NCBI GenBank assembly: GCA_903881085.1
Contig: CAIRSA010000109.1
Coordinates: 1-64,000 of the forward strand
Direction: 5' to 3'
DNA: 64,000 nucleotides
Source of the DNA: an uncultured Acidobacteriia bacterium
GTDB taxonomy: Bacteria; Acidobacteriota; Terriglobia; Bryobacterales; Bryobacteraceae
Shown here: positions 1 to 64,000 of the stretch, piece after piece
How the letters are laid out: every line of letters starts with the position of its first letter
Position numbering within the stretch: position 1 is the first letter of the stretch
The notes under the pieces: generated by a model
Databases searched by the model: none
What the model was told of the DNA's origin: nothing
What the model saw: the letters and a program-made list of their open reading frames with translations, nothing else
Translations under genes and position numbers: made by a program

Positions 1-99
1 ACCCTGCGCGCCACCATCCGCGCCAAGTGGATTGGTCATGAGATCAACGCCGCAAAGTTTGTGCCGCCACCGCGGCCCATGTATTCCATAGGAGGATAA
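1..99 (+). CDS. C-terminal end of an unidentified protein (partial)
   Basis: Frame 1 is open from the first base and closes at TAA (97-99), giving the last 32 residues of a protein whose start lies outside the window. The tail is basic and then proline-rich, ending in PPPRPMYSIGG. I do not recognise the family from so short a piece. The coding-like composition and the purine-rich stretch over the stop, which could serve the next start codon at 104, support a real gene end. Confidence 0.4.
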   Translation, partial: TLRATIRAKWIGHEINAAKFVPPPRPMYSIGG

Positions 100-103
100 A
101 GGA

Positions 104-200
104 ATGGGGAATCCCGTTGTCCACTTTGAAATCGGTTGCCGTGGACGTGCAACTTGACCAACTCATCTACGAAGCGTTTCCTCAAGCCAAGGCTTCTTGA
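104..200 (+). pseudogene. Remnant of a VOC/glyoxalase-like gene
   Basis: An ATG at 104, preceded by the purine-rich GGAGGATAAAGG, opens a frame reading MGNPVVHFEIGCR, which resembles the start of VOC-superfamily (glyoxalase-like) proteins. It meets a stop after 17 residues. A different frame then reads VDVQLDQLIYEAFP and ends at TGA 198-200, as if an internal deletion joined a start to an unrelated or distant end. The family call rests on a 13-residue match by eye, so it is tentative. The start signal is intact but no functional protein is expected. Confidence 0.35.
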
Positions 201-257
201 ATTTGTTAGAAATCCTGCTACTTTCGTTTGGATTTGAATTAGATTGCCAGCTTCGCC

Positions 258-1331
258 CTAGAGGTTAGCCCGTTCGTATTGCGGCGGCCACTTCACAGCC
301 TGCGCCCGTAACTCCTTCGCGGCCTTCAGTGGCCACATCGGATCGCCCAGTAACTTACGTCCCATCACCACTAAGTCGGCCTGGCCACTGGCTACGATTG
401 ATTCGGCGAAATCGGACGTATGGATCATCCCCACCGCCCCGGTCAGGATGCCCGCCTGGGCTTTGATCGCGGTAGCGAAGGGAAGCTGGTAGCCCGGGCC
501 AACCGGTATCTGCTGCCGCGGGTCGTTGCCGCCGGAAGAGCAATCGATCAGATCGACATCGCCTCGCGCCGCCAACATTTTCGCCAAGGCGATGCTGTCC
601 TCGAGCGTCCAGCCGCCTTCGACCCACTCCGAGCAGGAGAGGCGCAGGAACAGTGGCAGATTCGATGGCCACTCCGACCGCACTGCGGCAATCACTTCCC
701 ATAAAAAGCGCAAACGGTCATCGAAACCACCGCCGTATTCATCGTTTCGGTCATTCGAAATCGGTGACAGGAATTCGTTGATCAGGTAGCCGTGAGCGCC
801 ATGGATTTCGGCGATCTGAAAGCCTGCCTGCCGCGCAAGTTTCGCCGAGTGGGCGAACTGTGCCACGGCTTCGGCGATCATCGCTCGGTCCAGCCGTTTG
901 GGTGCATGCCAACCTTGCTGGAAGGGGCGGTCCGTCGGCGCGATGGTCTGCCATGCGCCGTTTTCGGAAGTGAGCGGACCGCCGCCATCCCATGGCCGTG
1001 CGGTCGAGCCCTTGCGGCCCGCGTGGGCCAATTGAATCGCCGGCGTGGCACCTTGGGTGACCACGAAGTCCACGATGCGCTTCATGCGTTCCCGCTGCGT
1101 TTCATTCCAAAGCCCGGCGCAATATGGCGTGATGCGCGCATGCGGGGCGACGTGCGTAGCCTCCGTGCAGATCAACCCGGCGCCGCCCATGGCCCGCGCC
1201 GCCAGATGCGCGAAGTGCCAGTCATTCATCTCGCCATCGATCGCCGAATACTGGCACATGGGCGAGAGCATGATGCGGTTCTTGATAGTCACCGAGCGGA
1301 TGGTGAGAGGTTGAAACAGATGAGGAGTCAT
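258..1331 (-). CDS. Old yellow enzyme family NADH:flavin oxidoreductase (YqjM-like)
   Basis: A 357-residue FMN-dependent ene-reductase, expected to be cytosolic and to reduce activated C=C bonds with NAD(P)H. Family marks are clear: SPMCQYSA near the N-terminus places Cys26 exactly where YqjM has its redox-sensing active-site cysteine; AHAGRKGS is the conserved HAGRK segment; IHGAHGYL carries the two histidines that bind substrate; and GRKLLGDPMW closes the FMN phosphate site. Length is normal for the thermophilic-like/YqjM subclass (about 340-370). It is followed downstream on the same strand only by the remnant genes at the window start, and preceded by an amidohydrolase 43 bp away. The physiological substrate cannot be read from sequence. 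Confidence 0.93.
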   Translation of the reverse strand: MTPHLFQPLTIRSVTIKNRIMLSPMCQYSAIDGEMNDWHFAHLAARAMGGAGLICTEATHVAPHARITPYCAGLWNETQRERMKRIVDFVVTQGATPAIQLAHAGRKGSTARPWDGGGPLTSENGAWQTIAPTDRPFQQGWHAPKRLDRAMIAEAVAQFAHSAKLARQAGFQIAEIHGAHGYLINEFLSPISNDRNDEYGGGFDDRLRFLWEVIAAVRSEWPSNLPLFLRLSCSEWVEGGWTLEDSIALAKMLAARGDVDLIDCSSGGNDPRQQIPVGPGYQLPFATAIKAQAGILTGAVGMIHTSDFAESIVASGQADLVVMGRKLLGDPMWPLKAAKELRAQAVKWPPQYERANL

Positions 1332-1374
1332 AAGTGGTGGGCTACTTCCATGATAGACCCACCCCGTTACACAA

Positions 1375-2541
1375 TCAGCGTTTTATGGCGGCTTCCACGG
1401 TTACCAGAAGCTTTTGGCGGGTTGTTTTGTCTACCGCCTGGCCCTGAGTGAAGATAGCGTTGATTTGTTGGGTGTTCTTTATGTTGGTTAGGGGATTGGC
1501 GTCCAGTAGTAGTAGGTCGGCGGGGCGATCCTTTTCGATTACTCCCCCTTTCAGGTTGAAGAACATGTTTGGATGGATGGTAGCGGTTTGCAGGGATTCG
1601 AGCGGTGAGAAGTGGGCTCGTTCCACAAGCAACTGGAGTTCGTCGTGCAATGCGAAGCCTGGGATGGAATAGGGGTACGGCGTGTCGGTTCCAGCCAGGA
1701 ATTTGACTCCCGCCTTCTGCATGGCTGCGGTGAGGGCACAGAGTCTTTCGAAGATGATGCCGTCGAACGTTGTGTCGTGAAAGCGCGTGGCGTGCTGCTT
1801 CCATTCGGGGAGGTAGTCTGGGCGCACATACTTCAGGTGGGGATCCGTTTGTGGTGAGACGGGGCGGTGGACCAATAGCGTGGGGCATTGCCAGACTCCG
1901 TGTTTCTTGAAGGCTTCAAATATGGCCTGGGCGGGGATGCGTGAGCGCAGCAGGTTGTCCAAGTGCTCGATGCTGCGCTGGCCGGCGAGGGCGGCTTCGA
2001 TGGGGCTAATGGCGTCTGGTAAGTGGCCTACGAAGGGGAAGTTGCGGCGCTGGCATTCGTCGGCGAGTGCGAAGTAGGCGTCGCGCGAAAGGCCGTTGTA
2101 GACTTTGGCGAAATCGGCTCCGCGGGATTGTAAGTCGGCGATCGCTGCGCGTGCCTGCTGCGGGGTTTTGATGGCCGGAGCGTCGAGCGATTCCGTCGTG
2201 GAGTAAATGCGCGGCGGGCCTTTGTGGAGTTTGACGAGGCGCAGACGCTCCTTCGACGAGGCCATTTCGCGTAGGCCTACAATTCCGTTGGCGATATAGA
2301 GGGGGAACCAGTCGGCTTCAATGCCGCCTAAGTGCACGTGCATGTCCCATAGGCCGGGGATGAGGAATTTGCCGCGTCCTTCGAAGATGCGAGCGCCGGC
2401 GGGAGGCGGTTGGGCGGAGACGGACTGGATGCGGTCCGCCTGGATGACAACCGTTCGGTTCTCAGCGATGTTGCCCGTTCGCACGTCGATGACGGCGACG
2501 TGAGTGATGGCGATCAATGCCGCCGCTAGAGCGCTTGCCAT
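1375..2541 (-). CDS. Secreted amidohydrolase-family metal-dependent hydrolase
   Basis: A 388-residue amidohydrolase of the imidazolonepropionase/prolidase-like type. Metal ligands are in place: HVH (His68, His70), Lys146 in DFAKVYNG (the likely carbamylated bridging lysine), His173 in FVGHLP, His193 in SIEHLD and Asp286 in AGTDTPY. The first residues (MASALAAALIA) form a short hydrophobic leader, suggesting export, though it lacks basic residues. Substrate unknown; relatives act on cyclic amides or Xaa-Pro peptides. Its start codon is only 25 bp from the divergent ABC transporter operon, so each promoter must reach into the neighbouring gene or the transcript must be leaderless; TACTAT lies 5 nt before the ATG. 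Confidence 0.88.
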   Translation of the reverse strand: MASALAAALIAITHVAVIDVRTGNIAENRTVVIQADRIQSVSAQPPPAGARIFEGRGKFLIPGLWDMHVHLGGIEADWFPLYIANGIVGLREMASSKERLRLVKLHKGPPRIYSTTESLDAPAIKTPQQARAAIADLQSRGADFAKVYNGLSRDAYFALADECQRRNFPFVGHLPDAISPIEAALAGQRSIEHLDNLLRSRIPAQAIFEAFKKHGVWQCPTLLVHRPVSPQTDPHLKYVRPDYLPEWKQHATRFHDTTFDGIIFERLCALTAAMQKAGVKFLAGTDTPYPYSIPGFALHDELQLLVERAHFSPLESLQTATIHPNMFFNLKGGVIEKDRPADLLLLDANPLTNIKNTQQINAIFTQGQAVDKTTRQKLLVTVEAAIKR

Positions 2542-2566
2542 GATCCATAGTAGGATACTGGAACAT

Positions 2567-3169
2567 ATGACGGCGTGCCTGCGGGTTCAAGATCTTTCGG
2601 TCCGGTACGGGGCGGGGCGGCCGGTGCTCGAGCGATTTTCTTTGGAGATTGGTCCAGGTGAGGTGGTTGGGCTGGTGGGTTCGTCCGGGTCTGGGAAGAG
2701 CACGCTGATGCTAGCTATTCTTGGACTTTTGCCGCGCGGGGCGGTTCAAACAGGGTGCATTGAATGCGCGGGCCGGATCGGGGCGTTTTTTCAAGAGCCT
2801 TCGTCCGCTTTGAATCCGGTGCTGAAGATTGGCACACAGATTCAGGAAGTGATGCGCACGGCGGGGGAGGCTTCGCGCGACCGTGCCCTGCGAGCACTGG
2901 CCGAGGTGGAGTTGCCGGCGGAGCGTGTGTTTGATTCGTATCCACACCAGTTGAGCGGCGGGCAATTACAGCGGGTGCTGTTTGTGCAGGCGACGATTGT
3001 GGAGCCGGTACTAATCATTGCCGATGAACCGGCCGCGGCGCTGGACGACGACACGAAGGCGCAGATGATGCGCTTGTTCTCGGCGCGGCGCGGGCGGACG
3101 GGCATGTTGTTTATCACTCACGAAGAAGAGCTGCTGGAGAGCTTCGCGGACAAGGTGGTGCGACTGTGA
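2567..3169 (+). CDS. ABC transporter ATP-binding protein, peptide/nickel type (DppD-like)
   Basis: The first ATPase of a peptide-type ABC importer, 200 residues from ATG 2567. An upstream in-frame start at 2504 would add residues unlike the family. Walker A GSSGSGKST (38-46), Q-loop with SALNP typical of Opp/Dpp ATPases, signature LSGGQ (129-133), Walker B VLIIADE (148-154) and H-loop His185 are all present, so it should hydrolyse ATP. It is much shorter than the usual 320-330 residues because the C-terminal oligopeptide/dipeptide extension is absent. It overlaps the next gene by 4 bp (GTGA), as do its successors, implying one translationally coupled operon. Confidence 0.9.
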   Translation: MTACLRVQDLSVRYGAGRPVLERFSLEIGPGEVVGLVGSSGSGKSTLMLAILGLLPRGAVQTGCIECAGRIGAFFQEPSSALNPVLKIGTQIQEVMRTAGEASRDRALRALAEVELPAERVFDSYPHQLSGGQLQRVLFVQATIVEPVLIIADEPAAALDDDTKAQMMRLFSARRGRTGMLFITHEEELLESFADKVVRL

Positions 3170-3765
3170 TTGAGGTTCGCGGGCTAACTAAGGCGTACAA
3201 AGGTGTGCGAGCTCTCGATGGGGTGAGCTTCTCAGTTGCGGCGGGCGGCACGTTGGCGGTGGTGGGGCAATCAGGCGCAGGCAAGTCGACGCTGGCGCGC
3301 ATTCTGGCGCGGTGGGAGCGGGCGGATGCAGGCACGGTTGCGGGCGTGACGAGCGTGCAAATGTTGATTCAGGAGGCGGGGGCGAGTTTGAATCCGCGGT
3401 TTACAGCCCTGGAGGCGGTGGCGGAGCCGTTGGTAGTCAATGGTCTGCCTGCGGGCGCGGCAGAGGAGTTGTTGATGCAGGCGGGAATTGTAGCAGATGA
3501 GTGGCATCGCAAGACAGACACCTTCAGCGGAGGGGAGCGGGCGCGCATCGCGCTGGTGCGGGCACTGGCCTTGAAGCCAGATTTATTAGTGCTGGATGAG
3601 CCGTTTTCGAGTTTGGACCGGGCGACTCAGGGTCGCATGATGGAATTGCTGACCGGCCTCCGCGCACGGCACCCATTCGCCTTGATCGCGGTGCTGCATG
3701 ACCGGAAGCTGGCGGCAGCGATGGCGTCGCAGGTTTTGGAGTTGCGTGCGGGGAAGGTGGTATGA
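3166..3765 (+). CDS. ABC transporter ATP-binding protein, peptide/nickel type (DppF-like)
   Basis: The second ATPase of the importer, 199 residues, with a GTG start overlapping the previous stop. Walker A GQSGAGKST (34-42), Q-loop followed by ASLNP, signature FSGGE (120-124), Walker B LLVLDE (140-145) and an H-loop in VLHDRK are intact. Like its partner it lacks the C-terminal oligo_HPY-type extension of classic DppF. Two distinct ATPases plus two permeases and a family 5 binding protein match the Dpp/Opp architecture. It overlaps the permease gene by the sequence ATGA. Confidence 0.9.
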   Translation: MIEVRGLTKAYKGVRALDGVSFSVAAGGTLAVVGQSGAGKSTLARILARWERADAGTVAGVTSVQMLIQEAGASLNPRFTALEAVAEPLVVNGLPAGAAEELLMQAGIVADEWHRKTDTFSGGERARIALVRALALKPDLLVLDEPFSSLDRATQGRMMELLTGLRARHPFALIAVLHDRKLAAAMASQVLELRAGKVV

Positions 3766-4694
3766 CACTGCGATTTGTAGCTCGAAGGACGCTGCACTCG
3801 GCGCTGTTGCTGGTGGCCATATCGGTGCTTTCCTTTCTGCTTTTCGACTTGGCGCCGGGGGATTTCTTTAATGAGATCAAGCTGGATCCTGGGATTTCCG
3901 CGGGATCGGCAGAGGCACTGCGCGAACAGTACGGACTGACGCAAGCCTGGCCGGTGCGGTATTGGCGGTGGGTGGAGTCGGCGGGGCGCGGTGAGTTTGG
4001 AGTGTCGTTCGCCTACAACATGCCGGTGGGGCAGTTGATGGCCCCTCGAATTGCCAATACTCTGCTGTTGACGGGGTTGAGTTTGCTGGTTGCCTGGAGC
4101 GTGGCGTTGCCCTTGGGGCTGGTTTCGGCGAGATTCGATTCTGGCGTGCCGGCTGGGATGGCATTACTGCTGGCACTGCCGGAGTTGGCGCTGGCCTATG
4201 CGGCGGTTTATTTTGCCGCGAAGACGGGATGGCTGCCGGCGGGCGGGATGCGCGGCGCGGATGGCGGCGGGGTGCTGGCGCACTTGGTGCTGCCGGTGCT
4301 GGTGCTGAGTCTGGCGACGTTGCCCGTATTGGTGGGGCATGTCCGATCGGCACTGCTCCAGGTGGCTGAAGCTCCTTATATACGGGCGGCGCGGGCGCAT
4401 GGCATCGCATCGGGGCGGTTGTGGACACACCATATTCTGCCTGCTGCAGCGAATCCGCTGACTGCCCTGGCGGGCCTTTCGGTGGCGGGACTGCTGAGTT
4501 CATCGCTGTTAGTTGAGGTTATTTTCAATTGGCCGGGCTTGGGTCCACTGCTGGTTGAGGCGATTGCGGCGCGCGATGTCTTTGTTGTGTTGGGCGCGGT
4601 GTTGTACTCGGCGGCCTTTGTGATTGCCGGGAATCTGTTGGGTGATTTGCTGCTGGCAGCTTGCGATCCGCGGATTCGCTGGGGGCGGCGATGA
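3762..4694 (+). CDS. ABC transporter permease, DppB-like
   Basis: A 310-residue inner-membrane permease with an N-terminal helix (LLLVAISVLSFLLFDLAPGD), the DppB-type periplasmic segment LREQYGLTQAWPVRYWRW, and five further hydrophobic segments. The cytoplasmic coupling loop reads YIRAARAHGIASGRLWTHHIL, the EAA-type motif that docks on the ATPase, followed by LLVEVIFNWPGLGPLL, highly characteristic of DppB/OppB. The start overlaps the previous stop (ATGA) and its own stop overlaps the next ATG. Substrate is probably a peptide, but nickel or oligosaccharide cannot be excluded. Confidence 0.92.
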   Translation: MTLRFVARRTLHSALLLVAISVLSFLLFDLAPGDFFNEIKLDPGISAGSAEALREQYGLTQAWPVRYWRWVESAGRGEFGVSFAYNMPVGQLMAPRIANTLLLTGLSLLVAWSVALPLGLVSARFDSGVPAGMALLLALPELALAYAAVYFAAKTGWLPAGGMRGADGGGVLAHLVLPVLVLSLATLPVLVGHVRSALLQVAEAPYIRAARAHGIASGRLWTHHILPAAANPLTALAGLSVAGLLSSSLLVEVIFNWPGLGPLLVEAIAARDVFVVLGAVLYSAAFVIAGNLLGDLLLAACDPRIRWGRR

Positions 4695-5470
4695 AGTTCG
4701 CAGTGGCGGTTGTGGTAGCGGTGGCGCTGCTGCCATTGGTTGCGCCGTATGAGCCTGCGGCGCAGGACCGGGACCATCCGTTTGCCGCGCCGGGGGCGGC
4801 TCACTGGCTGGGGACGGACGAGTTTGGTCGCGATCAGTTCAGCCGTTTGCTGTATGGGGGCCGGGTGTCGTTATTCGCAGGGGTGTTCGCGACGGCGCTG
4901 ACGCTGGCGGCGGGACTGGCATTGGGCGGGCTGGCCGGATATTTTGGCGGTGTAATGGATGAGATCATCATGCGCGGGGCGGAGCTGTTTTTGTCGATGC
5001 CGTGGCTGTATCTGCTGCTGGGCGTGCGGGCGTTTCTGCCGCTGAGCCTGGGTCCGCTGCATTCGTTTTTGCTGATTACGGCGATTATTGGACTGCTGGG
5101 TTGGGCACGGCCGGCGCGATTAGTGCGCGGGCTGGTACTGAGCGGACGCGAGTTGCCGTACGTGCTGGCGGCTCGGGGGTTCGGGGCCGGTCCGTGGTAC
5201 CTGTTCCGGCGGCATCTGTTGCCGCTATTGTGGCCGGTTTTGCGGACACAGGCGGTGGTGCTGACGCCGCGCTATGTGCTGGCAGAGGTTTCCCTCTCGT
5301 TCCTCGGATTAGGGGTAGGCGAGCCGATTCCTTCGTGGGGGCAACAAATTGCGACCTTACGTCAGTTGGCGGCGCTGGAGGCGCATCCATGGGCGGGTTT
5401 GGGGCCGGCTTTGATCCTACTGACTTTGTTTACATTGGTACACGTCCCGAACCGCACGAAACAAGTGTGA
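4691..5470 (+). CDS. ABC transporter permease, DppC-like
   Basis: A 259-residue inner-membrane permease. I chose ATG 4691, overlapping the DppB-like stop, rather than an in-frame start at 4661. The DppC signature HWLGTDEFGRDQFSRLLYG is at about residues 38-56, followed by the EAA-type loop VLAARGFGAGPWYLFRRHLL and AEVSLSFLGLGVGEPIPSWG, both diagnostic of DppC/OppC. About five to six membrane helices are visible. The protein forms the heterodimeric channel with the upstream permease. The C-terminus is a little shorter than usual. Confidence 0.92.
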   Translation: MKFAVAVVVAVALLPLVAPYEPAAQDRDHPFAAPGAAHWLGTDEFGRDQFSRLLYGGRVSLFAGVFATALTLAAGLALGGLAGYFGGVMDEIIMRGAELFLSMPWLYLLLGVRAFLPLSLGPLHSFLLITAIIGLLGWARPARLVRGLVLSGRELPYVLAARGFGAGPWYLFRRHLLPLLWPVLRTQAVVLTPRYVLAEVSLSFLGLGVGEPIPSWGQQIATLRQLAALEAHPWAGLGPALILLTLFTLVHVPNRTKQV

Positions 5471-5493
5471 ATGATGCTAGAGTGGTTGAGAAC

Positions 5494-7182
5494 ATGGGAG
5501 TTATCCTCGCAGCCATCGGTTTTTTTCTAGCCCTTACGGGGTATGCCGAGGACATACTTATTGACCGCTGCGAGCCTGGGGTGCGCGGCGGAAAGCTGGT
5601 TGTTGCGCAGAAGGCAGAGGCGAAGTCGCTGAATCCAGTGACTGCGCTGGATGCGCCGTCCCGGGAAGTGATCCGGCGGATGATGGCCGATCTGGTTTCG
5701 ATCGACCGCGTGAGTCATGGTACCGTACCATCGCTGGCCAAGTCGTGGAAGATTTCGAAAGACGGAACGCGCTACACTCTGGCGTTGCGGCGCGGGGTGC
5801 GGTTTTCCGATGGTCATCCGTTCGATGCCGATGACGTGGTGTTCACGTTTCAGGCGTATCTTGACGAAAAGGTAAATTCGCCACAACGCGATCTGCTGAT
5901 TATCCACGGGAAGCCGGTGGAACTGCGAAAGATCGACGCGTATACGGTGGAGTTCAACATCCACGAGCCCTACGCGGCAGCGGAGCGCATTTTCGATAGC
6001 CTGGCGGTGTTGCCGCGGCATCTGCTGGAAAAGTCGTGGCGAGAGGGCAAGCTGCAGGAAGCTTGGACGCTGCGAACGCCGGCAACTCAGATCGCCGGGC
6101 TGGGGCCGTTCCGGTTGAAGCAGGTGTTGCCTGGCGAACGCATTGTGCTGGAGCGCAATCCTTACTACTGGAAGGCCGATACCAAGGGCACGCGGCTACC
6201 CTATTTCGACGAACTCCAGTTTATTCCCGGGGGCAGCGAAGACGGGCAGGCGTTGCGCTTTGCGGCGGGCGAGGTGGACCTGCTGAACCGGGTTCCAGCC
6301 AGTTCGTTAAGTATGCTGGCGAACAAAGGAGCAAAGGTAGAAGATCTGGGCGCGAGCCTGGAATACAACTTTCTCTTTTTCAATTTGACGGCGGCGAGCG
6401 AGCACCCGGCCTGGTTTGGCGATGTGCGGTTCCGGCAGGCGGTTTCGTTGGCGGCGGACCGTGAATCGATCGTTAAGTTGGCGTATGGCGGCCGCGGATC
6501 GCCGCTTTGGGGCAGCGTGTCCCCGGGAAACAAAACCTGGGTGAATCAGGCTTTGGCCAAGCCTGCCAAGAACATCGGACGGGCCAAGGAACTGCTGACG
6601 CAGGCAGGGTTCCGCTGGGGAAGTGACGGCCGGTTGTTGGATTCGAGAGGCAGGTCCGTGGAGTTTTCGATTGCAGTAAGTGCGTCGAGCCATGAACGGG
6701 TGAAGATGGCGACCATTCTCCAAGAAGACTTGCGTGAGTTGGGGATGCGGGTGAATTTGGCGCAGTTGGAGTTCCGGTCGCTGGTGGACCGGGTGACGAA
6801 TTCGCACAAATACGATGCGTGCATTCTGGGATTGGGGAACGGCGATGCCGATCCGAACGCGGAAATGAATGTGTGGCTCTCGACAGGGCCGACGCATTTG
6901 TGGAATCCTGAACAGAAGAGCCCGGCCACAACATGGGAAGCGGAAATCGACAGATTGATGAAGCAGCAACTGACAACAATGCAGCACGCCAAACGCAAGG
7001 CACTGTTTGACCGCGTGCAGCAGATTGTCGCTGAGCAACTTCCTGTGATTCCGCTGGCAAGCCCGAATGTGATTGTGGCGTCGCACGGAAACGTGGGCAA
7101 CTTCCGGCCTGCCATTTTGGACCATTCCACATTGTGGAACGTGGAAGAGCTTTTTGACCGCCGCCTGAGCACGCACCGATGA
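5494..7182 (+). CDS. ABC transporter substrate-binding protein, family 5 (peptide type)
   Basis: A 562-residue periplasmic binding protein. ATG 5494 gives a signal peptide (GVILAAIGFFLALTGYA); a GTG at 5467 overlapping the previous stop is an alternative. The family 5 signature lies near residue 95 (RRGVRFSDGHPFDADDVVFT), with FRQAVSLAADRESI and a C-terminal IPLASPNVIVASHGNVGNF typical of the fold. It should deliver peptides to the two permeases upstream. Its stop overlaps the ATG of an ECF sigma factor, so importer and regulatory genes appear to be on one message. Confidence 0.9.
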   Translation: MGVILAAIGFFLALTGYAEDILIDRCEPGVRGGKLVVAQKAEAKSLNPVTALDAPSREVIRRMMADLVSIDRVSHGTVPSLAKSWKISKDGTRYTLALRRGVRFSDGHPFDADDVVFTFQAYLDEKVNSPQRDLLIIHGKPVELRKIDAYTVEFNIHEPYAAAERIFDSLAVLPRHLLEKSWREGKLQEAWTLRTPATQIAGLGPFRLKQVLPGERIVLERNPYYWKADTKGTRLPYFDELQFIPGGSEDGQALRFAAGEVDLLNRVPASSLSMLANKGAKVEDLGASLEYNFLFFNLTAASEHPAWFGDVRFRQAVSLAADRESIVKLAYGGRGSPLWGSVSPGNKTWVNQALAKPAKNIGRAKELLTQAGFRWGSDGRLLDSRGRSVEFSIAVSASSHERVKMATILQEDLRELGMRVNLAQLEFRSLVDRVTNSHKYDACILGLGNGDADPNAEMNVWLSTGPTHLWNPEQKSPATTWEAEIDRLMKQQLTTMQHAKRKALFDRVQQIVAEQLPVIPLASPNVIVASHGNVGNFRPAILDHSTLWNVEELFDRRLSTHR

Positions 7183-7727
7183 AGACCGACGAACAATTGA
7201 TCGCGGCCTGCATGGAAGGCGACGATGCAGCCTGGTCGGCGCTGATCGAGCGCTATAAGAATCTGGTCTATTCCGTTCCGGTGAAGTATCGCATGCCGCG
7301 GGAAGATGCCGCCGATATCTTCCAATCGGTATGGGTTGAGCTGTATACCGAGCTGAAGAACTTGCGCAACGCGGGGGCGGTTCGGGGGTGGCTGCTGACG
7401 GTGGCCACGCACAAGTGCTACCAGTGGAAAAAGCGGCGCGAATTGGTTGACCCGAACGCGGACGGCGGGCGGGATTCGGTGAGCGATACGCGGATGCTGT
7501 ATCCGCAGTGGAAAGAGGAGCTGGAGCGCGAGCAGATGCTGCGCGAAGCTGTGGAGTCGCTGCCACCGCGCTGCCGCCGCATGGTGGAGATGCTGTTCTT
7601 TCAATCGCCGCCGCTGCCTTATGCGGAAGTGGCGCGGCAACTGGGGCTGGCGGAAGGGTCGATCGGATTCATCCGCGGACGATGCCTGACGAAACTGCGC
7701 AAGGCGCTGCAAGAGATGGGATTCTGA
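7179..7727 (+). CDS. RNA polymerase sigma factor, ECF/sigma-70 family
   Basis: A 182-residue alternative sigma factor. Region 2 covers about residues 7-75 (LIAACMEGDDAAWSALIERY at the start, YSVPVKYRMPREDAADIFQ resembling region 2.2) and region 4 covers 115-175, with SLPPRCRRMVEMLFF and the helix-turn-helix YAEVARQLGLAEGSIGFIRGRCLTKLRK. It would direct RNA polymerase to its own promoter set. It is coupled by overlap to both the binding protein upstream and the CHAT protein downstream; the protein encoded at 10755 is a plausible anti-sigma partner. Target promoters are unknown. Confidence 0.92.
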   Translation: MKTDEQLIAACMEGDDAAWSALIERYKNLVYSVPVKYRMPREDAADIFQSVWVELYTELKNLRNAGAVRGWLLTVATHKCYQWKKRRELVDPNADGGRDSVSDTRMLYPQWKEELEREQMLREAVESLPPRCRRMVEMLFFQSPPLPYAEVARQLGLAEGSIGFIRGRCLTKLRKALQEMGF

Positions 7728-10561
7728 TGCCCTTCTCACAAGGACAGCTGCTGAAACTGATTGCGGAACAGCCCGATCCGCTGGCACGCATCACAATGCT
7801 GCGCGGGCAGCCGGCGGTGCACACCTACGAAGCTATTGAGCAGATGCATGCGGAGGTGCTGCGGCTGGCGTACATCGACGCGGAGCAGGCGTCGCGACTG
7901 GCTCAAGCTGCGCAGTGGCTGGCCGTGGAGCTGGGCGAGCCGCGCGGGCAAGCGCTGGCATTGCGGGCCCTGGCGCATACGGAATACGCGCAATCGAACC
8001 ATGAGGCGGCGCTGGCGCATTACTCCGAATCGTTGCGGCTGTTTGAGGAGTTGGGGCAGGATTTGGAAGCGGGCCGTACGCTGAACAGCGGACTGCAGAC
8101 GCTGATTTACCTGGGGCGGTACGAACAGGCATACGAATGGGCGGAACGGGCGAGGGTGATCTTCATCCGCCATGGCGACCACTTGCGGCTGGCGCGGCTG
8201 GCGAGCAACATGGGCAACATTTTGTACCGCCAAGATCGCCATGCCGACGCGCTGGAGCTATACGGGCAGGCGTACGAGAAGCTGAAGTCGATTGGCGAAT
8301 CGAAGGACGTGGCGGCGGTGTTGAGCAACATGGCGGTCTGTTGCACCAGCCTGAGCCGCTTTCCGCAGGCGCTGGAATACTACAACCTGGCGCGGCACTG
8401 GTGCGAGGATCACGGCCTGGATTTGCTGGTAGCGGGGGCTGACTACAACATCGCGTATCTGCACTACCTTCGGGGCGATTACCTGAAGGCGATGGAGATC
8501 TACCAGGCGACCCGCGTGCGGTGCGAGAAGGTGCACGACCGGTACCACGCGGCGCTGTGCGATCTGGACGAATCAGAGATGTTCCTGGAGCTGAATCTGA
8601 GCGATGAAGCGGGGATTCTGGCGCGGCAGGCGGCGCAATCGTTTCAGGTTCTGAGTATGCCGTATGAACGGGCCAAGGCGATGGTGAACCGGGCCATTGC
8701 GGCAAGCCATCGCGGGGAACGCGCGCGCGTTCACAGCCTGTTCCGTGACGCACGGAAGCTGTTCGGATCGGAAGGGAACACCATCTGGCCGGCGCTGATT
8801 GACCTGTACGAAGCGATTCTTTATCACCAGCATGGGCGCAACGTAGCGGCACGCCGGCTGTGCGAACGGGCATACAAGGTTTTGGCCGATTCGCTGTTAC
8901 CGGGGAAGGCAGCACTCTGCGAATTGCTGCGGGCACAACTTTTCCTGAAAGCGGGCAAGCGGACACTGGCGAGACAATCGTGCCTGGATGCGATGAACCG
9001 GATTGCCAGCGAGGGCGCGCCGTCGCTGCGATTCCACGCGCATTTTGTGCTGGGGCTGATTGAGGAGCATTGCGGAAATACCGAGGCGGCCTACATGTCG
9101 TACCTTGCGGCGCGCGAAGAGATAGAGCAACTGCGAAGCCGGCTGTGGGGCGAGGACATGAAAATCTGGTTCCTCAAAGACAAGCTGGTTGTTTACGAAA
9201 GCCTGGTTGCGCTGTGCCTGGGAAGAGTACCGCAGGGTCAGGAGAGCGTGCGCGAGGCGCTGCTGAATATCGAACGGGCAAAGTCGCGCAGCCTGATGGA
9301 CATGATGTCGATTGAGGCGCCTGCCATCGCCGGAATAGGCGAGCAGCCCGGCTACTCGCCGGAGATCGAGGAGATGCGGCGGGATCTGAACTGGCACTAC
9401 CGGCAGATCGATCTGGCGGCGTTGCTGGCGCAGTCGGGATTTGCGCAGCGGATCCAAACGCTGCTGGAAAAGGCGCGGGAGCGGGAGAAGCAGCTGGTGC
9501 GAACGATGGCCGAAGTGCCGGCGCCGGATGCCGGGGCGAATGTTCCGCTGGAGAAGATCCAGGCGTCGATTCCGGCGAATGCGATTCTGCTGGAATATTA
9601 TCAGGTCCGGGGGGTGATTCACGTTTGCCTGATCGGGCGGGACCGGCTGGAGGTTGTGCCGCTGGCGGCCGCACCGGAGCTGCGAACGCAACTGCGGCTG
9701 CTGCAATTCCAGCTTTCGAAGTTCCGGTTGAGTCCGGCGTACCTGCAGCTTTTTGGCGATGAATTGCGGACGGCGGTAGAGACCAACCTGTCGAATTTGT
9801 ACCGCAACCTGATTGAGCCGGTTCGCGCGCGGCTGAATGCATCGCATCTGATTATTTCGCCGCACAGTTTTCTGCATCACCTGCCGTTTCATGCACTGGT
9901 GGGCGGGGGGCGGAACCTGATTGACGACTTTACGATCTCGTATGCTCCAAGCGCGAGCGTGTTTTCGTTATGCCGGGCGAGGAAGCAGACTTTCCGCGAG
10001 GAGTCGCTGGTGCTTGGCGTGCCTGATAGCCTGGCTCCGCATATTGAATCGGAGGCCTTGTCGGCAGCCGAGGTGCTGCCGAATGCGCGGCTGTTTATAG
10101 GGGAAGAGGCCAATGAGCAGAATCTGCGGCAGTTTGGGTCCACGGCGCGCTATGTGCATATCGCCACACATGGATTGTACCGCCGCGATAATCCGATGTT
10201 CTCTTCGATCCGGTTGAGTGGATCGCATCTAAGTCTATTCGATCTCTATCAGTTGCCGATCAGTGCCGATCTTGTGACGCTCAGCGGTTGCAGTACGGGA
10301 TTGAACGCGGTTGTGGGCGGAGATGAGCTGCTGGGATTGATGCGCGGGCTACTGTTTGCGGGCGCGCACACGGTGAATGTGAGTCTGTGGGATGTGAATG
10401 ACCAGAGTACGGCGCAGTTCATGAGTTCTTTCTATCTTCATCTAAAGAAAGAGAGTAATAAGGCTGTGGCGTTGCAACAGGCGATGTTGGAGCTGCGCGC
10501 GGAGTATCCGCATCCGTACTATTGGGCGCCGTTTGTGCTGGTGGGGAATTATGGAGGGTAA
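7727..10561 (+). CDS. TPR-repeat protein with C-terminal CHAT (caspase-like) protease domain
   Basis: A 944-residue protein starting at ATG 7727, sharing the A of the sigma factor's TGA. Roughly residues 50-480 consist of tandem TPR helices (for example ALAHYSESLRLFEELG, ALEYYNLARHWCEDHG), followed by an alpha-helical linker and a CHAT domain. The catalytic dyad of clan CD peptidases is visible: His815 in HIATHG and Cys855 in LSGCSTG, with the domain ending in YYWAPFVLVGNYG. CHAT domains (HetF and TPR-CHAT proteins) are caspase/separase-like cysteine proteases, often in signalling or conflict systems. No signal peptide, so cytosolic. Here the gene is embedded between a sigma factor and an anti-sigma/S8 peptidase pair, suggesting regulated proteolysis; the substrate is unknown. 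Confidence 0.92.
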   Translation: MPFSQGQLLKLIAEQPDPLARITMLRGQPAVHTYEAIEQMHAEVLRLAYIDAEQASRLAQAAQWLAVELGEPRGQALALRALAHTEYAQSNHEAALAHYSESLRLFEELGQDLEAGRTLNSGLQTLIYLGRYEQAYEWAERARVIFIRHGDHLRLARLASNMGNILYRQDRHADALELYGQAYEKLKSIGESKDVAAVLSNMAVCCTSLSRFPQALEYYNLARHWCEDHGLDLLVAGADYNIAYLHYLRGDYLKAMEIYQATRVRCEKVHDRYHAALCDLDESEMFLELNLSDEAGILARQAAQSFQVLSMPYERAKAMVNRAIAASHRGERARVHSLFRDARKLFGSEGNTIWPALIDLYEAILYHQHGRNVAARRLCERAYKVLADSLLPGKAALCELLRAQLFLKAGKRTLARQSCLDAMNRIASEGAPSLRFHAHFVLGLIEEHCGNTEAAYMSYLAAREEIEQLRSRLWGEDMKIWFLKDKLVVYESLVALCLGRVPQGQESVREALLNIERAKSRSLMDMMSIEAPAIAGIGEQPGYSPEIEEMRRDLNWHYRQIDLAALLAQSGFAQRIQTLLEKAREREKQLVRTMAEVPAPDAGANVPLEKIQASIPANAILLEYYQVRGVIHVCLIGRDRLEVVPLAAAPELRTQLRLLQFQLSKFRLSPAYLQLFGDELRTAVETNLSNLYRNLIEPVRARLNASHLIISPHSFLHHLPFHALVGGGRNLIDDFTISYAPSASVFSLCRARKQTFREESLVLGVPDSLAPHIESEALSAAEVLPNARLFIGEEANEQNLRQFGSTARYVHIATHGLYRRDNPMFSSIRLSGSHLSLFDLYQLPISADLVTLSGCSTGLNAVVGGDELLGLMRGLLFAGAHTVNVSLWDVNDQSTAQFMSSFYLHLKKESNKAVALQQAMLELRAEYPHPYYWAPFVLVGNYGG

Positions 10562-10593
10562 GGGCGAAGAGGCAATCCGGGGTGAAGACCTAG

Positions 10594-10609
10594 CGCTCGC
10601 AAGCGAGCG
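10594..10609. repeat. Short perfect hairpin after the CHAT gene
   Basis: CGCTCGC and GCGAGCG separated by AA form a 7-bp stem 33 bp after the CHAT stop. No U-run follows, so it is a weak terminator candidate at best; just downstream (10610-10618) is half of the GGCAGGCGAATC repeat seen elsewhere in the window. The rest of the gap up to 10754 is A+T-rich around 10650-10680 and could hold the promoter of the anti-sigma/S8 pair. Confidence 0.5.
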
Positions 10610-10754
10610 GGCAGGCGAATCCTAACTAAAAGAACAGCCTCCGGATGAACATGAAAATATTTTTTTCACAGCCTATATTTTTCCGCCCCATACGCACCCA
10701 TTACTCTGTGGAGAATCGGCTAAAGACCGGACCGCTGTCCCCAGGAAGAGGGCT

Positions 10755-11387
10755 ATGAGCCATTTTGAACGCAGTCATTGGGTGGATTTTGCGCGGGGCC
10801 TGCTTTCCGCCGGGGAGCGTACGCAAATGGAGCGTCATCTGAGCGAAGGCTGCCGCGATTGCATGTCCGAACTTGCCTTTTTTGAGCGGGTTGCACATGC
10901 TGGTGCGGGCGTGCGCGAAGTGATCGCGCCGGAAGATATCGTGATGCTTGCGCGCAATATTTTCCCCTTGAAGCCGAAGCAGAAACCCTTGTTACAGCGG
11001 TTGGTGGCGCGTTTGGTTTACGACAGTTTTGCAGATTTAGCACCGGTTGGAGTCCGCTCCGGCAAGGCGTTGAGCAGGCAGTTGATGTACGAGGTTGAGG
11101 ATTACCTTGTGGATCTTAGGCTGGAAGGCGAACGCGACTCCATGCTGGTCAGCATTGTGGGTCAGGTCGCGAATCGGAGAGTTCCAGCCTCGCGAATGGT
11201 GGATCAGAACATTCGCATTGTGTCTGGCAAAAGCGTGTTGCGCCAGACTCGCAGCAACGGGTTTGGCGAATTTTGTCTGGACTATAGTCCAAAGAGAAAC
11301 GCGAAACTGCTGATTTCCCTGCCCGAAGGGGAGCGGCACGTAGAAGTATCTTTGAACCGTTTGGTAGAGGAGCATCCCGCGTCATGA
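10755..11387 (+). CDS. Putative anti-sigma factor-like protein
   Basis: A 210-residue protein with an N-terminal segment MERHLSEGCRDCMSEL, close to the His-x3-Cys-x2-Cys zinc motif of anti-sigma factors (here His-x4-Cys-x2-Cys). No membrane helix is visible, so it would be a soluble anti-sigma factor. The C-terminal half (about residues 130-200) reads SIVGQVANRRVPASRMVDQNI and NGFGEFCLDY, resembling a small beta-sandwich of the carboxypeptidase-regulatory kind. ATG 10755 follows GGAAGAGGGCT, a fair ribosome site. It overlaps the S8 peptidase gene by 4 bp. Anti-sigma function is inferred from the motif and the nearby sigma gene. Confidence 0.65.
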   Translation: MSHFERSHWVDFARGLLSAGERTQMERHLSEGCRDCMSELAFFERVAHAGAGVREVIAPEDIVMLARNIFPLKPKQKPLLQRLVARLVYDSFADLAPVGVRSGKALSRQLMYEVEDYLVDLRLEGERDSMLVSIVGQVANRRVPASRMVDQNIRIVSGKSVLRQTRSNGFGEFCLDYSPKRNAKLLISLPEGERHVEVSLNRLVEEHPAS

Positions 11388-12736
11388 TGCGAAAAAACAT
11401 TCAGGTCTTCTTTTATTGCGCATTTCTTGCGCTGATTCCCGCCGCGTCTGGTCAAACAAAATATATATTGGAAGCGCCCTTCAGCGACATTCCGCGCCTT
11501 TCTTCGCAGTATTCGCTGACGGTCGTGCGTTCGATTGAAAATAGCCAGCATACGGTTTATGTTGTTACGGCGCCTGCTTCCATCCCTCCGGCGCAATTGA
11601 TCGCCAAGGTCAGCAAAGACAAATCCGTTGTGGGATTTGAGTCGGATACGGAATTGCACCAGACCGAAGCGAAAAGCAATCCTACGAGTTTTGCTATCTC
11701 CACTACCGCGTTGAAGGCCTACGCGTCCGATCTGACGTTGACCAGCTACTTCGGCTCACAAGTGCGTTCGATCTATGCCAAGCAGCCGGCCGCCGATTCG
11801 ATAGGCCTGACCAGCGCGCTTGGCCAGTTCGGTGGGGGCAGCGGCACCGTTGCCATCATTGACACGGGCATAGACCCGAAGCATCCCGTATTTAATGGGG
11901 TGTTGGTTCCGGGCTTCGATTTTACGCGCAACACCGGCGGGTTCGCCTCAGAGATGGCTGACCTGGATCAATCCACCGTAGCGATTCTGGATCAGTCGAC
12001 GGTGGCGATTTTGGACAAGAGCAACGTTCCCGCCATTTTGAACCAGTCAACCGTGGCCATACTGGATCAATCGACCGTGGCCATTCTGGACGGATCGAAA
12101 CTGCCGTCGGATTTTGGACACGGCACGATGGTGGCTGGACTGGTGCATCTGGCGGCGCCCCATGCAAAGATCATGCCGCTGAAGGCTTTCCGTGCTGACG
12201 GCACTTCGGATCTGTCCGATATCATCCGGGCGGTTTATTTTGCGGTGGATCACGGGGCCAATGTGATCAACATGAGCTTCAATCTGACCACGCCTTCCAC
12301 GGAATTCGCCAATGCGATCGCTTATGCGGCTTCGAAGAACGTTCTGATGTTCGCATCGGCCGGCAACGATGGGAAACGGCTGCTGGTATACCCGGCGGGG
12401 TTCTCCAAGGTGGTTGGCGTAGGTTCGACCGATAGTAACGACCGCCGCAGCCGGTTTAGCAATTATGGAACGGCAAGCGCCCGGACTTCGGCGCCAGGCG
12501 AAGCCTTGATCACCACGTATCCGGGCGGGCATTACGCCGGGGTGTGGGGTACATCCTTCAGCACGGCACTGGTTACCGGGGCATCGTCGCTGTTTATGGG
12601 CTTGAATCCGCGTTGTGGGTATTCCCAGGTGATGGACGCGCTGGAGAAGGGCAAGAGGATCGATCAGGGCATGGGCGACGCGGAACTGAATGTGCTGACG
12701 AGCTTGCAGTTTTTGATGAACAACCGCTGGAATTAG
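11384..12736 (+). CDS. Secreted subtilisin-like S8 peptidase with an internal octapeptide repeat
   Basis: A 450-residue subtilase. A signal peptide (residues 1-23, cleaved after SG or GQ) is followed by an inhibitor I9-like prodomain (about 25-95). The catalytic triad is complete: Asp160 (IIDTGID), His246 (GHGTMVAG) and Ser391 (GTSFSTAL), with the oxyanion Asn328 in SAGND. Between Asp and His sits an unusual block of LDQSTVAI repeats (194-239). The protein should be exported and active outside the cytoplasm. It overlaps the anti-sigma-like gene by ATGA and its stop overlaps the convergent XpaC-like gene. Context suggests that it is part of the sigma/CHAT module and may supply peptides to the importer at the head of the cluster. 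Confidence 0.93.
   Translation: MMRKNIQVFFYCAFLALIPAASGQTKYILEAPFSDIPRLSSQYSLTVVRSIENSQHTVYVVTAPASIPPAQLIAKVSKDKSVVGFESDTELHQTEAKSNPTSFAISTTALKAYASDLTLTSYFGSQVRSIYAKQPAADSIGLTSALGQFGGGSGTVAIIDTGIDPKHPVFNGVLVPGFDFTRNTGGFASEMADLDQSTVAILDQSTVAILDKSNVPAILNQSTVAILDQSTVAILDGSKLPSDFGHGTMVAGLVHLAAPHAKIMPLKAFRADGTSDLSDIIRAVYFAVDHGANVINMSFNLTTPSTEFANAIAYAASKNVLMFASAGNDGKRLLVYPAGFSKVVGVGSTDSNDRRSRFSNYGTASARTSAPGEALITTYPGGHYAGVWGTSFSTALVTGASSLFMGLNPRCGYSQVMDALEKGKRIDQGMGDAELNVLTSLQFLMNNRWN
11963..12100 (+). repeat. Tandem octapeptide-coding repeat inside the S8 peptidase
   Basis: Five units close to LDQSTVAI follow each other, ending in a partial LDGSK unit; the third unit is variant (LDKSNVPAI). At DNA level the copies differ at synonymous positions, so the peptide, not the DNA, seems to be kept. 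It lies in the loop between the catalytic Asp and His. Confidence 0.9.
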
Positions 12737-13374
12737 GGTTTGAAAGCGGTTTTTTCAGCGAATTTCGATTGCAGGAAGTTCCCGTTGGTCACCAGCGCTT
12801 CGGCGTCTCCGGAAAATGCGTTAGCGGCGATCTCTTTCAACGAAGTGTTCAAGACCTTCAATTGACCGGTCAACACTTGTGAGGCAGTGCGTCCGTCGGA
12901 GAGAGCCTGCACCTGCGCATAGATTTTAGGTAGGCGCAAATAGGCGCCGAGGGTATCGGGCAGATAGCGGCGAACGGTTTCAATCACAGTGAAGGATTCC
13001 TTGGCAGATAGCACGCCGCGATCACGCAGTTGTTGCATGCGCGGCAGTAATTCACTCAGCGTGGTCTGGATGTTGTGTAGTTCGTCCAAGGCTTCCTTGG
13101 GCAAGCCTCGGGCAACACTGTCCACCAGTTTGCGCACCTGATCGGCGAGCAGTTCGGTGGAGAGTTCGGTCTGTTCGGCCATTTCTGCGAGTTCGCTGCG
13201 CGGCCAGCCCAAAACACCAGCTCCATAGAGACCGGCGACAATGGCCCACCAATAAGCGTGAATGATTCCCGCGAAGAACAGCCCGAGGCCGCACAAGGCC
13301 AAAAGGCATCCAACGATGTTCGGCGTGCTGTAAAGGAACAGTGCGGCGCGCTGGCTGAAGGTTAACGATGTCAT
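12733..13374 (-). CDS. XpaC-like membrane protein with coiled-coil tail
   Basis: A 213-residue protein with two N-terminal membrane helices (NIVGCLLALCGLGLFFAGI and WWAIVAGLYGAGVLGW, about 18-55) and a long charged, helical cytosolic part. It is the last gene of a minus-strand operon containing TelA. In Bacillus the TelA homologue yaaN sits next to xpaC, a membrane protein of similar size and layout, so I assign this one as XpaC-like from context and topology, not from strong sequence motifs. Its role may be to anchor TelA at the membrane. Its stop overlaps that of the convergent S8 peptidase. Confidence 0.6.
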   Translation of the reverse strand: MTSLTFSQRAALFLYSTPNIVGCLLALCGLGLFFAGIIHAYWWAIVAGLYGAGVLGWPRSELAEMAEQTELSTELLADQVRKLVDSVARGLPKEALDELHNIQTTLSELLPRMQQLRDRGVLSAKESFTVIETVRRYLPDTLGAYLRLPKIYAQVQALSDGRTASQVLTGQLKVLNTSLKEIAANAFSGDAEALVTNGNFLQSKFAEKTAFKP

Positions 13375-13383
13375 GGCGGAGGT

Positions 13384-14985
13384 TTACTGGTAGCCTCGAA
13401 TCTCCTTAAATACTACCGCAAGTGACTTGGCGCGAGAATCGAAGAGACGTCCGCCGGTGATGGCGGCGAGTTCATTCAACTGCTTGGCGCTGCCTTCGCC
13501 GAACAGGATGGGGAAGACGCGGATGCCACGAGTGGCTTCGTCCTGCGCGGCGTGCCAGCGCTTGAATTCCGAAAGCGAGATGCCTTCGTTGCTTTCTCCG
13601 TCAGTCATAACTACTACAGTGTAATAACGTTTTTCTCTATTCATCGCGCGCTGGCGGCCGAGTTCGGAGATGGCGTTTCGCACGCTGGAAAAGAGCGCCG
13701 TTCCGCCACCGGCTTCCATGGGCCTGACGAAGGCGGCGACTTCGGCACGGGCTCGGGCGTTTTCCGCAGGCGTAGCGCCCATGGGGAACATTCGCGTGGG
13801 ATTCGGGTGCGTATTGAAGGTGATGATACCAACCTCTTCGCGGTTCTGGAAGTGGGCGTAGCGCTGGGCCTGCGCTTCCGAGGCGAGCATGAGCATGGCC
13901 TCTTTCAACCCATCGATACGGGGGCCTGACATGGAGCCGGAAAGATCAAGCACGTAGCGGGTTGAGCCGGGGGTGCGGACGTCTGAGAGGAAGTTACCGA
14001 GTAGAGCGTCAATGAGCGAGGCCTGGCCGGGGAACGGCAGTTCGATCAACGTGCGCTGTGGAATCACCGGGGCTGCGGTTGCGTCGGCGTTCACAGGGCG
14101 GCGCAGGGTTGCGGCGGACATTTTCGTCTGGAAATCTTTACCGCGAAGGTAGGCGATCAGCTTGTCGAAATCGGGGCGCTTTTCGGCGGAGAGCAGCATC
14201 AGCGGATAGTCGGCTGTGATGATGCCTTCCTTGGGATAGACCAGCGTAAGGGGTTCGGAGAGCTTGCCGGAGGCGTTTTCAGAGAGCAGGACCGATTCGT
14301 AGTTGATCATGCCATCGACCGTCGATTGCTCGCGTTCGTAGGCTTCCGCAAGCCAGCCGGAGGAGCCGGATGTCATGGTTTGACCGCGGAAGAAATCGCC
14401 GAGGCGGGGGTTCTTGAGGTCCTCTTCGGTGAGGGCGTCGGGGTTCTTGGCGAGCGCAGCGGCAAGGCCGATGGTCGCGGTGAGGCCGGTGTTGCTGGAA
14501 GTTGGGTTGGCCATGCCGAAGGTGAATTTGCCGGCTTTGGCGGCGTCGGAAATCTCTTTCCAGGTGGGTTCGGCTTTGTCCCAGCCCAGTTCGCGGGCCT
14601 TCGATGTTTTCAGGCCTAGCAGGACGGGCGAGAGCATTGTCTTTTCTTGGGCCAGGATGCGGCTTTTCAGCGCATCGTTCATGGCGATGTACTTGCCGTG
14701 GGAGACCCAGAGGGCGTCGAATTTGTCGCCAGCGGCGATTCGATCGACTGCGTCGAGCGTGCCGGAATAGGAGAAGGCTAGCTCGATGCCGGTGGCTTTT
14801 TGAATGTCAGCGGAGAGCTGGGTTTCGATGTCCTTTAGTTCGGAGCCGGCTAGGATCTTAAATGTTCTTGGGGAGGGTTCTGAGGGTTTGGTGGAGGAAC
14901 AAGCGGTTAGTAGGGCGAGGGTGGCAAAAGTGGACAGGCGAATCGCCTGTCCTACCCATGGCGGAACGAATCTTTGAGGTTTCAT
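13384..14985 (-). CDS. Lipoprotein fusing a substrate-binding domain to a von Willebrand A domain
   Basis: A 533-residue lipoprotein with lipobox LLTACSS (Cys29). Residues about 40-300 look like an extracellular solute-binding fold (FKILAGSELKDIE, FGMANPTSSNTGLTA, GIITADYPLMLLS). Residues about 340-533 are a vWA domain with an intact MIDAS: DLSGS (Asp347, Ser349, Ser351), a downstream Thr in GGGTALF and Asp in MTDGES. It should bind a ligand outside the inner membrane and present a metal-dependent adhesion surface. It overlaps the TelA stop by 4 bp (ATGA). The n-region of its signal peptide is encoded by a palindromic repeat (14932-14952). Confidence 0.85.
   Translation of the reverse strand: MKPQRFVPPWVGQAIRLSTFATLALLTACSSTKPSEPSPRTFKILAGSELKDIETQLSADIQKATGIELAFSYSGTLDAVDRIAAGDKFDALWVSHGKYIAMNDALKSRILAQEKTMLSPVLLGLKTSKARELGWDKAEPTWKEISDAAKAGKFTFGMANPTSSNTGLTATIGLAAALAKNPDALTEEDLKNPRLGDFFRGQTMTSGSSGWLAEAYEREQSTVDGMINYESVLLSENASGKLSEPLTLVYPKEGIITADYPLMLLSAEKRPDFDKLIAYLRGKDFQTKMSAATLRRPVNADATAAPVIPQRTLIELPFPGQASLIDALLGNFLSDVRTPGSTRYVLDLSGSMSGPRIDGLKEAMLMLASEAQAQRYAHFQNREEVGIITFNTHPNPTRMFPMGATPAENARARAEVAAFVRPMEAGGGTALFSSVRNAISELGRQRAMNREKRYYTVVVMTDGESNEGISLSEFKRWHAAQDEATRGIRVFPILFGEGSAKQLNELAAITGGRLFDSRAKSLAVVFKEIRGYQ
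14932..14952. repeat. REP-like palindrome inside a signal-peptide coding region
   Basis: GGACAGGCGAATCGCCTGTCC is a 21-base palindrome, perfect except for its single central base. Related units occur at 60717-60790 and, as a half unit, at 10610. Here it is read in frame as part of the leader of the substrate-binding/vWA lipoprotein. Confidence 0.75.
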
Positions 14986-16199
14986 AGGGTTACGGGGCCG
15001 GTTGGACTGCTGGCGGCGGTGTCGGAGAGGGCTTTGATGGCGGTGTGTTCGCGCTGCATGCGGGCTTCGCCTTCGGAAAGCAGGCCTTTGAGCAGGGTGA
15101 TGTTGGCGCCCATGGATTCGATGTTTTTGGAGCGGAATTCGTCCATCTTGTCGAGGCCGGCAAAGACAGTATCGAAGGAGGCTTTCAGCGTCTGGACGCC
15201 GATCAACGGATTGGATTGGAATTCAATGACGCGGTCGACGTGATCGCCGAACATCTTCGCGGTGGAGGCCATCAGGCCTTCGATGGCGGCCGAGCCGGCT
15301 TTGAGCGCGTCCATCACTTTCATTTGGTAGCCCTGGGCGCGGGCCAGCGTGACGGCGATAGAGAGGCTGGACATACCGATGGTGGCCATGCGGTCGCAAC
15401 CGTTGTGGAGTTCGCGGCCAGTTTTGCGCAGGCCTTCGAGCATTTTGTAGCCGTTAATGCAGACCAGGATTTGCGTTTTGACGTCCATACTGGCCTGGCG
15501 GGCGTAAAAGAGAACCTCCTGTTCGATTGCCTTGGCACGAAGTGGGTCAGTTGGTTTCAGCTTCGCTATGGCGGCGGTGAGGGTTTCGTCGAGGTGGTCG
15601 ATGAACACGTCGACGGCTTTCAGTTTCACCATCGCGTCGAGCAGTTTATTCATGGTGGCGAACAGTTCCTGATCGTCGCGGGCGAGTTCGTCCTGCACGC
15701 CGTAGATGTTATCGATCAGCTTGCGCAGCGAACCGCTGGCGCTATCGAAGCGCTGCAAATAGGCTTGCAGGCGGTTGCCGAAGGGGATGATACCAAGGAT
15801 TTTGTGCTGCGAAAACAGGTCGCCTTCCTTGCCTGGATCAAGCGATTCGAACAGGCCGCGCATTTCGTTCATTACTTTGAAGGCGGGGTTATCGGTATCG
15901 CCTACGAAGTTCTTCTCCATGAACTTGCCAGTGAGCAGGGCCGAGTCGCCGATTTCCTTGCGGCCGAGGCGGAAGGCGCTATCGACACGGGAGCGGAATT
16001 CGCCGGACGTGACGTCCATGTGCATCAGGTCGGCAATGAATTGATCGGCCTGGGCGACGGCTGCGGACTTGGTCTCGTCCTTCATGGGGATGAGGGCGGT
16101 GGCTGCGTCGGGCGATTTGATGGCCACGACGGGTTGAGGCATGGCAAGAGTCAACGGCGCATCCGGTGCGGCTAGCTGCGTTGGCTGTTCCGGGTTCAT
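14982..16199 (-). CDS. TelA family toxic-anion resistance protein
   Basis: A 405-residue, almost wholly alpha-helical protein of the TelA/YaaN family. Typical segments are KNFVGDTDNPAFKVMNEMRG, the glycine-rich SQHKILGIIPFGNRLQAYLQR, and VFIDHLDETLTAAIAKLKPT. It has no signal peptide and should sit in the cytosol or at the membrane surface. TelA proteins are linked to tellurite and other envelope stresses; the biochemical activity is unknown. It lies between an anchored substrate-binding protein (12 bp upstream) and the binding/vWA lipoprotein (4-bp overlap), matching known TelA-XpaC-vWA neighbourhoods. GGAGCTCGCAAC before the ATG is a good ribosome site. Confidence 0.9.
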   Translation of the reverse strand: MNPEQPTQLAAPDAPLTLAMPQPVVAIKSPDAATALIPMKDETKSAAVAQADQFIADLMHMDVTSGEFRSRVDSAFRLGRKEIGDSALLTGKFMEKNFVGDTDNPAFKVMNEMRGLFESLDPGKEGDLFSQHKILGIIPFGNRLQAYLQRFDSASGSLRKLIDNIYGVQDELARDDQELFATMNKLLDAMVKLKAVDVFIDHLDETLTAAIAKLKPTDPLRAKAIEQEVLFYARQASMDVKTQILVCINGYKMLEGLRKTGRELHNGCDRMATIGMSSLSIAVTLARAQGYQMKVMDALKAGSAAIEGLMASTAKMFGDHVDRVIEFQSNPLIGVQTLKASFDTVFAGLDKMDEFRSKNIESMGANITLLKGLLSEGEARMQREHTAIKALSDTAASSPTGPVTL

Positions 16200-16211
16200 G
16201 TTGCGAGCTCC

Positions 16212-17324
16212 TTATTGTTTAGCGGCCGCTTCAATGCGGCCGATCAGGTTTTCCAGAATGTCGAAACTGGGCGGATCGATGACGTCCACAATGGTGTGCG
16301 GAATCTTCATTTGGCGGGCTTCGATGGCGGCGAAGAGGCCGCTGCTATCCTGCGTGCGGAAGCCGTAGCGCTGGGCGATGGCGTCGATCTTCGGATTGTT
16401 GGTCATCACCTGGGCGAAGCGTGCGCCGTTGTCGGAGATGGCGACCATGGTGTGCTTGGAAAGGATTGTTGGCGCGGGGTAGAGCAGCACCATGTCGGGA
16501 TTCGGCTTGGGGTGGGCGAGCACATATTCCAGGAACTGCTGTTCGTAGATCATCACCAGCGGAGCTTTGCCGATACCCATTGCGGTATAGTCTTCGAAGG
16601 GGCCGGCCGAACTCGATTCCTGGAAGCCCTGGCGCGAGAAGAGCGTGACCATCGATTCACCGACTTTGGCCGCGTCGGCTTCGTTTTCAACGACGTTGTT
16701 GCCATTGGCCAAGTAGGCGGCAAGGGCGAGATACATACCGCCTGAGTTTGACTTGCGGACATCCGTTGAAGTGACCAGCACCGATTTGCCGACCGAGTAG
16801 GCGGTGTTGCCGGGAAGGTCCTTCCATCGCGTGCCCTTGCGCATCATGTCAACCAGTTTCCCCATGTCGATAATGAAGAAGGCGCCATCTTTTTGTGCAA
16901 CCAGGCCAGATGCTTGCAGCACCGGGATGAGCGTCTTCCAACTGGCTACGGCCATGGGCGTAAAAAACGTTGGGTAGGTGCGCTTGGAGCCGGTGACCTG
17001 GGCGATTTTCACTGCGGCGTGGGCGCCGGCGGGGAAGGCGATGTCGAAAGATTTCAGGTCAGAGCGGGTGGCGATTTCACGGGAACCGGCCTTTTGGACC
17101 GTGATGGTGATGCGTTCGCTGTCGAGGATTTTGGCCAGTTCGGGGTCGGCGAGGAGTTTTTCCTTTTCCGAGCCGCTGAGGATCTTTACGGTGATGCGTT
17201 CAGATGCGCGGCGAGCGTCGGAATCCGACTGCTTCTTTTCGCGCATCGAATAGTTCACTGCCAGCCCGACACCCACCAGCAGTAGTACCGCAAGCGATGG
17301 TCCCAAAGCCTTGCGGAGGTTCAT
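16212..17324 (-). CDS. Membrane-anchored substrate-binding-like protein of the TelA operon
   Basis: A 370-residue protein starting at ATG 17324, which has AGGGAG in front; an upstream start at 17396 would add an unlikely hydrophilic leader. One N-terminal membrane segment (ALGPSLAVLLLVGVGLAVNY) is followed by a solute-binding-type fold: RSDLKSFDIAFPAGAHA, KSNSGGMYLALAAYL, and KAPLVMIYEQQFLEYVL. It resembles the ligand-binding half of the neighbouring lipoprotein but lacks the vWA domain. The periplasmic domain probably senses or binds a ligand. It is the first gene of the operon. Ligand unknown. Confidence 0.75.
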   Translation of the reverse strand: MNLRKALGPSLAVLLLVGVGLAVNYSMREKKQSDSDARRASERITVKILSGSEKEKLLADPELAKILDSERITITVQKAGSREIATRSDLKSFDIAFPAGAHAAVKIAQVTGSKRTYPTFFTPMAVASWKTLIPVLQASGLVAQKDGAFFIIDMGKLVDMMRKGTRWKDLPGNTAYSVGKSVLVTSTDVRKSNSGGMYLALAAYLANGNNVVENEADAAKVGESMVTLFSRQGFQESSSAGPFEDYTAMGIGKAPLVMIYEQQFLEYVLAHPKPNPDMVLLYPAPTILSKHTMVAISDNGARFAQVMTNNPKIDAIAQRYGFRTQDSSGLFAAIEARQMKIPHTIVDVIDPPSFDILENLIGRIEAAAKQ

Positions 17325-17471
17325 GAGTCTGTCTCTCCCTATGCCATAGTACGGTTCTGCGCCGCTTTTGTTCGGAGTAAGTTGGCGGCCACGCACGACG
17401 CGTCAATAGCTGACTTCACGTTAACATGCGAATGTTACAACGGGATTTCAGTGGGTGATTGAGTGGTTAGG

Positions 17472-18281
17472 TTATTTACTATAAAGCTCGCCGGCCTGGA
17501 TCGCCACGGGCAGGTGATTCTTGCGCGGCGGCAGCGGGCAGGTGGCGTAGGCGGTGAAGGCGCAGGCCGGGCTGTGGGCGAGGTTGAAATCGAGGACGAC
17601 TTCGCCATTCTTCGGCATATCGGAGTATAAAAACCGCACGGCGGGGTAGGTAGTCTTGCCGCTGGTAAGGTCCTTGAAGGTGTAGAAGAGCTGGTCGTCT
17701 TCCACAACGGGTTCGAGCTCCATTTTGTGGCCGAGTAGTTCAAAAACGGCGTAGCCGATGGCGGGTTCTTCGTCCACGTCGCCAAGGATGTTGGTGACCT
17801 TCACTTTGCGCGGCTCGGGGTATTTTACGAACTTGGCAGTGACTTTATAGTGCTCGTCGATCGGATACCACTTGAGTCCGTGGAAGTTTCGGCGGTATTC
17901 GCTGTTGGGGTCGCGCAGGCGGACTCCGTAGCGCACGCCGCGTTTCACCACGTGGATTTTGACGCCGGAGATCTCCATCGTGTCTGGCGCGCCGGCTTCG
18001 TCGGACTTCGCTTCGCGGACCATGCCAACCGGGTCACGGAATTGGGTTTGGCCATCGTGAAAAAGGAATGATCCGGCATAGGCGGGCGTGCCTTTGGGCA
18101 GGACGATGTCGCAGTTGGAGTCAGACCCAACGCGGTTTTCGCCTTCCTTGAGCCAGAAGAGACCGGCGTAGGAGAGCCAGCCGGTTTCGGCGCTGATCTT
18201 TTTGGCGTGTGCTTCGCGCCATTGGTTGACGGTGTCTGGGTATGAGGTTGCGGCCAGCATCAGTAGGAATCCGAGGATCAC
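17472..18281 (-). CDS. DUF1684 family protein, secreted
   Basis: A 269-residue member of the DUF1684 family. Its hallmarks are GWLSYAGLFWLKEGENRVGS near the N-terminus and a C-terminal HSPACAFTAYATCPLPPRKN followed by LPVAIQAGE. GTG 18281 gives a compact leader (ILGFLLMLAATS); an ATG at 18341 would start inside the inverted repeat 18330-18383 and is less likely. The family's biochemical role is not established. It lies downstream of the dead M1-like peptidase on the same strand, 137 bp away. Confidence 0.8.
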   Translation of the reverse strand: MILGFLLMLAATSYPDTVNQWREAHAKKISAETGWLSYAGLFWLKEGENRVGSDSNCDIVLPKGTPAYAGSFLFHDGQTQFRDPVGMVREAKSDEAGAPDTMEISGVKIHVVKRGVRYGVRLRDPNSEYRRNFHGLKWYPIDEHYKVTAKFVKYPEPRKVKVTNILGDVDEEPAIGYAVFELLGHKMELEPVVEDDQLFYTFKDLTSGKTTYPAVRFLYSDMPKNGEVVLDFNLAHSPACAFTAYATCPLPPRKNHLPVAIQAGELYSK

Positions 18282-18329
18282 AATTTCATTATAGGCATGA
18301 CGAGGAATGAAGAACGAGGCACTTGGTAA

Positions 18330-18383
18330 GGGGACAGGCACCAGTGTCCGCGCGCTATGCTTGGGACACGTGTACCTGTCCCC
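18330..18383. repeat. Imperfect inverted repeat (GGGGACAGG arms)
   Basis: GGGGACAGG...GTGTCC at 18330-18349 faces GGACAC...CCTGTCCCC at 18364-18383; 17 of 20 arm positions pair around a 14-nt loop. It lies between two minus-strand genes and could be a terminator stem or a dispersed repeat. There is no U-run. Confidence 0.55.
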
Positions 18384-18417
18384 GGAGCGGCTTTGCCGTC
18401 TTACGCCGCTATGTTAA

Positions 18418-20367
18418 TTAATTCACTGGCTTTTTGCGTTTGAACGGCTCGCGCAGATACTTGGCGGCCTCTTCCTGCGCGCCTTGCGTGTTGTCCTTCG
18501 TGCGCACGGCGAGGTTGTACTCGTTGACGGCACGTTCACGTTGGCCGGTGATGTCGAAGATCATGCCGAGGTTGATGTGGGCCCAGACTTCGGTCCATTT
18601 GGGCTCAAGATCGCCGTTGAGGGCTTCGCGGAACTCGTTGGCACCGGCCTGATAGTTGTTCTGAAGGAAGAACGATTCGCCGACGCGATAGTGGGCGAGC
18701 GAACTATTCTTGTTGACGTCGAGCGCCTTCTGGTATTCGCGCAGCGCGTCGCCAAATTCACCGATCTCGGCGAACTGTTCGCCGCGGCGGATGGCCACGG
18801 CAACGCGCATCGTATTGCTGAAGCGGAGCACGCGGTTGCTGGTATCGATTTCGACTTTCTTCGGCTTGCCAAAGGTTTCGACGAGGAACTCGGATGAAGT
18901 GCCGACGACTTCGACGCGCTTTTCTTCGGGGTTACCTTCGGTTTCGATTTTCAGATCGACGGGCATGCGGAAGGTGTCAAGATCCTGGGCGATCTTGCCC
19001 ATGATGCGGAAGCCCTTCTGCGTGCGATAGACGGTGTATTCGAGCCGGAATTCGGGCGCGCCGGTGGATTCGATCCACTGGATGAAGAAGTAGCCCATGT
19101 CCATGCCGGCGATCTGCGAGGCCACGTTCTTAACGTCTTCCGTGCTGATGGATTTCCACGCCGCTTGGTCAGGCAGGGCCTTCAAGAACTTGGCGAACTT
19201 CTCTTCGCCCAGCACGTAACGCAGCATGTGGATGACCGCTGCGCCTTTGCCTCCGGTAGCCGCGACGTATTCGGGCGAGTAATCCTCCAGACGGGCAGCC
19301 TGGATCAGCGGGGCCTCGGTGACGGTCAGGGCTTCGACGTAGGCGTCGCGCACTTCCGATTCCATCGCACCCGGGCCGGCGGTCTGTTCAACAAACAACA
19401 TCTCAGCGTACTTGGCCATGCCGTTGGTGATCCAGATATGGTTGCGCGTGACCGGCGAGAAGAGTGTGCCATACCACTGGCGGGCGATCTGGTTGGCGAG
19501 CAGGCGCGGATTGACTTGCGCACCGATAGCCTTCGTGGACAGGAACAGCATGCCCGGCGCCGAGTAGCCGTTGGGCGCTCCGGTTTCGGTTTCGACGATC
19601 GTCATGCTAGAGTAGGGCGCGATTCCGAAGCGGCCGGTGAGATCGGCCAGAACTTTTGCGGCCTCTTCGCCGTAGGCGTTGGCCATGGCGGCGTTCTTGT
19701 CGCGGAAGTAGAGGAACTGTCCGCCGGCGCGAACGGCGTCACCTTTCACGACAGCCAGGCTGCCAGGGAAGGACGGGTTGGAAAACTTGAAGTTGTACTG
19801 GACTTTGTCGCCGGCCGGTTCGTTGGTATCGATGCCGCTGGAGAGAACTTTGTAGCCGGCGGGCACGGTGACGTGCATCTCCATGGTGTAGCGGTCGGCG
19901 GTGTAGTCGCTGATGGGGAACCATCGGGCCGGGTACATCAGGAAGGCGTAGTCGGTCTGAATGGACGCGAACTTGATGCCGTAGACGGGCGACTCTTCTG
20001 TGCCGGTGAAGTGGCCGTCGTAGTTCAGCGTGTAAGTGAGGACTTCGCCTTTTTTGACGGCTTCCGGAAGGATCAGGCGCAGGGTGTTATCCTGCGCGCC
20101 GCGCGTGGCCTGGATCTGGCGGCCGGTGGCGTCCGTTACCCGCGAGACGTTGAGGGCGTTGTTCAGCTCGAAGGTGACGATGGAGGTGTTGTTATCGAGC
20201 GTGGTGAATTTGATTTGGGCCGCTACGGCGAGCGATTGCGTGCGTGGATTGATTTCGGCGTTGACAACGTAGCTTTCGACGTCAATCTTCGACCGGCGCG
20301 TGTCCTGCGCGTTCATTACGGCACTGAATACTGCTAAGGTGATCCACAATCTGCTGCGCGTTATCAT
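18418..20367 (-). CDS. M1 aminopeptidase-like protein lacking the zinc site, with TPR tail
   Basis: A 649-residue exported protein (signal peptide 1-20, ending MNAQ). Residues about 30-460 follow the M1 peptidase layout: N-terminal beta domain, a degenerate GAPNGYS where GAMEN is expected (about 263), then ANQIARQWYG at 291-300 where active enzymes have HExxHxW, and WITNGMAKYAE at 312-322 where they have the WLNEGFA glutamate. Both histidines and both glutamates are replaced (Asn292, Gln293, Arg296, Asn315). The C-terminus (about 510-640) carries TPR-type repeats (FGDALREYQKALDVN). I infer a catalytically inactive scaffold or binding protein. The fold assignment is firm; the function is unknown. 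Confidence 0.85.
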   Translation of the reverse strand: MITRSRLWITLAVFSAVMNAQDTRRSKIDVESYVVNAEINPRTQSLAVAAQIKFTTLDNNTSIVTFELNNALNVSRVTDATGRQIQATRGAQDNTLRLILPEAVKKGEVLTYTLNYDGHFTGTEESPVYGIKFASIQTDYAFLMYPARWFPISDYTADRYTMEMHVTVPAGYKVLSSGIDTNEPAGDKVQYNFKFSNPSFPGSLAVVKGDAVRAGGQFLYFRDKNAAMANAYGEEAAKVLADLTGRFGIAPYSSMTIVETETGAPNGYSAPGMLFLSTKAIGAQVNPRLLANQIARQWYGTLFSPVTRNHIWITNGMAKYAEMLFVEQTAGPGAMESEVRDAYVEALTVTEAPLIQAARLEDYSPEYVAATGGKGAAVIHMLRYVLGEEKFAKFLKALPDQAAWKSISTEDVKNVASQIAGMDMGYFFIQWIESTGAPEFRLEYTVYRTQKGFRIMGKIAQDLDTFRMPVDLKIETEGNPEEKRVEVVGTSSEFLVETFGKPKKVEIDTSNRVLRFSNTMRVAVAIRRGEQFAEIGEFGDALREYQKALDVNKNSSLAHYRVGESFFLQNNYQAGANEFREALNGDLEPKWTEVWAHINLGMIFDITGQRERAVNEYNLAVRTKDNTQGAQEEAAKYLREPFKRKKPVN

Positions 20368-20374
20368 CGGTCCC

Positions 20375-21520
20375 TCATCTCAAATACTGATCTCGAATCA
20401 GCTTGGCGGCGTTTTCGATCGGATCGTGGCCGGTTTCCAGACTCGCGGCCACCGCACCCAGTTCGCGGCGCATCCTAACTAATTCATCGGGATTATTCAG
20501 CAGCGCCATTACGGCTTCCGCTAAAAGATCTCCCCTTACTTCATTCTGCATCAATTCGGGCACAATCTTCTTGCCCGCTACCAAATTCACCATGCAAAAG
20601 AACGGCGCACGGACGAACGGCCGCCCTACGGTCCAGCTCAACTGGCTGACCTTATAGAAGGTCACCATCGGAGTTCCCAGGATAGCGGCTTCCATAGTCA
20701 CAGTGCCGCTGGCCGCCAACGCAAGGTCGGCGTGCGCCATTGCATCCCAGGTCTCCCCCTCAATCATTTGGATGGGAGACTGTTCGAGCCGGCTTCGAAA
20801 ATTCTGCGCAATCGTCGAAGACCCAAACCCCGCCGGCGCTGCCCACACGAAATTCATGGCTTGTTGGCGATAGATTCTGTCCACCGCGTCAAGCACCGCT
20901 GGGAGGTGACGTGCGACCTCACCGGAGCGGCTTCCTGGCAACACCGTGATTAATGGACGTTCGGCGCGCAGCCTGTGTTTCCTGAAAAACTCGTCTTTTG
21001 TTAATTCTGGCTTGACTAATCGGCTAAGGGGGTGGCCGATGAAGGTCGTAGGCACGCCGCGGCCGCGGAAATACTTTTCTTCGAACGGGAAGATGCAGAA
21101 CAGGTGGTTCAGGTCGCGCTTCATGGCGTGGGTGCGGTGTTCGCGCCACGCCCAGACCTGCGGGGCGATCAGGTAGAGCACGGGGATGCCTTGCTTGTGG
21201 AGCTTTTTGGCCAGGCGCAGGTGAAAGTCAGGGCTGTCGGTGAGGATGGCCAGTTGGGGTTTGGTGTCGTTCGAGGCTTTGAGCAGCTTGCGGAATTCGC
21301 CGTAGATGCGCGGGATGTGGGCGACCACTTCCGCGAGGCCGACCACGGCGAGGCTTTCCGATTCGACGATGGTGCGGACGCCCATTTTGCGCATACGCGG
21401 GCCGGCGCAGCCGAAGAAATCGGCATCGGGGATGTGCGGGCGCAGGGCTGCGATCAGGCGGGAGGCGTAGAGGTCTCCGGAGGCTTCGCCGGCGGAGATG
21501 AGGATGCGGGGGCGGTTCAA
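20375..21520 (-). CDS. lpxB: Lipid-A-disaccharide synthase
   Basis: A glycosyltransferase (GT19) that joins UDP-2,3-diacylglucosamine and lipid X to make the lipid A disaccharide, at the inner face of the inner membrane. Family motifs: ILISAGEASGDLYASRL at the start, FFGCAGPRMRKMG, DSPDFHLRLAKKLHKQGIPV, YLIAPQVWAWREHR, LLPGSRSGEV-type VLPGSRSGEVARHLPA, and ALAASGTVTMEAAILGTPMV. Length 381 is normal. I chose TTG 21520, next to the conserved start, with TATACT (21527-21532) 6 nt before it; the longer TTG 21589 start adds 23 residues unlike the family. Its presence indicates a lipopolysaccharide outer membrane. Confidence 0.95.
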   Translation of the reverse strand: MNRPRILISAGEASGDLYASRLIAALRPHIPDADFFGCAGPRMRKMGVRTIVESESLAVVGLAEVVAHIPRIYGEFRKLLKASNDTKPQLAILTDSPDFHLRLAKKLHKQGIPVLYLIAPQVWAWREHRTHAMKRDLNHLFCIFPFEEKYFRGRGVPTTFIGHPLSRLVKPELTKDEFFRKHRLRAERPLITVLPGSRSGEVARHLPAVLDAVDRIYRQQAMNFVWAAPAGFGSSTIAQNFRSRLEQSPIQMIEGETWDAMAHADLALAASGTVTMEAAILGTPMVTFYKVSQLSWTVGRPFVRAPFFCMVNLVAGKKIVPELMQNEVRGDLLAEAVMALLNNPDELVRMRRELGAVAASLETGHDPIENAAKLIRDQYLR

Positions 21521-21590
21521 GTTTAAAGTATACGGGATGGGGGGTAAGCCGCGCCGGATCGCCTTGCCGATTTCGTGCGATTTGGCCAAG

Positions 21591-21660
21591 CCGCCACGCT
21601 GTGGCGGCTGTTCAATGTAGAATCAATGGGTTACAGCCAAATTTCGCCACGCTGTGGCGA
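21591..21660. repeat. Two copies of a CGCCACGCTGTGGCG hairpin
   Basis: Hairpins at 21591-21607 (CCGCCAC/GTGGCGG) and 21644-21660 (TCGCCAC/GTGGCGA) share the same stem and GCT loop. The outermost pair is C-G in one and T-A in the other, so pairing is kept. They sit upstream of lpxB. The function is unknown, probably a dispersed intergenic repeat. Confidence 0.7.
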
Positions 21661-21741
21661 GATTGGTTTTGCTGCCATGCTTTTTGCCGTTTACTATGCA
21701 GCTGCTTGGCGGTGGGCTTGGGCCCTCCCAGGTTGGGATTG

Positions 21742-22005
21742 TCAATAGCGCCGACCCTGTTCAACAAGGTCGCGAATAGTTAAATCCGGACCGAGAGAAT
21801 TGCCTTTGCTGAGTTCGCGGATGGAACGCCCGGCTTCCTGGCGCGCTTTGCGAGTTTGTTCTTCGGTCGGACCAGGCGGACTTTGCTGTGGAAGCTTGCC
21901 GAGCAGTATTTTCAACAGATAATCGTCAAGGGACAGACCGCGCTGGCGGGCCTCGCCCCGGAGCCGTTCAACGATTTCAGCAGGCCAGTTGAGTTGAAGT
22001 GTCAT
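21742..22005 (-). CDS. Small antitoxin-like protein (RHH type), no toxin partner
   Basis: An 87-residue protein starting at ATG 22005 behind AGGAG. MTLQLNWPAEIVERLRGEA followed by GLSLDDYLLKILLG resembles the beta-strand plus two helices of ribbon-helix-helix antitoxins, and LTIRDLVEQGRRY at the end resembles the toxin-binding tail of VapB-like proteins. No PIN or RelE-like gene follows; the sequence beyond the stop encodes no recognisable toxin. Probably an orphan antitoxin whose toxin was lost. Confidence 0.6.
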   Translation of the reverse strand: MTLQLNWPAEIVERLRGEARQRGLSLDDYLLKILLGKLPQQSPPGPTEEQTRKARQEAGRSIRELSKGNSLGPDLTIRDLVEQGRRY

Positions 22006-22092
22006 GAGAGGCTCCTTCTCATAGTTTAACTGTGAATTTGCGCCATTCACCGCTACGAATGGAGTAGTGGTTATGATGAGGTGAGGACCACT

Positions 22093-22332
22093 ATGCAGGA
22101 ATCGAACTTTGATCGAATCACTGTGAATCCGATGCAGATGGGCGGCGTGCCATGTGTGCGCGGGTTGCGCATCCCCGTAGCGACAGTGCTGCGGATGGTT
22201 GTGAATGGGATGGGCGAGGGTGCGATTCTTGCGGACATGCCTGGTCTGGTGTTGGAAGACATCAGGGAGTGCCTGCGGTTTGCGGCGGAATCGGCGCTTG
22301 AACGGGAAATGGCATTACGGCGAAGAGCTTAA
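22093..22332 (+). CDS. DUF433 family protein (VapB45-type antitoxin)
   Basis: A 79-residue DUF433 protein. FDRITVNPMQMGGVPCVRGLRIPVATVLRM carries the family core, and LVLEDIRECLRFAAES the second half, a compact winged-helix-like fold. Key short motif: GGVPCVRGLRIPV. ATG 22093 has AGGA five nt upstream; a GTG at 22081 is the alternative. DUF433 genes normally precede a DUF5615/Mut7-C nuclease toxin; here the next gene is on the other strand, so this is an orphan. Confidence 0.8.
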   Translation: MQESNFDRITVNPMQMGGVPCVRGLRIPVATVLRMVVNGMGEGAILADMPGLVLEDIRECLRFAAESALEREMALRRRA

Positions 22333-22352
22333 GGTTTATGATTGGCCTCCTG

Positions 22353-22922
22353 TTACTGAATGTGTGGAACCAGTTCTTCGCCATAGTCGTAAGTAGGATT
22401 CGGCTTAATTTCAATGCTTAGAACCTGCTTGACAAAAAGTCCCGCCGGGATAGGTCCGTGTTTGCTAAAGCCCTTGACCCAGCGGTAAGGAAGATTTGGA
22501 TCCACCTCCGCCACCAGGAACTTGCCGGAGATCTTTGCCCAAATTTCCTCTTTCTTGTGAGCCTTCGCCTCGCGGAGAGTGAGCTTGTCCAAATCTTCCA
22601 AACTTGCCGTATCGGTTTCGAAGTCTGGATCACCCTTTAAGCCAAAGGAGATAAGAGGCTGAATTACCGAAGGCCAGGTTTCATTCTCTATAATCACCTT
22701 GCTGTTGCACTCGCGTAGCACCCCAAAGAAATAAATCCCTAGAATGGTCACCATCTTGTTTTTGTAGGCGGAGGAATGCTGCAATGCTTCGCAGACCGAG
22801 ACCTCTGCCTTTGGTTGGTAGATGGGCTCGGCCTTTGGCTTGACTACTACTTTGTCATCGAGGCGTGCCCCGCATCCAAAGTGGAAGAGTAAGCAGCCCG
22901 TCAGCAAGGGAATTCTCCACAT
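22353..22922 (-). CDS. Predicted lipoprotein, function unknown
   Basis: A 189-residue protein with a short leader ending in a lipobox-like FHFGCG (Cys17), then a lysine- and proline-rich linker and a compact domain starting VSVCEALQHSSAYKNKMVTI. The start of that domain (Cys-Glu-x-Leu ... Asn-Lys-x-Val-x-Ile-x-Gly) resembles OB-like modules found in acidobacterial secreted proteins, but I cannot name the family. No operon partner. Confidence 0.6.
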   Translation of the reverse strand: MWRIPLLTGCLLFHFGCGARLDDKVVVKPKAEPIYQPKAEVSVCEALQHSSAYKNKMVTILGIYFFGVLRECNSKVIIENETWPSVIQPLISFGLKGDPDFETDTASLEDLDKLTLREAKAHKKEEIWAKISGKFLVAEVDPNLPYRWVKGFSKHGPIPAGLFVKQVLSIEIKPNPTYDYGEELVPHIQ

Positions 22923-22998
22923 ACCTAATTATTGCGAATCCCAACCAAACCGGCGTCGTGGCACAATGTAGGTAGGCGATATTTGGCGGTACAACGAA

Positions 22999-23466
22999 AT
23001 GAATCAGACGATCAGCGAAGTCGATTTAGCGGCCTACAATAGGCATGGCCAGCCTGTGGTTTTTGTTCAAACAAAAAGCTGGATGGAGTCAACAGAGGAT
23101 TGGGCGGCGCAGTACCGCCGCAACATCCTCTCTCACGACACGCTTCCACATGCCCCTTTCTTCTTGATCGCAACGCCTAATCGGTTTTATTTTTGGCGGC
23201 AAACCGCTGATACAGAACGGATGCAAGCCCCTCACTTCATTTTGGAAGGAACGGCTGAGTTGCGCCCATATTTCGAACAGTTGGGAGACACACCCGATCA
23301 AGTTGACCGACAAACTTTTGAAGAACTTGTCTACTTTTGGCTGCATGATCTTTGCCATTTCGGGTTACCCGATGCACACAAGGACGCTGCTCACTACTGG
23401 TTGTTCGAATCGGGCCTGATGGATCAACTGCGTCAGTGCAAAGTGGTGCGCTTCGATTTGGAATGA
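22999..23466 (+). CDS. PD-(D/E)XK nuclease-like small protein
   Basis: A 155-residue protein with a recognisable restriction-endonuclease-like core: SEVDLAAYNRHGQPVVFVQTK provides the acidic residue (Asp9) followed after a beta-hairpin by Gln-Thr-Lys in place of the usual Glu-x-Lys. WAAQYRRNIL and APFFLIATPNRFYFW continue the fold, like the N-terminal modules of type I restriction R subunits and related stand-alone proteins. Its stop overlaps the ATG of a PIN-domain gene. Nuclease activity is an inference; Gln at the catalytic Glu position is tolerated in some families. Probably half of a two-gene toxin-antitoxin or defence unit. Confidence 0.55.
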   Translation: MNQTISEVDLAAYNRHGQPVVFVQTKSWMESTEDWAAQYRRNILSHDTLPHAPFFLIATPNRFYFWRQTADTERMQAPHFILEGTAELRPYFEQLGDTPDQVDRQTFEELVYFWLHDLCHFGLPDAHKDAAHYWLFESGLMDQLRQCKVVRFDLE

Positions 23467-24068
23467 CCGTCTTTGTTGAAACGAATTTCGTGCTGGAGCA
23501 CGCACTCGAGCAGGAACAGTACGAACATTGCGAGGCATTGATTCGACTGGCCGCAAATTCTTCCATTCGATTAATGGTCCCAGCTTTCTCGCTTGCCGAG
23601 CCGCACATTGCATTGTCCGGCAAGCAAAAATTGAGATCGAAGTTGAGTATTGATTTGCAAGCGCATCTGGCCGATCTGGGGCGTTCGAGACCATTTAGCG
23701 ATGCTTCCGCCAGTTTCAGCAAACTTGGCGCTTTTCTGACGCATAGTGCAAAACACGAAAAGTCAGCTTTGCAGACCACCATCGCGCGCCTTTTGGAAAC
23801 CGCCCGGACTATTCCGCTTGATTCCGAGGTTCTCCGTAGCGCGAGTGAATTGGAAGCTACATCCCACCTGTCGGCACAAGATGCAATCGTACTGGCTTCA
23901 GTGCTCGCCCATCTGGCTGAGACAAAGCCTTCAGTCAGTTGCTTTTTGAATCGCAATACCAAGGATTTCGACGATCCGCGCATCCTTGGGTTGCTGGGCG
24001 TCTATCAATGCAAGCTGTTTGGTAGCTTCCGCGATGGACTCGGCTATATTCGATCGCGCATCAGTTAA
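23463..24068 (+). CDS. PIN-domain nuclease-like protein
   Basis: A 201-residue protein starting at ATG 23463, overlapping the previous stop (ATGA). The PIN pattern is visible: VFVETNFVLE (Glu in place of the first Asp), Glu in SLAEPHI, Asp in LSAQDAIVLASV, and NRNTKDFDDPRI as the fourth acidic region. It is longer than typical VapC (about 130-140). Translational coupling to the PD-(D/E)XK-like protein suggests that they act together, perhaps as an RNA-targeting toxin module. The first catalytic position being Glu is a departure from the consensus. Confidence 0.65.
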   Translation: MTVFVETNFVLEHALEQEQYEHCEALIRLAANSSIRLMVPAFSLAEPHIALSGKQKLRSKLSIDLQAHLADLGRSRPFSDASASFSKLGAFLTHSAKHEKSALQTTIARLLETARTIPLDSEVLRSASELEATSHLSAQDAIVLASVLAHLAETKPSVSCFLNRNTKDFDDPRILGLLGVYQCKLFGSFRDGLGYIRSRIS

Positions 24069-24094
24069 GAGCGCCAGCCTCGCCAAATTTTGAT

Positions 24095-24102
24095 GCTATA
24101 CT
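24095..24102 (+). promoter_or_regulatory. Extended -10 promoter of the APC permease
   Basis: TGCTATACT gives an extended -10 (TG-N-TATACT, the hexamer at 24097-24102). Transcription would start near 24109, leaving only about 3 nt before the ATG at 24112. No convincing -35 is present, as is common for extended -10 promoters. Confidence 0.45.
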
Positions 24103-24111
24103 GCGATCTCC

Positions 24112-25488
24112 ATGCAACCAAAGAACCACGGGCTCACCCGTGAATTAACCCTGCGGGACCTGGTGATGATCCAGGTGATCCTGATCGTTTCGCTCACCTG
24201 GCCGGCGTACGCGGCGAAGCAGGGCGCCTCACAACTAACCCTGTGGATCCTGGCCATCCTGCTGTTCTACATGCCGCTGGCGGCGGTGGTGATGAAGCTG
24301 AGCCGCGAGATTCCCATCGAAGGTGGCGCTTACCAATGGGTGAAAGAAGGCATCACGCCTTTCGCCGGGTTCATGGCGGGCTGGAGTGTCACCATTGCGG
24401 TGGTGGCGTTATACGCGGCGCTGGGGTCGACAATCGCCAATGGCTTTGCCTATGTCGCCGGACCGCAGGGGGCATGGATGGCCGCCAGCAATCCGCTGGC
24501 GCTGGGGCTGACGGCGGCGGTTTGCCTGCTGGCTTACCTGATCAATGTCCGCGGGCTGCATCTGGCCAAGTGGTTCAGCGGCAGTGGATCGATTCTGTTG
24601 ATGTCCACGTTTGCGGCGATGCTGTATCTGCTGGTGCGAGCGCTCGGGGCGAACAACTCCAAGGCCTGGAGCGCATTCTCGGTGGCGCTGCCAAGCGCGT
24701 CAGTGGTGACGCTGAACGTGTTTACGAAAATGGCGATGGGGGCGCTGAGCGCGTTCGACCAGTGCTCCATCTTTTCCGAGGAGTGCCGGAAGCCGGAAAA
24801 CGACGTGGCGCGGTCGGTAGGAATCGCCGCGCCACTGATCGCGCTGCTCTACATTTCTGGTACGGCGGCGATCATCGCCTACATCGACCCGGCCAAGATT
24901 GACATGGCCGCGGCCGTGCCGCAACTGCTGCAGGCTGGCTTCGGTTCCGAGGGGGTGGGCGGCATGATGACAGCTGCCTCGGTCGCCATCTCGATTCTGG
25001 CCTTGCTGGCGGCCATAGTGATCAGTGTCGGCATGCTGGCGCGCTTGCCGATGGTGGCTGGATGGGACGGATTTCTGCCGGCGTGGTGGAGCCATCTGGA
25101 TCCCAAACATAAGACTCCGGCCAAGGCGATAGCGGCGGTGACGGTGGCCTTGTTCCTGCTCGGTTTTGTCAGCCTGTGGGGGGCCGGTAACGATGAGGCG
25201 GCGCAGTTGGCGGCGGCGGTTTCCATCGGGGGCTTCAGCATGGTGTATTTGTTGTTGTTCGGCTCAGTGCTGTTCGGTTTCCGCGGGCGCGAGGTCAAAT
25301 GGGGCACGGGGCTAAAACTGGGGGCGCTGGCGGGTTTTGCGGTGTCGGCGTTTGCTCTTGGTTTTACGCTTGTGCCATTGGGAGATGTACCGAGTCCGCT
25401 GTGGTTTGGGGTGAAGGTGGCGGGAGTTTTGGGCGGGCTTTTCGGCGTTGGGGCGGCGATGTGGTGGTCTGGCGCGAGACGTGCTTGA
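24112..25488 (+). CDS. APC-superfamily amino acid permease
   Basis: A 458-residue inner-membrane transporter with about 12 hydrophobic segments. The N-terminal LTRELTLRDLVMIQVILIVS and PIEGGAYQWVKEGI (the conserved GG-YQW region of helix 3) and FDQCSIFSEECRKPENDVARSV mark the APC family. It should take up an amino acid or amine with protons, or act as an exchanger; the substrate cannot be told. It is followed 8 bp later by the CAP-domain gene, probably in one transcript. Confidence 0.9.
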   Translation: MQPKNHGLTRELTLRDLVMIQVILIVSLTWPAYAAKQGASQLTLWILAILLFYMPLAAVVMKLSREIPIEGGAYQWVKEGITPFAGFMAGWSVTIAVVALYAALGSTIANGFAYVAGPQGAWMAASNPLALGLTAAVCLLAYLINVRGLHLAKWFSGSGSILLMSTFAAMLYLLVRALGANNSKAWSAFSVALPSASVVTLNVFTKMAMGALSAFDQCSIFSEECRKPENDVARSVGIAAPLIALLYISGTAAIIAYIDPAKIDMAAAVPQLLQAGFGSEGVGGMMTAASVAISILALLAAIVISVGMLARLPMVAGWDGFLPAWWSHLDPKHKTPAKAIAAVTVALFLLGFVSLWGAGNDEAAQLAAAVSIGGFSMVYLLLFGSVLFGFRGREVKWGTGLKLGALAGFAVSAFALGFTLVPLGDVPSPLWFGVKVAGVLGGLFGVGAAMWWSGARRA

Positions 25489-25496
25489 AGGGGATT

Positions 25497-26039
25497 ATGC
25501 GACTTGTACTGATGATCGTAATTTCCGGGCTGTCGGCGTTGCCAGCGCCGCAAGAATCCGCCCCGAGGGTTCAAGTTCCCGACCGGGGAGTCAGGCGTCC
25601 CGTAAGCTTGCGGGACGGCATTGCACTGGTGGAGCGGCGGATTTTTGAGCGGGTGAATCTGGAGCGGCAACGCCAGGGCTTGCCGGCATTCATCAAAGCC
25701 GAGGATCTGACATCGTTGGCACGAGCCCATAGTGCGGACATGCTGGCTCGTAACTATTTCGCCCACAAGACACCGGAAGGATTGGCGCCCTGGGATCGGA
25801 TTCGGAGCGCGGGCTTATCGAAATATACCGGCTCAGGGGAAAACATCGTCAACCGCTCTAGCCGGCCGGCGCTGGAATTGAGCGTTTCGTTGGCCGATAA
25901 GTTGGTGGATGACTGGATGCACTCATCCGGGCACCGGGCGAATATTCTGGCGACGGAGTTCGAGTATGTTGGCGTGGGCGCCGCGGCGAACGGGACTTCG
26001 ATTATGGCTACTCTGTTGTTTGGGAGCACGCGAAATTGA
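25497..26039 (+). CDS. Secreted CAP/SCP-domain protein
   Basis: A 180-residue exported protein starting at ATG 25497 (preceded by AAGGGG), with leader LVLMIVISGLSALPAP. The CAP domain shows ARAHSADMLARNYFAHKTPEG, SGENIV and WMHSSGHRANIL, supplying the two His and two Glu of the CAP cavity. Such bacterial proteins (YkwD-like) are extracellular, of unsettled biochemical role. It lies directly behind the permease gene. Confidence 0.9.
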   Translation: MRLVLMIVISGLSALPAPQESAPRVQVPDRGVRRPVSLRDGIALVERRIFERVNLERQRQGLPAFIKAEDLTSLARAHSADMLARNYFAHKTPEGLAPWDRIRSAGLSKYTGSGENIVNRSSRPALELSVSLADKLVDDWMHSSGHRANILATEFEYVGVGAAANGTSIMATLLFGSTRN

Positions 26040-26096
26040 TTGAGGATCTTTGATTCGAAAGCAAGGCTACTGGCAAATATGGGAAACTACGGCTAG

Positions 26097-26333
26097 GTGA
26101 AGACTACCATCAACTTCGAAGACTCCCTGCTGCGCCGGGCGAGGTCCGCCGCAGCGGAACGCGGAATTCCCCTGCGCATCTTGGTGTCGGAAGCCCTGGA
26201 TGAGAAGTTGAGTGCGCCTCCACGCGGCGAAAAGCCATGGATGAAGAGCTTCGGAAAGCTTCGCCATTTGCACGAAGAGACAGCCCGGATTAATCGAATT
26301 ATTGAAGAAGAATTTCGCCAGGTAGACCCTTAG
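26097..26333 (+). CDS. VapB-like antitoxin
   Basis: A 78-residue protein with a GTG start. The N-terminus MKTTINFEDSLLRRARSAA is a ribbon-helix-helix type DNA-binding domain, and the acidic, helical C-terminus (LRHLHEETARINRIIEEEF) would wrap the toxin. It precedes a PIN toxin by 8 bp, the classic vapBC order. The complex is expected to repress its own promoter. Confidence 0.8.
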   Translation: MKTTINFEDSLLRRARSAAAERGIPLRILVSEALDEKLSAPPRGEKPWMKSFGKLRHLHEETARINRIIEEEFRQVDP

Positions 26334-26341
26334 GACTGGAA

Positions 26342-26719
26342 GTGATTCTGGACACCAATGGCCTCTCGGCTTTGGCTGAAGGTAACCCCTTACTGACAGA
26401 AGCTGTAGAGACGGCCGATGTGATTGGGATTCCAGTAATTGTATTGGGAGAGTACATTTTCGGCATTCGACAATCGCGCAACAGGGTTGAATATGAGCAA
26501 TGGCTCGCGGAAGCATTGCCGGCATTTCAGGTGCTCTCCGTGGACAGCATTACTGCGGAACATTACGCCGAGATTCGCCTGGAACTGAAATCCAAAGGCA
26601 AGCCGATTCCTGTCAACGATCTCTGGATCGCCGCATTGACCCGTCAGCATGGATCGCGAATCTTAAGCCGGGATTCACATTTCGATTCCGTACCAGGATT
26701 AAAACGTATTCCCTGGTAG
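26342..26719 (+). CDS. VapC-like PIN-domain toxin
   Basis: A 125-residue PIN ribonuclease with a GTG start. Catalytic acids: Asp4 in ILDTNGL, Glu in VLGEYIFGI, Asp in PVNDLWIAAL, and Asp in ILSRDSHFD. It would cleave RNA when freed from the antitoxin encoded just upstream. Its stop lies 6 bp from the convergent exporter gene. Confidence 0.9.
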   Translation: MILDTNGLSALAEGNPLLTEAVETADVIGIPVIVLGEYIFGIRQSRNRVEYEQWLAEALPAFQVLSVDSITAEHYAEIRLELKSKGKPIPVNDLWIAALTRQHGSRILSRDSHFDSVPGLKRIPW

Positions 26720-26725
26720 CCACTC

Positions 26726-29274
26726 CTACTCGTACTCCAAAGCCTCAGTCAACGACCCGCGCACGGCCGACTCCGCCGGACCCAGCGCCGCCAGCCACGC
26801 CGTGAGTAGCATCGCCGGCACCAAACCCAGCACCACTTTCCACGGATACTGATAATCCAGCCGGATTCCGCCCAAATCCCGTCCCGAGATTTCCAGACTG
26901 TAATAGAGCGTGATCGCGCCCAGCACCAGGCCCAGCGTCAGCGCAATAGCGCCGATGGCCAGAGCCTCCAGCCACACCGTACGCCGGACTTGCCAGCGCA
27001 GGCCGCCCACGGCCTGCAGCACGCCCAGCTCGCGGCGGCGATCGGTGATGGAAACGGTCAGCGTATTGATGATCCCCAAAATAGCCACCAGCGCGGCGAC
27101 GGCAATCTGCACGTACGACATGCCGAACCACTGGTCCGTAATATCGAGTACGAACTTCTTAACCTCGTTATTGGTGAAGATGAATAGCCGCTGAACACTT
27201 CCGATCTGCTCCTGGATGCGGGCGCGAACTTCGGGCTCGCTCGCGCCTGGCTTCAGATAAACGCGGAACATGTTGACGGTCTCATCATCCCAGTATTTGA
27301 TGTACAGCGAACGATCGATCAGAATGGAGCCCTTCGTATCAGAGAAGTCTTCAACGGTGCCAACCACGGGTAGCCGCACAAGGCCTTTCGGCGTAGCGAT
27401 CTCAATCGTGTCGCCTTTGCGCAGGTGCTGGAGCTGGGCGAGATTATCGGCCAGCACCACGCCTTTGCCTTCGCCCGCAAGACGGTACATCTCATCGATG
27501 TTGCCTTCGATGGCTTTGGGGCGCGAGTTAGACTCGACCTGTTTGAATTCGATGGCGATGAGCAGGATGGGCCCACCGCCGAATACGATGCGTGGCGTGC
27601 GCACCATCTGCACTCGGCGAATGCCTTCCATCGCGCGCAGTTGATCGGCGATCGAGGCCGGGAAGCGCATGCTGCGATTGGTGAACTGTTCCGAAGAGCC
27701 GATAAACAAATCCGGGTTCAGCGCAGTGCGCAGCCAGCCGTTGATCGATTCGATGCTGGCCTGGGCCATGCCGGTGATGGAAATGATCTGCGCGATGGAG
27801 AGCATCACCGCGGTCACCACGCCAGAGGTTCGACGCGGAGCCTGGATCAGACTGTCGGCGGCGAGGGTGCCTTCCACGGGGCTGATCCATTTCATGACGG
27901 GGCGCAACAGACGCGAAAGCAAGTACGCCAGAGCGGGCACCATCAGGATGGCCGCGGCAATCGTCATGAAGTATCCACAGTAGAACAGCACTCGATTCTG
28001 ACTAAAGAACAGGCACACCACGGCTAGCGCCACCAGCACCATTGCGATGTTGCGCCGTGTGCGATTCTCGCCGGTGCTTAGTACCTGATAGCGGCCCTTT
28101 TGCAGCGCTTTCACCGGATCGATGCGGGCCGCCTGGCGCGCGGGAATCACTCCGGCGATCAAACTGACGACCACACCCAGCGTGAGTGCGCCGCCAAGCA
28201 GCAGAGGATCGACCGAGAGCTCTTCGGCGCGTTGCGCGATGCCGAAGATCTCGCCGAACATCTGACTGATGAACCGGGCGACCCCACGCGCGATCAGCAT
28301 GCCGAGCCCCACACCTGCGATGGAGCCGGCCAACCCAATGACGCCGCTTTCCAATAGAAACAGTGTCCGCACCTGCTTTTCCGTCGCCCCCAGCGCGCGC
28401 AGAATACCGATCTCCGAATGGCGCTGCGCCACGGCGATTGAGAACGTGTTGTAGATGATGAACATGCCGATAAACAGAGCGAACAGGCTGGTGATGGTGG
28501 CCACCATGGAATACACGCTCGATAGCGATTCGAACTGCTGACCGCGGCCCGACGGTGTCTCCACCTGAAAGCCGGGGCCAAGCATCGCCTGCAATTTCGC
28601 CTGCGCCTCTTCCACGCGCACGCCTTCGTTCACAGCCAGATCGATGCGATCGAAGTGCGGCCCGCGCCCGAACGCCTTCTGCGCGGCGTAGATGTCCATC
28701 ACCGCGAGATTACCGCCAAACGCACTGCTCAAGCCGCCGCTCTTCATGATGCCTCGCACTACGAACTGTTTTTCGCCTTCCATGGTGCGCATGGGCACGC
28801 GGCTGTTGATGGCGAGGCCGTTGGCCGTAGCGAACTCGCGCGTCACCATGATAGAGTCGGCCTTCGCGAGGAAGATCAGCGGGTCCTCAATCGCGTTTTC
28901 ATTCTGCGAATCGAAATCGTAGTCGCGAAGGCTGCTGTCGCCAGTCATGTCGACACCGAGGATCAGAATGTTGCTCTTCGTCTTCAGCCCCGCATTCACA
29001 GTGGCTTCAATCACTGGCACGGCCACGCGCACGCCGGGCACTGCCTGCACTCGCTCCAGCACTTCTTCGGGGAACCCCGATTCTCCTGCCGAGATCTGCA
29101 GCTGCGTTGAGCCGGCGATGCGGTCAACCGTTTTGTAGAACGCGGCCAGCACCGATTGATTGGCAGTGTGCATGCCAACGAACACGCCCACGCCCAACAC
29201 GATGCCGGCCATGGTGAGCAGGCAGCGCAGTTTGTGCCTGCGCGCGTACTGCCAGCTGATGAGGCGCAGGAGCA

Positions 29275-29278
<4 letters not shown>
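26726..29278 (-). CDS. ABC transporter permease with two FtsX domains (MacB/YbbP type)
   Basis: An 850-residue inner-membrane protein. An N-terminal helix (LLTMAGIVLGVGVFVGMHTA) and a MacB-like periplasmic domain are followed by FtsX helices around 250-400 (IGMFIIYNTFSIAVAQRHSE, IGILRALGATEKQVRTLFL) and a second set at the C-terminus (ALVAILGIINTLTVSITDRR, ELGVLQAVGGLRWQVRRTV). Exporters of this kind move lipids, lipoproteins or peptides, or transmit force across the periplasm. Start overlaps the ATPase stop by 4 bp. Substrate unknown. Confidence 0.9.
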
Positions 29279-29949
<671 letters not shown>

Positions 29950-29971
29950 AGTAGGCCTTTTTTATGATGAC

Positions 29972-30979
29972 ATGGCCGCGCCATGGGAAAATGAAGTCGT
30001 GCACTCTCAAGAGTTGATTCGAAATCTGTTTTTGTTCGCCGGGGTGTTTGGCGTCCTGCTGGTAGTGCGAAACCTGCTGCTGCGCTATCTCCGCAGGCAG
30101 GCCACAAGTTTTGAAACGGTGCCTCACGTTGCGTTCGACAGATTGCGCATTCCAACCTTTTTGTGGTGCCTGGCGGGTGCACTGGACGCCGCGGTGCGTT
30201 TGCTGGATTTGACGCCGCACCAGGAGCAACTAGCGCACCTGTGGATCGTTCTGTTCCTGATCGCGAGTTTCACAATGGTGGGTTCGGCATTGCTGCTGGG
30301 CATTATTGAGGTCTATGGCAGCAGAAAGAAGGTGCCGTTCGCGGTGGCGGGCCTTTCGCGAACCATCATCCAGATCCTGGTGTTCAGTTTGGGGGCGCTT
30401 TCGATCCTGCATTATCTGGGCATTCCAGTAACGCCGATGCTGGCTACCCTGGGCGTTGGCGGCTTGGCTGTGGCGCTGGCGTTGCAGGATACGCTGGCAA
30501 ACTTTTTTGCGGGCGTGCACATATTGATCGAAGGCCCCATCTCCGTGGGCAATCAGATCAAGGTGGAAGAGTGGGAAGGCGTGGTTACTGATATTGGCTG
30601 GCGAACGACGCGTTTGTTGAACGGGTCAAACAGCATGATTGTGATTCCGAACAAGAAGATTGTTTCCGAAACTCTGACCAACTTCGACATGCCGGAGCTG
30701 CGGGTAACCACGGAGTTGGCAATCTATGTCGATCGTGACACCGATCCGCAACTGGTTCGTACCTTGGCTTTGAAGGCGACGCAGGATGCGGATGGCCCTC
30801 TCAAGGATTTTGCAATCGTCGTTTTGATGGATCCGGGCGTGACGCAGACACATTTACAGATGAAGCTTATATTTTCCGTGAAGTCACACAATGACGCGGG
30901 GCTGGCAAAGTCAAACGTCAATTATCTTTTGAACGCGGCTCTGCGGGCGAACGGAGTGAAGTTTCCGCGCGCGAACTGA
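29972..30979 (+). CDS. MscS-family mechanosensitive channel
   Basis: A 335-residue membrane protein. ATG 29972 is the start; longer upstream frames overlap the divergent ATPase gene. Four or five hydrophobic segments precede the pore helix and beta domain: TPMLATLGVGGLAVALALQD is the glycine/alanine-rich TM3-like pore helix, followed by TLANFFAGVHILIEGPISVG, then IGWRTTRLLNGSNSMIVIPN. It should open under membrane tension to release solutes. No operon partner. Confidence 0.93.
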   Translation: MAAPWENEVVHSQELIRNLFLFAGVFGVLLVVRNLLLRYLRRQATSFETVPHVAFDRLRIPTFLWCLAGALDAAVRLLDLTPHQEQLAHLWIVLFLIASFTMVGSALLLGIIEVYGSRKKVPFAVAGLSRTIIQILVFSLGALSILHYLGIPVTPMLATLGVGGLAVALALQDTLANFFAGVHILIEGPISVGNQIKVEEWEGVVTDIGWRTTRLLNGSNSMIVIPNKKIVSETLTNFDMPELRVTTELAIYVDRDTDPQLVRTLALKATQDADGPLKDFAIVVLMDPGVTQTHLQMKLIFSVKSHNDAGLAKSNVNYLLNAALRANGVKFPRAN

Positions 30980-30981
30980 CG

Positions 30982-31269
30982 CTACTGCATAAACCCGCGC
31001 CACGACTTGCCTTTCTCGTCGCGCAAAACAATGCCGAAGGAATCGGAGATACCGGTGATGGACTTCCCATTCTCGTCACGGAAGCGATACCGAATGGAAT
31101 CGCGGTTCTCCACTTCCGCCGAGCCGCTCCACACTTTGCCAAATTCATCGCGTAGGCGTACGAAGTCGCCGTCGCCGAAACCGCTCATAGACGCTTTCGT
31201 TTGCACATTTTCAAAATGATAGAATCCGCTTGGTACGGAAGATTGCTTTCGCCGCCTGTCGAATATCAT
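30982..31269 (-). CDS. Small protein with RDExGK repeats, function unknown
   Basis: A 95-residue protein from ATG 31269. Three related segments, LRDEFGKVWSGSAE, FRDENGKSITGISD and LRDEKGKSWRGFM, recur about every 25 residues and suggest a small beta-rich repeat fold; I know no named family for it. The minus frame is preferred over the overlapping plus-frame ORF because only this frame shows internal repeats. It ends 2 bp after the convergent MscS stop. Confidence 0.5.
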   Translation of the reverse strand: MIFDRRRKQSSVPSGFYHFENVQTKASMSGFGDGDFVRLRDEFGKVWSGSAEVENRDSIRYRFRDENGKSITGISDSFGIVLRDEKGKSWRGFMQ

Positions 31270-31336
31270 GCAATTGATTATGCCCTCGAACTGGGGGATT
31301 TGGCATCGGGTGTTCACCGTAGAACCTTAGTCCCCG

Positions 31337-31370
31337 TGCACCTATCGCATCAAGTCGTACAATAGGTGCA
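31337..31370 (+). promoter_or_regulatory. -10 box inside a 9-bp inverted repeat before the enolase-family gene
   Basis: TGCACCTAT (31337-31345) and ATAGGTGCA (31362-31370) form a perfect inverted repeat that ends on the first base of the start codon. TACAAT (31358-31363) within it is a good -10, which would start transcription at or next to the ATG. The arrangement suits a repressor operator or a start-site hairpin. No clear -35 is seen. Confidence 0.5.
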
Positions 31371-32800
31371 TGCTTACATCTACCCGCCGCAGTTTTCTCG
31401 GCACCATGGCGGCTGCGTCGTTCGCCGCGCCCGCGATCCATGCCAAATCAACGGCCAACATCAAGATTCAGGAAGTGACTTTCAGCTACGAGGACTTTCT
31501 TTACCGCACGCCGATTAAGTTTGGCGGCAACGTGGTGGACCGCGTCACGCTGCTGAACGTCAACTGCGTGGTGAAGGGCGTGAACGGGAAGACGGTGAAG
31601 GGGTTTGGCTCCATGCCGCTGGGGAATGTGTGGTCGTTCCCATCGAAGACCATGCCCTACGACAAGACGCTCACCGCCATGAAGACGCTGGCCGAGCGCA
31701 TGTCGAAGATCATGAACGCGTACAAAGAAGCGGGCCATCCGATGGACATCAATCACGCCATTGAGCCGCTGTGGTTGAAGGCCTCGGCCGAGGTTTCGGC
31801 GGAATTGAAACTGGACGTGCCCATCCCGAAACTGTGCGCGCTCGTGACCGGCAGCCCGTTTGACGCGGCTTTGAACGATGCTTACGGAAAATTGCACGGC
31901 CGCAACATTTTCGACTGTTACTCGGCGGAGTTCATGAACTACGACCTTTCGCACTACATCGGCGAAAAGTTCAAAGGCGAGTACGCCGACAAGTATGTGC
32001 TGAAGACGCCCAAGGCGACCATGCCACTTTATCACCTGGTAGGCGCGGTGGATCCGCTGACGCCGGGCGAGGTGCAGAAGTCGGTGGGGGATGGCTTACC
32101 GGAGCATCTGGCGCAGTGGATCGAGTACAGCGGCTTGACGCACATGAAGATCAAGCTGAACGGCGAAGACAACAAGTGGGACACCGATCGCGTGCTGGCC
32201 GTGGACAAAGTAGCCACCGAAGTGCAGCGCAAGCGCGGCGTGACGAACTGGGTGTATTCGCTCGACTTCAACGAAAAATGCCCGAATGTGGGCTATTTGG
32301 TGGAGTTTTTGAAGAACGTGAAGCAGAAGACGCAGTCGGGCTTCGACCGCATTCAGTATGTGGAACAGCCCACCAAGCGCGATTTGCAGGCGGACCGCAC
32401 CAATGTGATGTTCGAGGCTTCGAAGATCCGCCCGGTGGTGATCGATGAATCGTTGACCGGCCAGGATGCGCTGATGTTGTGCCGCGAGATGGGTTACACG
32501 GGCGCGGCGTTGAAGGCTTGCAAAGGACAGTCGCAGGCTGTGCTGATGGCGGCAATCTGCCAGAAGTACAAGATGTTTTTGTGCGTGCAGGATCTGACCT
32601 GCCCTGGCGCTTCGCTGATTCATTCGGCCTCGATCGCGGCGCACATTCCTGGTGTGGCCGCGATTGAAGCGAACTCCCGCCAGTATGTTCCGGCTGCCAA
32701 CAAAAGCTGGGACGCGAAGTTCCCGGGCGTGTTCGATGTTCACAATGGCAAGATGAACACTGCCATACTGAACGGGCCGGGTTTAGGCGCAGTGGCTTAG
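31370..32800 (+). CDS. Tat-exported enolase-superfamily protein (mandelate racemase/muconate lactonizing type)
   Basis: A 476-residue protein with a twin-arginine leader (TRRSFLGTMAAASFAAPAIHA). The C-terminal barrel of the enolase superfamily is seen in HMKIKLNGED (likely catalytic Lys), VYSLDFNEKC (metal Asp), QYVEQPTKRD (metal Glu) and VVIDESLTGQ (metal Asp). Such enzymes abstract a proton alpha to a carboxylate with a divalent metal. Substrate unknown; periplasmic members are frequent in acidobacteria and planctomycetes. It precedes the palindromic repeat at 32817 and faces the cytochrome operon. Confidence 0.85.
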   Translation: MLTSTRRSFLGTMAAASFAAPAIHAKSTANIKIQEVTFSYEDFLYRTPIKFGGNVVDRVTLLNVNCVVKGVNGKTVKGFGSMPLGNVWSFPSKTMPYDKTLTAMKTLAERMSKIMNAYKEAGHPMDINHAIEPLWLKASAEVSAELKLDVPIPKLCALVTGSPFDAALNDAYGKLHGRNIFDCYSAEFMNYDLSHYIGEKFKGEYADKYVLKTPKATMPLYHLVGAVDPLTPGEVQKSVGDGLPEHLAQWIEYSGLTHMKIKLNGEDNKWDTDRVLAVDKVATEVQRKRGVTNWVYSLDFNEKCPNVGYLVEFLKNVKQKTQSGFDRIQYVEQPTKRDLQADRTNVMFEASKIRPVVIDESLTGQDALMLCREMGYTGAALKACKGQSQAVLMAAICQKYKMFLCVQDLTCPGASLIHSASIAAHIPGVAAIEANSRQYVPAANKSWDAKFPGVFDVHNGKMNTAILNGPGLGAVA

Positions 32801-32816
32801 CGGGGAAGTGCGCAGG

Positions 32817-32994
32817 CTCAGACATCCTGACCTCCACGGAAATTAGTATGAGCCAAAACCGCTTGCTGACGTGCGCGGCTCGGCTAGCGGTTGCCTGCTA
32901 CTAACCGAGCCGCGCACGTTCGTAAGCGGTTCTTCGGGAACAATTGAATTTCCACTTCGCGGCCAAATTCCCCGCCGAGGTCAGGATGTCTGAG
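32817..32994. repeat. Nested-palindrome repeat, copy 1 (178 bp)
   Basis: Perfect 18-bp terminal inverted repeats, CTCAGACATCCTGACCTC (32817-32834) and its complement (32977-32994), enclose a second, 27-bp inverted repeat (32857-32883 with 32905-32931) around a 21-nt loop. A second copy lies at 39842-40017 in the same orientation. Where the inner stems differ, changes are compensatory: G-C at one pair here is A-T there. No target duplication or ORF is evident. It fills the gap between two convergent genes; MITE-like or a structured dispersed repeat. Confidence 0.85.
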
Positions 32995-33010
32995 GCTGTT
33001 TTACTTCGGC

Positions 33011-35005
33011 CTAATGCACTTGCAGCGCAACCACGAACGTGTGGGCGCCGAAGCTTTCAAACTGGTAGTAGCGTTCGGTCATGCTGTGATACTGCCATTC
33101 CGTGCGCAGACCAAAGTGGGTGCGTAAGGGGATAACCATACGCACCAGCGGTTGGTAGAATTCGGTGGGACGGCTGCCATTCGAGATGAAGCCAGTTCCA
33201 CCGACGCTTATCTTTGCGCCCTTCCAGCAATTGACGTCCAGAGCGCTGGTGAAGGAATGTGAGTTTTCTTTGTAGAAGCTGTCGGCCAGCGTGAGCGTCT
33301 GCGGCACCCAGTAGTTGATGTCGCTGTGCAGCGTCCCACGCGTGTATTCGCCGAGCAGCGTAAAGGTCTTGCCGCCCCACGGAGTCCACATTGCCGTCAG
33401 CGAAGTGGCTCGTGATTGGAAGGTGTAACTTCCCGTTACCGACGGGCTCTCATTATCGAGATAGACGAAACTGCCGCTCAACAGCAGTGACCCAAAGGCC
33501 TGATATTTCGCGCGCAACTTGGTCTTTCTGTAATCCTGCAAGCTTGTCCGGAAGTAAGCCCTGCCCCCGGGAGAAGCTTCGAATTCAAAGTTGGTACTGA
33601 ACTTGTGGCCCATGCGCAGATTCAAGCCGAAGATGCCCACCTGCTGGCTCAACTTGCCGAGTTCCGCAGACTGGGGGAAGATCGGCGAGGGCCGCACGGA
33701 AGCATCTCCCCACACATAGCGGTAGCCGCCACGCACCGTCAGATAGTTGGTCGCCTCAAACAGCGCGTCAATCTGCTGGCGGTTATAATTCCACACGGCG
33801 CTGTCGTAAGCGGCCGGGTTCAATAGAGCGGTCGATTTGTTGCCGGACAGCAGAATTTGCTCAGTAAAGAAAGCGCTGGAGGCGTTGTGTAGCCTGTCCG
33901 TCGACCAGGATTCAATAATCCTGAGCCGGCGGAACGGGCGAATTTCGCCACCCAGTGTGCCAGTTGAATGAGGAAGTTTTGCATCGGCGGTCGTCAAACC
34001 CTGCTGTCCGTTATAAAAAAGCAAGCTGCTTAAAAGGAGGAGCTGGCCGCTGTCGGTCAGCGTGTAATTGGTATGTGTATCGGGCTGGGTATAAAGGAAC
34101 TGCGCGTTCAGGTCGAGCCAGGTAAACGGGTTTGCCGTAAACAGACCCTTGGTATAAATTTGATTGCCGGTGATAGAGTACGCTTGGGCAAGCGATGTGA
34201 GCGACAGCTGCTGCCCCAGGTAAGGCTTCTGATTATTGCCTAAGTTTTTGGCGGTGGAATAGGCGTCGTTCTCTTCAAACATGCCTCCGCCCTGCTCAAC
34301 CGTGGCATGCCACTTCTCAAATTGCATGCGCACGCCACCGCGGATGCGGTCCGTCTTGTCTTCCATGGCGCCGGCCACCGGATACTCATTGCCGTCACTG
34401 ACGAACGATGAGATTCCCGAGCCGCGGCCGGAATCATGACTCCATGCTACATAGGGAACAAAGCGTTTGCCGGGCCTGATGTCGAGTTCGACATTGGCCA
34501 AGCGGCGCTTCTGGTCAATGGACCGCTGGTTGAGAAAGACTCCGGTCGCAATGGTCGGATCGGCATAGGATGGCAGGAAATTGTAGTAAGCGATATTGCG
34601 ATAGTCGACCGACAGGCGGTACACGCCGTCCAACTTCGCATCGAGCCTTGCCGTATTGTACGGATCGCCGCCCCAGCCGTTGGCGCGGATATCGATGCGG
34701 TCGTAAAACTTGTGTGCAGCGTTGGCGATGGAAAGGTCAATGCCAAACAGCTTCGGGCCTTCGCCCAGGTTCACCACGCTGCGGTAGGCTTCCTTGCTGC
34801 CGCGGACATTGGTCACAAAGCGGTAGCCGATATCGGCGTTCCAATTGACGGTGACAGCGGTCTTCTTGGTCTCCTCGGCGGGAGGTGCGTCTTCTTTTTT
34901 GGCCTCGTCTACTTTCGACTCGGGGGCGGCAGGCTTTTCAGCGGCCGGTTTATCCTGCGCTAAAAGCGGCAGCAATGCGAGCGACCATGCGATGAGGATC
35001 TTCAT
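33011..35005 (-). CDS. MtrB/PioB-like outer-membrane porin of a decaheme conduit
   Basis: A 664-residue exported protein (signal peptide 1-16, then a Lys/Glu/Pro/Ala-rich linker to about 48). The remainder is a long run of alternating amphipathic strands (VTVNWNADIGYRF, LRIIESWSTDRLHNA, YLTVRGGYRYVWGDA) ending in TFVVALQVH, as expected for a large beta-barrel. In Mtr and Pio systems this barrel sheathes the MtrA-type cytochrome and inserts it through the outer membrane. The N-terminal Cys-x2-Cys of Shewanella MtrB is not present. It overlaps the decaheme gene by ATGA, the third gene of the operon. Assignment rests on topology, size and operon partners. Confidence 0.85.
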   Translation of the reverse strand: MKILIAWSLALLPLLAQDKPAAEKPAAPESKVDEAKKEDAPPAEETKKTAVTVNWNADIGYRFVTNVRGSKEAYRSVVNLGEGPKLFGIDLSIANAAHKFYDRIDIRANGWGGDPYNTARLDAKLDGVYRLSVDYRNIAYYNFLPSYADPTIATGVFLNQRSIDQKRRLANVELDIRPGKRFVPYVAWSHDSGRGSGISSFVSDGNEYPVAGAMEDKTDRIRGGVRMQFEKWHATVEQGGGMFEENDAYSTAKNLGNNQKPYLGQQLSLTSLAQAYSITGNQIYTKGLFTANPFTWLDLNAQFLYTQPDTHTNYTLTDSGQLLLLSSLLFYNGQQGLTTADAKLPHSTGTLGGEIRPFRRLRIIESWSTDRLHNASSAFFTEQILLSGNKSTALLNPAAYDSAVWNYNRQQIDALFEATNYLTVRGGYRYVWGDASVRPSPIFPQSAELGKLSQQVGIFGLNLRMGHKFSTNFEFEASPGGRAYFRTSLQDYRKTKLRAKYQAFGSLLLSGSFVYLDNESPSVTGSYTFQSRATSLTAMWTPWGGKTFTLLGEYTRGTLHSDINYWVPQTLTLADSFYKENSHSFTSALDVNCWKGAKISVGGTGFISNGSRPTEFYQPLVRMVIPLRTHFGLRTEWQYHSMTERYYQFESFGAHTFVVALQVH

Positions 35006-35937
35006 CGGAGTAGGCTCCTGTTCACGTGCGAGCCATGCACTTTGGTGTGGCAGATGGTGCAGTTCTGGTAGCGCGGACTGCGCAGGTCATGCAGGGCCGG
35101 TGGCACTCCGCCCAGCGTCGCCTGTTGCGTGCCGATGTTGGAGTGGCACTCCAGACACACATTCCGCACCTGATTCCGGGTAAGCAGTTTGGGATTGGCC
35201 GAACCGTGCGGCACATGGCAGGAAGTACAGCCTTCCAACCTCACCGGCGCATGTTCAAAGGCGAAGGGCCCGCGTTTATCGCCGTGGCAGTTGGTACAAG
35301 TCTGGTCGCGCGCCACCGTTTTGCCATGGGGATTATGGCAATCGATGCAGGACATAGCGCCCTCAGGAACCTTATGGCGGTGAGGTTTTTGAAATTCCGC
35401 CTTCTGGGTCACGTGGCATCCCGTGCAGAGCGTGTTGACGGAGGATGCGGCACGGATATTGGTCCCTTTTGCATGCACCGAATGGCACGACACACAACTC
35501 ACCTGGTTCTTGCCATGCCCACTCTGAACGCGACCGCTATGGGCCGGCGAATTCAGATGGCAAGCCAAACAGGTTTTGTCGACCTCGGCGGCGCGCAATT
35601 TCGCAGGTTGGCGGATGTCATCGGCAGAAAGCGATTCCTGGTGCTTCGCGCTCGGTCCGTGACAGGCCTCGCAGGATTTTTCTTTATGAACGTTCTTCTC
35701 AAAAGCTGTGGCTATGTCTTCGTGGCAGGTGGAACAAACTTCGTTCGCCGGATTTTTCGGCGCCGCACCTGCTGCGGATGAGAAGACTAGCAACGCAACG
35801 GCCGCCAGGATCGATTGGGGTACCGCGCCGGGGCTGGCGTTCCGGCGTGGAGGATTCGATACTCCGGCGGCCTGTTGCGTCTTGGCCATGGGGGTGGCCA
35901 TCTCGTGGTAATTATTCAGGTCCATAGCAGCTTTCAT
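35002..35937 (-). CDS. MtrA/DmsE-like periplasmic decaheme cytochrome c
   Basis: A 311-residue c-type cytochrome with exactly ten CxxCH heme motifs (CSTCH, CEACH, CLACH, CVSCH, CTGCH, CIDCH, CTNCH, CTSCH, CLECH, CTICH). Length and heme number match MtrA/DmsE (about 330, ten hemes). The hydrophobic signal core (SILAAVALLVFSSAAGAA) lies at about 42-59, so the mature protein is exported; an internal Met17 is a possible true start. It should thread the MtrB-like barrel and carry electrons from periplasmic donors to the outside cytochrome. It begins 2 bp after the OmcA/MtrC-like stop. Confidence 0.95.
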   Translation of the reverse strand: MKAAMDLNNYHEMATPMAKTQQAAGVSNPPRRNASPGAVPQSILAAVALLVFSSAAGAAPKNPANEVCSTCHEDIATAFEKNVHKEKSCEACHGPSAKHQESLSADDIRQPAKLRAAEVDKTCLACHLNSPAHSGRVQSGHGKNQVSCVSCHSVHAKGTNIRAASSVNTLCTGCHVTQKAEFQKPHRHKVPEGAMSCIDCHNPHGKTVARDQTCTNCHGDKRGPFAFEHAPVRLEGCTSCHVPHGSANPKLLTRNQVRNVCLECHSNIGTQQATLGGVPPALHDLRSPRYQNCTICHTKVHGSHVNRSLLR

Positions 35938-35939
35938 GG

Positions 35940-37961
35940 CTATCTCGCATGCACCTTGTCCACTGAATAATCAGCAGTTGGGGAATGACAGATCGCGCAG
36001 CTTTCGCCTAGCACTGTCGTATTCGATTTCGCGTGCGACGCGGTAGTCGCACTGGTGTGGCAACCCGTGCAGGCCGAGGTGGCCGCTCCCACCGGGTTGA
36101 TCGGCCCTCGCGGATCGATCACCGGCAGCAGGTTTTCGTTTAAAGGTAGTTGCTCTGACCCGTTCACGTGGCAGGCGCTGCAATCGCGCCGGTCACCAGG
36201 GAACTCAACATCTGTAAAGTCGTTCTTCGAACCGCCAAAGCCGTAGACGGTGAACTCGCGGGTGAGGTTCGTTCCCGTATGGATCTTGTGAACCATCTGC
36301 GCGAAGTTGATCGCCTGATTCGGTCCTTGCGAAGCCGGCCGGTATGCCGAATCCGTACCGTTCGGATTGTGGCACAGAACGCACTGCCCAATCTGGTTGC
36401 GATTGCTGCCATGTACACTCAAGCTGTCGTGGCAGGAGTTGCACTTGGCAGTGGCGACCACTTGGCGGCGTGGCGCCACTTTGGAGCCATCCACACTGAA
36501 GTAGATCTGCTGATTGGAGCCGGCATCTGACACCACCTGCTGTTTGGGGAATCCCTGCTGGATCGTGATGCTGCGGTAGCCTTCGATGCCAACGGCGTAG
36601 GAGCCCTTTGCGGTGGCCGGTACGGAAGCGGTAAACGTATAACTATGTGATCCGTCGGAGTTGGCGGGCGCCAAGCGAGCATCCTCAGAGATGTAGCTCG
36701 AGAAGTCACTTGTTGGTCCAGCCAGTACCAGCTGGAGACGGCTTAATTGGCCGGCCGGGACCACGCGCCCTTTCCGATCTTTCACGCGGAACTGAACCGT
36801 AGGCCGCTTGCCGGCGCCCCCGTTTGTGACACCCAATAATTCAAACACAGTTCCTGGGAGATCCATCGAGAACCGTGGAATCGTATGAGCGCCGACTATG
36901 GAAGCGTCGAACTCCAGTTCGCCCTGGGGGACGTGACAGGTTGCGCACTGGTTATCGGTAGTTTGCACCAATTTAGCGTCATTGTGGCCTTCGCCGGTGG
37001 CGAAGTTGACGTTATCGTGGCAGCTACCGCAAGCGGCCCGGGATGGTTTCAGGTAGTTGGTAGACTGCGTCGTCTTGCGGTCGCCGCTCTGTTCGTGGCA
37101 GAACGTGCAGTTACGCGCATCCGAAGGCAGAACAACACCTGAGAAGTCGACAACACTTTGATTGAATCCTATAATTTGATACTTCTTACCAGTCTTCACG
37201 CTGGGCAGGCTGGAACCCATGTGGATCTTGTGCGCCATCACTTTCAGGTCAATCGAATTGCCCGTGTCCGGGTCAGTCGATTGCGGGTTATGGCAAAGGA
37301 CGCAAAGCTCCACCTTCTGGCGTGCTCCGCCGTGGGCCGAAAGCGGGTCGTGGCATTTGTTGCAGGTGGCCGTGCGGATCACATCGCGCACCGCGCTGAC
37401 CTTGCTTCCGTCAGGCACAAAAGAGATTACATCGTCCGAAAAGTTATTCGGCACATTAAATTCGGAAAGATTTCGCGTTGAATAGGCACCAATTGTATGT
37501 GTAGCCGTGCGGTCATATCCGGAAGGCAACTTAGTGCCAAAGGTATATTTAAAGGTTCCGTCGGCCACTGCTTCAAACTTACCGCCGGAATCAGTAGAAC
37601 CCTGCGTGGCTGATTTATTGGTAATGGGGCTGGTTTGAATGCGCGTCGTATAATTGACGTATTGCGTATCGCCCTTGGGGATGTAGGAGATCAGCAAACT
37701 TACGCTGACCGGCCCGGGCGTCTTAACGCCGGCCATATCGAGTGGGACACCCTTTGGATCTGCGAGACTGAACGTGGCAGTAACGGTTCCGTCAGCCGCG
37801 GCGGCACCGGACAACAATTTCAAGGCTAATCCAGGACGCAGATAATCAATATCTTTTTCGTCGAGGTAAAAAGCCCTCTGGTGTTTGTTGAACGATGTTC
37901 TTGTTGCGCTGACTAGTGCAATTGTCATTCCGACTAGCAGCAATGTGAACCTGAGCTTCAT
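35940..37961 (-). CDS. OmcA/MtrC-family surface decaheme cytochrome c
   Basis: A 673-residue exported cytochrome from ATG 37961 (AGGA 8 nt upstream; signal MKLRFTLLLVGMTIALVSA). Ten CxxCH motifs occur in two pentaheme groups: CNKCH, CVLCH, CTFCH, CGSCH, CATCH and, after a beta domain, CNSCH, CVLCH, CSACH, CTGCH, CAICH. The halves are visibly duplicated (CNKCHDPLSAHGG and CNSCHDSLSVHGS; both followed by CVLCHNP and HKIHxG). This is the MtrC/OmcA plan of alternating split-barrel and heme domains, the terminal reductase of extracellular electron transfer. Unlike Shewanella MtrC there is no lipobox cysteine. It is the first gene of the operon with the periplasmic cytochrome and porin. Confidence 0.95.
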   Translation of the reverse strand: MKLRFTLLLVGMTIALVSATRTSFNKHQRAFYLDEKDIDYLRPGLALKLLSGAAAADGTVTATFSLADPKGVPLDMAGVKTPGPVSVSLLISYIPKGDTQYVNYTTRIQTSPITNKSATQGSTDSGGKFEAVADGTFKYTFGTKLPSGYDRTATHTIGAYSTRNLSEFNVPNNFSDDVISFVPDGSKVSAVRDVIRTATCNKCHDPLSAHGGARQKVELCVLCHNPQSTDPDTGNSIDLKVMAHKIHMGSSLPSVKTGKKYQIIGFNQSVVDFSGVVLPSDARNCTFCHEQSGDRKTTQSTNYLKPSRAACGSCHDNVNFATGEGHNDAKLVQTTDNQCATCHVPQGELEFDASIVGAHTIPRFSMDLPGTVFELLGVTNGGAGKRPTVQFRVKDRKGRVVPAGQLSRLQLVLAGPTSDFSSYISEDARLAPANSDGSHSYTFTASVPATAKGSYAVGIEGYRSITIQQGFPKQQVVSDAGSNQQIYFSVDGSKVAPRRQVVATAKCNSCHDSLSVHGSNRNQIGQCVLCHNPNGTDSAYRPASQGPNQAINFAQMVHKIHTGTNLTREFTVYGFGGSKNDFTDVEFPGDRRDCSACHVNGSEQLPLNENLLPVIDPRGPINPVGAATSACTGCHTSATTASHAKSNTTVLGESCAICHSPTADYSVDKVHAR

Positions 37962-38095
37962 TCCGCTTTTCCTAAGGCACGCTACTGGCCAAAGCCAATA
38001 CGCACTCAAAATCAATAGTTTGCCGAATTCCCGGCGAATTTCATGGGTGAAATAACTCGGGCTTGGGTGGTCACGGGGTGTAAACTCGAATCAGG

Positions 38096-39277
38096 ATGCG
38101 ATTCTTCATTGTTTTATTATGCAACAGTTGTCTGGCGCAGGAGGTTGCAGGAATCAAAACAGCCCTGTTTGTGCCCGACCCGCTACCCCTTATCGAGGCT
38201 AGGTTGCACGGCACTTTCGAGCCCGCCCAAGGGGTCCTGGCTGACCGCGTAAGTTATAGCACGGAATATGGCTTACGCGTTCCTGCGATCGTCTACAGGC
38301 CGAAGCGCTCGGGCCCGCGCTACCCAGCCTTCGTCGTTGTAAATGGCCATGGTGGCGACAAGTCCAGTTGGTACGCTTATTGGACCGGAATCGCCTTTGC
38401 GCGTCTCGGCGCAGTCGTGCTCACCTACGATCCGATCGGCGAAGGCGAGCGCAATATTCAGCACAAATCCGGCACTCGCGCCCATGACCGCTACGTTCCA
38501 CCACCCGAAATGGGCCGTCGAATGGGTGGGCTAATGGTCACCGATATTTCGCAGGCGGTGAGTTATTTGATCCAGCGCGACGATGTGGACCCCAATCGAA
38601 TTTCCGCCGGCGGCTATTCCATGGGTTCCTTCATCCTTTCTTTGGCGTGCGCGGTGGAAACCCGGCTCAAGGCCTGCGTGCTGGTGGGCGGTGGCAATCT
38701 GGATGGACCCGGCGGTTATTGGGATTCGAGCTCCAAACAGATGTGCCAGAGCATTCCTTATAAAGCGTTGGAGTTCCTGGGTGACCGCCCTGCGTCACTC
38801 TATGAGCTGCAGTCGCGCCACGCCGCTACTTTTGTTTTCAATGGTTCCGGCGATGAGACGGTAGACATCGTTCATCACGGTGAGGCATTCTTCCACGAGC
38901 TGCGCGAACGCACGCTGAAGAAGGCTGTCGACCCGTCGAAGGTCTTTACCTATGCTTTTAGTGAAGGCTCCGGACATCGCCCCTATTGGGTTACCCAACC
39001 GGTGGTGGAATGGCTGCACCAGCAACTGGTTTTTCCCATGTGGAAGAAGCCCGAACTGACCCACATCTCTGCATGGGCCGCCGCCTCGAAGTTTCCGATG
39101 GATGTCCAATATGCCACGGAGCACCGCGAAGGCGGGACTATGGCCGTGGGGACAAATGTGCCCGCGATCGACCGCGACGCACTGAATGCCCTCACCAGGC
39201 AGGAATGGGAGTTACAGAAGGACCGGTTTATTTTGGAAAAGTGGCTGGAGATCAGCAAGACCAAACTCGCCCACTAA
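38096..39277 (+). CDS. Secreted alpha/beta hydrolase (acetyl esterase/dienelactone hydrolase-like)
   Basis: A 393-residue exported hydrolase (short leader MRFFIVLLCNSCLAQ). The nucleophile elbow is GGYSMGSF, the acid is probably Asp in NGSGDETVD, and the base His in EGSGHRPYW; FVVVNGHGGDKSSW provides the oxyanion loop. Proteins of this layout in acidobacteria are annotated as acetyl xylan esterase-like or dienelactone hydrolase-like. It is divergent from the cytochrome operon and ends at a hairpin. Confidence 0.85.
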   Translation: MRFFIVLLCNSCLAQEVAGIKTALFVPDPLPLIEARLHGTFEPAQGVLADRVSYSTEYGLRVPAIVYRPKRSGPRYPAFVVVNGHGGDKSSWYAYWTGIAFARLGAVVLTYDPIGEGERNIQHKSGTRAHDRYVPPPEMGRRMGGLMVTDISQAVSYLIQRDDVDPNRISAGGYSMGSFILSLACAVETRLKACVLVGGGNLDGPGGYWDSSSKQMCQSIPYKALEFLGDRPASLYELQSRHAATFVFNGSGDETVDIVHHGEAFFHELRERTLKKAVDPSKVFTYAFSEGSGHRPYWVTQPVVEWLHQQLVFPMWKKPELTHISAWAAASKFPMDVQYATEHREGGTMAVGTNVPAIDRDALNALTRQEWELQKDRFILEKWLEISKTKLAH

Positions 39278-39311
39278 AAAGGCGGCGCAACCCCACCGGG
39301 ATCGGCCGCCT
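39276..39311 (-). terminator. Intrinsic terminator for the 134-residue secreted protein gene
   Basis: On the minus strand AGGCGGC and GCCGCCT (outer arms at 39305-39311 and 39280-39286) form a GC-rich stem followed by five U residues, a standard intrinsic terminator 25 bp after the stop of the minus-strand gene at 39336. On the plus strand the stem follows the esterase stop but lacks a U-run. Confidence 0.7.
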
Positions 39312-39335
39312 GAAAACCACAATAATAGAATTGGA

Positions 39336-39740
39336 CTAGTTGCCGCGCTTGGCAACGACTTCGTTGGTCATCGGCGTGCCATCCTGGCCGGTACGGCTGA
39401 TCTTGAGCTTCATTTCATCGCCCTTGACTGTGCCTTCGTACTTGGTCACCATCGAGTTGCCGTTGAATTCGCGCTTTACGGTGAAGGAGACATTGTCGCC
39501 ATCCACTTTGCCGTCAGTGATTTGGGTCGGAGGAGGAGCTTCACCGCCGCCGCGGGCGAAGCCAGGTACGCTGCCGGTCAATTTAGCGCCATCGGCTTTC
39601 AGGGTGATGGTTACGGGGCGTCCAGGGTTGCCGCCGCGTCCAGGTTGTTCAAAGGTCCACTTGCCGGATGCATCCGCAGCCAACAGGGCGAGCGAAGCGA
39701 CAAGGAGAATCGAAATTAGCAATACTAGTTTTTTAGTCAT
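39336..39740 (-). CDS. Small secreted protein of unknown function
   Basis: A 134-residue exported protein from ATG 39740 (signal KKLVLLISILLVASLALLAADA); a longer upstream frame runs into the repeat at 39842 and is rejected. The body reads GKWTFEQPGRGGNPGRPVTI, LKADGAKLTGSVPG and KVDGDNVSFTVKREFNG, a lipocalin-like pattern of short beta strands (substrate-to-product style GxW start) common in acidobacterial secreted proteins. The function is unknown. Confidence 0.75.
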   Translation of the reverse strand: MTKKLVLLISILLVASLALLAADASGKWTFEQPGRGGNPGRPVTITLKADGAKLTGSVPGFARGGGEAPPPTQITDGKVDGDNVSFTVKREFNGNSMVTKYEGTVKGDEMKLKISRTGQDGTPMTNEVVAKRGN

Positions 39741-39841
39741 AGTATTAAGGAAGGCGGAGTCCAAAGGGTATATGTTACAGACCAACAACGCTAATCGCGA
39801 AGTCCGGCCCCGCCGGCGAGTATTTTTAGGCGGAAATAGGT

Positions 39842-40017
39842 TCAGACATCCTGACCTCGAAGGAAAGTAGCATGAGCCAGAACCGCTTACTAACGTACGC
39901 GGCTCGGTTAGCGGTTGCCTGCTGCTCAACGAGCCGCGTACGTTAGTAAGCGGTTCTTCGGGATCAATTGAATTTCCATTTTCCGGCCCAATTCCCCGTC
40001 GAGGTCAGGATGTCTGA
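39842..40017. repeat. Nested-palindrome repeat, copy 2 (176 bp)
   Basis: Perfect 19-bp terminal inverted repeats, TCAGACATCCTGACCTCGA (39842-39860) and its complement (39999-40017), enclose a perfect 28-bp inner inverted repeat (39879-39906 with 39930-39957) around a 23-nt loop. Same orientation as copy 1 at 32817. The stems keep pairing despite substitutions between copies. It occupies most of the gene-free stretch 39741-40095; the rest of that gap shows only the likely promoter region of the 134-residue protein. Confidence 0.85.
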
Positions 40018-40095
40018 GTTTAGCCGTAGCAAGAAGGCTCAAGCCAACTACATCGGGCGACGCGGCATAATGCCGCGCCGCACTCATCCACTGCC

Positions 40096-43000
40096 CTAGA
40101 AATAGAACTTCGCCACGATATTCACGTTCCGTTCTCCCGATGAACTGCGGATCTGGCCGAAGAACGCATTGGTGATCACCATGGAAGACGGCGACGAGAA
40201 GATCGGCGTGTTGGTAACGTTGAACGCCGAAAGCCGCAGTTGGAAATACTTTCTGTCCGAGATGCGGAACTGCTTGTTGAGCGAGCCATCCATGCGCGCC
40301 ATGCCGGGGCCGCGCACAATTCCTACGCCGGTGTTGCCGAAAGTGAACGCTGTCGGCGTGGTGTATAGCTTGGTCCCATTGGCCACCGTTCCGTTATCGA
40401 GGAACTGCAGACCCGGCCCGATTAACCCGGGGTTGTTCGGCGTGCCATTCACATTCGGCCGTACCGACCGTGAACCGGTGCCCGATGGGTCGCCCGAAAC
40501 CTTGGCCGTCAGCGGAAAGCCTGTATGCGTGGAAAACAGCGTGCCCAACTGCCATCCACCCACTGCACGGTCGAGCCAACCCGGCATGGAGCGGCCAATC
40601 AGCTTATTCCTCCCGAACGGCAGCGCGTATGACAGCGAGCCCGAGAGGTTATATTTGTTGTCGAAGAACGACGGACCCCATTCATCCTTGCGGTCGTAGA
40701 TATTCTGCGTATAAGCGCCGGTTCCGGCGGCTTGGCCGGAGGTGCCATAGTAACCCTGAGCGTCCGTCATGCCGTGCGAATAGGTGAAGCCGGCCTGATA
40801 TTCCAGGCCCATCGCAAAGCGTTTGCGGACGTGCGCCTGAAGTGCGTTGTACTTGGAGTTGCCGTCCGACGCCGTGCCGTTGACCCCGGAAATCTGCGAC
40901 ACCAACGTCGGGTTGCCCGCTAGAAATGGACCCGGCACAGCCTTGCCATTCACCAGCATCTTTTGTAGATAAGGCTCAGGCACCATCAGGTGCGTACCGT
41001 GCTGCCCCACATACGACGCGGAGAGCACGTTGCTGGCGGGCAACTGGAATTCGGTAGCGAAACTCCACTGCTGCGACACCGCCGGCCGCACGTTCGGATC
41101 CCACACGCGCAAGGTGGCGTTCTTGTAGAGATCCTTGGCATTCAGAGCAGAGAAGCCATCCGAAAGCCGGACCGGTGGCACCCAGATGTCGGGCGTGTTG
41201 AACAGCGTCTGGTACTCCGTGGCAAAGGGCGGATTGAGCGGCAAGCGCAGGTTGGTGCCGGTCCCTTCGAGATACGAAGACATCGTGTAGGCGCCACGCA
41301 GCACCACCTTCTTGCGCAGCAGCGCCGGCGTGTAAGCGAAACCAACACGCGGCTGGAAATCTTTCTTGAAGGCGTTGTACAACGCCCGGCTGTTGCCATT
41401 CTGCCCGGCCTGCATGATCGCACCTGTGAAGAGTCCGAAGTTCGCCTGCCGGTCCGCCACCTCAACCCACGGCGAGTGATACTCCCAGCGCACACCGAGG
41501 TTCAGCGTCAGGTTGTTGGTGACGTGCCAATCGTCTTGAACATAGAGTCCGTAAACCGTGGAGCGATGGCCCCACGTTCCTGTGCTTACGCCGCGCCCCA
41601 AATCGCTGGGCAGCCCTAGCACAAAGTCAGCTTCGCCGATCAGCAACCCCTGCGGAGTGGGGTTCACAGCGTTCGGGGCGGTGAACCGGCCCGTGAAGTT
41701 GATGTAACCCGTGCGTCCGTTATTGCCTGCATAAAACGTGTTCACCTGCTGGCGGATGAACTGGCCGCCGGTCTTGACCATGTGGCGGCCGAAGACCATG
41801 GTCACGTTATCAATACCATGGAAGACGTTGGTCGTGAAGTACTGTTGAAGGCCATCGTTGGCGTTGCCGAGCGTTGCCGCGTAGGCGAAACCTTGCAGCG
41901 ACATCAGGCCCGCTCCCGCATTCTTAATTCCCAGTCCGGCCGCATAGTCACCCAGTCCGTTATCCTGCGTGCCGTTTTGCAAGCTGTTTCGATTGATGCC
42001 AAAGCGCCCTTCGTTCACAAGGCGCGGCCCGAAGGTGTGCGTCCAGTTGAGTACGCCGTGTTCAAATGGAGCCGTCCGAAAGGGAGGGAAAATCATGATG
42101 AAGGAATTGAACCCGCGGGAATCCTGCGCACCTTGTGAATAGCGGGCTGTGAAATAGTCCCTGTCGTTCGGTTTCCAATCCAATTTGAAGTCACCCTGAT
42201 CGGCGATTACTCTGGAATGGGTGGAGTAAACCAGGTTGTTGGTGGCGCCCGAAGTGGCCTGGGGCAGAAACACGCGCGTGTCCTGGAAAAGCTTCACTAC
42301 GGCCGGATCGAACAGAGTCATCGGAATCTGGTCGTTCGGGAACGGAGCGCGCACACCCTTGGCATCCGCTGTAAATGGGTTATAGAGCTGCGTGTTTTTG
42401 TAGGTCGTAGTCAACAGGTTTGAGAAGTTGCCGGTGCGCCATGGGGTTTGGAAAACTGAGGTCGTGTTTAATGATGTGGGCGTCGCCTGGCGGAAGCCCT
42501 GGTAGTCGGCGAAGAAGAACAACTTGTCGCGCTTGATACGGCCGCCCAGCGTGCCGCCGAACTGATTCCAGCGGATGGGAACGCGGTTGAGGTTGCTCCA
42601 GTTGCGCGCCCAGTTGTCGGCATTCAGCTTGTCGTTACGGAAGCTCTCAAAGACATTGCCGTGATATTGGTTCGTGCCGGATTTGATCACCAGGTTGATC
42701 ACTCCGCCTTGGAAGTTACCGAATTCGGCCGAGGCGTTTTGCGTGATCACGCGCATCTCCTGAATGGCGTCCGGGCTGGGCTGATAAGCCGCCAGATTGT
42801 CAGAGACCTGATTGGCGTCCGCGCCATCGAGCATGAAATTGTTCGCCTGCTCGCGGTTGCCGTTCACGAAGACGTGACCGGCGTTGTCGGCGCGCGTGCC
42901 CGTATTGAACGACATCGGGTCAGTGGTTGTTATGCCCGGAATCATCAGCGTCAGCTCCATGAAGTTGCGGCTGATCAAGGGGGCTTCGTCGAGCGTTTTG

Positions 43001-43431
43001 GAACTGACCACCGCACCCACCAGAGTAGTCTCGGTTTGCAGCAGGGCGGCATCGCCCTTGACCTCGACACTCTCATTCACCGATCCCAACTGCAGGGCCA
43101 CATCCACGCGGCCACGCTGGTTGATTTCGAGCAGGATGCTGGGATGTGTGTAGGTCTTGAACCCTGCGGCTTCGACTCTCAGGCCGTAGTTGCCGGGCGG
43201 GATGCGCGGAAAGGCGTAGGTTCCGTCTTCGTTCGTTGTGGATGGGAACGACGTGCCACGGTCCTGATCGCGCGCGGTGACCATTGCGCCGATCACCGGT
43301 GCACCGGCGGGATCGACGACCCGGCCAGTCAAACCGGAGCTGACTTCCTGCGCCATGGCGCACGTGCTCAGCGTGATGGCGCACAAAAACAATACTGCGC
43401 CAGGACGATTTAAATTACGGTTGAATAACAT
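40096..43431 (-). CDS. TonB-dependent receptor, Oar-like, with carboxypeptidase-regulatory domain
   Basis: A 1,111-residue outer-membrane protein. ATG 43431 has AGGGAGG in front; the signal peptide ends in CAMAQ. Residues about 30-110 form a CarboxypepD_reg domain (GLTGRVVDPAGAPVIGAMV, YAFPRIPPGNYGLRVEAAGF), followed by a plug domain with VFVNGNREQANNFMLDGADA and IKSGTNQYHGNVFESFRND, and a beta-barrel to a terminal phenylalanine (VAKFYF). It probably imports a large nutrient, or secretes or binds matrix, with TonB energy. It is monocistronic and downstream of the multicopper oxidase. Substrate unknown. Confidence 0.92.
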   Translation of the reverse strand: MLFNRNLNRPGAVLFLCAITLSTCAMAQEVSSGLTGRVVDPAGAPVIGAMVTARDQDRGTSFPSTTNEDGTYAFPRIPPGNYGLRVEAAGFKTYTHPSILLEINQRGRVDVALQLGSVNESVEVKGDAALLQTETTLVGAVVSSKTLDEAPLISRNFMELTLMIPGITTTDPMSFNTGTRADNAGHVFVNGNREQANNFMLDGADANQVSDNLAAYQPSPDAIQEMRVITQNASAEFGNFQGGVINLVIKSGTNQYHGNVFESFRNDKLNADNWARNWSNLNRVPIRWNQFGGTLGGRIKRDKLFFFADYQGFRQATPTSLNTTSVFQTPWRTGNFSNLLTTTYKNTQLYNPFTADAKGVRAPFPNDQIPMTLFDPAVVKLFQDTRVFLPQATSGATNNLVYSTHSRVIADQGDFKLDWKPNDRDYFTARYSQGAQDSRGFNSFIMIFPPFRTAPFEHGVLNWTHTFGPRLVNEGRFGINRNSLQNGTQDNGLGDYAAGLGIKNAGAGLMSLQGFAYAATLGNANDGLQQYFTTNVFHGIDNVTMVFGRHMVKTGGQFIRQQVNTFYAGNNGRTGYINFTGRFTAPNAVNPTPQGLLIGEADFVLGLPSDLGRGVSTGTWGHRSTVYGLYVQDDWHVTNNLTLNLGVRWEYHSPWVEVADRQANFGLFTGAIMQAGQNGNSRALYNAFKKDFQPRVGFAYTPALLRKKVVLRGAYTMSSYLEGTGTNLRLPLNPPFATEYQTLFNTPDIWVPPVRLSDGFSALNAKDLYKNATLRVWDPNVRPAVSQQWSFATEFQLPASNVLSASYVGQHGTHLMVPEPYLQKMLVNGKAVPGPFLAGNPTLVSQISGVNGTASDGNSKYNALQAHVRKRFAMGLEYQAGFTYSHGMTDAQGYYGTSGQAAGTGAYTQNIYDRKDEWGPSFFDNKYNLSGSLSYALPFGRNKLIGRSMPGWLDRAVGGWQLGTLFSTHTGFPLTAKVSGDPSGTGSRSVRPNVNGTPNNPGLIGPGLQFLDNGTVANGTKLYTTPTAFTFGNTGVGIVRGPGMARMDGSLNKQFRISDRKYFQLRLSAFNVTNTPIFSSPSSMVITNAFFGQIRSSSGERNVNIVAKFYF

Positions 43432-43579
43432 ATGAACCTCCCTGCGGAATCGACGCGTTGTTCCAGTCATCGCCGCCGTGGCGCATTCCCCAATATTCTG
43501 CTTCGAGGCGGAGGGAGGCAATCAACGCGATCTAAAACGTGATAGTTGGGAGGGTAACAAAACGGCGAGTACAAGTCAA

Positions 43580-43612
43580 CAAGGCACCCATATCGAAAAC
43601 TTGAGTGCCTTG
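43580..43612 (-). terminator. Candidate terminator after the multicopper oxidase gene
   Basis: CAAGGCAC and GTGCCTTG, 17 nt apart, can form an 8-bp stem 17 bp after the oxidase stop on the minus strand. No strong U-run follows, so the call is weak. Confidence 0.35.
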
Positions 43613-43628
43613 CCGCGCCGACGCACCG

Positions 43629-45446
43629 TTAAGGCTCGACCGTAAGGCGATACATCATGCCCATGTCCTCGTGTTCGAGGATGTGGCAGTGGTATACATA
43701 GTCGCCGGAGAACCCGTCGAATCTTACGAGGACGCGTGTGGATTGCCTGGGATTGCAGCGCACCGTGTCCTTCCAGCCTTTTTCAAAGTCTTCCACCAGC
43801 GCCCGCTCTATTTTGCCGCCGGGAAGTACAGTGTAGTTCCGAGCGTCTTTCGGTTCCGGCAGATCGGAAGTGACTCGGCTGGGATCGTCCACCACGGTTA
43901 ACCATGTGCGGCTCAGGACCCGGAATTGAACCAGGTGTATGTGCATGGGGTGGGTGTCGGGAGTCACGTTCAAGAACTCCCAGACTTCGATGGCATTCAG
44001 TTTGGCGGAGACGGGCGGAGCGTCTTTCCAGGACTGTCCGTTAATTTGAACGGATGGGACGCGCATTCCATCGAGGGTACTCATTTCCATCTGGTATTCT
44101 TCGAGCTTGAAACGCCGGAGCGTGAAATGAACACCCCCAGCCTTCAGTGCTTGCGGGTCCATCACGTCGAGTTTCACTTCGTCAATCGCTTTATTGATCG
44201 CGTTGAAGGTGTTGGGCAGCGGAAAGTGCGGCTTGACAGTAGACAGCGAGTCGACACGAGGAGGCAATTTGATCGACTTCGGATTGAACTTCTTGTCGCT
44301 TGCGACCGCAGGACCCGTGATAACAACTTTGAGGAGTTCGCAACAGAAATTCTCCGGGTCAGTGATGTCGAGGGGCTTATAGTCCTTACTGGCGAAATGA
44401 GGGTCTCTGGGATCTCCAGAATAAGGAGCGGGAGCGTCGTTCCGTAGCAGCAGACTATCGCCTTCGTGCAGCCCGCGAAGATCCACTAAGAGATCCACGC
44501 GTTCGCCCGGCGCGATGAGCAGCGGCGTCACTGCGGACGGCTTTTCGAGGAAGCCACCCTCCGTTCCAATCACCCAGAAGGGGATGGTGGCCTTCGGGTC
44601 GTTTTCTGAGGCCAGCGTCAGATTGAAGAATCGCGTGTTCGCGCCATTGAGCAGCCGGAAACGGTAAATCCTGGGCGCGAGTTCCAGCAGAGGCCAGATC
44701 TGACCATTCACAACCGGATGGTCACCGACAAATTCAGGTTGGGCAGCGACGGTTGATGGCCCACCTGTCTTCTTGTCCGCTGGCGTTGCACTCACCGATT
44801 GCTCATAGTACAACCTGAATTTTCCGTCGCTGTCTGTAGCGAAACTCTTGTCCTGAAGGATCAGAGGAATCTCCAGGTCGCCAGCCGGCAGCATGGAGTC
44901 TTCCGCGGGGTCTCGCAGGATATACGCCCCGAAGAGACCTGCATAAACGTTGAGGCGCGTCACGTCCATCGCGTGGTCGTGGTACCAAAGCGTAGCTGCC
45001 GGTTGATTGTTCGGATAATGAAAGACCCTGCCCTCGCCTGAGTGAAACACACTGTCCGGAAAACCGTCAGATGTCCACGGCACGCGAGCACCATGCATGT
45101 GCACCTGATTGTGACTCTTCGTCATCATGTGATCTTCTTCCATGCCCTGGCGAACGCCGAGGAGGAGCAGACCGTTTAAGTTTTCCTTCCCAAGAGAGTT
45201 GTACCAGGTGATTTCGACCGGGACACCAGGCTTCGCCACAATGAGTTCTCCCGGCGACTTTGGCCCGAAGCTCCACATCGGGATGTCTTGTAGGCGCGGG
45301 TGAAACGTGTGGGCGATGGAGCGGAGCTCGATGCGATAATGCTCCGTTCCGTCAGGATCCGTCTGCGAGGGCGTTGTGGGGGTGAGACTCCGCAGTTTAT
45401 TTGTGTCAAGCCACTTGTCTTTCGATGGGTCAAGTCGAAATGTCAT
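43629..45446 (-). CDS. Multicopper oxidase (CotA/bilirubin-oxidase-like laccase)
   Basis: A 605-residue three-cupredoxin enzyme. All four copper-binding clusters are seen: HMHGARV, WYHDHAM, THPMHIHLVQF and YHCHILEHEDMGMM, giving T1, T2 and T3 coppers. It would oxidise phenols, metals or bilirubin-like compounds and reduce oxygen to water. No signal peptide is seen, as in spore-coat CotA, which is unexpected for an enzyme usually found outside the cytoplasm in Gram-negatives. AGAGGAAC precedes the ATG. It is alone in its transcription unit. Confidence 0.93.
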   Translation of the reverse strand: MTFRLDPSKDKWLDTNKLRSLTPTTPSQTDPDGTEHYRIELRSIAHTFHPRLQDIPMWSFGPKSPGELIVAKPGVPVEITWYNSLGKENLNGLLLLGVRQGMEEDHMMTKSHNQVHMHGARVPWTSDGFPDSVFHSGEGRVFHYPNNQPAATLWYHDHAMDVTRLNVYAGLFGAYILRDPAEDSMLPAGDLEIPLILQDKSFATDSDGKFRLYYEQSVSATPADKKTGGPSTVAAQPEFVGDHPVVNGQIWPLLELAPRIYRFRLLNGANTRFFNLTLASENDPKATIPFWVIGTEGGFLEKPSAVTPLLIAPGERVDLLVDLRGLHEGDSLLLRNDAPAPYSGDPRDPHFASKDYKPLDITDPENFCCELLKVVITGPAVASDKKFNPKSIKLPPRVDSLSTVKPHFPLPNTFNAINKAIDEVKLDVMDPQALKAGGVHFTLRRFKLEEYQMEMSTLDGMRVPSVQINGQSWKDAPPVSAKLNAIEVWEFLNVTPDTHPMHIHLVQFRVLSRTWLTVVDDPSRVTSDLPEPKDARNYTVLPGGKIERALVEDFEKGWKDTVRCNPRQSTRVLVRFDGFSGDYVYHCHILEHEDMGMMYRLTVEP

Positions 45447-45482
45447 TTATTAGTTCCTCTGTTAGTTGGATATTGTGAAGTT

Positions 45483-45509
45483 ATTATATATGGTTCGGGC
45501 TTTGCGGCA
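45483..45509 (-). promoter_or_regulatory. Promoter of the multicopper oxidase gene
   Basis: On the minus strand TATAAT (45488-45483) is a consensus -10, and TTGCCG (45509-45504) a moderate -35 with a short 15-bp spacer. It would give a leader of about 30 nt that includes the AGAGGAAC ribosome site. Confidence 0.45.
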
Positions 45510-45650
45510 AGCAGCGCGGTGCGTCATAGGACGGTGGCTTGTGTTGGTGTCCTGTAATCCGCGGCACAGGCCTGCTTACCCCATCCAAGGGGGAGAACCG
45601 TCACGCGTGGCGGATACAATGAGCCGAAGAATCCAAGTCACATCCTCAGT

Positions 45651-45764
45651 TCAATCCCTGGCAAATTCTTCTTGAAGTCTATCCCTCCTGTAATGCTTGA
45701 GAGCTTTGGACACGGTTGAGACGCTAACCGCGAAAAACGAGCAGCATTGGATTACCAATCTTCG
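45651..45764 (-). other. Gene-free interval with a short HTH-like reading frame
   Basis: The stretch 45447-45764 has no convincing gene. Its oxidase-proximal part holds the promoter at 45483. Directly after the mutase stop, in the same frame, 37 codons read through to TGA at 45651-45653 and include FFAVSVSTVSKALKHYRRD, which resembles the recognition helices of helix-turn-helix proteins or the tail of a transposase. It has no start codon and may be a gene relic or chance. Confidence 0.25.
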
Positions 45765-47270
45765 CTAAACGATGCTGGCTTCGGTGTAAGAGCCCCAGAC
45801 TTCGCGTAGGGCGTCGCAGATTTCGCCTAGTGTTGTGTAGGCGCGGACGGCTTCCATGATGTGGGGCATCGTGTTTTCCGTGCTGGCGGCGGCGTGGCGC
45901 AGCGCGTCGAGGGCAGCTGCAACGCGAGCGTTGTCGCGCGTGGCGCGGAGGCGAGTGAGTTTTTCGATCTGGTGTCGCTGGCTGGATGCGTCGATTTGCA
46001 GCAGGTCGATTTTTTCCTCTTCCTGCTGCTGGAATTTGTTGACGCCAACGATGACTGACTCGCCGGTTTCGACGGAGCGCTGGAACTGGTAACTGGCGTT
46101 GGCGATTTCGGTCTGCGGAAAGCCGTTTTCGATGGCCGGGATCATGCCGCCCATGGCGTCAATATGGCGGATGTATTCATAGGCTTCGGCTTCGATCTGA
46201 TCGGTGAGGGATTCGACGTATTCGCTGCCGCCGAGCGGATCGGGCATGGCAGCAATACCGCTTTCATAGGCAAGCACCTGCTGGGTGCGCAGGGCAAGGG
46301 TGACGGCGTGTTCGCTGGGCAGGGCGTAGGCTTCGTCGAGCGAGTTGGTGTGCAGCGATTGCGCTCCACCGAGCACAGCGGCGAGGGCCTGAATTGTCGT
46401 GCGGACCACGTTGTTGTAGGGCTGCTGCCAGGTGAGCGAGCAACCCGCGGTCTGGGCGTGGAAGCGTAGTTTCCAACTGCGCTCGTCGCGTGCGCCGTAG
46501 CGGTCGCGCATGGTGAGCGCCCAGATGCGTCGGGCGGCGCGGTACTTGGCGATCTCTTCGAAGAAGTTGTTATGCGCGTTGAAGAAGAAGCTGAGGCGCG
46601 GGGCGAAGCTGTCGACGGCGAGGCCGCGTTCGAGGCACCAATCGACATATTCGATACCGTCGCGTAACGTAAAGGCCAGTTCCTGCGCGGCGGTGGAGCC
46701 GGCTTCGCGGATGTGGTAGCCGCTGATGGAGATGGGGTTGAAGCGAGGCGTATGCTGGGCCGCGTATTCGATGGAATCGGTGACGAAACGCATGGACGGG
46801 CGGGGCGGGTAGATGAACTCTTTCTGGGCGATGTATTCCTTCAGAATGTCGTTTTGCAGGGTGCCGGAGAGCTGGTCCCAAGCCACGCCCTGCTTTTCGG
46901 CGACGGCGAGGTACATGGCCCAAAGGATGGGCGCGGGGGAATTGATGGTCATCGATACGGTGACCTTGTCGAGCGGAATTCCCGCGAAGAGGATTTCCAT
47001 ATCTTCTAACGATGAGATGGCCGCGCCGCACTTGCCGACTTCGCCCAGGCTGGCATCGTGGTCGGCGTCGTAGCCCATCAGGGTGGGCAGGTCGAAGGCG
47101 ACGGACAGGCCGGTCTGGCCCTGGGCGAGCAGGTAGTGATAACGCTTGTTCGTCGCTTCGGGCGTGGCGAAGCCGGAGAACTGGCGCATGGTCCAGAGTC
47201 GTCCCTGGTACATGGTGCGGTGGATGCCGCGGGTGTAGGGGAATTCGCCAGGTGGCGGTTGCTTGGTCAT
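45765..47270 (-). CDS. Methylmalonyl-CoA mutase large (catalytic) subunit, without B12-binding domain
   Basis: A 501-residue protein (ATG 47270) covering the substrate-binding barrel of acyl-CoA mutases: [73 protein letters not shown] and [26 protein letters not shown]-type and LT.QQP motifs distinguish MCM-like mutases. The cobalamin-binding DxHxxG domain is missing, as in split mutases whose small subunit is encoded separately; none is next to it. It would interconvert methylmalonyl-CoA (or isobutyryl/ethylmalonyl-type CoA) and its isomer once paired with that subunit. Confidence 0.9.
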
Positions 47271-47273
47271 CTG

Positions 47274-47301
47274 GATTGATTGTATCGGAGGGTTAGGGCT
47301 G
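47274..47301. repeat. 28-nt repeated upstream element, copy A
   Basis: A 28-nt stretch starting GATTGATTGTATCGGAGGG is matched at 26 of 28 positions by 48448-48475. This copy lies between the divergent starts of the mutase and higB. On the minus strand it contains TACAAT (47284-47279), a possible -10 of the mutase gene 8 nt before its ATG. Confidence 0.6.
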
Positions 47302-47313
47302 CTGGGGATTCCC

Positions 47314-47343
47314 ATTGACAAATGTCAATTTACGTTTTACAGT
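47314..47343 (+). promoter_or_regulatory. higBA promoter with overlapping operator
   Basis: TTGACA (47315-47320), a 17-bp spacer and TACAGT (47338-47343) form a strong sigma-70 promoter. ATTGACA-AA-TGTCAAT (47314-47329) is a 7-bp-arm inverted repeat over the -35, a fitting autoregulatory operator for HigA. The predicted start of transcription coincides with the higB ATG at 47350. Confidence 0.7.
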
Positions 47344-47349
47344 GGGACG

Positions 47350-47628
47350 ATGATCGGGAGCTTCAAGCACAAGGGACTGCAAAACTTGTTTGAACAGGAC
47401 GATCCGCGAAAGGTTTCAGCCGATCAAGCCGACCGTTTGCGGTTGATACTTTCCGTGCTCGATCAAGTTGGTCACGTGCGGGACATGAACCAGCCAACCT
47501 TTCGATTGCACCCCTTGCAGGGCGACCGCAAAGGCGTATGGGCCGTGACGGTAAGAGCCAACTGGCGTGTGACGTTCCGCTTCGAAGACGGCGATGCCTA
47601 CGACGTAGATTTGGAAGATTACCATTAG
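47350..47628 (+). CDS. higB: HigB-like RelE-superfamily toxin
   Basis: A 92-residue toxin: SFKHKGLQNLFEQDDPRKV, LDQVGHVRDMNQPTFRLHPL, and RKGVWAVTVRANWRVTFRFEDGDAYDV carry the HigB/RelE mRNA-interferase fold and its C-terminal strand. It would cleave mRNA on the ribosome. The toxin precedes the antitoxin (13 bp gap), the host-inhibition-of-growth order. ATG 47350 was chosen because the promoter lies immediately upstream. Confidence 0.92.
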   Translation: MIGSFKHKGLQNLFEQDDPRKVSADQADRLRLILSVLDQVGHVRDMNQPTFRLHPLQGDRKGVWAVTVRANWRVTFRFEDGDAYDVDLEDYH

Positions 47629-47641
47629 GAGGGACTATAGG

Positions 47642-47935
47642 ATGCCGATGAAGAACCCCGTACACCCCGGCGCGCTTGCCAAGGCTAACCTTGAGGAGCT
47701 TAACTTAAGCGTGGCCGAGGCGGCGAAGACCTTGAAGATTACGCGCCAGCAACTTTATAATGTGACGCAAGGCAGAAGCGCCGTTACACCGCGGATGGCG
47801 TTGCGCTTTGAACAGGCCTTTGGCGGCAGCGCGGATATGTGGCTCCGCATGCAGTCGGCGTATGATCTTGCGCAGGCACGTAAGGACGAAAGCAATGTGA
47901 AGATCCCGCGCCTTGCCGAGCAGCCAACCTTTTAA
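47642..47935 (+). CDS. higA: HigA-like XRE antitoxin
   Basis: A 97-residue antitoxin opening with NPVHPGALAKANLEELNLSV, then a helix-turn-helix (VAEAAKTLKITRQQLYNVTQ, RMALRFEQAFGGSADMWLRM). It neutralises HigB and probably represses the higBA promoter by binding the inverted repeat at 47314. AGGAGGGACTATAGG before the ATG gives a ribosome site. Confidence 0.93.
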   Translation: MPMKNPVHPGALAKANLEELNLSVAEAAKTLKITRQQLYNVTQGRSAVTPRMALRFEQAFGGSADMWLRMQSAYDLAQARKDESNVKIPRLAEQPTF

Positions 47936-47972
47936 GGGGGTCTCCCTCCTGACCCTGTCTGCGTGCCGTCAG

Positions 47973-48419
47973 TTAGTTGTTAAGCGGTAACCTATAAACA
48001 GCCTCTAACTCGCGCATATGGCTTCGAATCAGCAAAATGGCGGCATTTACACCGGTGTAGGTGGCCGCGCTCCCGCCGCGGAATAGATTGTGGGCGGCTG
48101 TTACCTGAAGTTGGCAGTAGTTATTCCAAGCCGATTTCGCCAGATCGAACGCCTTCGCGCTTTCCGGGTCAAACAGCGACCGCAATGCGGTAGCGAAGGT
48201 TTTGTAGTTTGCCTGCGTGGTCCCGGCCGCTTCGCCAATACAGATGTTCAGATCGTTCGTATGTTCGATGCCCTTGCAGTCACCAGCATTTTCACGCTCC
48301 AGTTCGCGAGCGAGTGCAGCCTTTGCCTCGCCGTGAAGTTTAACAATCTGCGCGTAGTCCTGCGCCGAACACAAACCCTGAAAGGTTAGCAGCAGCCAAG
48401 TTGCCAGCATGCGATTCAT
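47973..48419 (-). CDS. LprI-like (DUF1311) secreted protein
   Basis: A 148-residue exported protein (leader ending CSAQ) starting at ATG 48419 with GGAGG seven nt upstream. The DUF1311/LprI pattern of paired cysteines is present (DLNICIGEAAG and AWNNYCQLQVTAAHN). LprI of Mycobacterium inhibits lysozyme; whether this one does is unknown. Confidence 0.7.
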   Translation of the reverse strand: MNRMLATWLLLTFQGLCSAQDYAQIVKLHGEAKAALARELERENAGDCKGIEHTNDLNICIGEAAGTTQANYKTFATALRSLFDPESAKAFDLAKSAWNNYCQLQVTAAHNLFRGGSAATYTGVNAAILLIRSHMRELEAVYRLPLNN

Positions 48420-48447
48420 CGTCAATCCTCCGCCGCCATTGTACTAA

Positions 48448-48475
48448 GATTGATCGTATCGGAGGGTTGGGGCTG
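48448..48475. repeat. 28-nt repeated upstream element, copy B
   Basis: This copy starts GATTGATCGTATCGGAGGG and differs from 47274-47301 at two positions. Like copy A it lies between divergent genes, here the LprI-like gene and the PH-domain pair. Role unknown. Confidence 0.6.
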
Positions 48476-48496
48476 TGCGAAAATCGAGGACAACTT

Positions 48497-49000
48497 ATGC
48501 AGCCGATACCTGAGAACATTGCGCGGATTGTGAAGCCGGAAGAGAAGTTACTGCGATTCTATTTTTTCAAGGCGCTGGCAACTACGGTGGCGTTTCCGAT
48601 CACGATGACGTATCTGTATTTCCACTACCACACCATGCGGTATCAGTTCGATGAACAGGGGATTCGCATGAGTTGGGGCATTTTCTTTCACTATGAGATC
48701 ATGCTGAACTATGCGCGGATTCAGGACGTGCATTTGCGGTCGAACGTGCTGGAGCGGTGGCTTGGGCTGGCGCGGATTGAAATTCAGACGGCCAGTGGGT
48801 CGGCCGATGCGCAGATGACACTGGAGGGCTTGTCAGACCATGACGCAGTGCGGGATTTCTTGTATTCGCGGATGCGAGGGGCGCATGAACATCCGGCCGA
48901 GAGCAAGACCGAAGAGTCCGGTTTGGCGGCGACCTTGCAGGAAGTGGCGGGGGAGCTGCGGTTGATTCGCGAAGTATTGGAGAAACGCGGCAATGGCTAA
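48497..49000 (+). CDS. Bacterial PH-domain membrane protein (YdbS-like), first of a pair
   Basis: A 167-residue protein (ATG 48497) with a hydrophobic segment FKALATTVAFPITMTYLYF followed by a bPH_2-type domain: YQFDEQGIRMSWGIFFHYE, NYARIQDVHLRSNVLERWLG, IEIQTASGSADAQMTLEGL. The C-terminus is charged and helical. Overlaps the next gene by 8 bp. Two-gene bPH units are known in many bacteria; the function is unsettled. Confidence 0.8.
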   Translation: MQPIPENIARIVKPEEKLLRFYFFKALATTVAFPITMTYLYFHYHTMRYQFDEQGIRMSWGIFFHYEIMLNYARIQDVHLRSNVLERWLGLARIEIQTASGSADAQMTLEGLSDHDAVRDFLYSRMRGAHEHPAESKTEESGLAATLQEVAGELRLIREVLEKRGNG

Positions 49001-49676
49001 CTGGATTCTGGCGTTGATGAAGGTTCCGGCGGAGCCGGTGGCACCGGATGGATCGCCGGACTCGGTGCGTGTGTTTCGCGCGGGGAAGAACTATTACCGG
49101 CTGATATTGGCGCAGTGGGCGTTGATGCATCTGCTGGTTCTGATTGGCGTGATTGTTTTGACGTGCGTGCCGTCGATGCCGAAGTTTGGGAGGTATCCGC
49201 ATTTGTTGCAGACGGGTTTTCACGTCGCGATTGTGTTGGCATGGATGGCGTTTCTGACTACGCTGGTGGTCAGCTATTTTGTGCTGCAAATGGATTTCGA
49301 TATGCGCTGGTACATTGTAACGGACCGCAGCCTGCGCATTCGGAGCGGCATTTTGAGCATGCAGGAATTGACTATGACTTATGCCAACATTCAGGACATT
49401 CGCGTGACCGCGGGGCCGTTGCAGGGGTACTTCAAGATTGCGGATTTGGAGGTGCGTAGCGCGGGGGGCGGGGCAAGTCCTGCGGGGGCCAGTGCGCATG
49501 CTGCGTATTTTGAGGGGGTGGAAAATGCGGAGGAGATTCGCGAGTTGATTTTGGAGCGGCTGCGGCGATATCGGGATTCCGGGCTGGGAGAGCAAACTCG
49601 AGAATTGGGCGCGGAGGCAGCGGCTGAGTTGGTGTTGGCGGAGGCTCGTGGGCTGAGAAAGATGCTGGCGGCGTGA
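48993..49676 (+). CDS. Bacterial PH-domain membrane protein, second of a pair
   Basis: A 227-residue protein with two membrane helices (LILAQWALMHLLVLIGVIVL and GFHVAIVLAWMAFLTTLVVS) and a bPH_2 domain (WYIVTDRSLRIRSGILSMQE, YANIQDIRVTAGPLQGYFKI, LEVRSAGGGA). It shares the ...NIQD... core with its neighbour, so the two probably form a heteromeric membrane complex. Confidence 0.82.
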   Translation: MANWILALMKVPAEPVAPDGSPDSVRVFRAGKNYYRLILAQWALMHLLVLIGVIVLTCVPSMPKFGRYPHLLQTGFHVAIVLAWMAFLTTLVVSYFVLQMDFDMRWYIVTDRSLRIRSGILSMQELTMTYANIQDIRVTAGPLQGYFKIADLEVRSAGGGASPAGASAHAAYFEGVENAEEIRELILERLRRYRDSGLGEQTRELGAEAAAELVLAEARGLRKMLAA

Positions 49677-49691
49677 TAACCTACCTTTTAT

Positions 49692-51014
49692 ATGACGAAC
49701 AGCCTGTGCATGCGACTCGTGTTTTTATTCGGATTCGGACTCGCCGTGAGCCCGGCCGCGAACTGGCCGCAATGGCGTGGACCTAACTCAAACGGCAGCA
49801 CCGCAACGGCCAGCGGACTGGCTGAGGGGTGGTCGCAGACCGAGAACATTTTGTGGCGGACGAAGCTGCCGAGCTGGAGCGCAGCAACTCCGGCGATTTG
49901 GGAGCAGACTCTTTTTGTGACTTCCGCCGAAGAAGGCTTTTTGCATCTGGGTGAGCGGAAGGGGCGCGGCGGTCCGGCAGCGGGCGTGCCGGATAAGATC
50001 TTTCTGCTGGCCATCAATCGCAAGGATGGGTCGATCAAGTGGAAGCACCAAATCGATAGCGGCAATCAGCTTTTCCGCAAGCAGAATTCTGCGTCGCCTT
50101 CGCCGATCACCGATGGCCGGATGGTTTGGATCACGACAGGCAACGGCAAAATGGTGTGCTTCACGATGGAAGGGCGCGAGGTTTGGAAGCGCGATATTCA
50201 GGCCGATTACGGCAAGTTTGGGCTGAACCACGGCTATGCCTCGACGCCGCTGCTGGATGGCAACCGGCTGTACGTGCAGGTGCTGCATGGCATGCACACG
50301 ACCGATCCGTCTTATGTGTTTGCTGTGGAGAAGTCGACGGGCAAAACGATTTGGAAGGTGGAGCGTCCTACGGATGCGAAGTCGGAGTCGCCGGACAATT
50401 ACAGCACGCCGCAGTTGGTGATGGTGGGCGGCAAGAAACAGGTGGTGATTTCGGGCGGCGATTATGCGACGGGGCATGATCCGGACACAGGCAAAGAGTT
50501 GTGGCGGATGGGCGGGTTTAATCCGACGAATAATCCGGCGAACAGGACCATTGCATCTTCTTTGGTGGTGGGCGGAAATGTTTATACGACGAGCACTCGT
50601 GGGCGGCCATTCATTGGGTTTAAGCCGGGCGGGTCGGGGAATATCACGGGGAAGAATGAGATATGGACGAATAATCTCGGTTCTGATGTTCCGACGCCGA
50701 CTTCGGACGGGAAGTACATTTACGTGCTGGTCGACAACGGCGTGCTGAATTGCCTGGAGGCGGAGACGGGCAAGGTGGTTTATCAGGGGCAGCGGCTGCA
50801 GTTGGGGACTTACAGTTCGTCTCTGCTGCTGGCCGATGGGAAGCTTTACGCCACGAATGAAGAGGGCACGACGACGATTGTGAAGGCGGGTCCGGTGTTT
50901 GAGGTAGTGGGAGTTGCGAAGCTGGATAGCCACACGCTGGCGAGTCCGGTGGCGGTGGATAACCAGATCTTCCTTCGCACGGACGAGTATTTGTACTGCA
51001 TTCAGAAGAAGTAA
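49692..51014 (+). CDS. PQQ-type beta-propeller repeat protein, secreted
   Basis: A 440-residue exported protein (signal 1-23). It begins AANWPQWRGPNSNG, the standard start of acidobacterial and planctomycete outer-membrane PQQ-like proteins, followed by repeated propeller blades (NIDRKDGSIKWKHQI-like AINRKDGSIKWKHQ, AVEKSTGKTIWKVERP, LEAETGKVVYQGQR). Likely periplasmic; scaffold or enzyme unknown, with no obvious catalytic signature. It overlaps the convergent DUF6259 gene by 13 bp. Confidence 0.88.
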   Translation: MTNSLCMRLVFLFGFGLAVSPAANWPQWRGPNSNGSTATASGLAEGWSQTENILWRTKLPSWSAATPAIWEQTLFVTSAEEGFLHLGERKGRGGPAAGVPDKIFLLAINRKDGSIKWKHQIDSGNQLFRKQNSASPSPITDGRMVWITTGNGKMVCFTMEGREVWKRDIQADYGKFGLNHGYASTPLLDGNRLYVQVLHGMHTTDPSYVFAVEKSTGKTIWKVERPTDAKSESPDNYSTPQLVMVGGKKQVVISGGDYATGHDPDTGKELWRMGGFNPTNNPANRTIASSLVVGGNVYTTSTRGRPFIGFKPGGSGNITGKNEIWTNNLGSDVPTPTSDGKYIYVLVDNGVLNCLEAETGKVVYQGQRLQLGTYSSSLLLADGKLYATNEEGTTTIVKAGPVFEVVGVAKLDSHTLASPVAVDNQIFLRTDEYLYCIQKK

Positions 51015-53083
51015 GGTTTGGGGTTATCGATAAAGATTGGCTGGCCGGGGTCGAGGTTGATTCCTGGTTTCACTTCGACGGGGGCGTTGCTGACGTTTAC
51101 GGCGATCCAGCCTTTGCGGCCATCTGGCAGTTGATAGAGCGCCTGGACGATGGCGGGGAATGCGCGATCTTCACCCTTGGCTGCTGATTGCACCCAGATG
51201 GGGATTTTCACGTCGGGTGTTTGCAGCTTGGGCGTGGGCAGGCGCTTTCCATAGAGCAGAAATTCGTGGGCCGGGCCACGGGCCATCGCCAGCGCCGACG
51301 TGAGCAATTCGCGCTGCGCGGGGTGAACTTCGGCGGGCGGCTGGTTGCGGCCCCATACGGCGGCGGCCGCGATTTTCCCATTCACCAGATTGGCTGCGGC
51401 GCTGTAGATATTCTGCGCGTTGGCATCCTTCGAGACGCCCGCGGAGTCGCCGCCGTACCCTAGCAAATAATCGTGATAGATGTAGGTGAAGAGTGGGACG
51501 CCGCGCACGCCACGTCCATCTCGCGGCCAGCGGCCTTCGGCATAGTCGCGGGCGTGGTAAGCGTCCAGGACAGGGATGAACATCTCGCCGGGCTCTTCGA
51601 TTAAGAACGCGAAATCACGGCTTCGCTCTTTACCCTCGCTGCGCAGGCGCTCGAAGAGCTTGTACACGGCTTCGGCTTGCCACTTGCCACCGCCTGCGGG
51701 GTGGCCGTGCTTGGTGCTGTAGCAGATGGGGCCTCCGCCGCCGACCATCTGATCGACCTGGACTGCTGTGACGCCGAGATTAGTGAGTTCGCGGCTGAGG
51801 GTCGACAGCAGATCGCTCGCGAAGCGGGTGGCGGGGCAGAGTTCGGCGTACTGGCCGGTGTCGTCAGTGGGCTTGCCAACCTTCAGAGTACCGCCGTCTT
51901 CGGCGACGATGGCAGAGGGTTCGCCGTCGCGGGCAAAGGCTTCCGTGGAGTCGTAATCGGCACCCTTGCGCAGCGTCCACTTCAGGCCTGAAAGAAAGAT
52001 GAGCGAGTGATTGCCTTGCTTTTTCACTTCGGCGAGTGCGTTTTTGAAGGCGTCCGGCGGGCCTGCAGGTGGCAGGTAGTCAGGCGTAACCCAGGGGCCC
52101 TGCTTCTCCCACGACATGAACATCGCGACCGCAGGGGCTTTGAGGAGCTTGGTGTATTCCGCTGTCTGCTGGGCGACCATATCGTAGCGAATGGCCTGCT
52201 TGTTTTCGGCGTTGATCCCGCGCGCGGCCATGGTGTAGAAGAACGGCATGTCGCGCAACCATTGGGGCAGTTCGGCAATGCGCTGCTGAAGAGTGCGGCG
52301 GCACCAAGGTTGGGTGACGGCCCATTCGCGGTACGCTGTCGCGGCGGTTTCCCAATCTCCGTGGAAGGTGGCCAGTTCCACTTCGTAGGGGAGAGTGTAG
52401 GCTTTCGTCGAGGCCAGTTCAGGATAGTGGATGAGTTGCAACGAGAGGCCGGGGCCGCGGCGATTGACGCCGAGCGATTTGCGAAGACCTGCGCCGTCGA
52501 GCGTGATGGCGCGGATGCCGGCCGTCGCGTCGTAGAAGGCGAGGAGTTGGAGCGATGCACCGCCGGGATAGTTGTGGGTGGAGGAGCCTTGTAGGTTGAG
52601 TTCGGGGTTCTCGATGATGGCGCCATCACAGCGAGGGACGAGGAGGCGGTCATCTTCGGCGTTGTCGCCCAGGCGAACGGGAAATTCGATAGCTGGGAAT
52701 CGGATGGCGGTGAGGGTCAGGATGGAGTTGTTGACGATTTTCAAGCCACAGCGCAGAGCGGTTTGATTCAGCGTGCAGTTGACGATGGCGGTTATATTTT
52801 TGGGCGGGATTGTACTGGTGATGGTGATGACGCCCGGTTGTGGGTTGATCTTTGCGGTGGCGTCGCGTTCGGTAAAGCGGATGCGCGTGCGGACTTCGTC
52901 CAGGAACGTCAGTTCGTAGAGGGCGGCGGATTCGGGGCGGATGAAGTCGCGGTTGGTGAGCTTGTCGGTGAACGATGTGATGGCTCCGGTGGTGTCGTTG
53001 AAGACGACGCGGACCTGCGCGTTTTCGAGAGTCGCGGCATGGGCTGCGGCGGCCGTCAGAAGGACAACGGATATTCGGAGCAT
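51002..53083 (-). CDS. DUF6259-type secreted protein, possible glycoside hydrolase
   Basis: A 693-residue exported protein (signal peptide 1-16, ending AHA). A beta-rich N-terminal part (VRVVFNDTTGAITSFTDKLT) precedes a barrel-like domain with MFMSWEKQGPWVTPDYLPP, GVTAVQVDQMVGGGGPICYS and FLIEEPGEMFIP, where Asp and Glu in strand ends suggest a retaining glycoside-hydrolase-like site. DUF6259 proteins are usually annotated as uncharacterised or glycosyl-hydrolase-like. Substrate unknown. Confidence 0.7.
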   Translation of the reverse strand: MLRISVVLLTAAAAHAATLENAQVRVVFNDTTGAITSFTDKLTNRDFIRPESAALYELTFLDEVRTRIRFTERDATAKINPQPGVITITSTIPPKNITAIVNCTLNQTALRCGLKIVNNSILTLTAIRFPAIEFPVRLGDNAEDDRLLVPRCDGAIIENPELNLQGSSTHNYPGGASLQLLAFYDATAGIRAITLDGAGLRKSLGVNRRGPGLSLQLIHYPELASTKAYTLPYEVELATFHGDWETAATAYREWAVTQPWCRRTLQQRIAELPQWLRDMPFFYTMAARGINAENKQAIRYDMVAQQTAEYTKLLKAPAVAMFMSWEKQGPWVTPDYLPPAGPPDAFKNALAEVKKQGNHSLIFLSGLKWTLRKGADYDSTEAFARDGEPSAIVAEDGGTLKVGKPTDDTGQYAELCPATRFASDLLSTLSRELTNLGVTAVQVDQMVGGGGPICYSTKHGHPAGGGKWQAEAVYKLFERLRSEGKERSRDFAFLIEEPGEMFIPVLDAYHARDYAEGRWPRDGRGVRGVPLFTYIYHDYLLGYGGDSAGVSKDANAQNIYSAAANLVNGKIAAAAVWGRNQPPAEVHPAQRELLTSALAMARGPAHEFLLYGKRLPTPKLQTPDVKIPIWVQSAAKGEDRAFPAIVQALYQLPDGRKGWIAVNVSNAPVEVKPGINLDPGQPIFIDNPKPYFF

Positions 53084-53179
53084 TAACTAGAGAATAACAG
53101 AGAGCAGTTGCGTGGCGAGGGCACGAGAAATCGGTGCCAGAGGTGTCAGAGGTCTCTGACCCTAATTAATTTAATTACT

Positions 53180-56100
53180 TTAGAAGCTGGCTCGGAGGCC
53201 AAGGCGGATCATGCGCTGGTCGATGCCTTCGCGTCCGGTGCCTAGCACGCTGGTGATCACTCCAAATCCTGCGGCCGAAGCGTTGCCGCTGGGGGCTGCG
53301 AAATGCGGCGTGTTGGTCAGGTTGAACGCTTCGCCGCGGAATTGCAGCTTGATCTTTTCGGTGATCGGAAACGTCCGGAAAAGCGAGCCGTCAATGTTGA
53401 AGCTGCCCGGTCCGCGTAGGATCTCGAAGCCCGCTGTGCCGAAGCGCACCTGCGTAACCGGAGCGAAGGCGCTGGTGTCGAACCACAACTGGCCGGGGCC
53501 GGTACCGCCAAGTATCGCGACATCGGGTTTGATAAGGTCGGCGCGCTGCGTTGTGACGCCGGGCGCGTTAAGCGATGTCGCCGAAGCCGTCACATTGAAG
53601 GGTCTGCCCGAAGAAGCCACGAGCAAGCCGTTCACCTGCCAGCCGCCGACAATGGCGTTCATCACGCGGCCTTGATTGAGCCAGCGCTTGCCTCTGCCGA
53701 AGGGCAGTTGAGCGACGGTTGAAAAGGTGAAGTGATGCGTACGGTCATAGGGCATGAGCGACTTGTTAAGGCTCAAATACTGCGGCAGCGGAATCGCCAG
53801 CGCCTGATAGGCCGCATCGTCACAGCAGAAGGCGATGCTTTTTGAGAACGTGTAACTGGCATTCACTTGCACACCATTGGTGAAGCGGCGGCCGAGGCGG
53901 CTTTGCAGCGAATCGTAATAACTGTGGTTGAGCGGCGCAATCCAGTTCAAATTCGAGGTGGTACCGAAGATGGGGAAGAACTTCTGGCTGGCCGCGCCGC
54001 CACCGAGTTGGCCGAGGTTCTGGTTCTGCTGCTGCGGAATGTCGATGCCGCGCGTGGCGACGTATGCCACCTGTCCCATGAAGCCTGCGGCGAATTGCTT
54101 CTGGATGGTGACGTTCCAGGATTCGACATAGTCGCGCTTGATGTTGTGAGTGAGCGTGTTGACAGTATAGCCATTGGGCAGCGTTACGAAGCCCTTGCTG
54201 ATATCGGGCGGGACGATGGCGGGGATGCCCTGGGCGAGTGTGAACGGCGCGGTGTAAGTGTTAGGGCCCTGTAGGCTGAGGCTCATCGCTTCCGGGTAGT
54301 TGCCGAGCATGGGGTTGGTGTAGGCCATCGGTGCAGGGTCGAAGTTGATGCCTGCGCCGACGCGAATGATGGTCGTCGGGTTGAGTTGATACGCGATGCC
54401 CAGGTTGGGAGAGAAGCTCTTCTTGCCGACCTTGTAGTCACAAGTTGCCGGGTTGCCTGCCACGCCGCAAATCATCACCTGATTGGTAGCGAAGTTATAT
54501 TCCTCCAGGCCGTGGTTGGCGCGGGTGGGCAGCGGCAGAAAGTTCCAGCGCACGCCGTAGGAGACGGACAGCTTGCCGGTGGCGCGCCAGGAGTCCTGCG
54601 CATACAACGTGTAAGTAACGGAGTGGTCTTCCACGCGGTTGCCGAAGGGCAGAAAATCCTTGGCGATCATGGTGGGCTGGCCGAGCAGGAAGCCGGCGTA
54701 GCTGTTGTATTGGTTCGACGCCGCGCCACCTTTGTTCACGGTAGTGCCTCCGCCAAATTGGAACTGGCCAACGGGCGATGAAGTGGCGGAGTTGCCGCCG
54801 GTTTCAAAGTGATTCAGGCTGGGGCGTCCGAATTCGGTGCCGAAGCGGACGCTGTGCTTGCCTTTGATCCAGGTGCCGTTGAGTGCGAGCTGATGCTGCT
54901 GATCGAGGTAATAGATAGGCCCGCCCGCGCTGGTGCCGGCGGTGCCGATGATGGAGTAGCCGGTGACGTCAAACCACGGCCAGCCGCTGTATTCGCGGCT
55001 TGCACCGTTCGTGCCGGGGATTCCCAGGTATTCACGGCCCATGTTTTCGCCCAGGCGCGGCGGCTCGGAGCTGCTGTTCATGCGGGTGAAGCCCCAGTAG
55101 GAGTCGAGCACCAGGGTCGGGCTGGCAATATAAACAGCGTTGACGGTGGTGTTGTAGACGTCGCCGAAGATGTGTCCGACGCGGCCGCCGGAGCTGCTGA
55201 GCGGCGCGCCGTTGTCACCATAAGCGGCGGGGTTCATGGTGTCGAATTTGAGCATGCCAAAACGCACGGCAGTGGAGAATTTGCTGGTGGCTTTGTAATC
55301 GACTTTGCCATCGATCGTGTTGCGGTTGACGCGGTAGCTGCCGGTGGCGAAGTAGTTGGCCGAGGTCCCAGCGAGATTCGGCAGCGGGACGCTTTGCTGC
55401 ATCTTGAGCGCGATGGGGCTAAGGCGGGCGGCGGGAATAATATTGCCAGGGAACAGCGTGCGGCCGGAGGCATCTGCCAGGCCAGTGGCTGGATCGTAGA
55501 TGGCACGCGCGGGGTTGGAGAAGTCGCCGCGGCGGTTGGCATCCGTGGCTACGGTGACCGTAGAAGAGGCGGTCTGACGGATGAAGTTGCCGTCCCAACT
55601 TGCGAAGTAGAAGAGCTTGCCTTTCATGATGGGTCCGCCGAGAGTACCGCCGTAATGCTCAACCAGATTTTTGGGTTTGGCTTGATTGGCGGGAAGAAAG
55701 TAGGAGCGGGAGCCGAATGCACCGTTGACGTCGTAGGCGAAGAGCGAACCGTGCAACTGGCTGCCGCCGCTTTTGACGTGGACGTTGATGCCTGCGCCGC
55801 CGGCGAGACCCTGGGCAGCGTCGAAGGTGCTGGTGACTACGGAGACCTGTTCGATGGCTTCGAGCGCTGGTACGTAGCCGGCGACGTTGAACTGCCAGGT
55901 GTTGTTGGCGGCCGCGCCATCGATGCGCACGTTATTTGAATTGCGCGTGGTGCCGTTCACGCTGAAGGTGAGTCCGCGCGACGGGTTGGCAGCGCCGGAG
56001 CCGACGTTTTCCGGCGGCGAGAAGCCGGGGATCATGATGAGCAGGTTTTCGAAGTTGCGATTGGCCGGCGCGGGCATGTCTTCCAGGGTTTTCACGGTGA

Positions 56101-56506
56101 GTTCATCGCGCACCTCGCTGGAATCGCTTTGGAGCTGCGCGGCCAGGGCTGAGACTTCCACCCTTTCGCTTACCTTGCCAATGTTCAGCGTGGCGTTGAG
56201 GCGTGCGATCTGATCGATGCCGACTTCAATGCCGGTGACGGAGTAGGTTTGGAAGCCCTCCTTGGCGATGGTGATGTTGTAGGTTCCCTGGGCGAGCGCG
56301 GGGAAATTGTATTCGCCGGATTCATTGGTTGAGACGCGGCGCGACTGGCCGGTGGTGGCGCTGGTGAGGATTGCCTCGGCACCGGGGATGGGTGATTTAG
56401 TGGAATCAGAGACGGAGCCGACGAGGGTGCCGTAAAGGACTTGGGCGTGGGCGCTGGGTGCGGCCACGGCTTGGAGCAGAAGCGCGAGAGCAAGGACGGT
56501 GCGCAT
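53180..56506 (-). CDS. TonB-dependent receptor, Oar-like, with carboxypeptidase-regulatory domain
   Basis: A 1,108-residue outer-membrane receptor; ATG 56506 follows AGGAGG and the signal peptide ends AHAQ. The regulatory domain (YGTLVGSVSDSTKSPIPGAE, YNFPALAQGTYNITIAKEGF), plug (TFSVNGTTRNSNNVRIDGAA, HVKSGGSQLHGSLFAYDVNG) and a barrel to the terminal phenylalanine (LGLRASF) are in order. It is similar in plan to the receptor at 40096 but clearly divergent. Ligand unknown. Confidence 0.93.
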   Translation of the reverse strand: MRTVLALALLLQAVAAPSAHAQVLYGTLVGSVSDSTKSPIPGAEAILTSATTGQSRRVSTNESGEYNFPALAQGTYNITIAKEGFQTYSVTGIEVGIDQIARLNATLNIGKVSERVEVSALAAQLQSDSSEVRDELTVKTLEDMPAPANRNFENLLIMIPGFSPPENVGSGAANPSRGLTFSVNGTTRNSNNVRIDGAAANNTWQFNVAGYVPALEAIEQVSVVTSTFDAAQGLAGGAGINVHVKSGGSQLHGSLFAYDVNGAFGSRSYFLPANQAKPKNLVEHYGGTLGGPIMKGKLFYFASWDGNFIRQTASSTVTVATDANRRGDFSNPARAIYDPATGLADASGRTLFPGNIIPAARLSPIALKMQQSVPLPNLAGTSANYFATGSYRVNRNTIDGKVDYKATSKFSTAVRFGMLKFDTMNPAAYGDNGAPLSSSGGRVGHIFGDVYNTTVNAVYIASPTLVLDSYWGFTRMNSSSEPPRLGENMGREYLGIPGTNGASREYSGWPWFDVTGYSIIGTAGTSAGGPIYYLDQQHQLALNGTWIKGKHSVRFGTEFGRPSLNHFETGGNSATSSPVGQFQFGGGTTVNKGGAASNQYNSYAGFLLGQPTMIAKDFLPFGNRVEDHSVTYTLYAQDSWRATGKLSVSYGVRWNFLPLPTRANHGLEEYNFATNQVMICGVAGNPATCDYKVGKKSFSPNLGIAYQLNPTTIIRVGAGINFDPAPMAYTNPMLGNYPEAMSLSLQGPNTYTAPFTLAQGIPAIVPPDISKGFVTLPNGYTVNTLTHNIKRDYVESWNVTIQKQFAAGFMGQVAYVATRGIDIPQQQNQNLGQLGGGAASQKFFPIFGTTSNLNWIAPLNHSYYDSLQSRLGRRFTNGVQVNASYTFSKSIAFCCDDAAYQALAIPLPQYLSLNKSLMPYDRTHHFTFSTVAQLPFGRGKRWLNQGRVMNAIVGGWQVNGLLVASSGRPFNVTASATSLNAPGVTTQRADLIKPDVAILGGTGPGQLWFDTSAFAPVTQVRFGTAGFEILRGPGSFNIDGSLFRTFPITEKIKLQFRGEAFNLTNTPHFAAPSGNASAAGFGVITSVLGTGREGIDQRMIRLGLRASF

Positions 56507-56604
56507 GGTTTGCCTCCTGGGTAGATTATGAATCAGGATACACCTTCTAGGAACTAGCAAGGCGCCTGAAAATGTGTATACGATAGGCATATACTGGAAT
56601 TGCG

Positions 56605-56904
56605 ATGGCTAGCGATCCACTTGCATCTTGTACGGGGTTTGAATGGGATGAGGCCAACACGGCCAAGAATTGGGATCTGCACCGGGTAACATCGGAGGAA
56701 GCAGAAGAAGTGTTCTTTCTTGAGCCGCTGGTTGTGCGCTCGGATGTTGCGCATTCGAAGAATGAAAAGCGATATTACGCGTTTGGACAGACTGGCACTG
56801 GACGACGACTTTTTATCGCCTTTACGCTGAGAGGCACACGCATTAGAGTAATTTCTGCGAGAGATATGAATCGCAACGAATCCAAAAGGTACGGACTATT
56901 ATGA
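56605..56904 (+). CDS. brnT: BrnT-like toxin
   Basis: A 99-residue RelE-fold toxin: GFEWDEANTAKNWDLHRVTS, EEAEEVFFLEPL and RLFIAFTLRGTRIRVISARD follow the BrnT consensus (FEWDxxKxxxNxxKHGVxFxEA ... ISAR). It would cleave RNA. Its stop overlaps the antitoxin ATG by 4 bp, the brnTA order. Confidence 0.92.
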   Translation: MASDPLASCTGFEWDEANTAKNWDLHRVTSEEAEEVFFLEPLVVRSDVAHSKNEKRYYAFGQTGTGRRLFIAFTLRGTRIRVISARDMNRNESKRYGLL

Positions 56905-57173
56905 AGAAGAAAATCCCCAACTTTACGAACGAAGACAATGAAAGAAAGTTTTGGGCCACAGCGGATTCAACCGAGTATTTGGATTGGTCCACCGGGACGC
57001 GGAAGAAATTCCCAAACTTGCGGCCAACGCTGAAGACCATTTCCTTGCGATTGCCTGTTTCGATGATTGAGGATCTGAAGATACTTGCTAATCAGCGGGA
57101 TGTCCCGTACCAGTCACTGCTAAAGGTTTTCCTTGCCGAACGGCTGGCGAGCGAACGGCGCACGCAATCCTAG
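56901..57173 (+). CDS. BrnA/CopG-like antitoxin
   Basis: A 90-residue antitoxin with FTNEDNERKFWATADSTEYL at the start (toxin-binding part) and ISLRLPVSMIEDLKILANQR, a ribbon-helix-helix motif, near the C-terminus. It pairs with BrnT and probably represses the operon. Confidence 0.88.
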   Translation: MKKKIPNFTNEDNERKFWATADSTEYLDWSTGTRKKFPNLRPTLKTISLRLPVSMIEDLKILANQRDVPYQSLLKVFLAERLASERRTQS

Positions 57174-57279
57174 CCGCGCCTGCCTCTGGTAACCTGGAGG
57201 TTGCAGGTTCGATACGTCTCGACTGCATCCCACCGTCTCTTCCAGGCCGAAGAGGACCTTATCTTTTGGAGCTCAATCA

Positions 57280-60200
57280 ATGCCGTTCGAAACCATGAGG
57301 ACCGCTATCAATAAACAGATAGACGAACTCGCGCGATACATCAATCTGAAGCTGGCCGCGCTGGGGCAGCCCACCAGCACCGGCACCGCCGACCCGTACT
57401 TTCTGGAGCTGGCCGGGCCGCTGCTGCGCAACTACTATCAGAAAGACCAACTGCTGGGCGAGCGCATGTGCCCGGCCGATACGCGCATTCAGAGTTTCCT
57501 CGACGACTACTTGAAAGAGGTTGCACCAAACGGCGTGGCGCGGTTGCCGGTGAACACTTTCGTACTGGACCGCCCTGGACTGGCGCGGGCCATGTCACTG
57601 CCGCCTTCGGCCGACACGTTCAGCTCTCCGTACTTGAATTCGTATCGCCTGCCTCAGGGGATTCTGCATAACCCGAAGAGCGACCGGCGCACAACGCAGG
57701 GTCTGTTCCACATTGTGGAAGGCGGGCTGCCGGTGCCAGCCGACAAAACCGAGATGCCGAAGGTTACGTTCGCGGCCTTGCTGGCTGCGGCGCTGAAGCC
57801 AACCGACGGGCTGATGACGCTGCCGTTTACGGCCGACCAGCCGTCGCAGGCGCGCTTGTTTGTATCGTTGATGCTGCGTCCGCTGGTGTGCCCGGCTACC
57901 GAACGCGACCCGGCGAAGACCATGGAGATCCGCTTCTTTGCTCCTGGCAGCCTGGTGAGCAATTTGGATTTCGTGGAGGGAATTTTCGGCAATGGCGGCG
58001 ATCCGTATCTGCCGGAGAACGATGCCGCGCTGGACGCCATGCATTGGACCGGCCACACGGGCTGCGTGATTCTGGCGCCGCATTTGCAGGGCATGAAGAA
58101 AAAGGCGCTGGGATTGCCGCACTGGAATCAGGCGACGGAACGGCAACGGCGCGATGGTATGTGCTGGATGGAGGAGGACGATGTTTACAACAATGGCAGC
58201 GCCTTCAAAGCAGTGTGCCGCGACCAGCGCGGATTGATGGTGACCATCATCGCCGATAATTACTACGGCTATTGCAAGAAGGAAGTGAAGACGCAGATCA
58301 GCTTCGCGGCCAACCTTTACGGCATGTGCGAAGAAGAGCACGCGGGCGGCGCGATTGCGTTCCCGGCGTACATTCTGGGTCAGGATTTCTTTGCAGAGGG
58401 AACCATCCCGCTGAAGAAGACTTCGTTTGCCGAAGCGATGAAGCTGCTTGGCGACCGCGTGATCCAGAAACCCGGCGGATACGCGATTGACCGCACCTTT
58501 TCAGATATTATTTACGTGCCGGAGAATGCCGAATTCACCCTGCGCGATGGCGTGGTGCGGTGGCGGCACTCGGGTGGCGGCCATCAGCTGACGCTGCGTC
58601 CGGGCGAGACCTACGTGCTGCCTTCCGGCTACAAAGTGCGGCTGGAAAAGCAGACCGGTGGCGCGGCGTGGCGGTTGCTTGGAACTCGGCCGGACGGGAC
58701 GCTTTGCCACAAGCCGTGCACGGTGAGCGGCGGCGGCAAGTCGGAGATTTCGAAATCGATTTCCAGCGTGTTGATTCAGGGTCCGCTGTTTGTGCGTGAC
58801 TATCACCGCGATGTGGAGTTCGTTTCGGAGATTCTGGATAAGGACTACTCCACCATCTATAAGAAGCCGCCAACGGACAACGCCCGCGCGAAGCGTCCTA
58901 TTCTGAGCCCGCAGCGCTCGCTTGGTTCGGTGATCAAGCTGCTGACTCCTTCGGCCGAGTATACGGACGAGTACAACTCATGGTTGAACGGGCTGCCACA
59001 GACCATCCGCCAATTCGTATTAGCGGTGAAGCGGTATTATCGCGCCGAATGGAAAACGGATTGGAGCGATCACTTTACGGTGGACCGCATCAACGGCCAC
59101 TTGGGACACGAACTGAAATTCGACAACCAGAAGCTGGTTGGAAATTATCTGCGCGTGGGTCATGATCCGAGCGGGTCGTGGCGTGTGTACAAATTGCGTC
59201 CTGATTTTTATCCGGCGGACAAGGTACAGGCCGAAGACGACATCACGGCATCTGTCGTATTGCCGCGCGAGCAGTTGAATAACCTGGCGGCCGATTGCAC
59301 CAACCCGAGTTTGAAGCTGGTAGCCAATTGCGAGTCGCTGTTGTTCCAGCGGCCGGACGATGCCATCATTCGTGGCTTTGACGCGCAGGCCGAGGCGGAC
59401 ATTGCCACGCCTGGTGTTTTCCTTTCGAACTTTGAGCCGTTGACGGTTGATCAGGCACGTGCGATTGTCGACCACATTGTGGAGTTCGATAAATACACAG
59501 AGCCGATGAAAAAGGTTCTGAGCGGCTTCGCGGCAACCGGAAAGAGTGGGCAGCATGTGGCCACCTCTTCCATGCCGCGGCTAGTGGATGGTAAGCCTTC
59601 GAAGAACCCACGGTATCTGGAACGGCGGCCTGATCTGGTAGATCCGCACAAGCCGTATCTGGCAGAGATCAGCGCTCGATTGGACCGGCTGGTGCCTTCG
59701 TCGGGACAGGTGCATTATCCCGTGAATGCGGTGCTTTCGGGGCGGCGCAACAATCCGCCGGAGCCGAAGATCGGCCTGCCGCCGCTGGCGGTATTCAATC
59801 CGATTCACTATCAGGAACTGCCTGAGCTGTTCATGGATTTCATTTGTAGCTTGACGGGCAAGTCGCCGTCAACCACCGGGTTCGGCAGCGAGGGCGCGCT
59901 CACCAAAGGCCCGTTCAACGCGCTTTGGCCTGTGGTGGATTTGAACAACGCGTTGCTGGCGGGAATTCTGACGGAGTATGCGGGTTTCACGACGGCGGCG
60001 GGGCACGTGGGCCCGCAGTATAAAGTGGATCACGATGTGAGCATGCTGGTGCCGGAGATTTGGTGCCGCATGCGTGTCTCTGAGCGCGATCCGAAGTTCA
60101 TGATTGAGCAGGGCCTGATGGAGAAGGTCGACGATATGGAGATCGGTGGACGAAAAGTGCTGTCGAGCCGGCTGGGGTATCGCATCACTACAGCATTTGT

Positions 60201-60693
60201 GGACCGCTTCCTGGGACGCATTTTCGAGACGCCGGATGCGGTGTTCCCCGAGGCGTTTTTGCGGCCGGAAACGCAGGACCTGGAAGTATTCGCTGAGGGC
60301 GTCGACAGTATTGTGGATGCACAGAAGCGCGTGGCTGAGAACTACTTCGAGGACGGCAGTGTAGATGCGGCATGTCCGCCGTTAAAGGCTTTGCTGCACA
60401 TCATGGCGCATGGCACCTACGAAGGGATGAGCATTGAAGACCCGAAGATTCGCGATATGTTCCGGCGCGAGACGGTGATGGCCAGCGACTGGTACAAGGA
60501 GCGGTTGGCAGTGAAGCAGCAACGCGACGTGGCTCTGTGGAAACGGCACGTGTCGGCGTTGAAAGCGGCTGGACCTGCGTTCCGCGAGCGGCGCGAAGAG
60601 GCGGCCGAGCAGTTGGCACGCGTATCCGCACCGGAGTATCTGGAAGAGCTGGCGGGTACGCTTGGAGCGGATCCGTTTAAGCTGCAGTTTTAA
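57280..60693 (+). CDS. Probable PPi-type phosphoenolpyruvate carboxykinase
   Basis: A 1,137-residue cytosolic protein with no signal or membrane segment. Length, soluble character and conserved blocks (HWTGHTGCVILAPHLQG, DDVYNNGSAFKAVCRDQRGL, IIADNYYGYCKKEVKTQISF, GFGSEGALTKGPFNALWPVV) fit the large PPi-dependent PEP carboxykinases known from Entamoeba and Propionibacterium (about 1,130-1,160 residues). TVSGGGKSEISKS resembles a modified kinase P-loop. That enzyme makes oxaloacetate plus PPi from PEP, CO2 and phosphate, or the reverse. The family call is from memory of the type, without an alignment; otherwise this is a conserved hypothetical. The gene stands alone, behind TTTTGGAGCTCAATCA. 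Confidence 0.55.
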   Translation: MPFETMRTAINKQIDELARYINLKLAALGQPTSTGTADPYFLELAGPLLRNYYQKDQLLGERMCPADTRIQSFLDDYLKEVAPNGVARLPVNTFVLDRPGLARAMSLPPSADTFSSPYLNSYRLPQGILHNPKSDRRTTQGLFHIVEGGLPVPADKTEMPKVTFAALLAAALKPTDGLMTLPFTADQPSQARLFVSLMLRPLVCPATERDPAKTMEIRFFAPGSLVSNLDFVEGIFGNGGDPYLPENDAALDAMHWTGHTGCVILAPHLQGMKKKALGLPHWNQATERQRRDGMCWMEEDDVYNNGSAFKAVCRDQRGLMVTIIADNYYGYCKKEVKTQISFAANLYGMCEEEHAGGAIAFPAYILGQDFFAEGTIPLKKTSFAEAMKLLGDRVIQKPGGYAIDRTFSDIIYVPENAEFTLRDGVVRWRHSGGGHQLTLRPGETYVLPSGYKVRLEKQTGGAAWRLLGTRPDGTLCHKPCTVSGGGKSEISKSISSVLIQGPLFVRDYHRDVEFVSEILDKDYSTIYKKPPTDNARAKRPILSPQRSLGSVIKLLTPSAEYTDEYNSWLNGLPQTIRQFVLAVKRYYRAEWKTDWSDHFTVDRINGHLGHELKFDNQKLVGNYLRVGHDPSGSWRVYKLRPDFYPADKVQAEDDITASVVLPREQLNNLAADCTNPSLKLVANCESLLFQRPDDAIIRGFDAQAEADIATPGVFLSNFEPLTVDQARAIVDHIVEFDKYTEPMKKVLSGFAATGKSGQHVATSSMPRLVDGKPSKNPRYLERRPDLVDPHKPYLAEISARLDRLVPSSGQVHYPVNAVLSGRRNNPPEPKIGLPPLAVFNPIHYQELPELFMDFICSLTGKSPSTTGFGSEGALTKGPFNALWPVVDLNNALLAGILTEYAGFTTAAGHVGPQYKVDHDVSMLVPEIWCRMRVSERDPKFMIEQGLMEKVDDMEIGGRKVLSSRLGYRITTAFVDRFLGRIFETPDAVFPEAFLRPETQDLEVFAEGVDSIVDAQKRVAENYFEDGSVDAACPPLKALLHIMAHGTYEGMSIEDPKIRDMFRRETVMASDWYKERLAVKQQRDVALWKRHVSALKAAGPAFRERREEAAEQLARVSAPEYLEELAGTLGADPFKLQF

Positions 60694-60716
60694 GGCGAAA
60701 GAACTAATTAGTATTT

Positions 60717-60790
60717 GCACAGGCGAATCGCCTGCGCCACCCAAGGAAACACAATTTGTTTAAGGGTGGGGCGGGCGATTCGCCTGCCCT
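60717..60790. repeat. Two inverted REP-like units forming a long hairpin
   Basis: GCACAGGCGAATCGCCTGCG...CCACCC (60717-60742) faces GGGTGGGGCGGGCGATTCGCC...TG (60764-60787) with few mismatches around a loop of about 21 nt. Each arm also contains the near-palindrome CAGGCGAATCGCCTG seen at 14932. It could end transcription of the upstream carboxykinase-like gene. Confidence 0.75.
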
Positions 60791-60811
60791 ATTTGCACGC
60801 GTATTTTTCTG

Positions 60812-60841
60812 TTGACAGATATTCTTATATCGGAATATACT
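60812..60841 (+). promoter_or_regulatory. arsR-type promoter with operator between -35 and -10
   Basis: TTGACA (60812-60817), an 18-bp spacer and TATACT (60836-60841) form a near-consensus promoter. ATATTC-N8-GAATAT (60819-60838) fills the spacer, as expected of an operator for the ArsR-type repressor encoded next. The start of transcription would fall on or next to the ATG at 60848. Confidence 0.7.
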
Positions 60842-60847
60842 GCTTGC

Positions 60848-61219
60848 ATGGCAAGAGTGGCAACGACAAGCGATGTATTCAACGCCATTGCCGAGCCGCA
60901 ACGGCGAAAGATCATCGATCTTTTGAACGATGGGCAGGAGTGGGCTGTGAGCGATGTGGTGGCGCGGATGAAGATCGCGCAGCCATCGGTATCGAAGCAT
61001 TTGGGTGTGTTGCGCGCGGTAGGCGTTGTCACGGTGGTGAAGCAGGGGCAACAGAGGATGTACCGGCTGCAGGCGGCACAGCTGAAGCCGATTCATGATT
61101 GGGTGAAGAACTACGAGCAGTATTGGAATCGTCAAATCGATCGCATTAAGGAACGCGCCGAAAAGAAGGCGATGGACCGGATCGCGAAAGAAAACCAACC
61201 AAAAGAACCAAGGAAATAG
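60848..61219 (+). CDS. ArsR-family transcriptional regulator
   Basis: A 123-residue winged-helix repressor (ATG 60848; the frame upstream runs into the -35 and is rejected). DVFNAIAEPQRRKIIDLLND opens the fold and AQPSVSKHLGVLRAVGVVTV is the recognition helix-turn-helix. No cysteine metal site is seen, so it belongs to the non-metal subgroup commonly paired with SRPBCC proteins. It likely represses its own promoter and controls the next two genes, 12 bp downstream. Confidence 0.92.
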   Translation: MARVATTSDVFNAIAEPQRRKIIDLLNDGQEWAVSDVVARMKIAQPSVSKHLGVLRAVGVVTVVKQGQQRMYRLQAAQLKPIHDWVKNYEQYWNRQIDRIKERAEKKAMDRIAKENQPKEPRK

Positions 61220-61231
61220 AAAGGGGAACGT

Positions 61232-61681
61232 ATGGCATTAACCGTTACGGAACAAACCGTTCATCTGCTGGAGTTCGTGAGAGAAGAAGAGATTGCCGCG
61301 CCAATCGATATGGTGTTTGAAAGCATTCTGGAACAGATGGGACCGGAAAATGAAGGCCCTCCCGGCGTGGCGATGCCGATGGTGCTGGAGGCGTGGCCGG
61401 GCGGGCGGTGGTATCGCGATCTGGGCAACAACGCCGGGCATCTGTGGGGACATGTGCAGGCGATCAAGCCGCCGTCGTTGATTGAGATTTGCGGCCCGTT
61501 GTTTATGTCGTATGCGGCGGTTTCGAATGTGCAATACCGGCTGAGCGAAGCAAATGGTGTTACATTATTGAAGTTCTCTCATAAATCGATGGGACAGGTT
61601 GCGCCCGATCCTCGAGTTGAAATGGGTTGGGGCCACTTGATTGGTAGAATCCACAGCGCGGCGGAGAAGCGAAAAAGATGA
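61232..61681 (+). CDS. SRPBCC (START-like, AHSA1-type) domain protein
   Basis: A 149-residue small-ligand binding protein: VREEEIAAPIDMVFESILEQ, RWYRDLGNNAGHLWGHVQAI, and GVTLLKFSHKSMGQVAPDPR follow the SRPBCC helix-grip fold. ArsR-SRPBCC pairs are common; ligands are mostly unknown. AAAGGGGAACGT precedes the ATG. The stop overlaps the ATG of the broken DUF1569 gene. Confidence 0.85.
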   Translation: MALTVTEQTVHLLEFVREEEIAAPIDMVFESILEQMGPENEGPPGVAMPMVLEAWPGGRWYRDLGNNAGHLWGHVQAIKPPSLIEICGPLFMSYAAVSNVQYRLSEANGVTLLKFSHKSMGQVAPDPRVEMGWGHLIGRIHSAAEKRKR

Positions 61682-62136
61682 GCTTGAAGAATCTATTTGA
61701 CCCGGCCCAGGTTGCAGAATTGAAGCAGCGGTTGGCGAACCTGCGGCCGGAGAGTGAGCGGCAGTGGGGGAAGATGAATGCGCCACAGGCGTTGGAACAC
61801 TGTAGCCGAGGGTTTGAGATGGCGTAGGGCGAGTTGAATATTCCGCGGGCATTCATGGGGCGGATCATCGGAGGCTTTGTAAAGTCGATGGTGCTGCGCG
61901 ACGATTCGCCATTGCGGCGGAATGCGCCAACGGCGAAGGAGCTGGTGATCACGGGAGAGAGCGCGCTGGACCTGGAGCGCCAACGCCTGCTGGGCCTGAT
62001 GGAGCGGTTTGCGATGGAGGGGCCAAGGGCCTGCTCCACACACCCGCATCCCTTCTTTGGCAAGCTGTCGGCAAGCGAATGGGCGATCCTAATGTACAAA
62101 CACACCGACCATCATCTGCGGCAGTTTGGCGTCTAG
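61678..62136 (+). pseudogene. DUF1569 (DinB-like) gene interrupted by one amber codon
   Basis: The 153-codon frame from ATG 61678 encodes a full DUF1569 protein, with FDPAQVAELKQRLANLRPES, QWGKMNAPQALEHCSRGFEM and, later, PFFGKLSASEWAILMYKHTD plus HHLRQFG at the end (DinB-like metal histidines). A TAG at 61825-61827 splits it at codon 50; the frame is otherwise intact on both sides with no indel. Either a recent nonsense mutation, a sequencing error or readthrough. It overlaps the SRPBCC stop and is the third gene of the ArsR operon. Confidence 0.8.
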
Positions 62137-62176
62137 CGCATTATCTGGGGCACAAAAGTTGGATATGATCTTTTCA

Positions 62177-63547
62177 ATGTCCAACCCAACGGTAATGTCA
62201 CGGCGCGCGTTTCTAGCGACTGCCGCGTCGAGCGCTGCTTTGCAGGCAGCACAGAAGCCGAATATTCTTTTCATATTGACTGACGACCAGCGGCAGGATA
62301 CGATAGCCGCGCTGGGGAATCCACATATTCGCACGCCGAATCTGGATGGGCTGGTAAAGTCCGGCCTGGTGTTCCGCAATGCATATTGCATGGGCGGATT
62401 CGTGGGCGCGGTTTGCCTGCCGAGCCGAATGATGATTCAACGCGGACGGTCGTGGTTCAATGTGCGGAAACAGCAGCCTGGATATCCGAACATTGCGCGG
62501 TCGATGAGCGAGGCGGGCTACGTCACATTCCACCTGGGCAAGAAGGGCAACGAGGATCAGGAGTCGCACAAGTCGTACGACCACAACCTCTACATGGAAC
62601 CAACCGACGTTGCCGAGCGTGACGCCGCGCTACCAGGCAAGCAACTGGCCGACCGCACCATCGCGTTTTTGGACGAGTGGAAAAAAGACCCGAAACATAA
62701 ACCGTTCTTTATGTATCTGGCAGGGCCGGCGCCGCATGATCCGCGGGTTGCGCCGCCGGAGTATCTGGCCAAATACGATCCTGCGAAGATCCCGCTGCCT
62801 GCCAACTACAAACCATTTCACCCGTTCGATAATGGCGAACTGCTGATTCGCGATGAGCAGTTGGCTCCGTGGCCGCGCACAGAGGCAGAGGTGAGGAATC
62901 AGCTGCGCGATTACTATGCGGTGATCACGCACATGGATGAACAGATCGGGCGCATCTTCGCACGGTTGAAGGCGCTGGGCGAGTATGAGAATACGCTGAT
63001 CGTCTTCACGTCGGACCAGGGCATCGCCATTGGCAGCCACGGGTTGATGGGCAAGCAGAACCTTTATGAACACAGCATGCGGTCGGGCTTGATTTTCGCC
63101 GGGCCTGGCGTGCCGCGCGGAAAATCGGTGGACGCGTTCGCGTATCTGTTCGACATCTATCCAACATTGTGCGATGTGGTGGGCGCGCCGAAGCCGGAGC
63201 CGCTTGAAGGCAAGAGCCTGTTGCCAGTGATTCAAGGCAAGAGCAAGGCCGTGCGCGACACGGTGATGCTGGGCTACCGCGACGTGCAGCGCGCAGTGCG
63301 ACTGGGGCGATGGAAGCTGATCCGCTATCCGCAGATCGACCGCACCCAGCTTTTCGATTTGCAGCGCGACCCGAATGAGATTCACGATCTGGCCGCGCGG
63401 CCCGAGCAGCGCGGGCGGATTGAACAAATGATGCAGTTGCTGCGGGCGCAGCAGAAGCAGTTTGGCGATACTTTGCCGTTGACTGTGGAGCATCCGCGGC
63501 AGGGCGACATTACGGTGGAATACTTCTCCAAGAAGAAAGAGGGATGA
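62177..63547 (+). CDS. Sulfatase, exported
   Basis: A 456-residue type I sulfatase with a twin-arginine-like leader (MSRRAFLATAASSAALQAA). The sulfatase signature CLPSR (Cys80 to Arg84) provides the cysteine converted to formylglycine; metal ligands are in ILTDDQRQDT and VFTSDQGIAIGSHG. It should hydrolyse sulfate esters, probably of polysaccharides, in the periplasm or outside. Start 62177 was chosen over an upstream start at 62126. Its stop overlaps a TonB receptor gene, suggesting linked uptake of the products. Confidence 0.93.
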   Translation: MSNPTVMSRRAFLATAASSAALQAAQKPNILFILTDDQRQDTIAALGNPHIRTPNLDGLVKSGLVFRNAYCMGGFVGAVCLPSRMMIQRGRSWFNVRKQQPGYPNIARSMSEAGYVTFHLGKKGNEDQESHKSYDHNLYMEPTDVAERDAALPGKQLADRTIAFLDEWKKDPKHKPFFMYLAGPAPHDPRVAPPEYLAKYDPAKIPLPANYKPFHPFDNGELLIRDEQLAPWPRTEAEVRNQLRDYYAVITHMDEQIGRIFARLKALGEYENTLIVFTSDQGIAIGSHGLMGKQNLYEHSMRSGLIFAGPGVPRGKSVDAFAYLFDIYPTLCDVVGAPKPEPLEGKSLLPVIQGKSKAVRDTVMLGYRDVQRAVRLGRWKLIRYPQIDRTQLFDLQRDPNEIHDLAARPEQRGRIEQMMQLLRAQQKQFGDTLPLTVEHPRQGDITVEYFSKKKEG

Positions 63548-64000
63548 CCATGAAAGTTCTTTTCCTGATGATGCTGAGCGCGGCGTGCGCGCTGGCACAG
63601 TTGGTGAGTGGTTCCATGGTGGGGAGCGTCGCTGATTCAAGCGGCAGTGTGATTCCCAGTGTGAAACTAGCGCTGATCTCTGAAGCCACGGGGTTGGCGC
63701 GACATGCCACAGCCGATGGAACGGGAAATTTCGTTTTTAATGCCGTACCGCCGGGCAGCTACACGCTGCGCGCAGAACATGACGGCTTCAAGAAGACCGA
63801 GCGCCGAGGGATTGTCGTGAATCCGAATGACAAAGTGGCCGTGGGCGAACTGCGGTTGGAGGTCGGGCAGGTCAGCGACGCCATTACGATCAGTGCCGCC
63901 GGCGAGACGGTGCAAACCGCGACCAGCGAACGCACGGGCATTATCACTAGCGACCAAGTGGAGAACCTGACGACCATCAATCGCGACTTCGCGGCACTGG
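63544..64000 (+). CDS. TonB-dependent receptor, N-terminal part (runs off the window)
   Basis: The first 152 residues of an Oar-like receptor: signal MKVLFLMMLSAACALAQ (from ATG 63550 or 63544, the latter overlapping the sulfatase stop), then a carboxypeptidase-regulatory domain (SMVGSVADSSGSVIPSVKLA, FVFNAVPPGSYTLRAEHDGF) and the start of the plug (QVENLTTINRDFAAL). Continues beyond 64000. The coupling to the sulfatase suggests a role in uptake of sulfated glycans or their products. Confidence 0.92.
   Translation, partial: MTMKVLFLMMLSAACALAQLVSGSMVGSVADSSGSVIPSVKLALISEATGLARHATADGTGNFVFNAVPPGSYTLRAEHDGFKKTERRGIVVNPNDKVAVGELRLEVGQVSDAITISAAGETVQTATSERTGIITSDQVENLTTINRDFAAL

Follow-up and report, generated by a model that had tools for sequence, protein, structure and literature searches.

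Related systems

The closest described systems combine peptide import with a cytoplasmic receptor, or a TPR-CHAT protease with a sigma factor. In the RRNPPA systems of Bacillota (Rap-Phr, PlcR, NprR, Rgg), a secreted precursor is processed extracellularly, and the peptide is imported by Opp and bound by a cytoplasmic TPR receptor, with a cognate peptide for each system. Phr precursors can contain the pheromone in tandem copies (PMC11343458). The RRNPP_detector survey, which requires a receptor of 250-500 aa adjoining a gene for a short secreted propeptide, covered Firmicutes and viruses only (PMC10075063). In the Csx29-Csx30-CASP-sigma system of type III-E CRISPR (Craspase), the TPR-CHAT protease Csx29 frees an ECF sigma factor by cleaving its inhibitor (PMC10028731). 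This work was the sole close parallel to the present gene combination found in the literature searched.

The locus considered here lies in the window, which is the whole 64,000-nucleotide stretch of acidobacterial DNA that was analysed. In operation, its proposed circuit resembles RRNPP quorum sensing with an output of the Csx29 type attached, but it is a member of neither. The RRNPPA logic would be shared, including a cognate peptide per system, which is proposed here from sequence comparison. In contrast to RRNPPA, the hosts are diderm acidobacteria, the importer is encoded within the operon, the proposed precursor is an intact protease of 450 aa whose catalytic domain contains the peptide, the proposed receptor is a protein of 945 aa ending in a CHAT protease, and the output would pass through a sigma/anti-sigma pair. 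As in Craspase, the TPR-CHAT protease adjoins an ECF sigma factor and its putative inhibitor, but this inhibitor is a predicted ZAS zinc protein and not Csx30, and the proposed trigger is a peptide and not RNA. The Csx29 model NF041237 (NCBIfam) scores 49.6 bits against a cut-off of 300, and there is no Cas7-11 or other Cas protein, nor any crRNA part, among the nine cluster genes.

Organisation and conservation of the gene cluster

The initial annotation described a seven-gene run followed by an overlapping two-gene unit, and its open reading frames, coordinates and overlaps were all confirmed (Table 1). Pfam searches bore out the identities it gave to the two ABC ATPases, two permeases, binding protein, sigma factor, TPR-CHAT protein and S8 peptidase. 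Two features had been overlooked, namely octapeptide repeats in the S8 protein, a candidate peptide source, and a promoter-like motif ahead of the two-gene unit, with which a split into two transcription units agrees.

Table 1. Features of the locus, with positions in the window unless residues are given
Feature	Position	Strand	Evidence or remark
Opp/Dpp/Nik-type ABC importer ATPase 1	2567..3169	+	Pfam ABC_tran 1.2e-22; syntenic in relatives
ABC importer ATPase 2	3166..3765	+	Pfam ABC_tran 6.2e-23; syntenic in relatives
Importer permease B	3762..4694	+	BPD_transp_1 1.1e-25; Opp2B/Opp4B-like, under equivalog cut-offs
Importer permease C	4661..5470	+	BPD_transp_1 7.7e-20; Opp4C-like, under cut-off
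Periplasmic oligopeptide-type binding protein (SBP)	5494..7182	+	SBP_bac_5 1.5e-83
ECF-type sigma factor	7179..7727	+	Sigma70_r2 6.5e-11, r4_2 2.3e-6; TIGR02937 above cut-off
TPR-CHAT protein	7724..10561	+	CHAT PF12770 1.6e-60
N-terminal TPR region	residues ~1-300		Candidate receptor for the octapeptide
C-terminal caspase-like CHAT domain	residues 689-942		Motifs THG (H816), SGC (C856)
Predicted promoter, CCTATATTTTTC-N13-CCCATTAC	10672..10704	+	Upstream of anti-sigma/S8 pair
Predicted soluble zinc-finger anti-sigma factor	10755..11387	+	Four-helix ZAS domain H28-x4-C33-x2-C36, C-terminal beta-sandwich
Secreted S8 subtilase, proposed pheromone precursor	11384..12736	+	Peptidase_S8 1e-33; triad D160/H246/S391
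Octapeptide copy 1, QSTVAILD	11969..11992	+
Octapeptide copy 2, QSTVAILD	11993..12016	+
Octapeptide copy 3, QSTVAILD	12044..12067	+
Octapeptide copy 4, QSTVAILD	12068..12091	+
Gene overlaps of 4 bp	3166/3169, 3762/3765, 7179/7182, 7724/7727, 11384/11387	+
Overlap of 34 bp	4661-4694	+	Permease B/permease C genes
Gap of 23 bp	ahead of 5494	+	Before binding-protein gene
Spacer of 193 bp	10561 to 10755	+	TPR-CHAT gene end to anti-sigma gene start

The order importer-SBP-sigma-TPR/CHAT-anti-sigma-S8 is kept in 39 loci, the window included, from at least 20 genera and four families, across which the cluster proteins are only ~28-60% identical. Judged by gene order, the nine-gene run is a conserved unit and not a chance neighbourhood, and the importer clearly adjoins the sigma/CHAT genes in relatives too. 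Pattern and profile searches of the window's own genome found 12 further CHAT genes, none with the cluster's gene set in the stretches examined.

Two ATPases, two permeases and an SBP_bac_5 binding protein make up a full Opp/Dpp/Nik set. None of the importer proteins reaches an NCBIfam equivalog cut-off, so that annotation assigns them no substrate; the best NCBIfam relatives of ATPase 1 are NikD, YejF and dipeptide ATPases. In the TPR-CHAT protein, the His/Cys dyad of the CHAT domain (H816, C856) is invariant in nine sequences. The TPR part matches RapJ (8.7e-9) and RapF (~2e-8), with other TPR proteins scoring better.

The predicted anti-sigma factor and promoter

Taken alone, the 10755 protein has no Pfam match above threshold (zf-HC2 scores 14.7 against a cut-off of 22.2). 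The profile of its family matches RsiW (8.4e-5) and 3hug (0.0017), and also DdvA and ChrR, and relatives have zf-HC2 and CarboxypepD_reg matches. Across 52 sequences C33 and C36 are invariant and H28 is present in at least 90%. These profile matches and conserved residues uphold the zinc-finger anti-sigma-like identity suggested in the initial annotation. The structure model (pLDDT 88.8) consists of four helices and then beta strands; Foldseek returned no match to it at E < 0.001, the top one being ChrR at 0.01. With its zinc motif, modelled four-helix domain and adjacent ECF sigma gene, the protein is predicted to be a ZAS anti-sigma factor. It resembles RsiW and ChrR in a four-helix N-terminal domain with HxxxxCxxC, but differs from RsiW in having no evident membrane segment and from ZAS anti-sigma factors in its C-terminal beta-sandwich, which is a different domain.

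A family motif, CCTATATTTTTY-N12/13-ACCCTTAT, lies upstream of 49 of 63 CHAT-linked anti-sigma genes, compared with 0 of 37 ABC1 genes and 1 of 102 S8 genes. In the window, the predicted promoter has a score of 21.7, the 1% null being 9.4. Its AT-rich upstream box is unusual for an ECF promoter.

The S8 protease and its octapeptide repeats

The S8 protein has a hydrophobic N-terminal signal-like segment, a pro-domain and a catalytic domain, with a catalytic triad that is invariant in 53 sequences. A Foldseek search matched its structure model to pro-subtilisin E (3whi, E 1.3e-24), and the D-H-S triad together with this fold identifies it as a subtilase. An S8 protein 48% identical was seen on a viral contig. 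Fold, pro-domain and triad are shared with the pro-domain subtilisins, from which the protein differs by a repeat-bearing insert of ~30-50 residues between the catalytic Asp and His. In the window this loop bears four copies of QSTVAILD, a pattern that occurs four times in a whole-genome search, always in the S8 gene. Residues 206-222 and 227-235 are the sole segments of the model with pLDDT < 50, and the repeat loop is predicted to be disordered.

The S8 genes of relatives have a different octamer, present in 2-10 copies, with 31 octamers among 83 genes, and none was found elsewhere in the loci outside S8 genes. QSTAAVLD is one such octamer from another genus. Within a gene, the copies are near-identical as protein while their synonymous sites are saturated (pS 0.66; pN 0.025, a value biased low because copies were chosen by similarity). 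The repeat copies are therefore not recent DNA copies. Recent tandem duplication or gene conversion as the source of their identity was rejected on this saturation within genes and on several nucleotide differences between paralogues. Between genera, the octamer switches in all copies together. Orthologues that are 74-75% identical differ in octamer, whereas paralogues that are 59-60% identical share it (L266/L267). At 50-60% body identity, the octamer is shared by 14 of 14 same-genome S8 pairs, compared with 68 of 478 pairs from different genomes. The octamer-sharing paralogues of a genome are unlinked, and same-genome pairs with differing octamers are also at separate loci (G004, G080, G392).

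Among loci with enough flank, an importer is present at 37 of 52 long-loop S8 loci versus none of seven short-loop loci. Fifteen long-loop S8 genes lie in loci with no full importer nearby, and at others (L224, L258, L271) such genes adjoin importers with no CHAT gene nearby.

Co-variation of the octamer with its putative receptor

Octamer differences appear to go mainly with the TPR region at the N terminus of the CHAT protein. Octamer distance is correlated with that of TPR residues 1-300 across 32 loci (partial r 0.455, 0/1000 permutations), partial Mantel tests being liberal, and with TPR windows across 47 loci (0.29-0.44). In 22 disjoint pairs the correlation with the TPR region is 0.55 (p 0.005), and among pseudo-octamer controls 6 of 669 match the TPR co-variation of the real octamer. 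The S8 body co-varies too (disjoint pairs, r 0.45, p 0.02), and so part of the TPR signal may be general co-evolution. Co-variation with SBP is weak (partial r 0.19, 52/1000 permutations), and the CHAT domain, sigma factor and anti-sigma factor showed none. These parts, and the permeases, were rejected as the octamer-tuned component on weak, absent or negative co-variation. The proposed peptide-TPR pairing stands on sequence statistics.

A proposed signalling circuit and its alternatives

The best explanation of the locus is probably a self-made peptide signalling circuit, acting as a pheromone or an export-import timer. The S8 subtilase would be secreted with the tandem octapeptide in its flexible loop, the octapeptide would be freed by S8 auto-processing or by another protease, and the co-encoded Opp-type importer would return it to the cytoplasm. 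There, binding of the cognate octapeptide by the TPR region may turn on the caspase-like CHAT domain, which would cleave or disable the soluble zinc anti-sigma factor. The freed ECF sigma factor could then transcribe the anti-sigma/S8 pair from the predicted promoter, giving positive feedback via S8 and negative feedback via the anti-sigma factor.

It is unlikely that the octamer is instead a recognition or cleavage site of S8 itself, at the pro-domain junction or in an activation loop, co-evolving with S8 specificity and carrying no signal. Some S8 genes do have the octamer in the linker between pro-domain and catalytic domain, the site of self-processing in subtilases, and the co-variation of the S8 body fits such a site. 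The TPR co-variation and the linked importer are nevertheless left unexplained, paralogues just 50% identical share an octamer across unlinked loci, and up to ten loop copies (L280) exceed the needs of processing. Binding of the octamer by TPR-CHAT on unexported, cytoplasmic S8 precursor, as a secretion monitor or substrate, would account for the TPR co-variation and the intact CHAT domain with no need of import, and the importer is indeed absent from some loci. Such an arrangement, with the importer serving a separate nutrient function, is improbable: it explains neither the conserved importer in 39 loci nor the importers beside S8 genes where CHAT is not nearby.

Beta-prone identical repeats common to the paralogues of one genome could also suggest self-assembly, or amyloid-like motif matching between S8 molecules, with a regulator reading assembly or envelope stress. 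The octamer, however, tracks a cytoplasmic TPR region and the loop is predicted to be disordered, and this explanation is considered very improbable. Importer, sigma factor, CHAT protein and S8 protease each belong to a common family, which would suit ordinary nutrient peptide uptake beside a stress sigma operon, the repeats being neutral low-complexity sequence. Neutral repeats would not, however, keep protein identity at saturated silent sites or match across unlinked paralogues. This least probable explanation is already disfavoured by the repeat statistics, paralogue sharing and the L266/L267 comparison.

Of the two roles raised in the initial annotation, a proteolysis-driven regulatory circuit sensing imported peptides is the best-supported reading, whereas a conflict role found no support. 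No record in the plasmid collection covers 80% of the TPR-CHAT protein, no record in the phage collection covers 80% of the S8 protein, and the octapeptide repeat has no match in viral contigs. On these searches a conflict or mobile-element role was set aside, and an anti-phage role is without support.

Implications

No re-imported peptide pheromone in acidobacteria was described in the literature searched. On balance, the signalling circuit would represent a new class, in which pheromone copies lie inside the catalytic domain of a secreted protease that may itself release them, are re-imported by the permease of their own operon and are read by a caspase-like TPR-CHAT receptor, an ECF sigma factor being freed in response, with many octapeptide/TPR pairs across the acidobacterial class. 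If this is true, a caspase-like protease acting as a small-peptide receptor with sigma output would join peptide quorum sensing to CHAT proteases and provide a non-CRISPR parallel to Csx29, and the octamer/TPR pairs, with their 31 octamers, would form a natural specificity table.

Gene content and conservation of the cluster

The open reading frames and overlaps described in the initial annotation were borne out, and the run encodes two ABC ATPases, two permeases (PermB, PermC), an SBP_bac_5 protein (SBP), an ECF-type sigma factor (SIG), a TPR-CHAT protein (CHAT), the 10755 protein (ASIG) and an S8 subtilase. No Pfam family matched the 10755 protein alone above threshold. A profile built from its relatives matched RsiW (8.4e-5), 3hug, DdvA and ChrR, and the protein's predicted model has four helices, bearing the conserved H28, C33 and C36, and then a beta-sandwich; together these support its earlier labelling as a putative anti-sigma protein. 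Convergent with the cluster is a run of genes for a protein of 213 aa, a VWA protein that carries a solute-binding domain, a TelA-family member and one more protein, of 394 aa; this run resembles a tellurite-type stress cluster.

Relatives of the 10755 protein were found in 7 of 61 related genomes, with a TPR-CHAT relative in nearly all of those loci. Further loci came from scanning genome contigs with a TPR-CHAT alignment and from querying 399 genomes of the class with an S8 alignment, which matched in 95 of them at E up to 1e-70; all were annotated with profiles built in the present analysis. The full order ABC-PermB-PermC-SBP-SIG-CHAT-ASIG-S8 is kept in 39 loci, including the window, across at least 20 genera and four families; most of the relatives found belong to acidobacterial metagenome assemblies, of which several are Bryobacterales. 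In Armatimonadota, Rubrobacter and Chloroflexota, sigma, TPR-CHAT and S8 genes form a core that lacks the importer and is often joined by an anti-sigma-like gene. One Chloroflexi locus (L127) combines TPR-CHAT, a divergent S8, SBP and a permease, possibly an importer association that arose independently. A short contig carries a CHAT-ASIG-S8-SIG-CHAT tandem duplication (L214, same contig as L108), and a record from a viral-contig collection (L304), which may be host DNA, encodes an S8 48% identical to that of the window.

Coordinates of features in the window and in related loci
Feature	Location	Strand
QSTVAILD, four copies, window S8 gene	11969-12091	
Convergent run, window	12733-17396	-
Chloroflexi locus	L127:4774-9582	
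S8 gene with ten loop copies	L280:13362-14948	-
Relaxed promoter match (L301)	G000:C96:37685-37715	
Relaxed promoter match (L303)	G000:C506:2086-2115	

An octapeptide repeat in the S8 loop

The Asp-His loop of S8 proteins from acidobacterial clusters is long (mostly 75-99 residues, versus 44-55 in the importer-less core) and holds tandem octapeptide copies. There are 31 octamer kinds in 83 S8 genes, including QSTVAFLD, QSTVIILD, QSTVEILD, QSTTSILD, QSTAAVLD, QHTAAMLD and QSTAGILE, and a clear repeat is lost in a few members (e.g. L224, L226, L279). A degenerate DNA pattern found no match to the window's octamer elsewhere in its genome. Where a locus extends 7 kb or more upstream of CHAT and 4 kb or more downstream, the importer accompanies 37/52 long-loop and 0/7 short-loop S8 genes (Fisher p 0.0005, which is optimistic because the genes are related). 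The S8 model resembles pro-subtilisin E (mean pLDDT 87.5), with pLDDT below 50 only within the repeat loop (residues 206-222 and 227-235), which may partly stem from poor alignment of repeats. In some S8 genes the octamer of the loop recurs in the segment that links the pro-domain to the catalytic domain. One S8 gene (L280) has QSTVSLLN/QSTVALLN loop copies and more in the pro-domain linker; another system in its genome uses QSTVAFLD. In eight loci (L236, L241, L245, L246, L248, L259, L263, L269) there are octamer-bearing S8 genes, most of which have no CHAT gene within the retrieved sequence; several encode a long extension at the C terminus, which in one case contains FG-GAP repeats. These are possible extra pheromone sources.

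Within a gene the copies are (near-)identical as protein, yet pS is 0.66 and pN 0.025, the latter a lower bound because copies were chosen by similarity, which does not affect pS likewise. The two members of a pair have the same octamer in 14/14 same-genome S8 pairs of 50-60% body identity, several of them on different contigs, versus 68/478 different-genome pairs of the same identity. Same-genome pairs with unlike octamers (G004, G080, G392) belong to separate loci, those of G004 being two complete systems. At L266/L267 the octamer differs between orthologues 74-75% identical and is the same in paralogues 59-60% identical, whose copies retain several nucleotide differences. The substitution pattern, the sharing within genomes and L266/L267 all argue against chance or recent duplication.

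Co-variation with a candidate receptor

Octamer distance between loci was compared with protein-region distance after removal of background divergence. Across 32 loci the first 300 residues of TPR-CHAT gave a correlation (partial r 0.455, 0/1000 permutations); the value for SBP was 0.19, and the CHAT domain, middle part and permeases showed no correlation. In a set of 47 loci and 24 octamers, values reached 0.29-0.44 for TPR windows and 0.29 for one S8-body window, and were at most 0.14-0.15 for other windows of CHAT, sigma and anti-sigma. In 22 disjoint closest pairs, TPR (r 0.55, p 0.005) and the S8 body (0.45, p 0.02) were significant and the remaining regions were not. Because partial Mantel tests are liberal and the loci related, the co-variation is taken at an empirical level of about 1%, its value being reached by 6/669 pseudo-octamers drawn from S8, sigma and anti-sigma proteins. 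These sequence comparisons suggest that the TPR-CHAT N-terminal region is likely the octamer receptor.

Promoter-like motif and proposed output

A bipartite motif, CCTATATTTTTY-N12/13-ACCCTTAT, precedes 49/63 CHAT-linked anti-sigma genes, 0/37 ABC1 ATPase genes (250 bp upstream) and 1/102 S8 genes; its shuffled control preserves base composition only. Of 12 whole genomes tested, seven contain a single strict-form site and five contain none; hand comparison with the retrieved sequences placed five of these seven sites ahead of the anti-sigma gene and the other two farther upstream of the importer operon. We infer that the cluster's sigma factor reads this predicted promoter. In L239, L243, L249 and L251 the motif precedes a gene for a secreted protein of ~145 aa, just upstream of the importer operon (ABC1). 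Two further matches to a relaxed pattern in the window's genome are near Ig-repeat-like protein and multihaem cytochrome-like genes.

Relation to known systems

Csx29 cleaves Csx30, relieving CASP-sigma (PMC10028731), and by analogy CHAT would act on the anti-sigma inhibitor; the TPR-CHAT protein itself is ruled out as Csx29 by the curated Csx29 cut-off. The cluster, described here through nine genes, nine proteins and one motif, matches the logic of RRNPPA quorum sensing, a family with known examples of tandem pheromone copies (PMC11343458), but falls outside the criteria by which its receptors and precursors are recognised (PMC10075063). Should a peptide-binding test succeed, a new receptor class would be justified.

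Follow-up and report, generated by a model that had tools for sequence, protein, structure and literature searches.

Introduction

MtrCAB operons of the Bryobacterales have already been described as Group 5 by Baker et al. 2022 (PMC8805035), and the kind of operon reported here is therefore known rather than new. Group 5 belongs to the same bacterial order and has the same C-A-B gene set and order as the operon that we analysed, and an inner-membrane donor adjoins neither the Group 5 operons nor, in this genome, our own. All Group 5 members carry a tetraheme cytochrome directly after mtrB, and the study found no donor near any of its five acidobacterial hits (PMC8805035). The gap addressed here is the stated lack of a known inner-membrane donor for the acidobacterial Mtr group.

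The MtrCAB system of Shewanella shares with our operon the ten hemes in both A and C, the large barrel B, the operon order and the folds of B and C, but its C is an outer-membrane lipoprotein and its donor is CymA, whereas our C has no lipid anchor and the donor in our genome appears to be ImcH/CbcL-like. PioAB and MtoAB likewise have a decaheme A inside a barrel B, but they lack a C gene and have an oxidative role. The ImcH and CbcL proteins of Geobacter (PMC6295460) share their architecture with a gene pair in our genome, yet they feed other, porin-cytochrome conduits, unlike the pairing with MtrCAB that we propose. Bryobacteraceae, the family to which our genome belongs, are abundant soil acidobacteria known mostly from MAGs.

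Gene layout of the operon

The window, by which we mean the whole 64-kb stretch of DNA analysed, comes from a draft assembly of 588 contigs with an estimated contamination of 5.4%. It contains three co-directional genes, transcribed in the order C-A-B:

mtrC/omcA-like gene (C): 35940..37961, minus strand, secreted decaheme c-type cytochrome, 673 aa from ATG
mtrA-like gene (A): 35002..35937, minus strand, decaheme c-type cytochrome, 311 aa
mtrB-like gene (B): 33011..35005, minus strand, 664 aa including a signal peptide, predicted to form a large outer-membrane beta-barrel of 28 strands

A preliminary description had listed three adjacent minus-strand genes with a 2-bp gap and a 4-bp overlap, and the ORF coordinates agreed, the gap falling between C and A and the overlap between A and B. 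Although the ORF tool picks a TTG at 38015 as the start of C, the ATG at 37961 is the better end coordinate because it sits after an AGGAAAA stretch and gives a normal signal peptide, which bears out the end given earlier. Counts of the CxxCH motif matched those first reported, exactly ten in A and ten in C, while residue shuffles of the two proteins reached at most 2 and 1, respectively. Besides A and C, the 64-kb window holds no further multiheme ORF, and the description was thus right that a CymA-like donor is absent from it. A scan for promoters and terminators gave no signal exceeding that of shuffles. The gene following B lies on the opposite strand and has no heme motifs. The tetraheme gene that follows mtrB in Group 5 is missing in the window, and a 44% relative of it is found on another contig (C158:34527-35588).

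Family and fold of the three proteins

In profile searches, A scored 216 bits against TIGR03508 (cut-off 192), and it matched the MtrA chain 6r2q_A in the PDB with an E value of 4e-34. The ten CxxCH motifs and ten candidate distal histidines were invariant in 64 relatives. A search of a plasmid collection returned a single MtrA match, on a Photobacterium replicon, which served as comparator; nine of the ten distal histidines aligned in this protein also. The proposed MtrA/DmsE-like identity thus held above a curated cut-off, and A is an MtrA/DmsE-family decaheme cytochrome with ten predicted bis-histidine hemes.

The match of C to its family was stronger, at 518 bits against TIGR03507 (cut-off 209), and PF22113 was matched twice. 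The AlphaFold model of C (pLDDT 86) gave structural matches confined to OmcA, UndA, MtrC and MtrF, with VIA Z scores of 26.2 (OmcA 4lmh), 23.1, 20.6 and 19.9, compared with 8.7 for the next, unrelated structure. Both the profile score and the fold confirmed the OmcA/MtrC-like identity claimed for C, and the cytochromes fell into TIGR03508 and TIGR03507 rather than into nitrite or tetrathionate families. The Shewanella references are the solved complex 6R2Q together with OmcA 4LMH, MtrC 4LM8 and MtrF 3PMQ.

B was at first identified by position alone, because hmmscan against Pfam and NCBIfam at E 0.01 gave no match; its relatives and structure prediction settled the identity. A six-frame search of the genome found a weak PF11854 match in B (25.7 bits, cut-off 23), and among 20 relatives PF11854 was matched in seven (best 3.7e-9) and TIGR03509 in two. 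The AlphaFold model of B is a 28-strand barrel (pLDDT 84.8) that aligned with MtrB 6r2q_B over 547 residues at a VIA Z of 25.0 and an rmsd of 4.0, the next structure reaching Z 16.5, and Foldseek also ranked MtrB first (E 1e-14). Sequence identity in the structure alignment was 13% only, near noise level. The suggestion of an MtrB/PioB-like porin was therefore upheld by a model of a large porin with MtrB as best match by a wide margin, and B is, as modelled, an MtrB-type barrel.

Since all three proteins fall into the expected families, by sequence and by structure, and the gene order C-A-B is conserved, we assign the genes to a Bryobacterales MtrCAB-type outer-membrane conduit, Baker's Group 5; this reading, with the donor and the reductive use proposed below included, we hold at a probability of roughly 0.72.

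Relatives of the operon are acidobacterial, mostly Bryobacterales, and the closest are Bryobacterales MtrCAB, as judged from relative records and a tree of C. A, B and C occurred together in 31 of the 42 named loci having at least 5 kb on either side of B. Among 121 genomes from the family, 95 encoded a B of the window type. The conduit is thus near-core in the family, and in many of the relatives analysed here an ImcH-like gene, a CbcL-like gene or both lie close by, unlike in Baker's five acidobacterial hits. A four-domain cytochrome c adjoins mtrB in many relatives. The genes flanking the window operon, which encode a multicopper oxidase (43629-45446), an alpha/beta hydrolase, an enolase-like protein and a small secreted protein, were rejected as operon partners, being essentially unconserved beside mtrCAB in 80 relatives. 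This genome also has a second A-B pair, on contig C289 and with no adjoining C.

A candidate inner-membrane donor

The rest of the genome was searched for a quinol-to-cytochrome donor, as the preliminary description had proposed, and a candidate pair was found on contig C445, where an ImcH-like gene adjoins a CbcL-like gene; both were assigned by architecture and Pfam. ImcH has been defined by N-terminal membrane helices, a CX3CH next to them, 5-9 CX2CH motifs and a NapC/NirT-like region (PMC6295460). The single-copy ImcH-like gene of this genome fits this definition, its 467-aa product having N-terminal membrane helices, a PF03264 N-terminal region, a CX3CH at residue 135 and five CX2CH; where three helices are expected, only two exceed the hydropathy threshold in this copy, against two to three in relatives. 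Its CbcL-like neighbour has seven CX2CH together with b-type cytochrome helices. The genome gave only two PF03264 matches, neither of them a tetraheme protein of ~190 aa as expected of a CymA-type donor, and an ImcH-like query against the plasmid collection returned only a partial NapC/NirT match.

Because the donor and the conduit lie on different contigs in this genome, their coupling rests on relatives. Of 80 named loci, 23 had an ImcH-like homologue next to mtrCAB, and all the homologues measured had five CX2CH and one CX3CH. Considering whole genomes, 90 of 95 with window-type B had an ImcH-like gene, compared with seven of 26 without it, counts that ignore shared ancestry and genome gaps; in 23 of the 90 genomes having both, the ImcH-like gene lay within 10 kb of mtrB. 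A 2018 survey of ImcH found no mtrAB adjoining imcH (PMC6295460), and our search of the open-access literature for ImcH with MtrB in Acidobacteria returned no report of adjacency. The co-occurrence of ImcH and mtrCAB and their adjacency, the latter reported absent in the earlier survey, are an addition to the known picture.

Could the co-occurrence reflect common ancestry only, with another quinol dehydrogenase as the donor? The genome does encode several other multiheme proteins, including NapC-like nonahemes beside GMC oxidoreductases (C441, C336). We consider this unlikely, since ImcH-like genes lie on either side of mtrCAB and at varied distances in relatives, a repeated adjacency unexpected from ancestry alone, and the ImcH-like gene is single-copy here. 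The nonahemes themselves were set aside as donors, none having turned up next to mtrCAB among the relatives. The ImcH-like quinol oxidase beside the CbcL-like cytochrome is thus the probable inner-membrane donor, with a coupling to MtrCAB suggested by gene neighbourhood and co-occurrence.

Proposed electron path and its direction

Menaquinol electrons would enter the ImcH-like membrane cytochrome, probably together with its CbcL-like neighbour, as neighbourhood and co-occurrence suggest, and periplasmic carriers such as the four-domain cytochrome c beside mtrB in relatives may link donor and conduit. A would run through the B barrel as a chain of ten bis-histidine hemes and so carry electrons from the periplasm across the outer membrane to the cell surface, and C would sit outside on A-B as a ten-heme cap meeting the external partner. 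The parts are those observed here; their assembly is modelled on the solved Shewanella homologues.

The position of C depends on how it is held. C has a Sec-type signal peptide and no lipobox, and among 53 relatives of C there were only three doubtful lipobox matches, whereas the comparator Photobacterium MtrC carries LAAC. Together with three further C-type genes in the genome, solitary and without A-B, this would fit an unanchored C that is periplasmic or released, usable apart from the conduit, leaving A-B alone to conduct. The tree gave these solitary genes long branches with no close pairing to the window copy, and recent duplication was rejected as their origin. We regard a C away from the surface as rather improbable, given that C is encoded together with A and B as a single operon in the majority of relatives, has the fold of the surface cytochromes OmcA and MtrC, and is accompanied by GspD in the genome. 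As a surface cap, C would probably be exported by type II secretion, given the lack of a lipid anchor, and stay attached through contact with A-B or through a conserved N-terminal stretch.

The 20 cysteines of C all lie within CxxCH motifs, and the domain-III cysteine pair of Shewanella C is missing. B has one cysteine (593) and no N-terminal CXXC, while the comparator Photobacterium MtrB has CSDC close to its N-terminus. This CXXC is a signature of metal-reducing Gammaproteobacteria according to Wee et al. 2014, as cited in PMC12175506, which also reports it to be important when Shewanella reduces Fe(III). With the lipobox and the domain-III pair missing from C and the CXXC from B, the conduit may perform differently from that of Shewanella.

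We favour outward flow because ImcH has so far been implicated only in quinol oxidation (PMC6295460). In an inward, PioAB- or MtoAB-like mode, the conduit would instead draw on Fe(II) or some other external electron donor; MtrA and MtrB of reducers and oxidisers form no separate clades (PMC8805035), CbcL and MtoC homologues are present in oxidisers too (PMC6295460), and the second A-B pair on C289, lacking C, has the Pio/Mto layout. This mode appears improbable for the window operon, which has the C gene absent from Pio/Mto and no recognised HiPIP-like gene beside it, while its associated donor resembles ImcH, implicated so far only in reducers (PMC6295460), and the cultured iron-active member of the order, Paludibaculum fermentans, is an Fe(III) reducer with many multiheme cytochromes (PMC8407742). 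Service to another defined extracellular substrate such as DMSO, as in the DmsE branch of the A family, is a long shot: TIGR03508 is named for DmsE as well as covering MtrA and sequence cannot reveal substrates, but the operon has no recognised neighbour of the DmsA/B molybdoenzyme type, both the sequence and the fold of the partner C are those of an OmcA/MtrC cytochrome, and the multicopper oxidase and other flanking genes are unconserved.

We infer the direction, the substrate and the donor coupling: the conduit would most likely work reductively at low oxygen, passing respiratory or fermentative electrons outward to humics or to oxides of Fe(III) or Mn(IV).

Significance for the family

We lean, at slightly better than even odds, towards a near-core hybrid export chain in the Bryobacteraceae, in which the Geobacter-type inner-membrane quinol oxidases ImcH and CbcL-like feed a Shewanella-type, unanchored MtrCAB, the genes lying scattered around the chromosome in some lineages, this one included. 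The ImcH-CbcL-MtrCAB combination, if true, would mean that modules of the inner and the outer membrane that are regarded as typical of separate phyla are able to combine. If this reading is right, a large and abundant soil and peat family usually treated as heterotrophic would be genetically equipped to dump electrons on minerals or humics, a trait relevant to iron cycling and, in wet soils, to competition with methanogenesis.

A complete mtrCAB operon

The operon comprises three genes in the order C-A-B:

35940-37961, minus strand: C, OmcA/MtrC-type decaheme cytochrome, first
35002-35937, minus strand: A, MtrA-type decaheme cytochrome, between C and B
33011-35005, minus strand: B, MtrB-type barrel, last

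The ORF coordinates reproduced exactly the arrangement in the preliminary description, three adjacent same-strand genes with a 2-bp gap between C and A and a 4-bp overlap between A and B. Its count of ten CxxCH motifs in each cytochrome was also exact and lay far above residue shuffles, with no further cysteines in either protein. No other multiheme gene was found within the 64-kb window, in agreement with its statement that a CymA-like donor is absent there. A multicopper oxidase gene (CueO/PhsA-like, 43629-45446) lies upstream of the operon, and its position beside mtrCAB is not conserved elsewhere.

C scored 518 bits against TIGR03507 (OmcA/MtrC family; cut-off 209) and matched MtrF, OmcA, UndA and MtrC in the PDB, while its AlphaFold model (pLDDT 86) matched the structures of OmcA (Z 26.2), UndA (23.1), MtrC (20.6) and MtrF (19.9), the next unrelated chain reaching 8.7. 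A scored 216 bits against TIGR03508 (DmsE/MtrA family; cut-off 192) and matched 6R2Q, the solved Mtr complex, in its chain A (E 4e-34), for which the printed molecule name is wrong. Alignment of A with 64 relatives and Photobacterium MtrA showed all ten heme motifs to be invariant; ten extra histidines, placed as candidate distal ligands, were also invariant among the relatives, and nine of them align in the Photobacterium protein.

B gave no hmmscan match and no match of weight to the PDB by sequence or profile; a six-frame search returned a weak match to PF11854 (MtrB_PioB), which was significant in 7 of 20 B relatives. Its AlphaFold model, built with 60 homologues (pLDDT 84.8, 28 strands), ranked MtrB of 6R2Q first (Z 25.0 over 547 residues; next barrel 16.5). 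Because of this wide margin B can be taken to model as a large porin, one of the two points on which the preliminary description had staked its reading of an Mtr operon, and the families and folds of C, A and B bear that reading out. What is established is the identity of the three parts by family and fold (as AlphaFold models for B and C), together with their conserved linkage, and we put the probability that the operon is an outer-membrane electron conduit at about 0.93.

Distribution and related modules

In named genomes, B relatives came from acidobacterial MAGs, mostly Bryobacterales/Solibacteraceae, which would place the host within this group as well. Some B relative was present in 112 of 121 genomes of the same family, one with E below 1e-40 (window-type B) in 95, and a B match in 68 of 297 genomes sampled phylum-wide. 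A, B and C occurred together in 31 of the 42 named loci having at least 5 kb on either side of B. The conduit is a near-core trait of the family, more widespread in this sample than the five acidobacterial cases of Baker et al. 2022 (PMC8805035) indicated. C lies downstream (A-B ... C) in relatives L149, L151, L163, L174 and L175, and two tandem C genes occur in L113 and L139. An acidobacterial-type A-B pair (B 38%) on a contig filed as Candidatus Sumerlaeaceae (L161, JAIBAT010000047.1) reflects either transfer or mis-binning.

The genome assembly, an 11.9-Mb draft in 588 contigs, holds a second A-B pair without C on contig C289 (L026:7201-10201), with 37.9% (A) and 23.8% (B) identity to the window proteins; an OmpA/OprF-type small barrel lies immediately upstream, and pairs of this kind are found again in other genomes of the family (L094-L097). 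Three lone OmcA/MtrC-type decahemes, on long branches from window C and with neither A nor B beside them, are also encoded, on contigs C336, C431 and C30:

L009:7296-9341
L010:5927-8110
L011:7669-9705

In two further loci (L012:2007-4789 and L028:5206-7892) a GMC-type oxidoreductase, named by sequence reading, accompanies a NapC-like nonaheme membrane cytochrome; the two may form a separate periplasmic dehydrogenase chain.

A candidate inner-membrane donor

No CymA was found in the genome. Its only ImcH-like protein (467 aa, on contig C445) has N-terminal membrane helices and a NapC/NirT region along with five CX2CH and one CX3CH, and the neighbouring gene product combines seven CX2CH with a cytochrome b561-type membrane domain; the two proteins fit what has been published on ImcH and on CbcL/MtrH/MtoC (PMC6295460). 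Of 80 named loci, 23 had an ImcH-like homologue close to mtrCAB, and every homologue measured carried one CX3CH and five CX2CH. Some followed mtrB immediately, 2 to 19 bp away, and some were accompanied by a CbcL-like gene, as in L139 (C-C-A-B-tetraheme-ImcH-CbcL, one strand). In relative L090 (8644-11277), a gene between mtrC and mtrB encodes a 17-heme fusion protein whose N-terminal half is ImcH-like and is joined to repeats of a cytochrome c7-like unit.

Among the 121 family genomes, 97 carried an ImcH-like gene: 90 of 95 with window-type B versus 7 of 26 without (Fisher 3e-12, ignoring shared ancestry). Of the 90 genomes having both, 23 had the gene no more than 10 kb from B; a random gene in a 6-Mb genome would be expected that close in about 0.3% of cases, again ignoring shared ancestry. 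The 2018 ImcH survey recorded no case of mtrAB beside imcH (PMC6295460), and Baker et al. found no inner-membrane quinone oxidoreductase near the Bryobacterales mtrCAB of their Group 5 (PMC8805035); the larger sample here changes both negatives. From these sequence associations, the ImcH-like protein is probably the donor.

A variant of a described group

Unlike Shewanella-type systems, window C lacks a lipobox and window B an N-terminal CXXC, both of which the comparator Photobacterium MtrCAB has. Only 3 of 53 C relatives showed a lipobox pattern, in probable N-terminal over-extensions or inside a hydrophobic stretch. Of 41 acidobacterial C proteins, 25 keep a domain III cysteine pair (mostly CX5C) at the site of the redox-active disulfide of Shewanella proteins; window C does not have it. 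The Photobacterium comparator, from Photobacterium sp. DA100 (L198, NZ_CP119424.1), lies on a 2.1-Mb replicon listed as a plasmid, where MtrCAB is clustered with a diheme cytochrome and a CymA-like tetraheme.

Window mtrB is not followed by the tetraheme gene characteristic of Group 5. In relatives the product of this gene reads as four class-I-like cytochrome c domains; the window's own genome has a 44% relative, situated at the end of contig C158. The operon itself belongs to an already described group and the parts of the system were known beforehand. What makes the window system a variant is its unanchored C together with the ImcH/CbcL pairing, and neither the ImcH/CbcL-MtrCAB combination nor its family-wide spread was found in the searchable open-access literature.

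By analogy with solved homologues, A would sit inside B with C docked outside. Genomic context suggests that quinol would be oxidised by the ImcH-like protein, with the CbcL-like protein and periplasmic cytochromes possibly assisting. Judging from the known direction of ImcH and from Paludibaculum fermentans, a member of the same order that reduces Fe(III) (PMC8407742), electrons would quite likely flow outward, with Fe(III), Mn(IV) or humics the somewhat favoured acceptors; acidobacterial decahemes were already proposed as Fe reducers in an earlier peat metagenome (PMC3669403).

Follow-up and report, generated by a model that had tools for sequence, protein, structure and literature searches.

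A window of 64,000 nucleotides from the genome of an uncultured Acidobacteriia bacterium carries a nested palindrome in two copies, one hairpin enclosed by the arms of another. The initial annotation of this DNA pointed to a paired base change between the copies, read it as a sign that base pairing itself has been selected, and left the identity of the palindrome open between a MITE, a REP-like element and a structured RNA. Which of these is the palindrome, and does the pairing of its arms reflect selection on a structure or the way in which mobile repeats are built? We followed this question from the two copies to the rest of the genome and to its relatives, looking at the boundaries of the element, its possible parent, the distribution of the inner hairpin and the pattern of change in the stems.

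Results

A nested palindrome at 39842-40017 is confirmed. Its outer arms (39842-39863 and 39996-40017) are 22 nt long and 95% complementary, and they enclose inner arms at 39879-39912 and 39924-39957 (34 nt, complementarity 94%). The predicted fold has an energy of -135.1 kcal/mol (z = -9.8), and 0/200 dinucleotide shuffles were equally stable. The second copy (32814-32994) shares 88% sequence identity with the first, at a distance of 7,024 bases. The initial annotation had ascribed the same stems to both. A nested fold does exist in each, but the perfect inner stem of 27-28 bp does not extend to copy 2, in which the inner arms are 87% complementary across 31 nt with several mismatches and the outer perfect stem measures 17 bp. 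The paired change between the copies is also real: a two-sided G-C to A-T change turns ACGTGCG / CGCACGT into ACGTACG / CGTACGT.

The two copies belong to a larger family. A whole-element search of the genome (11.9 Mb, 588 contigs) gave at least 40 forward places, scored as the best 40 of 143 candidates, and the terminal 17-mer matched 58 + 65 = 123 times at up to 2 mismatches, against 0 matches for the reversed control pattern. Judging from these matches, the genome probably holds about 50-60 copies. Many of them stand at contig ends, where repeats commonly end up in draft assemblies. The true ends were derived from 31 two-ended copies, 30 of which were testable for a target duplication. In its main form the element is 174 bp long, has no coding capacity and lies between 5-bp direct repeats with the consensus A-R-N-Y-T. 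The left and right repeat agree exactly in 12/30 copies and with no more than one mismatch in 22/30. When the flanks were paired at random in 10,000 shuffles, exact repeats averaged 0.97 and peaked at 6. For duplication lengths of 2-4 and 6-9 bp the same 30 copies showed no excess over shuffled flank pairs. Duplications of 3 bp inside a CTA...TAG palindrome had also been considered, and were dropped when more aligned copies gave 5 bp. The palindromic unit of about 176-177 bp proposed initially therefore needs trimming: the palindrome is present, but the element proper is 174 bp, and the terminal T...A pair is part of the 5-bp target duplication.

With these bounds, taken from the target duplications of 30 copies and an exact pattern match, copy 1 (subfamily A, plus strand) spans 39843-40016 and runs from CAGACATCCTGACCTC to GAGGTCAGGATGTCTG. 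Flank comparison places its left target duplication, AGGTT, at 39838-39842 and its right one, AGTTT, at 40017-40021, an imperfect pair that agrees in 4/5 positions. The left terminal inverted repeat occupies 39843-39858 on the plus strand and the right one 40001-40016 on the minus strand, both recognized in the terminal-repeat search mentioned above. Arm comparison and motif search delimit the inner REP-like palindrome of copy 1 at 39879-39957 (plus strand), where two inverted ACCGCTTACTAACGTGCGCGGCTCGG-type arms surround a loop of ~20 nt. Copy 2 (subfamily B, 174 bp, plus strand), located by genome search, flank comparison and pattern match, spans 32819-32992 between exact AGGCT duplications at 32814-32818 and 32993-32997; its inner REP-like palindrome, with the less regular 31-nt arms, was placed at 32857-32931 (plus strand) by arm comparison.

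Both window copies are intergenic. Copy 1 has a TonB-receptor-like gene on one side and the next minus-strand gene on the other. The genes around copy 2 converge, with stop codons at 32800 and 33011, and the element takes up the space between them. A crude survey of 20 MITE copies found 0/20 inside predicted genes. Copy 2 has a porin-cytochrome type cluster as its neighbour (33011-38015) and lies just downstream of it. The cluster comprises an OmcA/MtrC-family decaheme cytochrome (35940-38015, E = 2.9e-155), a DmsE-family decaheme cytochrome (35002-35937, E = 7.9e-64) and, in the MtrB position, a 664-aa protein without family match (33011-35005); by its predicted products it looks like an extracellular electron-transfer conduit. 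The window further contains a 31-nt repeat with CAGGCGAATCGCCTG at 14931-14961 and 60716-60746 (copies 84% identical, with similar strings beside the locus L101), which is probably another short intergenic palindrome.

A search for a transposase with matching ends, suggested along with the initial annotation, was successful within the same genome. There, a 2,389-bp insertion sequence (G000:C226:17282-19670) is bounded by facing terminal repeats like those of the MITE and, when trimmed to CAG...CTG, has TACTT on both flanks. Its 574-aa reading frame matches Transposase_29 (PF21804) with E = 3.5e-155 and 517.8 bits, compared to a curated cut-off of 27; in NCBIfam no model matched this transposase at E<1. 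Upstream of the transposase frame is a 172-aa frame with HTH matches. The two frames join at an A8 run (L077:3595-3620), from which point onward the downstream one is open. In other genomes the corresponding open frame is single and has 824-848 codons, which suggests that HTH and transposase form one fused protein. The A8 run could be a site of programmed slippage, either ribosomal or transcriptional.

By end alignment, the MITE retains 38 bp of the left end of this insertion sequence (32 identical; 39842-39879 in copy 1, plus strand) and 45 columns of its right end (41 identical; 39973-40016, plus strand), with order and orientation kept. Beyond the terminal repeat the two ends of the insertion sequence differ from each other, so that the match exceeds a mere common repeat. 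No other intact transposase with exactly the ends of the MITE was found, and the MITE copies closest to each other are ~95% identical, so that activity may lie far back in time or may have been lost. The genome contains another Transposase_29 insertion sequence (L160, G000:C73:24000-27169), whose transposase is 59% identical and whose ends are CAGAACTCCTGACCTC. Because the right end of this element is found again at several contig ends (L161, L162, L166 and L167), it is probably a multi-copy element that was collapsed in the assembly.

Another MITE family in the genome has the ends CAGAyCTCCTGATnTC (CAGACCTCCTGATCTC / CAGATCTCCTGATGTC) and carries the other variant of the REP-like arm. Its members are L163 (L163:356-558), L165, L283, L290 and L291, plus L164, a copy without the hairpin that could be either an empty ancestor or the product of a deletion.

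What is known of the transposase family itself? Named genomes yielded 144 transposase relatives, spread over many phyla, and the nearest of them suggest that the host of the element is an acidobacterium of the Bryobacterales. A literature search under the name Transposase_29 found no relevant paper in the library searched. When the flanks of 48 relatives were examined for inverted ends, CAGAnnnCCTGAyCTC-like ends were recovered, and about a dozen of these relatives have exact 5-bp duplications (e.g. AGGGT, AGGCT, AATTT, AATAT, AGTCT, AAGTT, AAATT). Family ends together with a 5-bp duplication occur in Desulfobulbaceae, Neomarinimicrobiota, Anammoxibacter, Verrucomicrobia and Bradyrhizobium. 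In an alignment of 19 transposase sequences D149, D241 and E344 are invariant. The closest match of the predicted structure (pLDDT 83.4) is the Tn5 transposase (Z 19.1, 326 residues, rmsd 4.5), and piggyBac matches more weakly; the absence of other transposase families from the list of structural matches is no evidence against them. A sequence search of solved structures with the transposase gave no match. From the invariant residues and the structural model we infer that the Transposase_29 protein is a DDE cut-and-paste enzyme.

The inner palindrome has a distribution of its own. The arm motif ACCGCTyvCTnACGsnCGCGGCTCGG has 52 exact matches in the same genome, mostly ACCGCTCCCTnACGGTCGCGGCTCGG, and is present in 15/61 genomes of the same class, with 111 matches in G017 and 35 in G003. 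Both of the latter genomes have the motif without any Transposase_29 match. A MITE of 150-180 bp with exactly the ends described here was found in none of the 60 relatives. In the genome under study, free palindromes have sharp ends (ACCGCT...AGCGGT) and unique flanks, and the 47-nt spacing of their arm starts is that of the MITE version. The common arm variant of the free palindromes, ACCGCTCCCTnACGGTCGCGG, is distinct from the arm found in MITE family A/B. GTAG stands next to the arm, on the loop side, in a few relatives (L032, L040, L042, L047) and is absent from most copies in the own genome. Because free copies have unique flanks, and because the palindrome occurs in genomes without Transposase_29, we regard it as an independent REP-like repeat. 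In some copies the palindrome also flips its orientation, or swaps sequence between its arms: the loop of L085 is turned around with respect to the MITE ends, and a 24-nt insertion shared by L163 and L291 sits in one arm in the former and in the opposite arm in the latter. Such flipping or exchange offers another path to apparent paired changes.

Covariation was analysed in an alignment of 34 copies, with counts made both within subfamilies and on the pooled copies. Within subfamilies, the inner stem has 64 one-sided changes that break a pair, 20 one-sided changes compatible with G-T pairing and 3 double changes, 2 of them compensatory; if the arms varied independently, 2.08 double changes would be expected. 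The pooled copies have 13 cells changed on both sides, compared to a shuffle mean of 6.2 in a control that ignores relatedness. Eleven of these changes fall at columns 51/105 and one each at two further pairs. Columns 51/105 carry an A-T to G-C switch, with G-T intermediates, that divides the two subfamilies. The switch is probably a single old event, and it accounts for nearly all of the pooled excess. As for the paired change highlighted by the initial annotation, it is one of the two single cases and occurs in one copy only. A GCGGTG variant in one arm, common to 10-12 of the 34 copies, breaks two pairs. Nothing in the window reached the gathering score of an Rfam family. Selection on base pairing, as deduced from the paired changes, is thus unsupported: pair-breaking changes outnumber compensatory ones by 64 to 2, essentially the outcome that had been named beforehand as speaking against it. 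In the aligned sequences we see no evidence of selection on pairing in the inner stem beyond the constraint on transposon ends.

Discussion

Sequence comparison makes us highly confident that the element is a MITE, namely a 174-bp non-autonomous derivative of a Transposase_29 element with a captured REP-like palindrome inside. A Transposase_29 (PF21804) insertion sequence most likely lost its transposase gene and kept both of its different ends, thereby giving rise to the MITE. A transposase encoded elsewhere in the genome would bind the CAGACATCCTGACCTC ends, as the matching ends suggest, and would mobilise the MITE in trans, excising or copying it and inserting it at A-R-N-Y-T-like sites where 5 bp are duplicated. 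A separate REP-like palindrome probably entered an ancestor of the MITE and was then amplified as a passenger. The nesting would then consist of terminal repeats (the outer stem) around a captured hairpin (the inner stem), and the taxonomic distribution points to the hairpin entering the MITE as the direction of the event. Paired changes are no more frequent than expected from arms that mutate independently, hence selection on pairing is not needed to explain them. Among the identities offered initially, MITE holds for the outer part and REP-like element for the inner part, while structured RNA does not hold. What appeared to be a selected structured RNA is resolved as one mobile repeat inside another, both of known kinds. 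The feature adds a new case to an ordinary class of mobile DNA, with a mildly unusual composite build, and is not a selected RNA structure.

How do other explanations compare? A structured RNA (cis-regulatory or small), or a single-stranded DNA element under selection for pairing, would agree with the very stable fold, with the one subfamily-defining A-T to G-C change that has G-T intermediates, and with two private compensated pairs. We nonetheless consider it extremely improbable: within subfamilies compensatory changes are vastly outnumbered by pair-breaking ones and double changes are at chance level, the GCGGTG arm variant disrupts pairing in a sizeable part of the copies, Rfam is without a match, and dispersal is accounted for by the exact 5-bp duplications and the insertion-sequence ends. 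The reverse direction of the hairpin event, in which free palindromes would be the decayed remains of MITEs, has a precedent in truncated MITEs of Coxiella that resemble REPs (PMC10969869). It is very unlikely here, as the palindrome is found in genera without a Transposase_29 match or a MITE, the flanks of the free copies are unique up to ACCGCT...AGCGGT with no MITE residue, and the common free arm is unlike that of MITE family A/B.

Another thought concerns the way in which the inner palindrome moves. It could be a REP or REPIN moved by a RAYT (REP-associated tyrosine transposase), in which case its capture by the MITE would reflect RAYT activity; this is compatible with the outer MITE, and we consider it possible, if rather doubtful. 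The short inverted arm pairs are intergenic, exist in tens of copies and occur in several genera, and RAYT-like genes are found in the own genome and in 38/61 genomes. However, 0/8 of the RAYT-like genes in the own genome have the arm motif within ~0.1-1 kb. Abundance of hairpins and of RAYTs does not consistently go together across genomes, with 35 hairpins but a single weak RAYT-like match in G003 and 0 hairpins but 9 RAYT-like matches in G032, and RAYTs are common across the family regardless of hairpins. On a more speculative note, and with a somewhat lower likelihood still, two unrelated mobile repeats might have come together on more than one occasion, REP-like palindromes of two variants entering two Transposase_29 MITE lineages, with the hairpin kept as an advantage to the MITE. 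Blocking read-through transcription, or harmless insertion at the 3' ends of genes, could perhaps be such an advantage. If so, Transposase_29 would be an insertion-sequence family with its own undescribed MITE and palindrome ecology.

The preferred reading, a Transposase_29 MITE around a captured palindrome, connects a family of MITEs with a named family of transposases (PF21804). For the latter it supplies two rules that hold in several phyla, CAGAnnnCCTGAyCTC ends and a duplication of 5 bp, with which other non-autonomous derivatives should be easy to find. The case also calls for caution: a single paired change between two palindrome copies says little about whether base pairing has been selected.

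Comparable elements have been described in other prokaryotes. MITEs such as QMITE2 of Coxiella, Chunjie of Geobacter and Correia/NEMIS (PMC10969869) resemble the element in being shorter than 500 bp, with terminal inverted repeats and target duplications, in lacking a gene, and in their intergenic position, strong hairpin if transcribed, and insertion-sequence-derived ends. Unlike them, the MITE described here has a Transposase_29 element as its parent, and its interior is an intact, independent palindrome that is also free in the genome. The inner part is similar to REPs and REPINs (PMC3733652, PMC3116915, PMC2817692), which are likewise short intergenic palindromes arranged as inverted arm pairs, with tens of copies per genome and several variants in one genome. 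In those systems a GTAG or CGTC end tag defines two known superfamilies (PMC3733652, PMC3116915, PMC2817692). The palindrome in question differs from them in that its arms are 26-27 nt long, no RAYT gene is linked to it, and some of its copies lie inside a MITE. Finally, the predicted enzyme has a DDE transposase character and a Tn5-like predicted fold in common with Tn5 and the IS4-related insertion sequences (IS4, IS1634, ISH3; PMC2266710), of which ISH3, an archaeal relative of IS4, makes 5-bp duplications framed by A and T (PMC2266710). Transposase_29 elements, in contrast, are 2.3-2.6 kb long with CAGA ends, do not fit the IS1634 and ISH3 entries in size and ends (PMC2266710), and in the genome studied here have a transposase with a separate upstream HTH frame joined at an A8 run.
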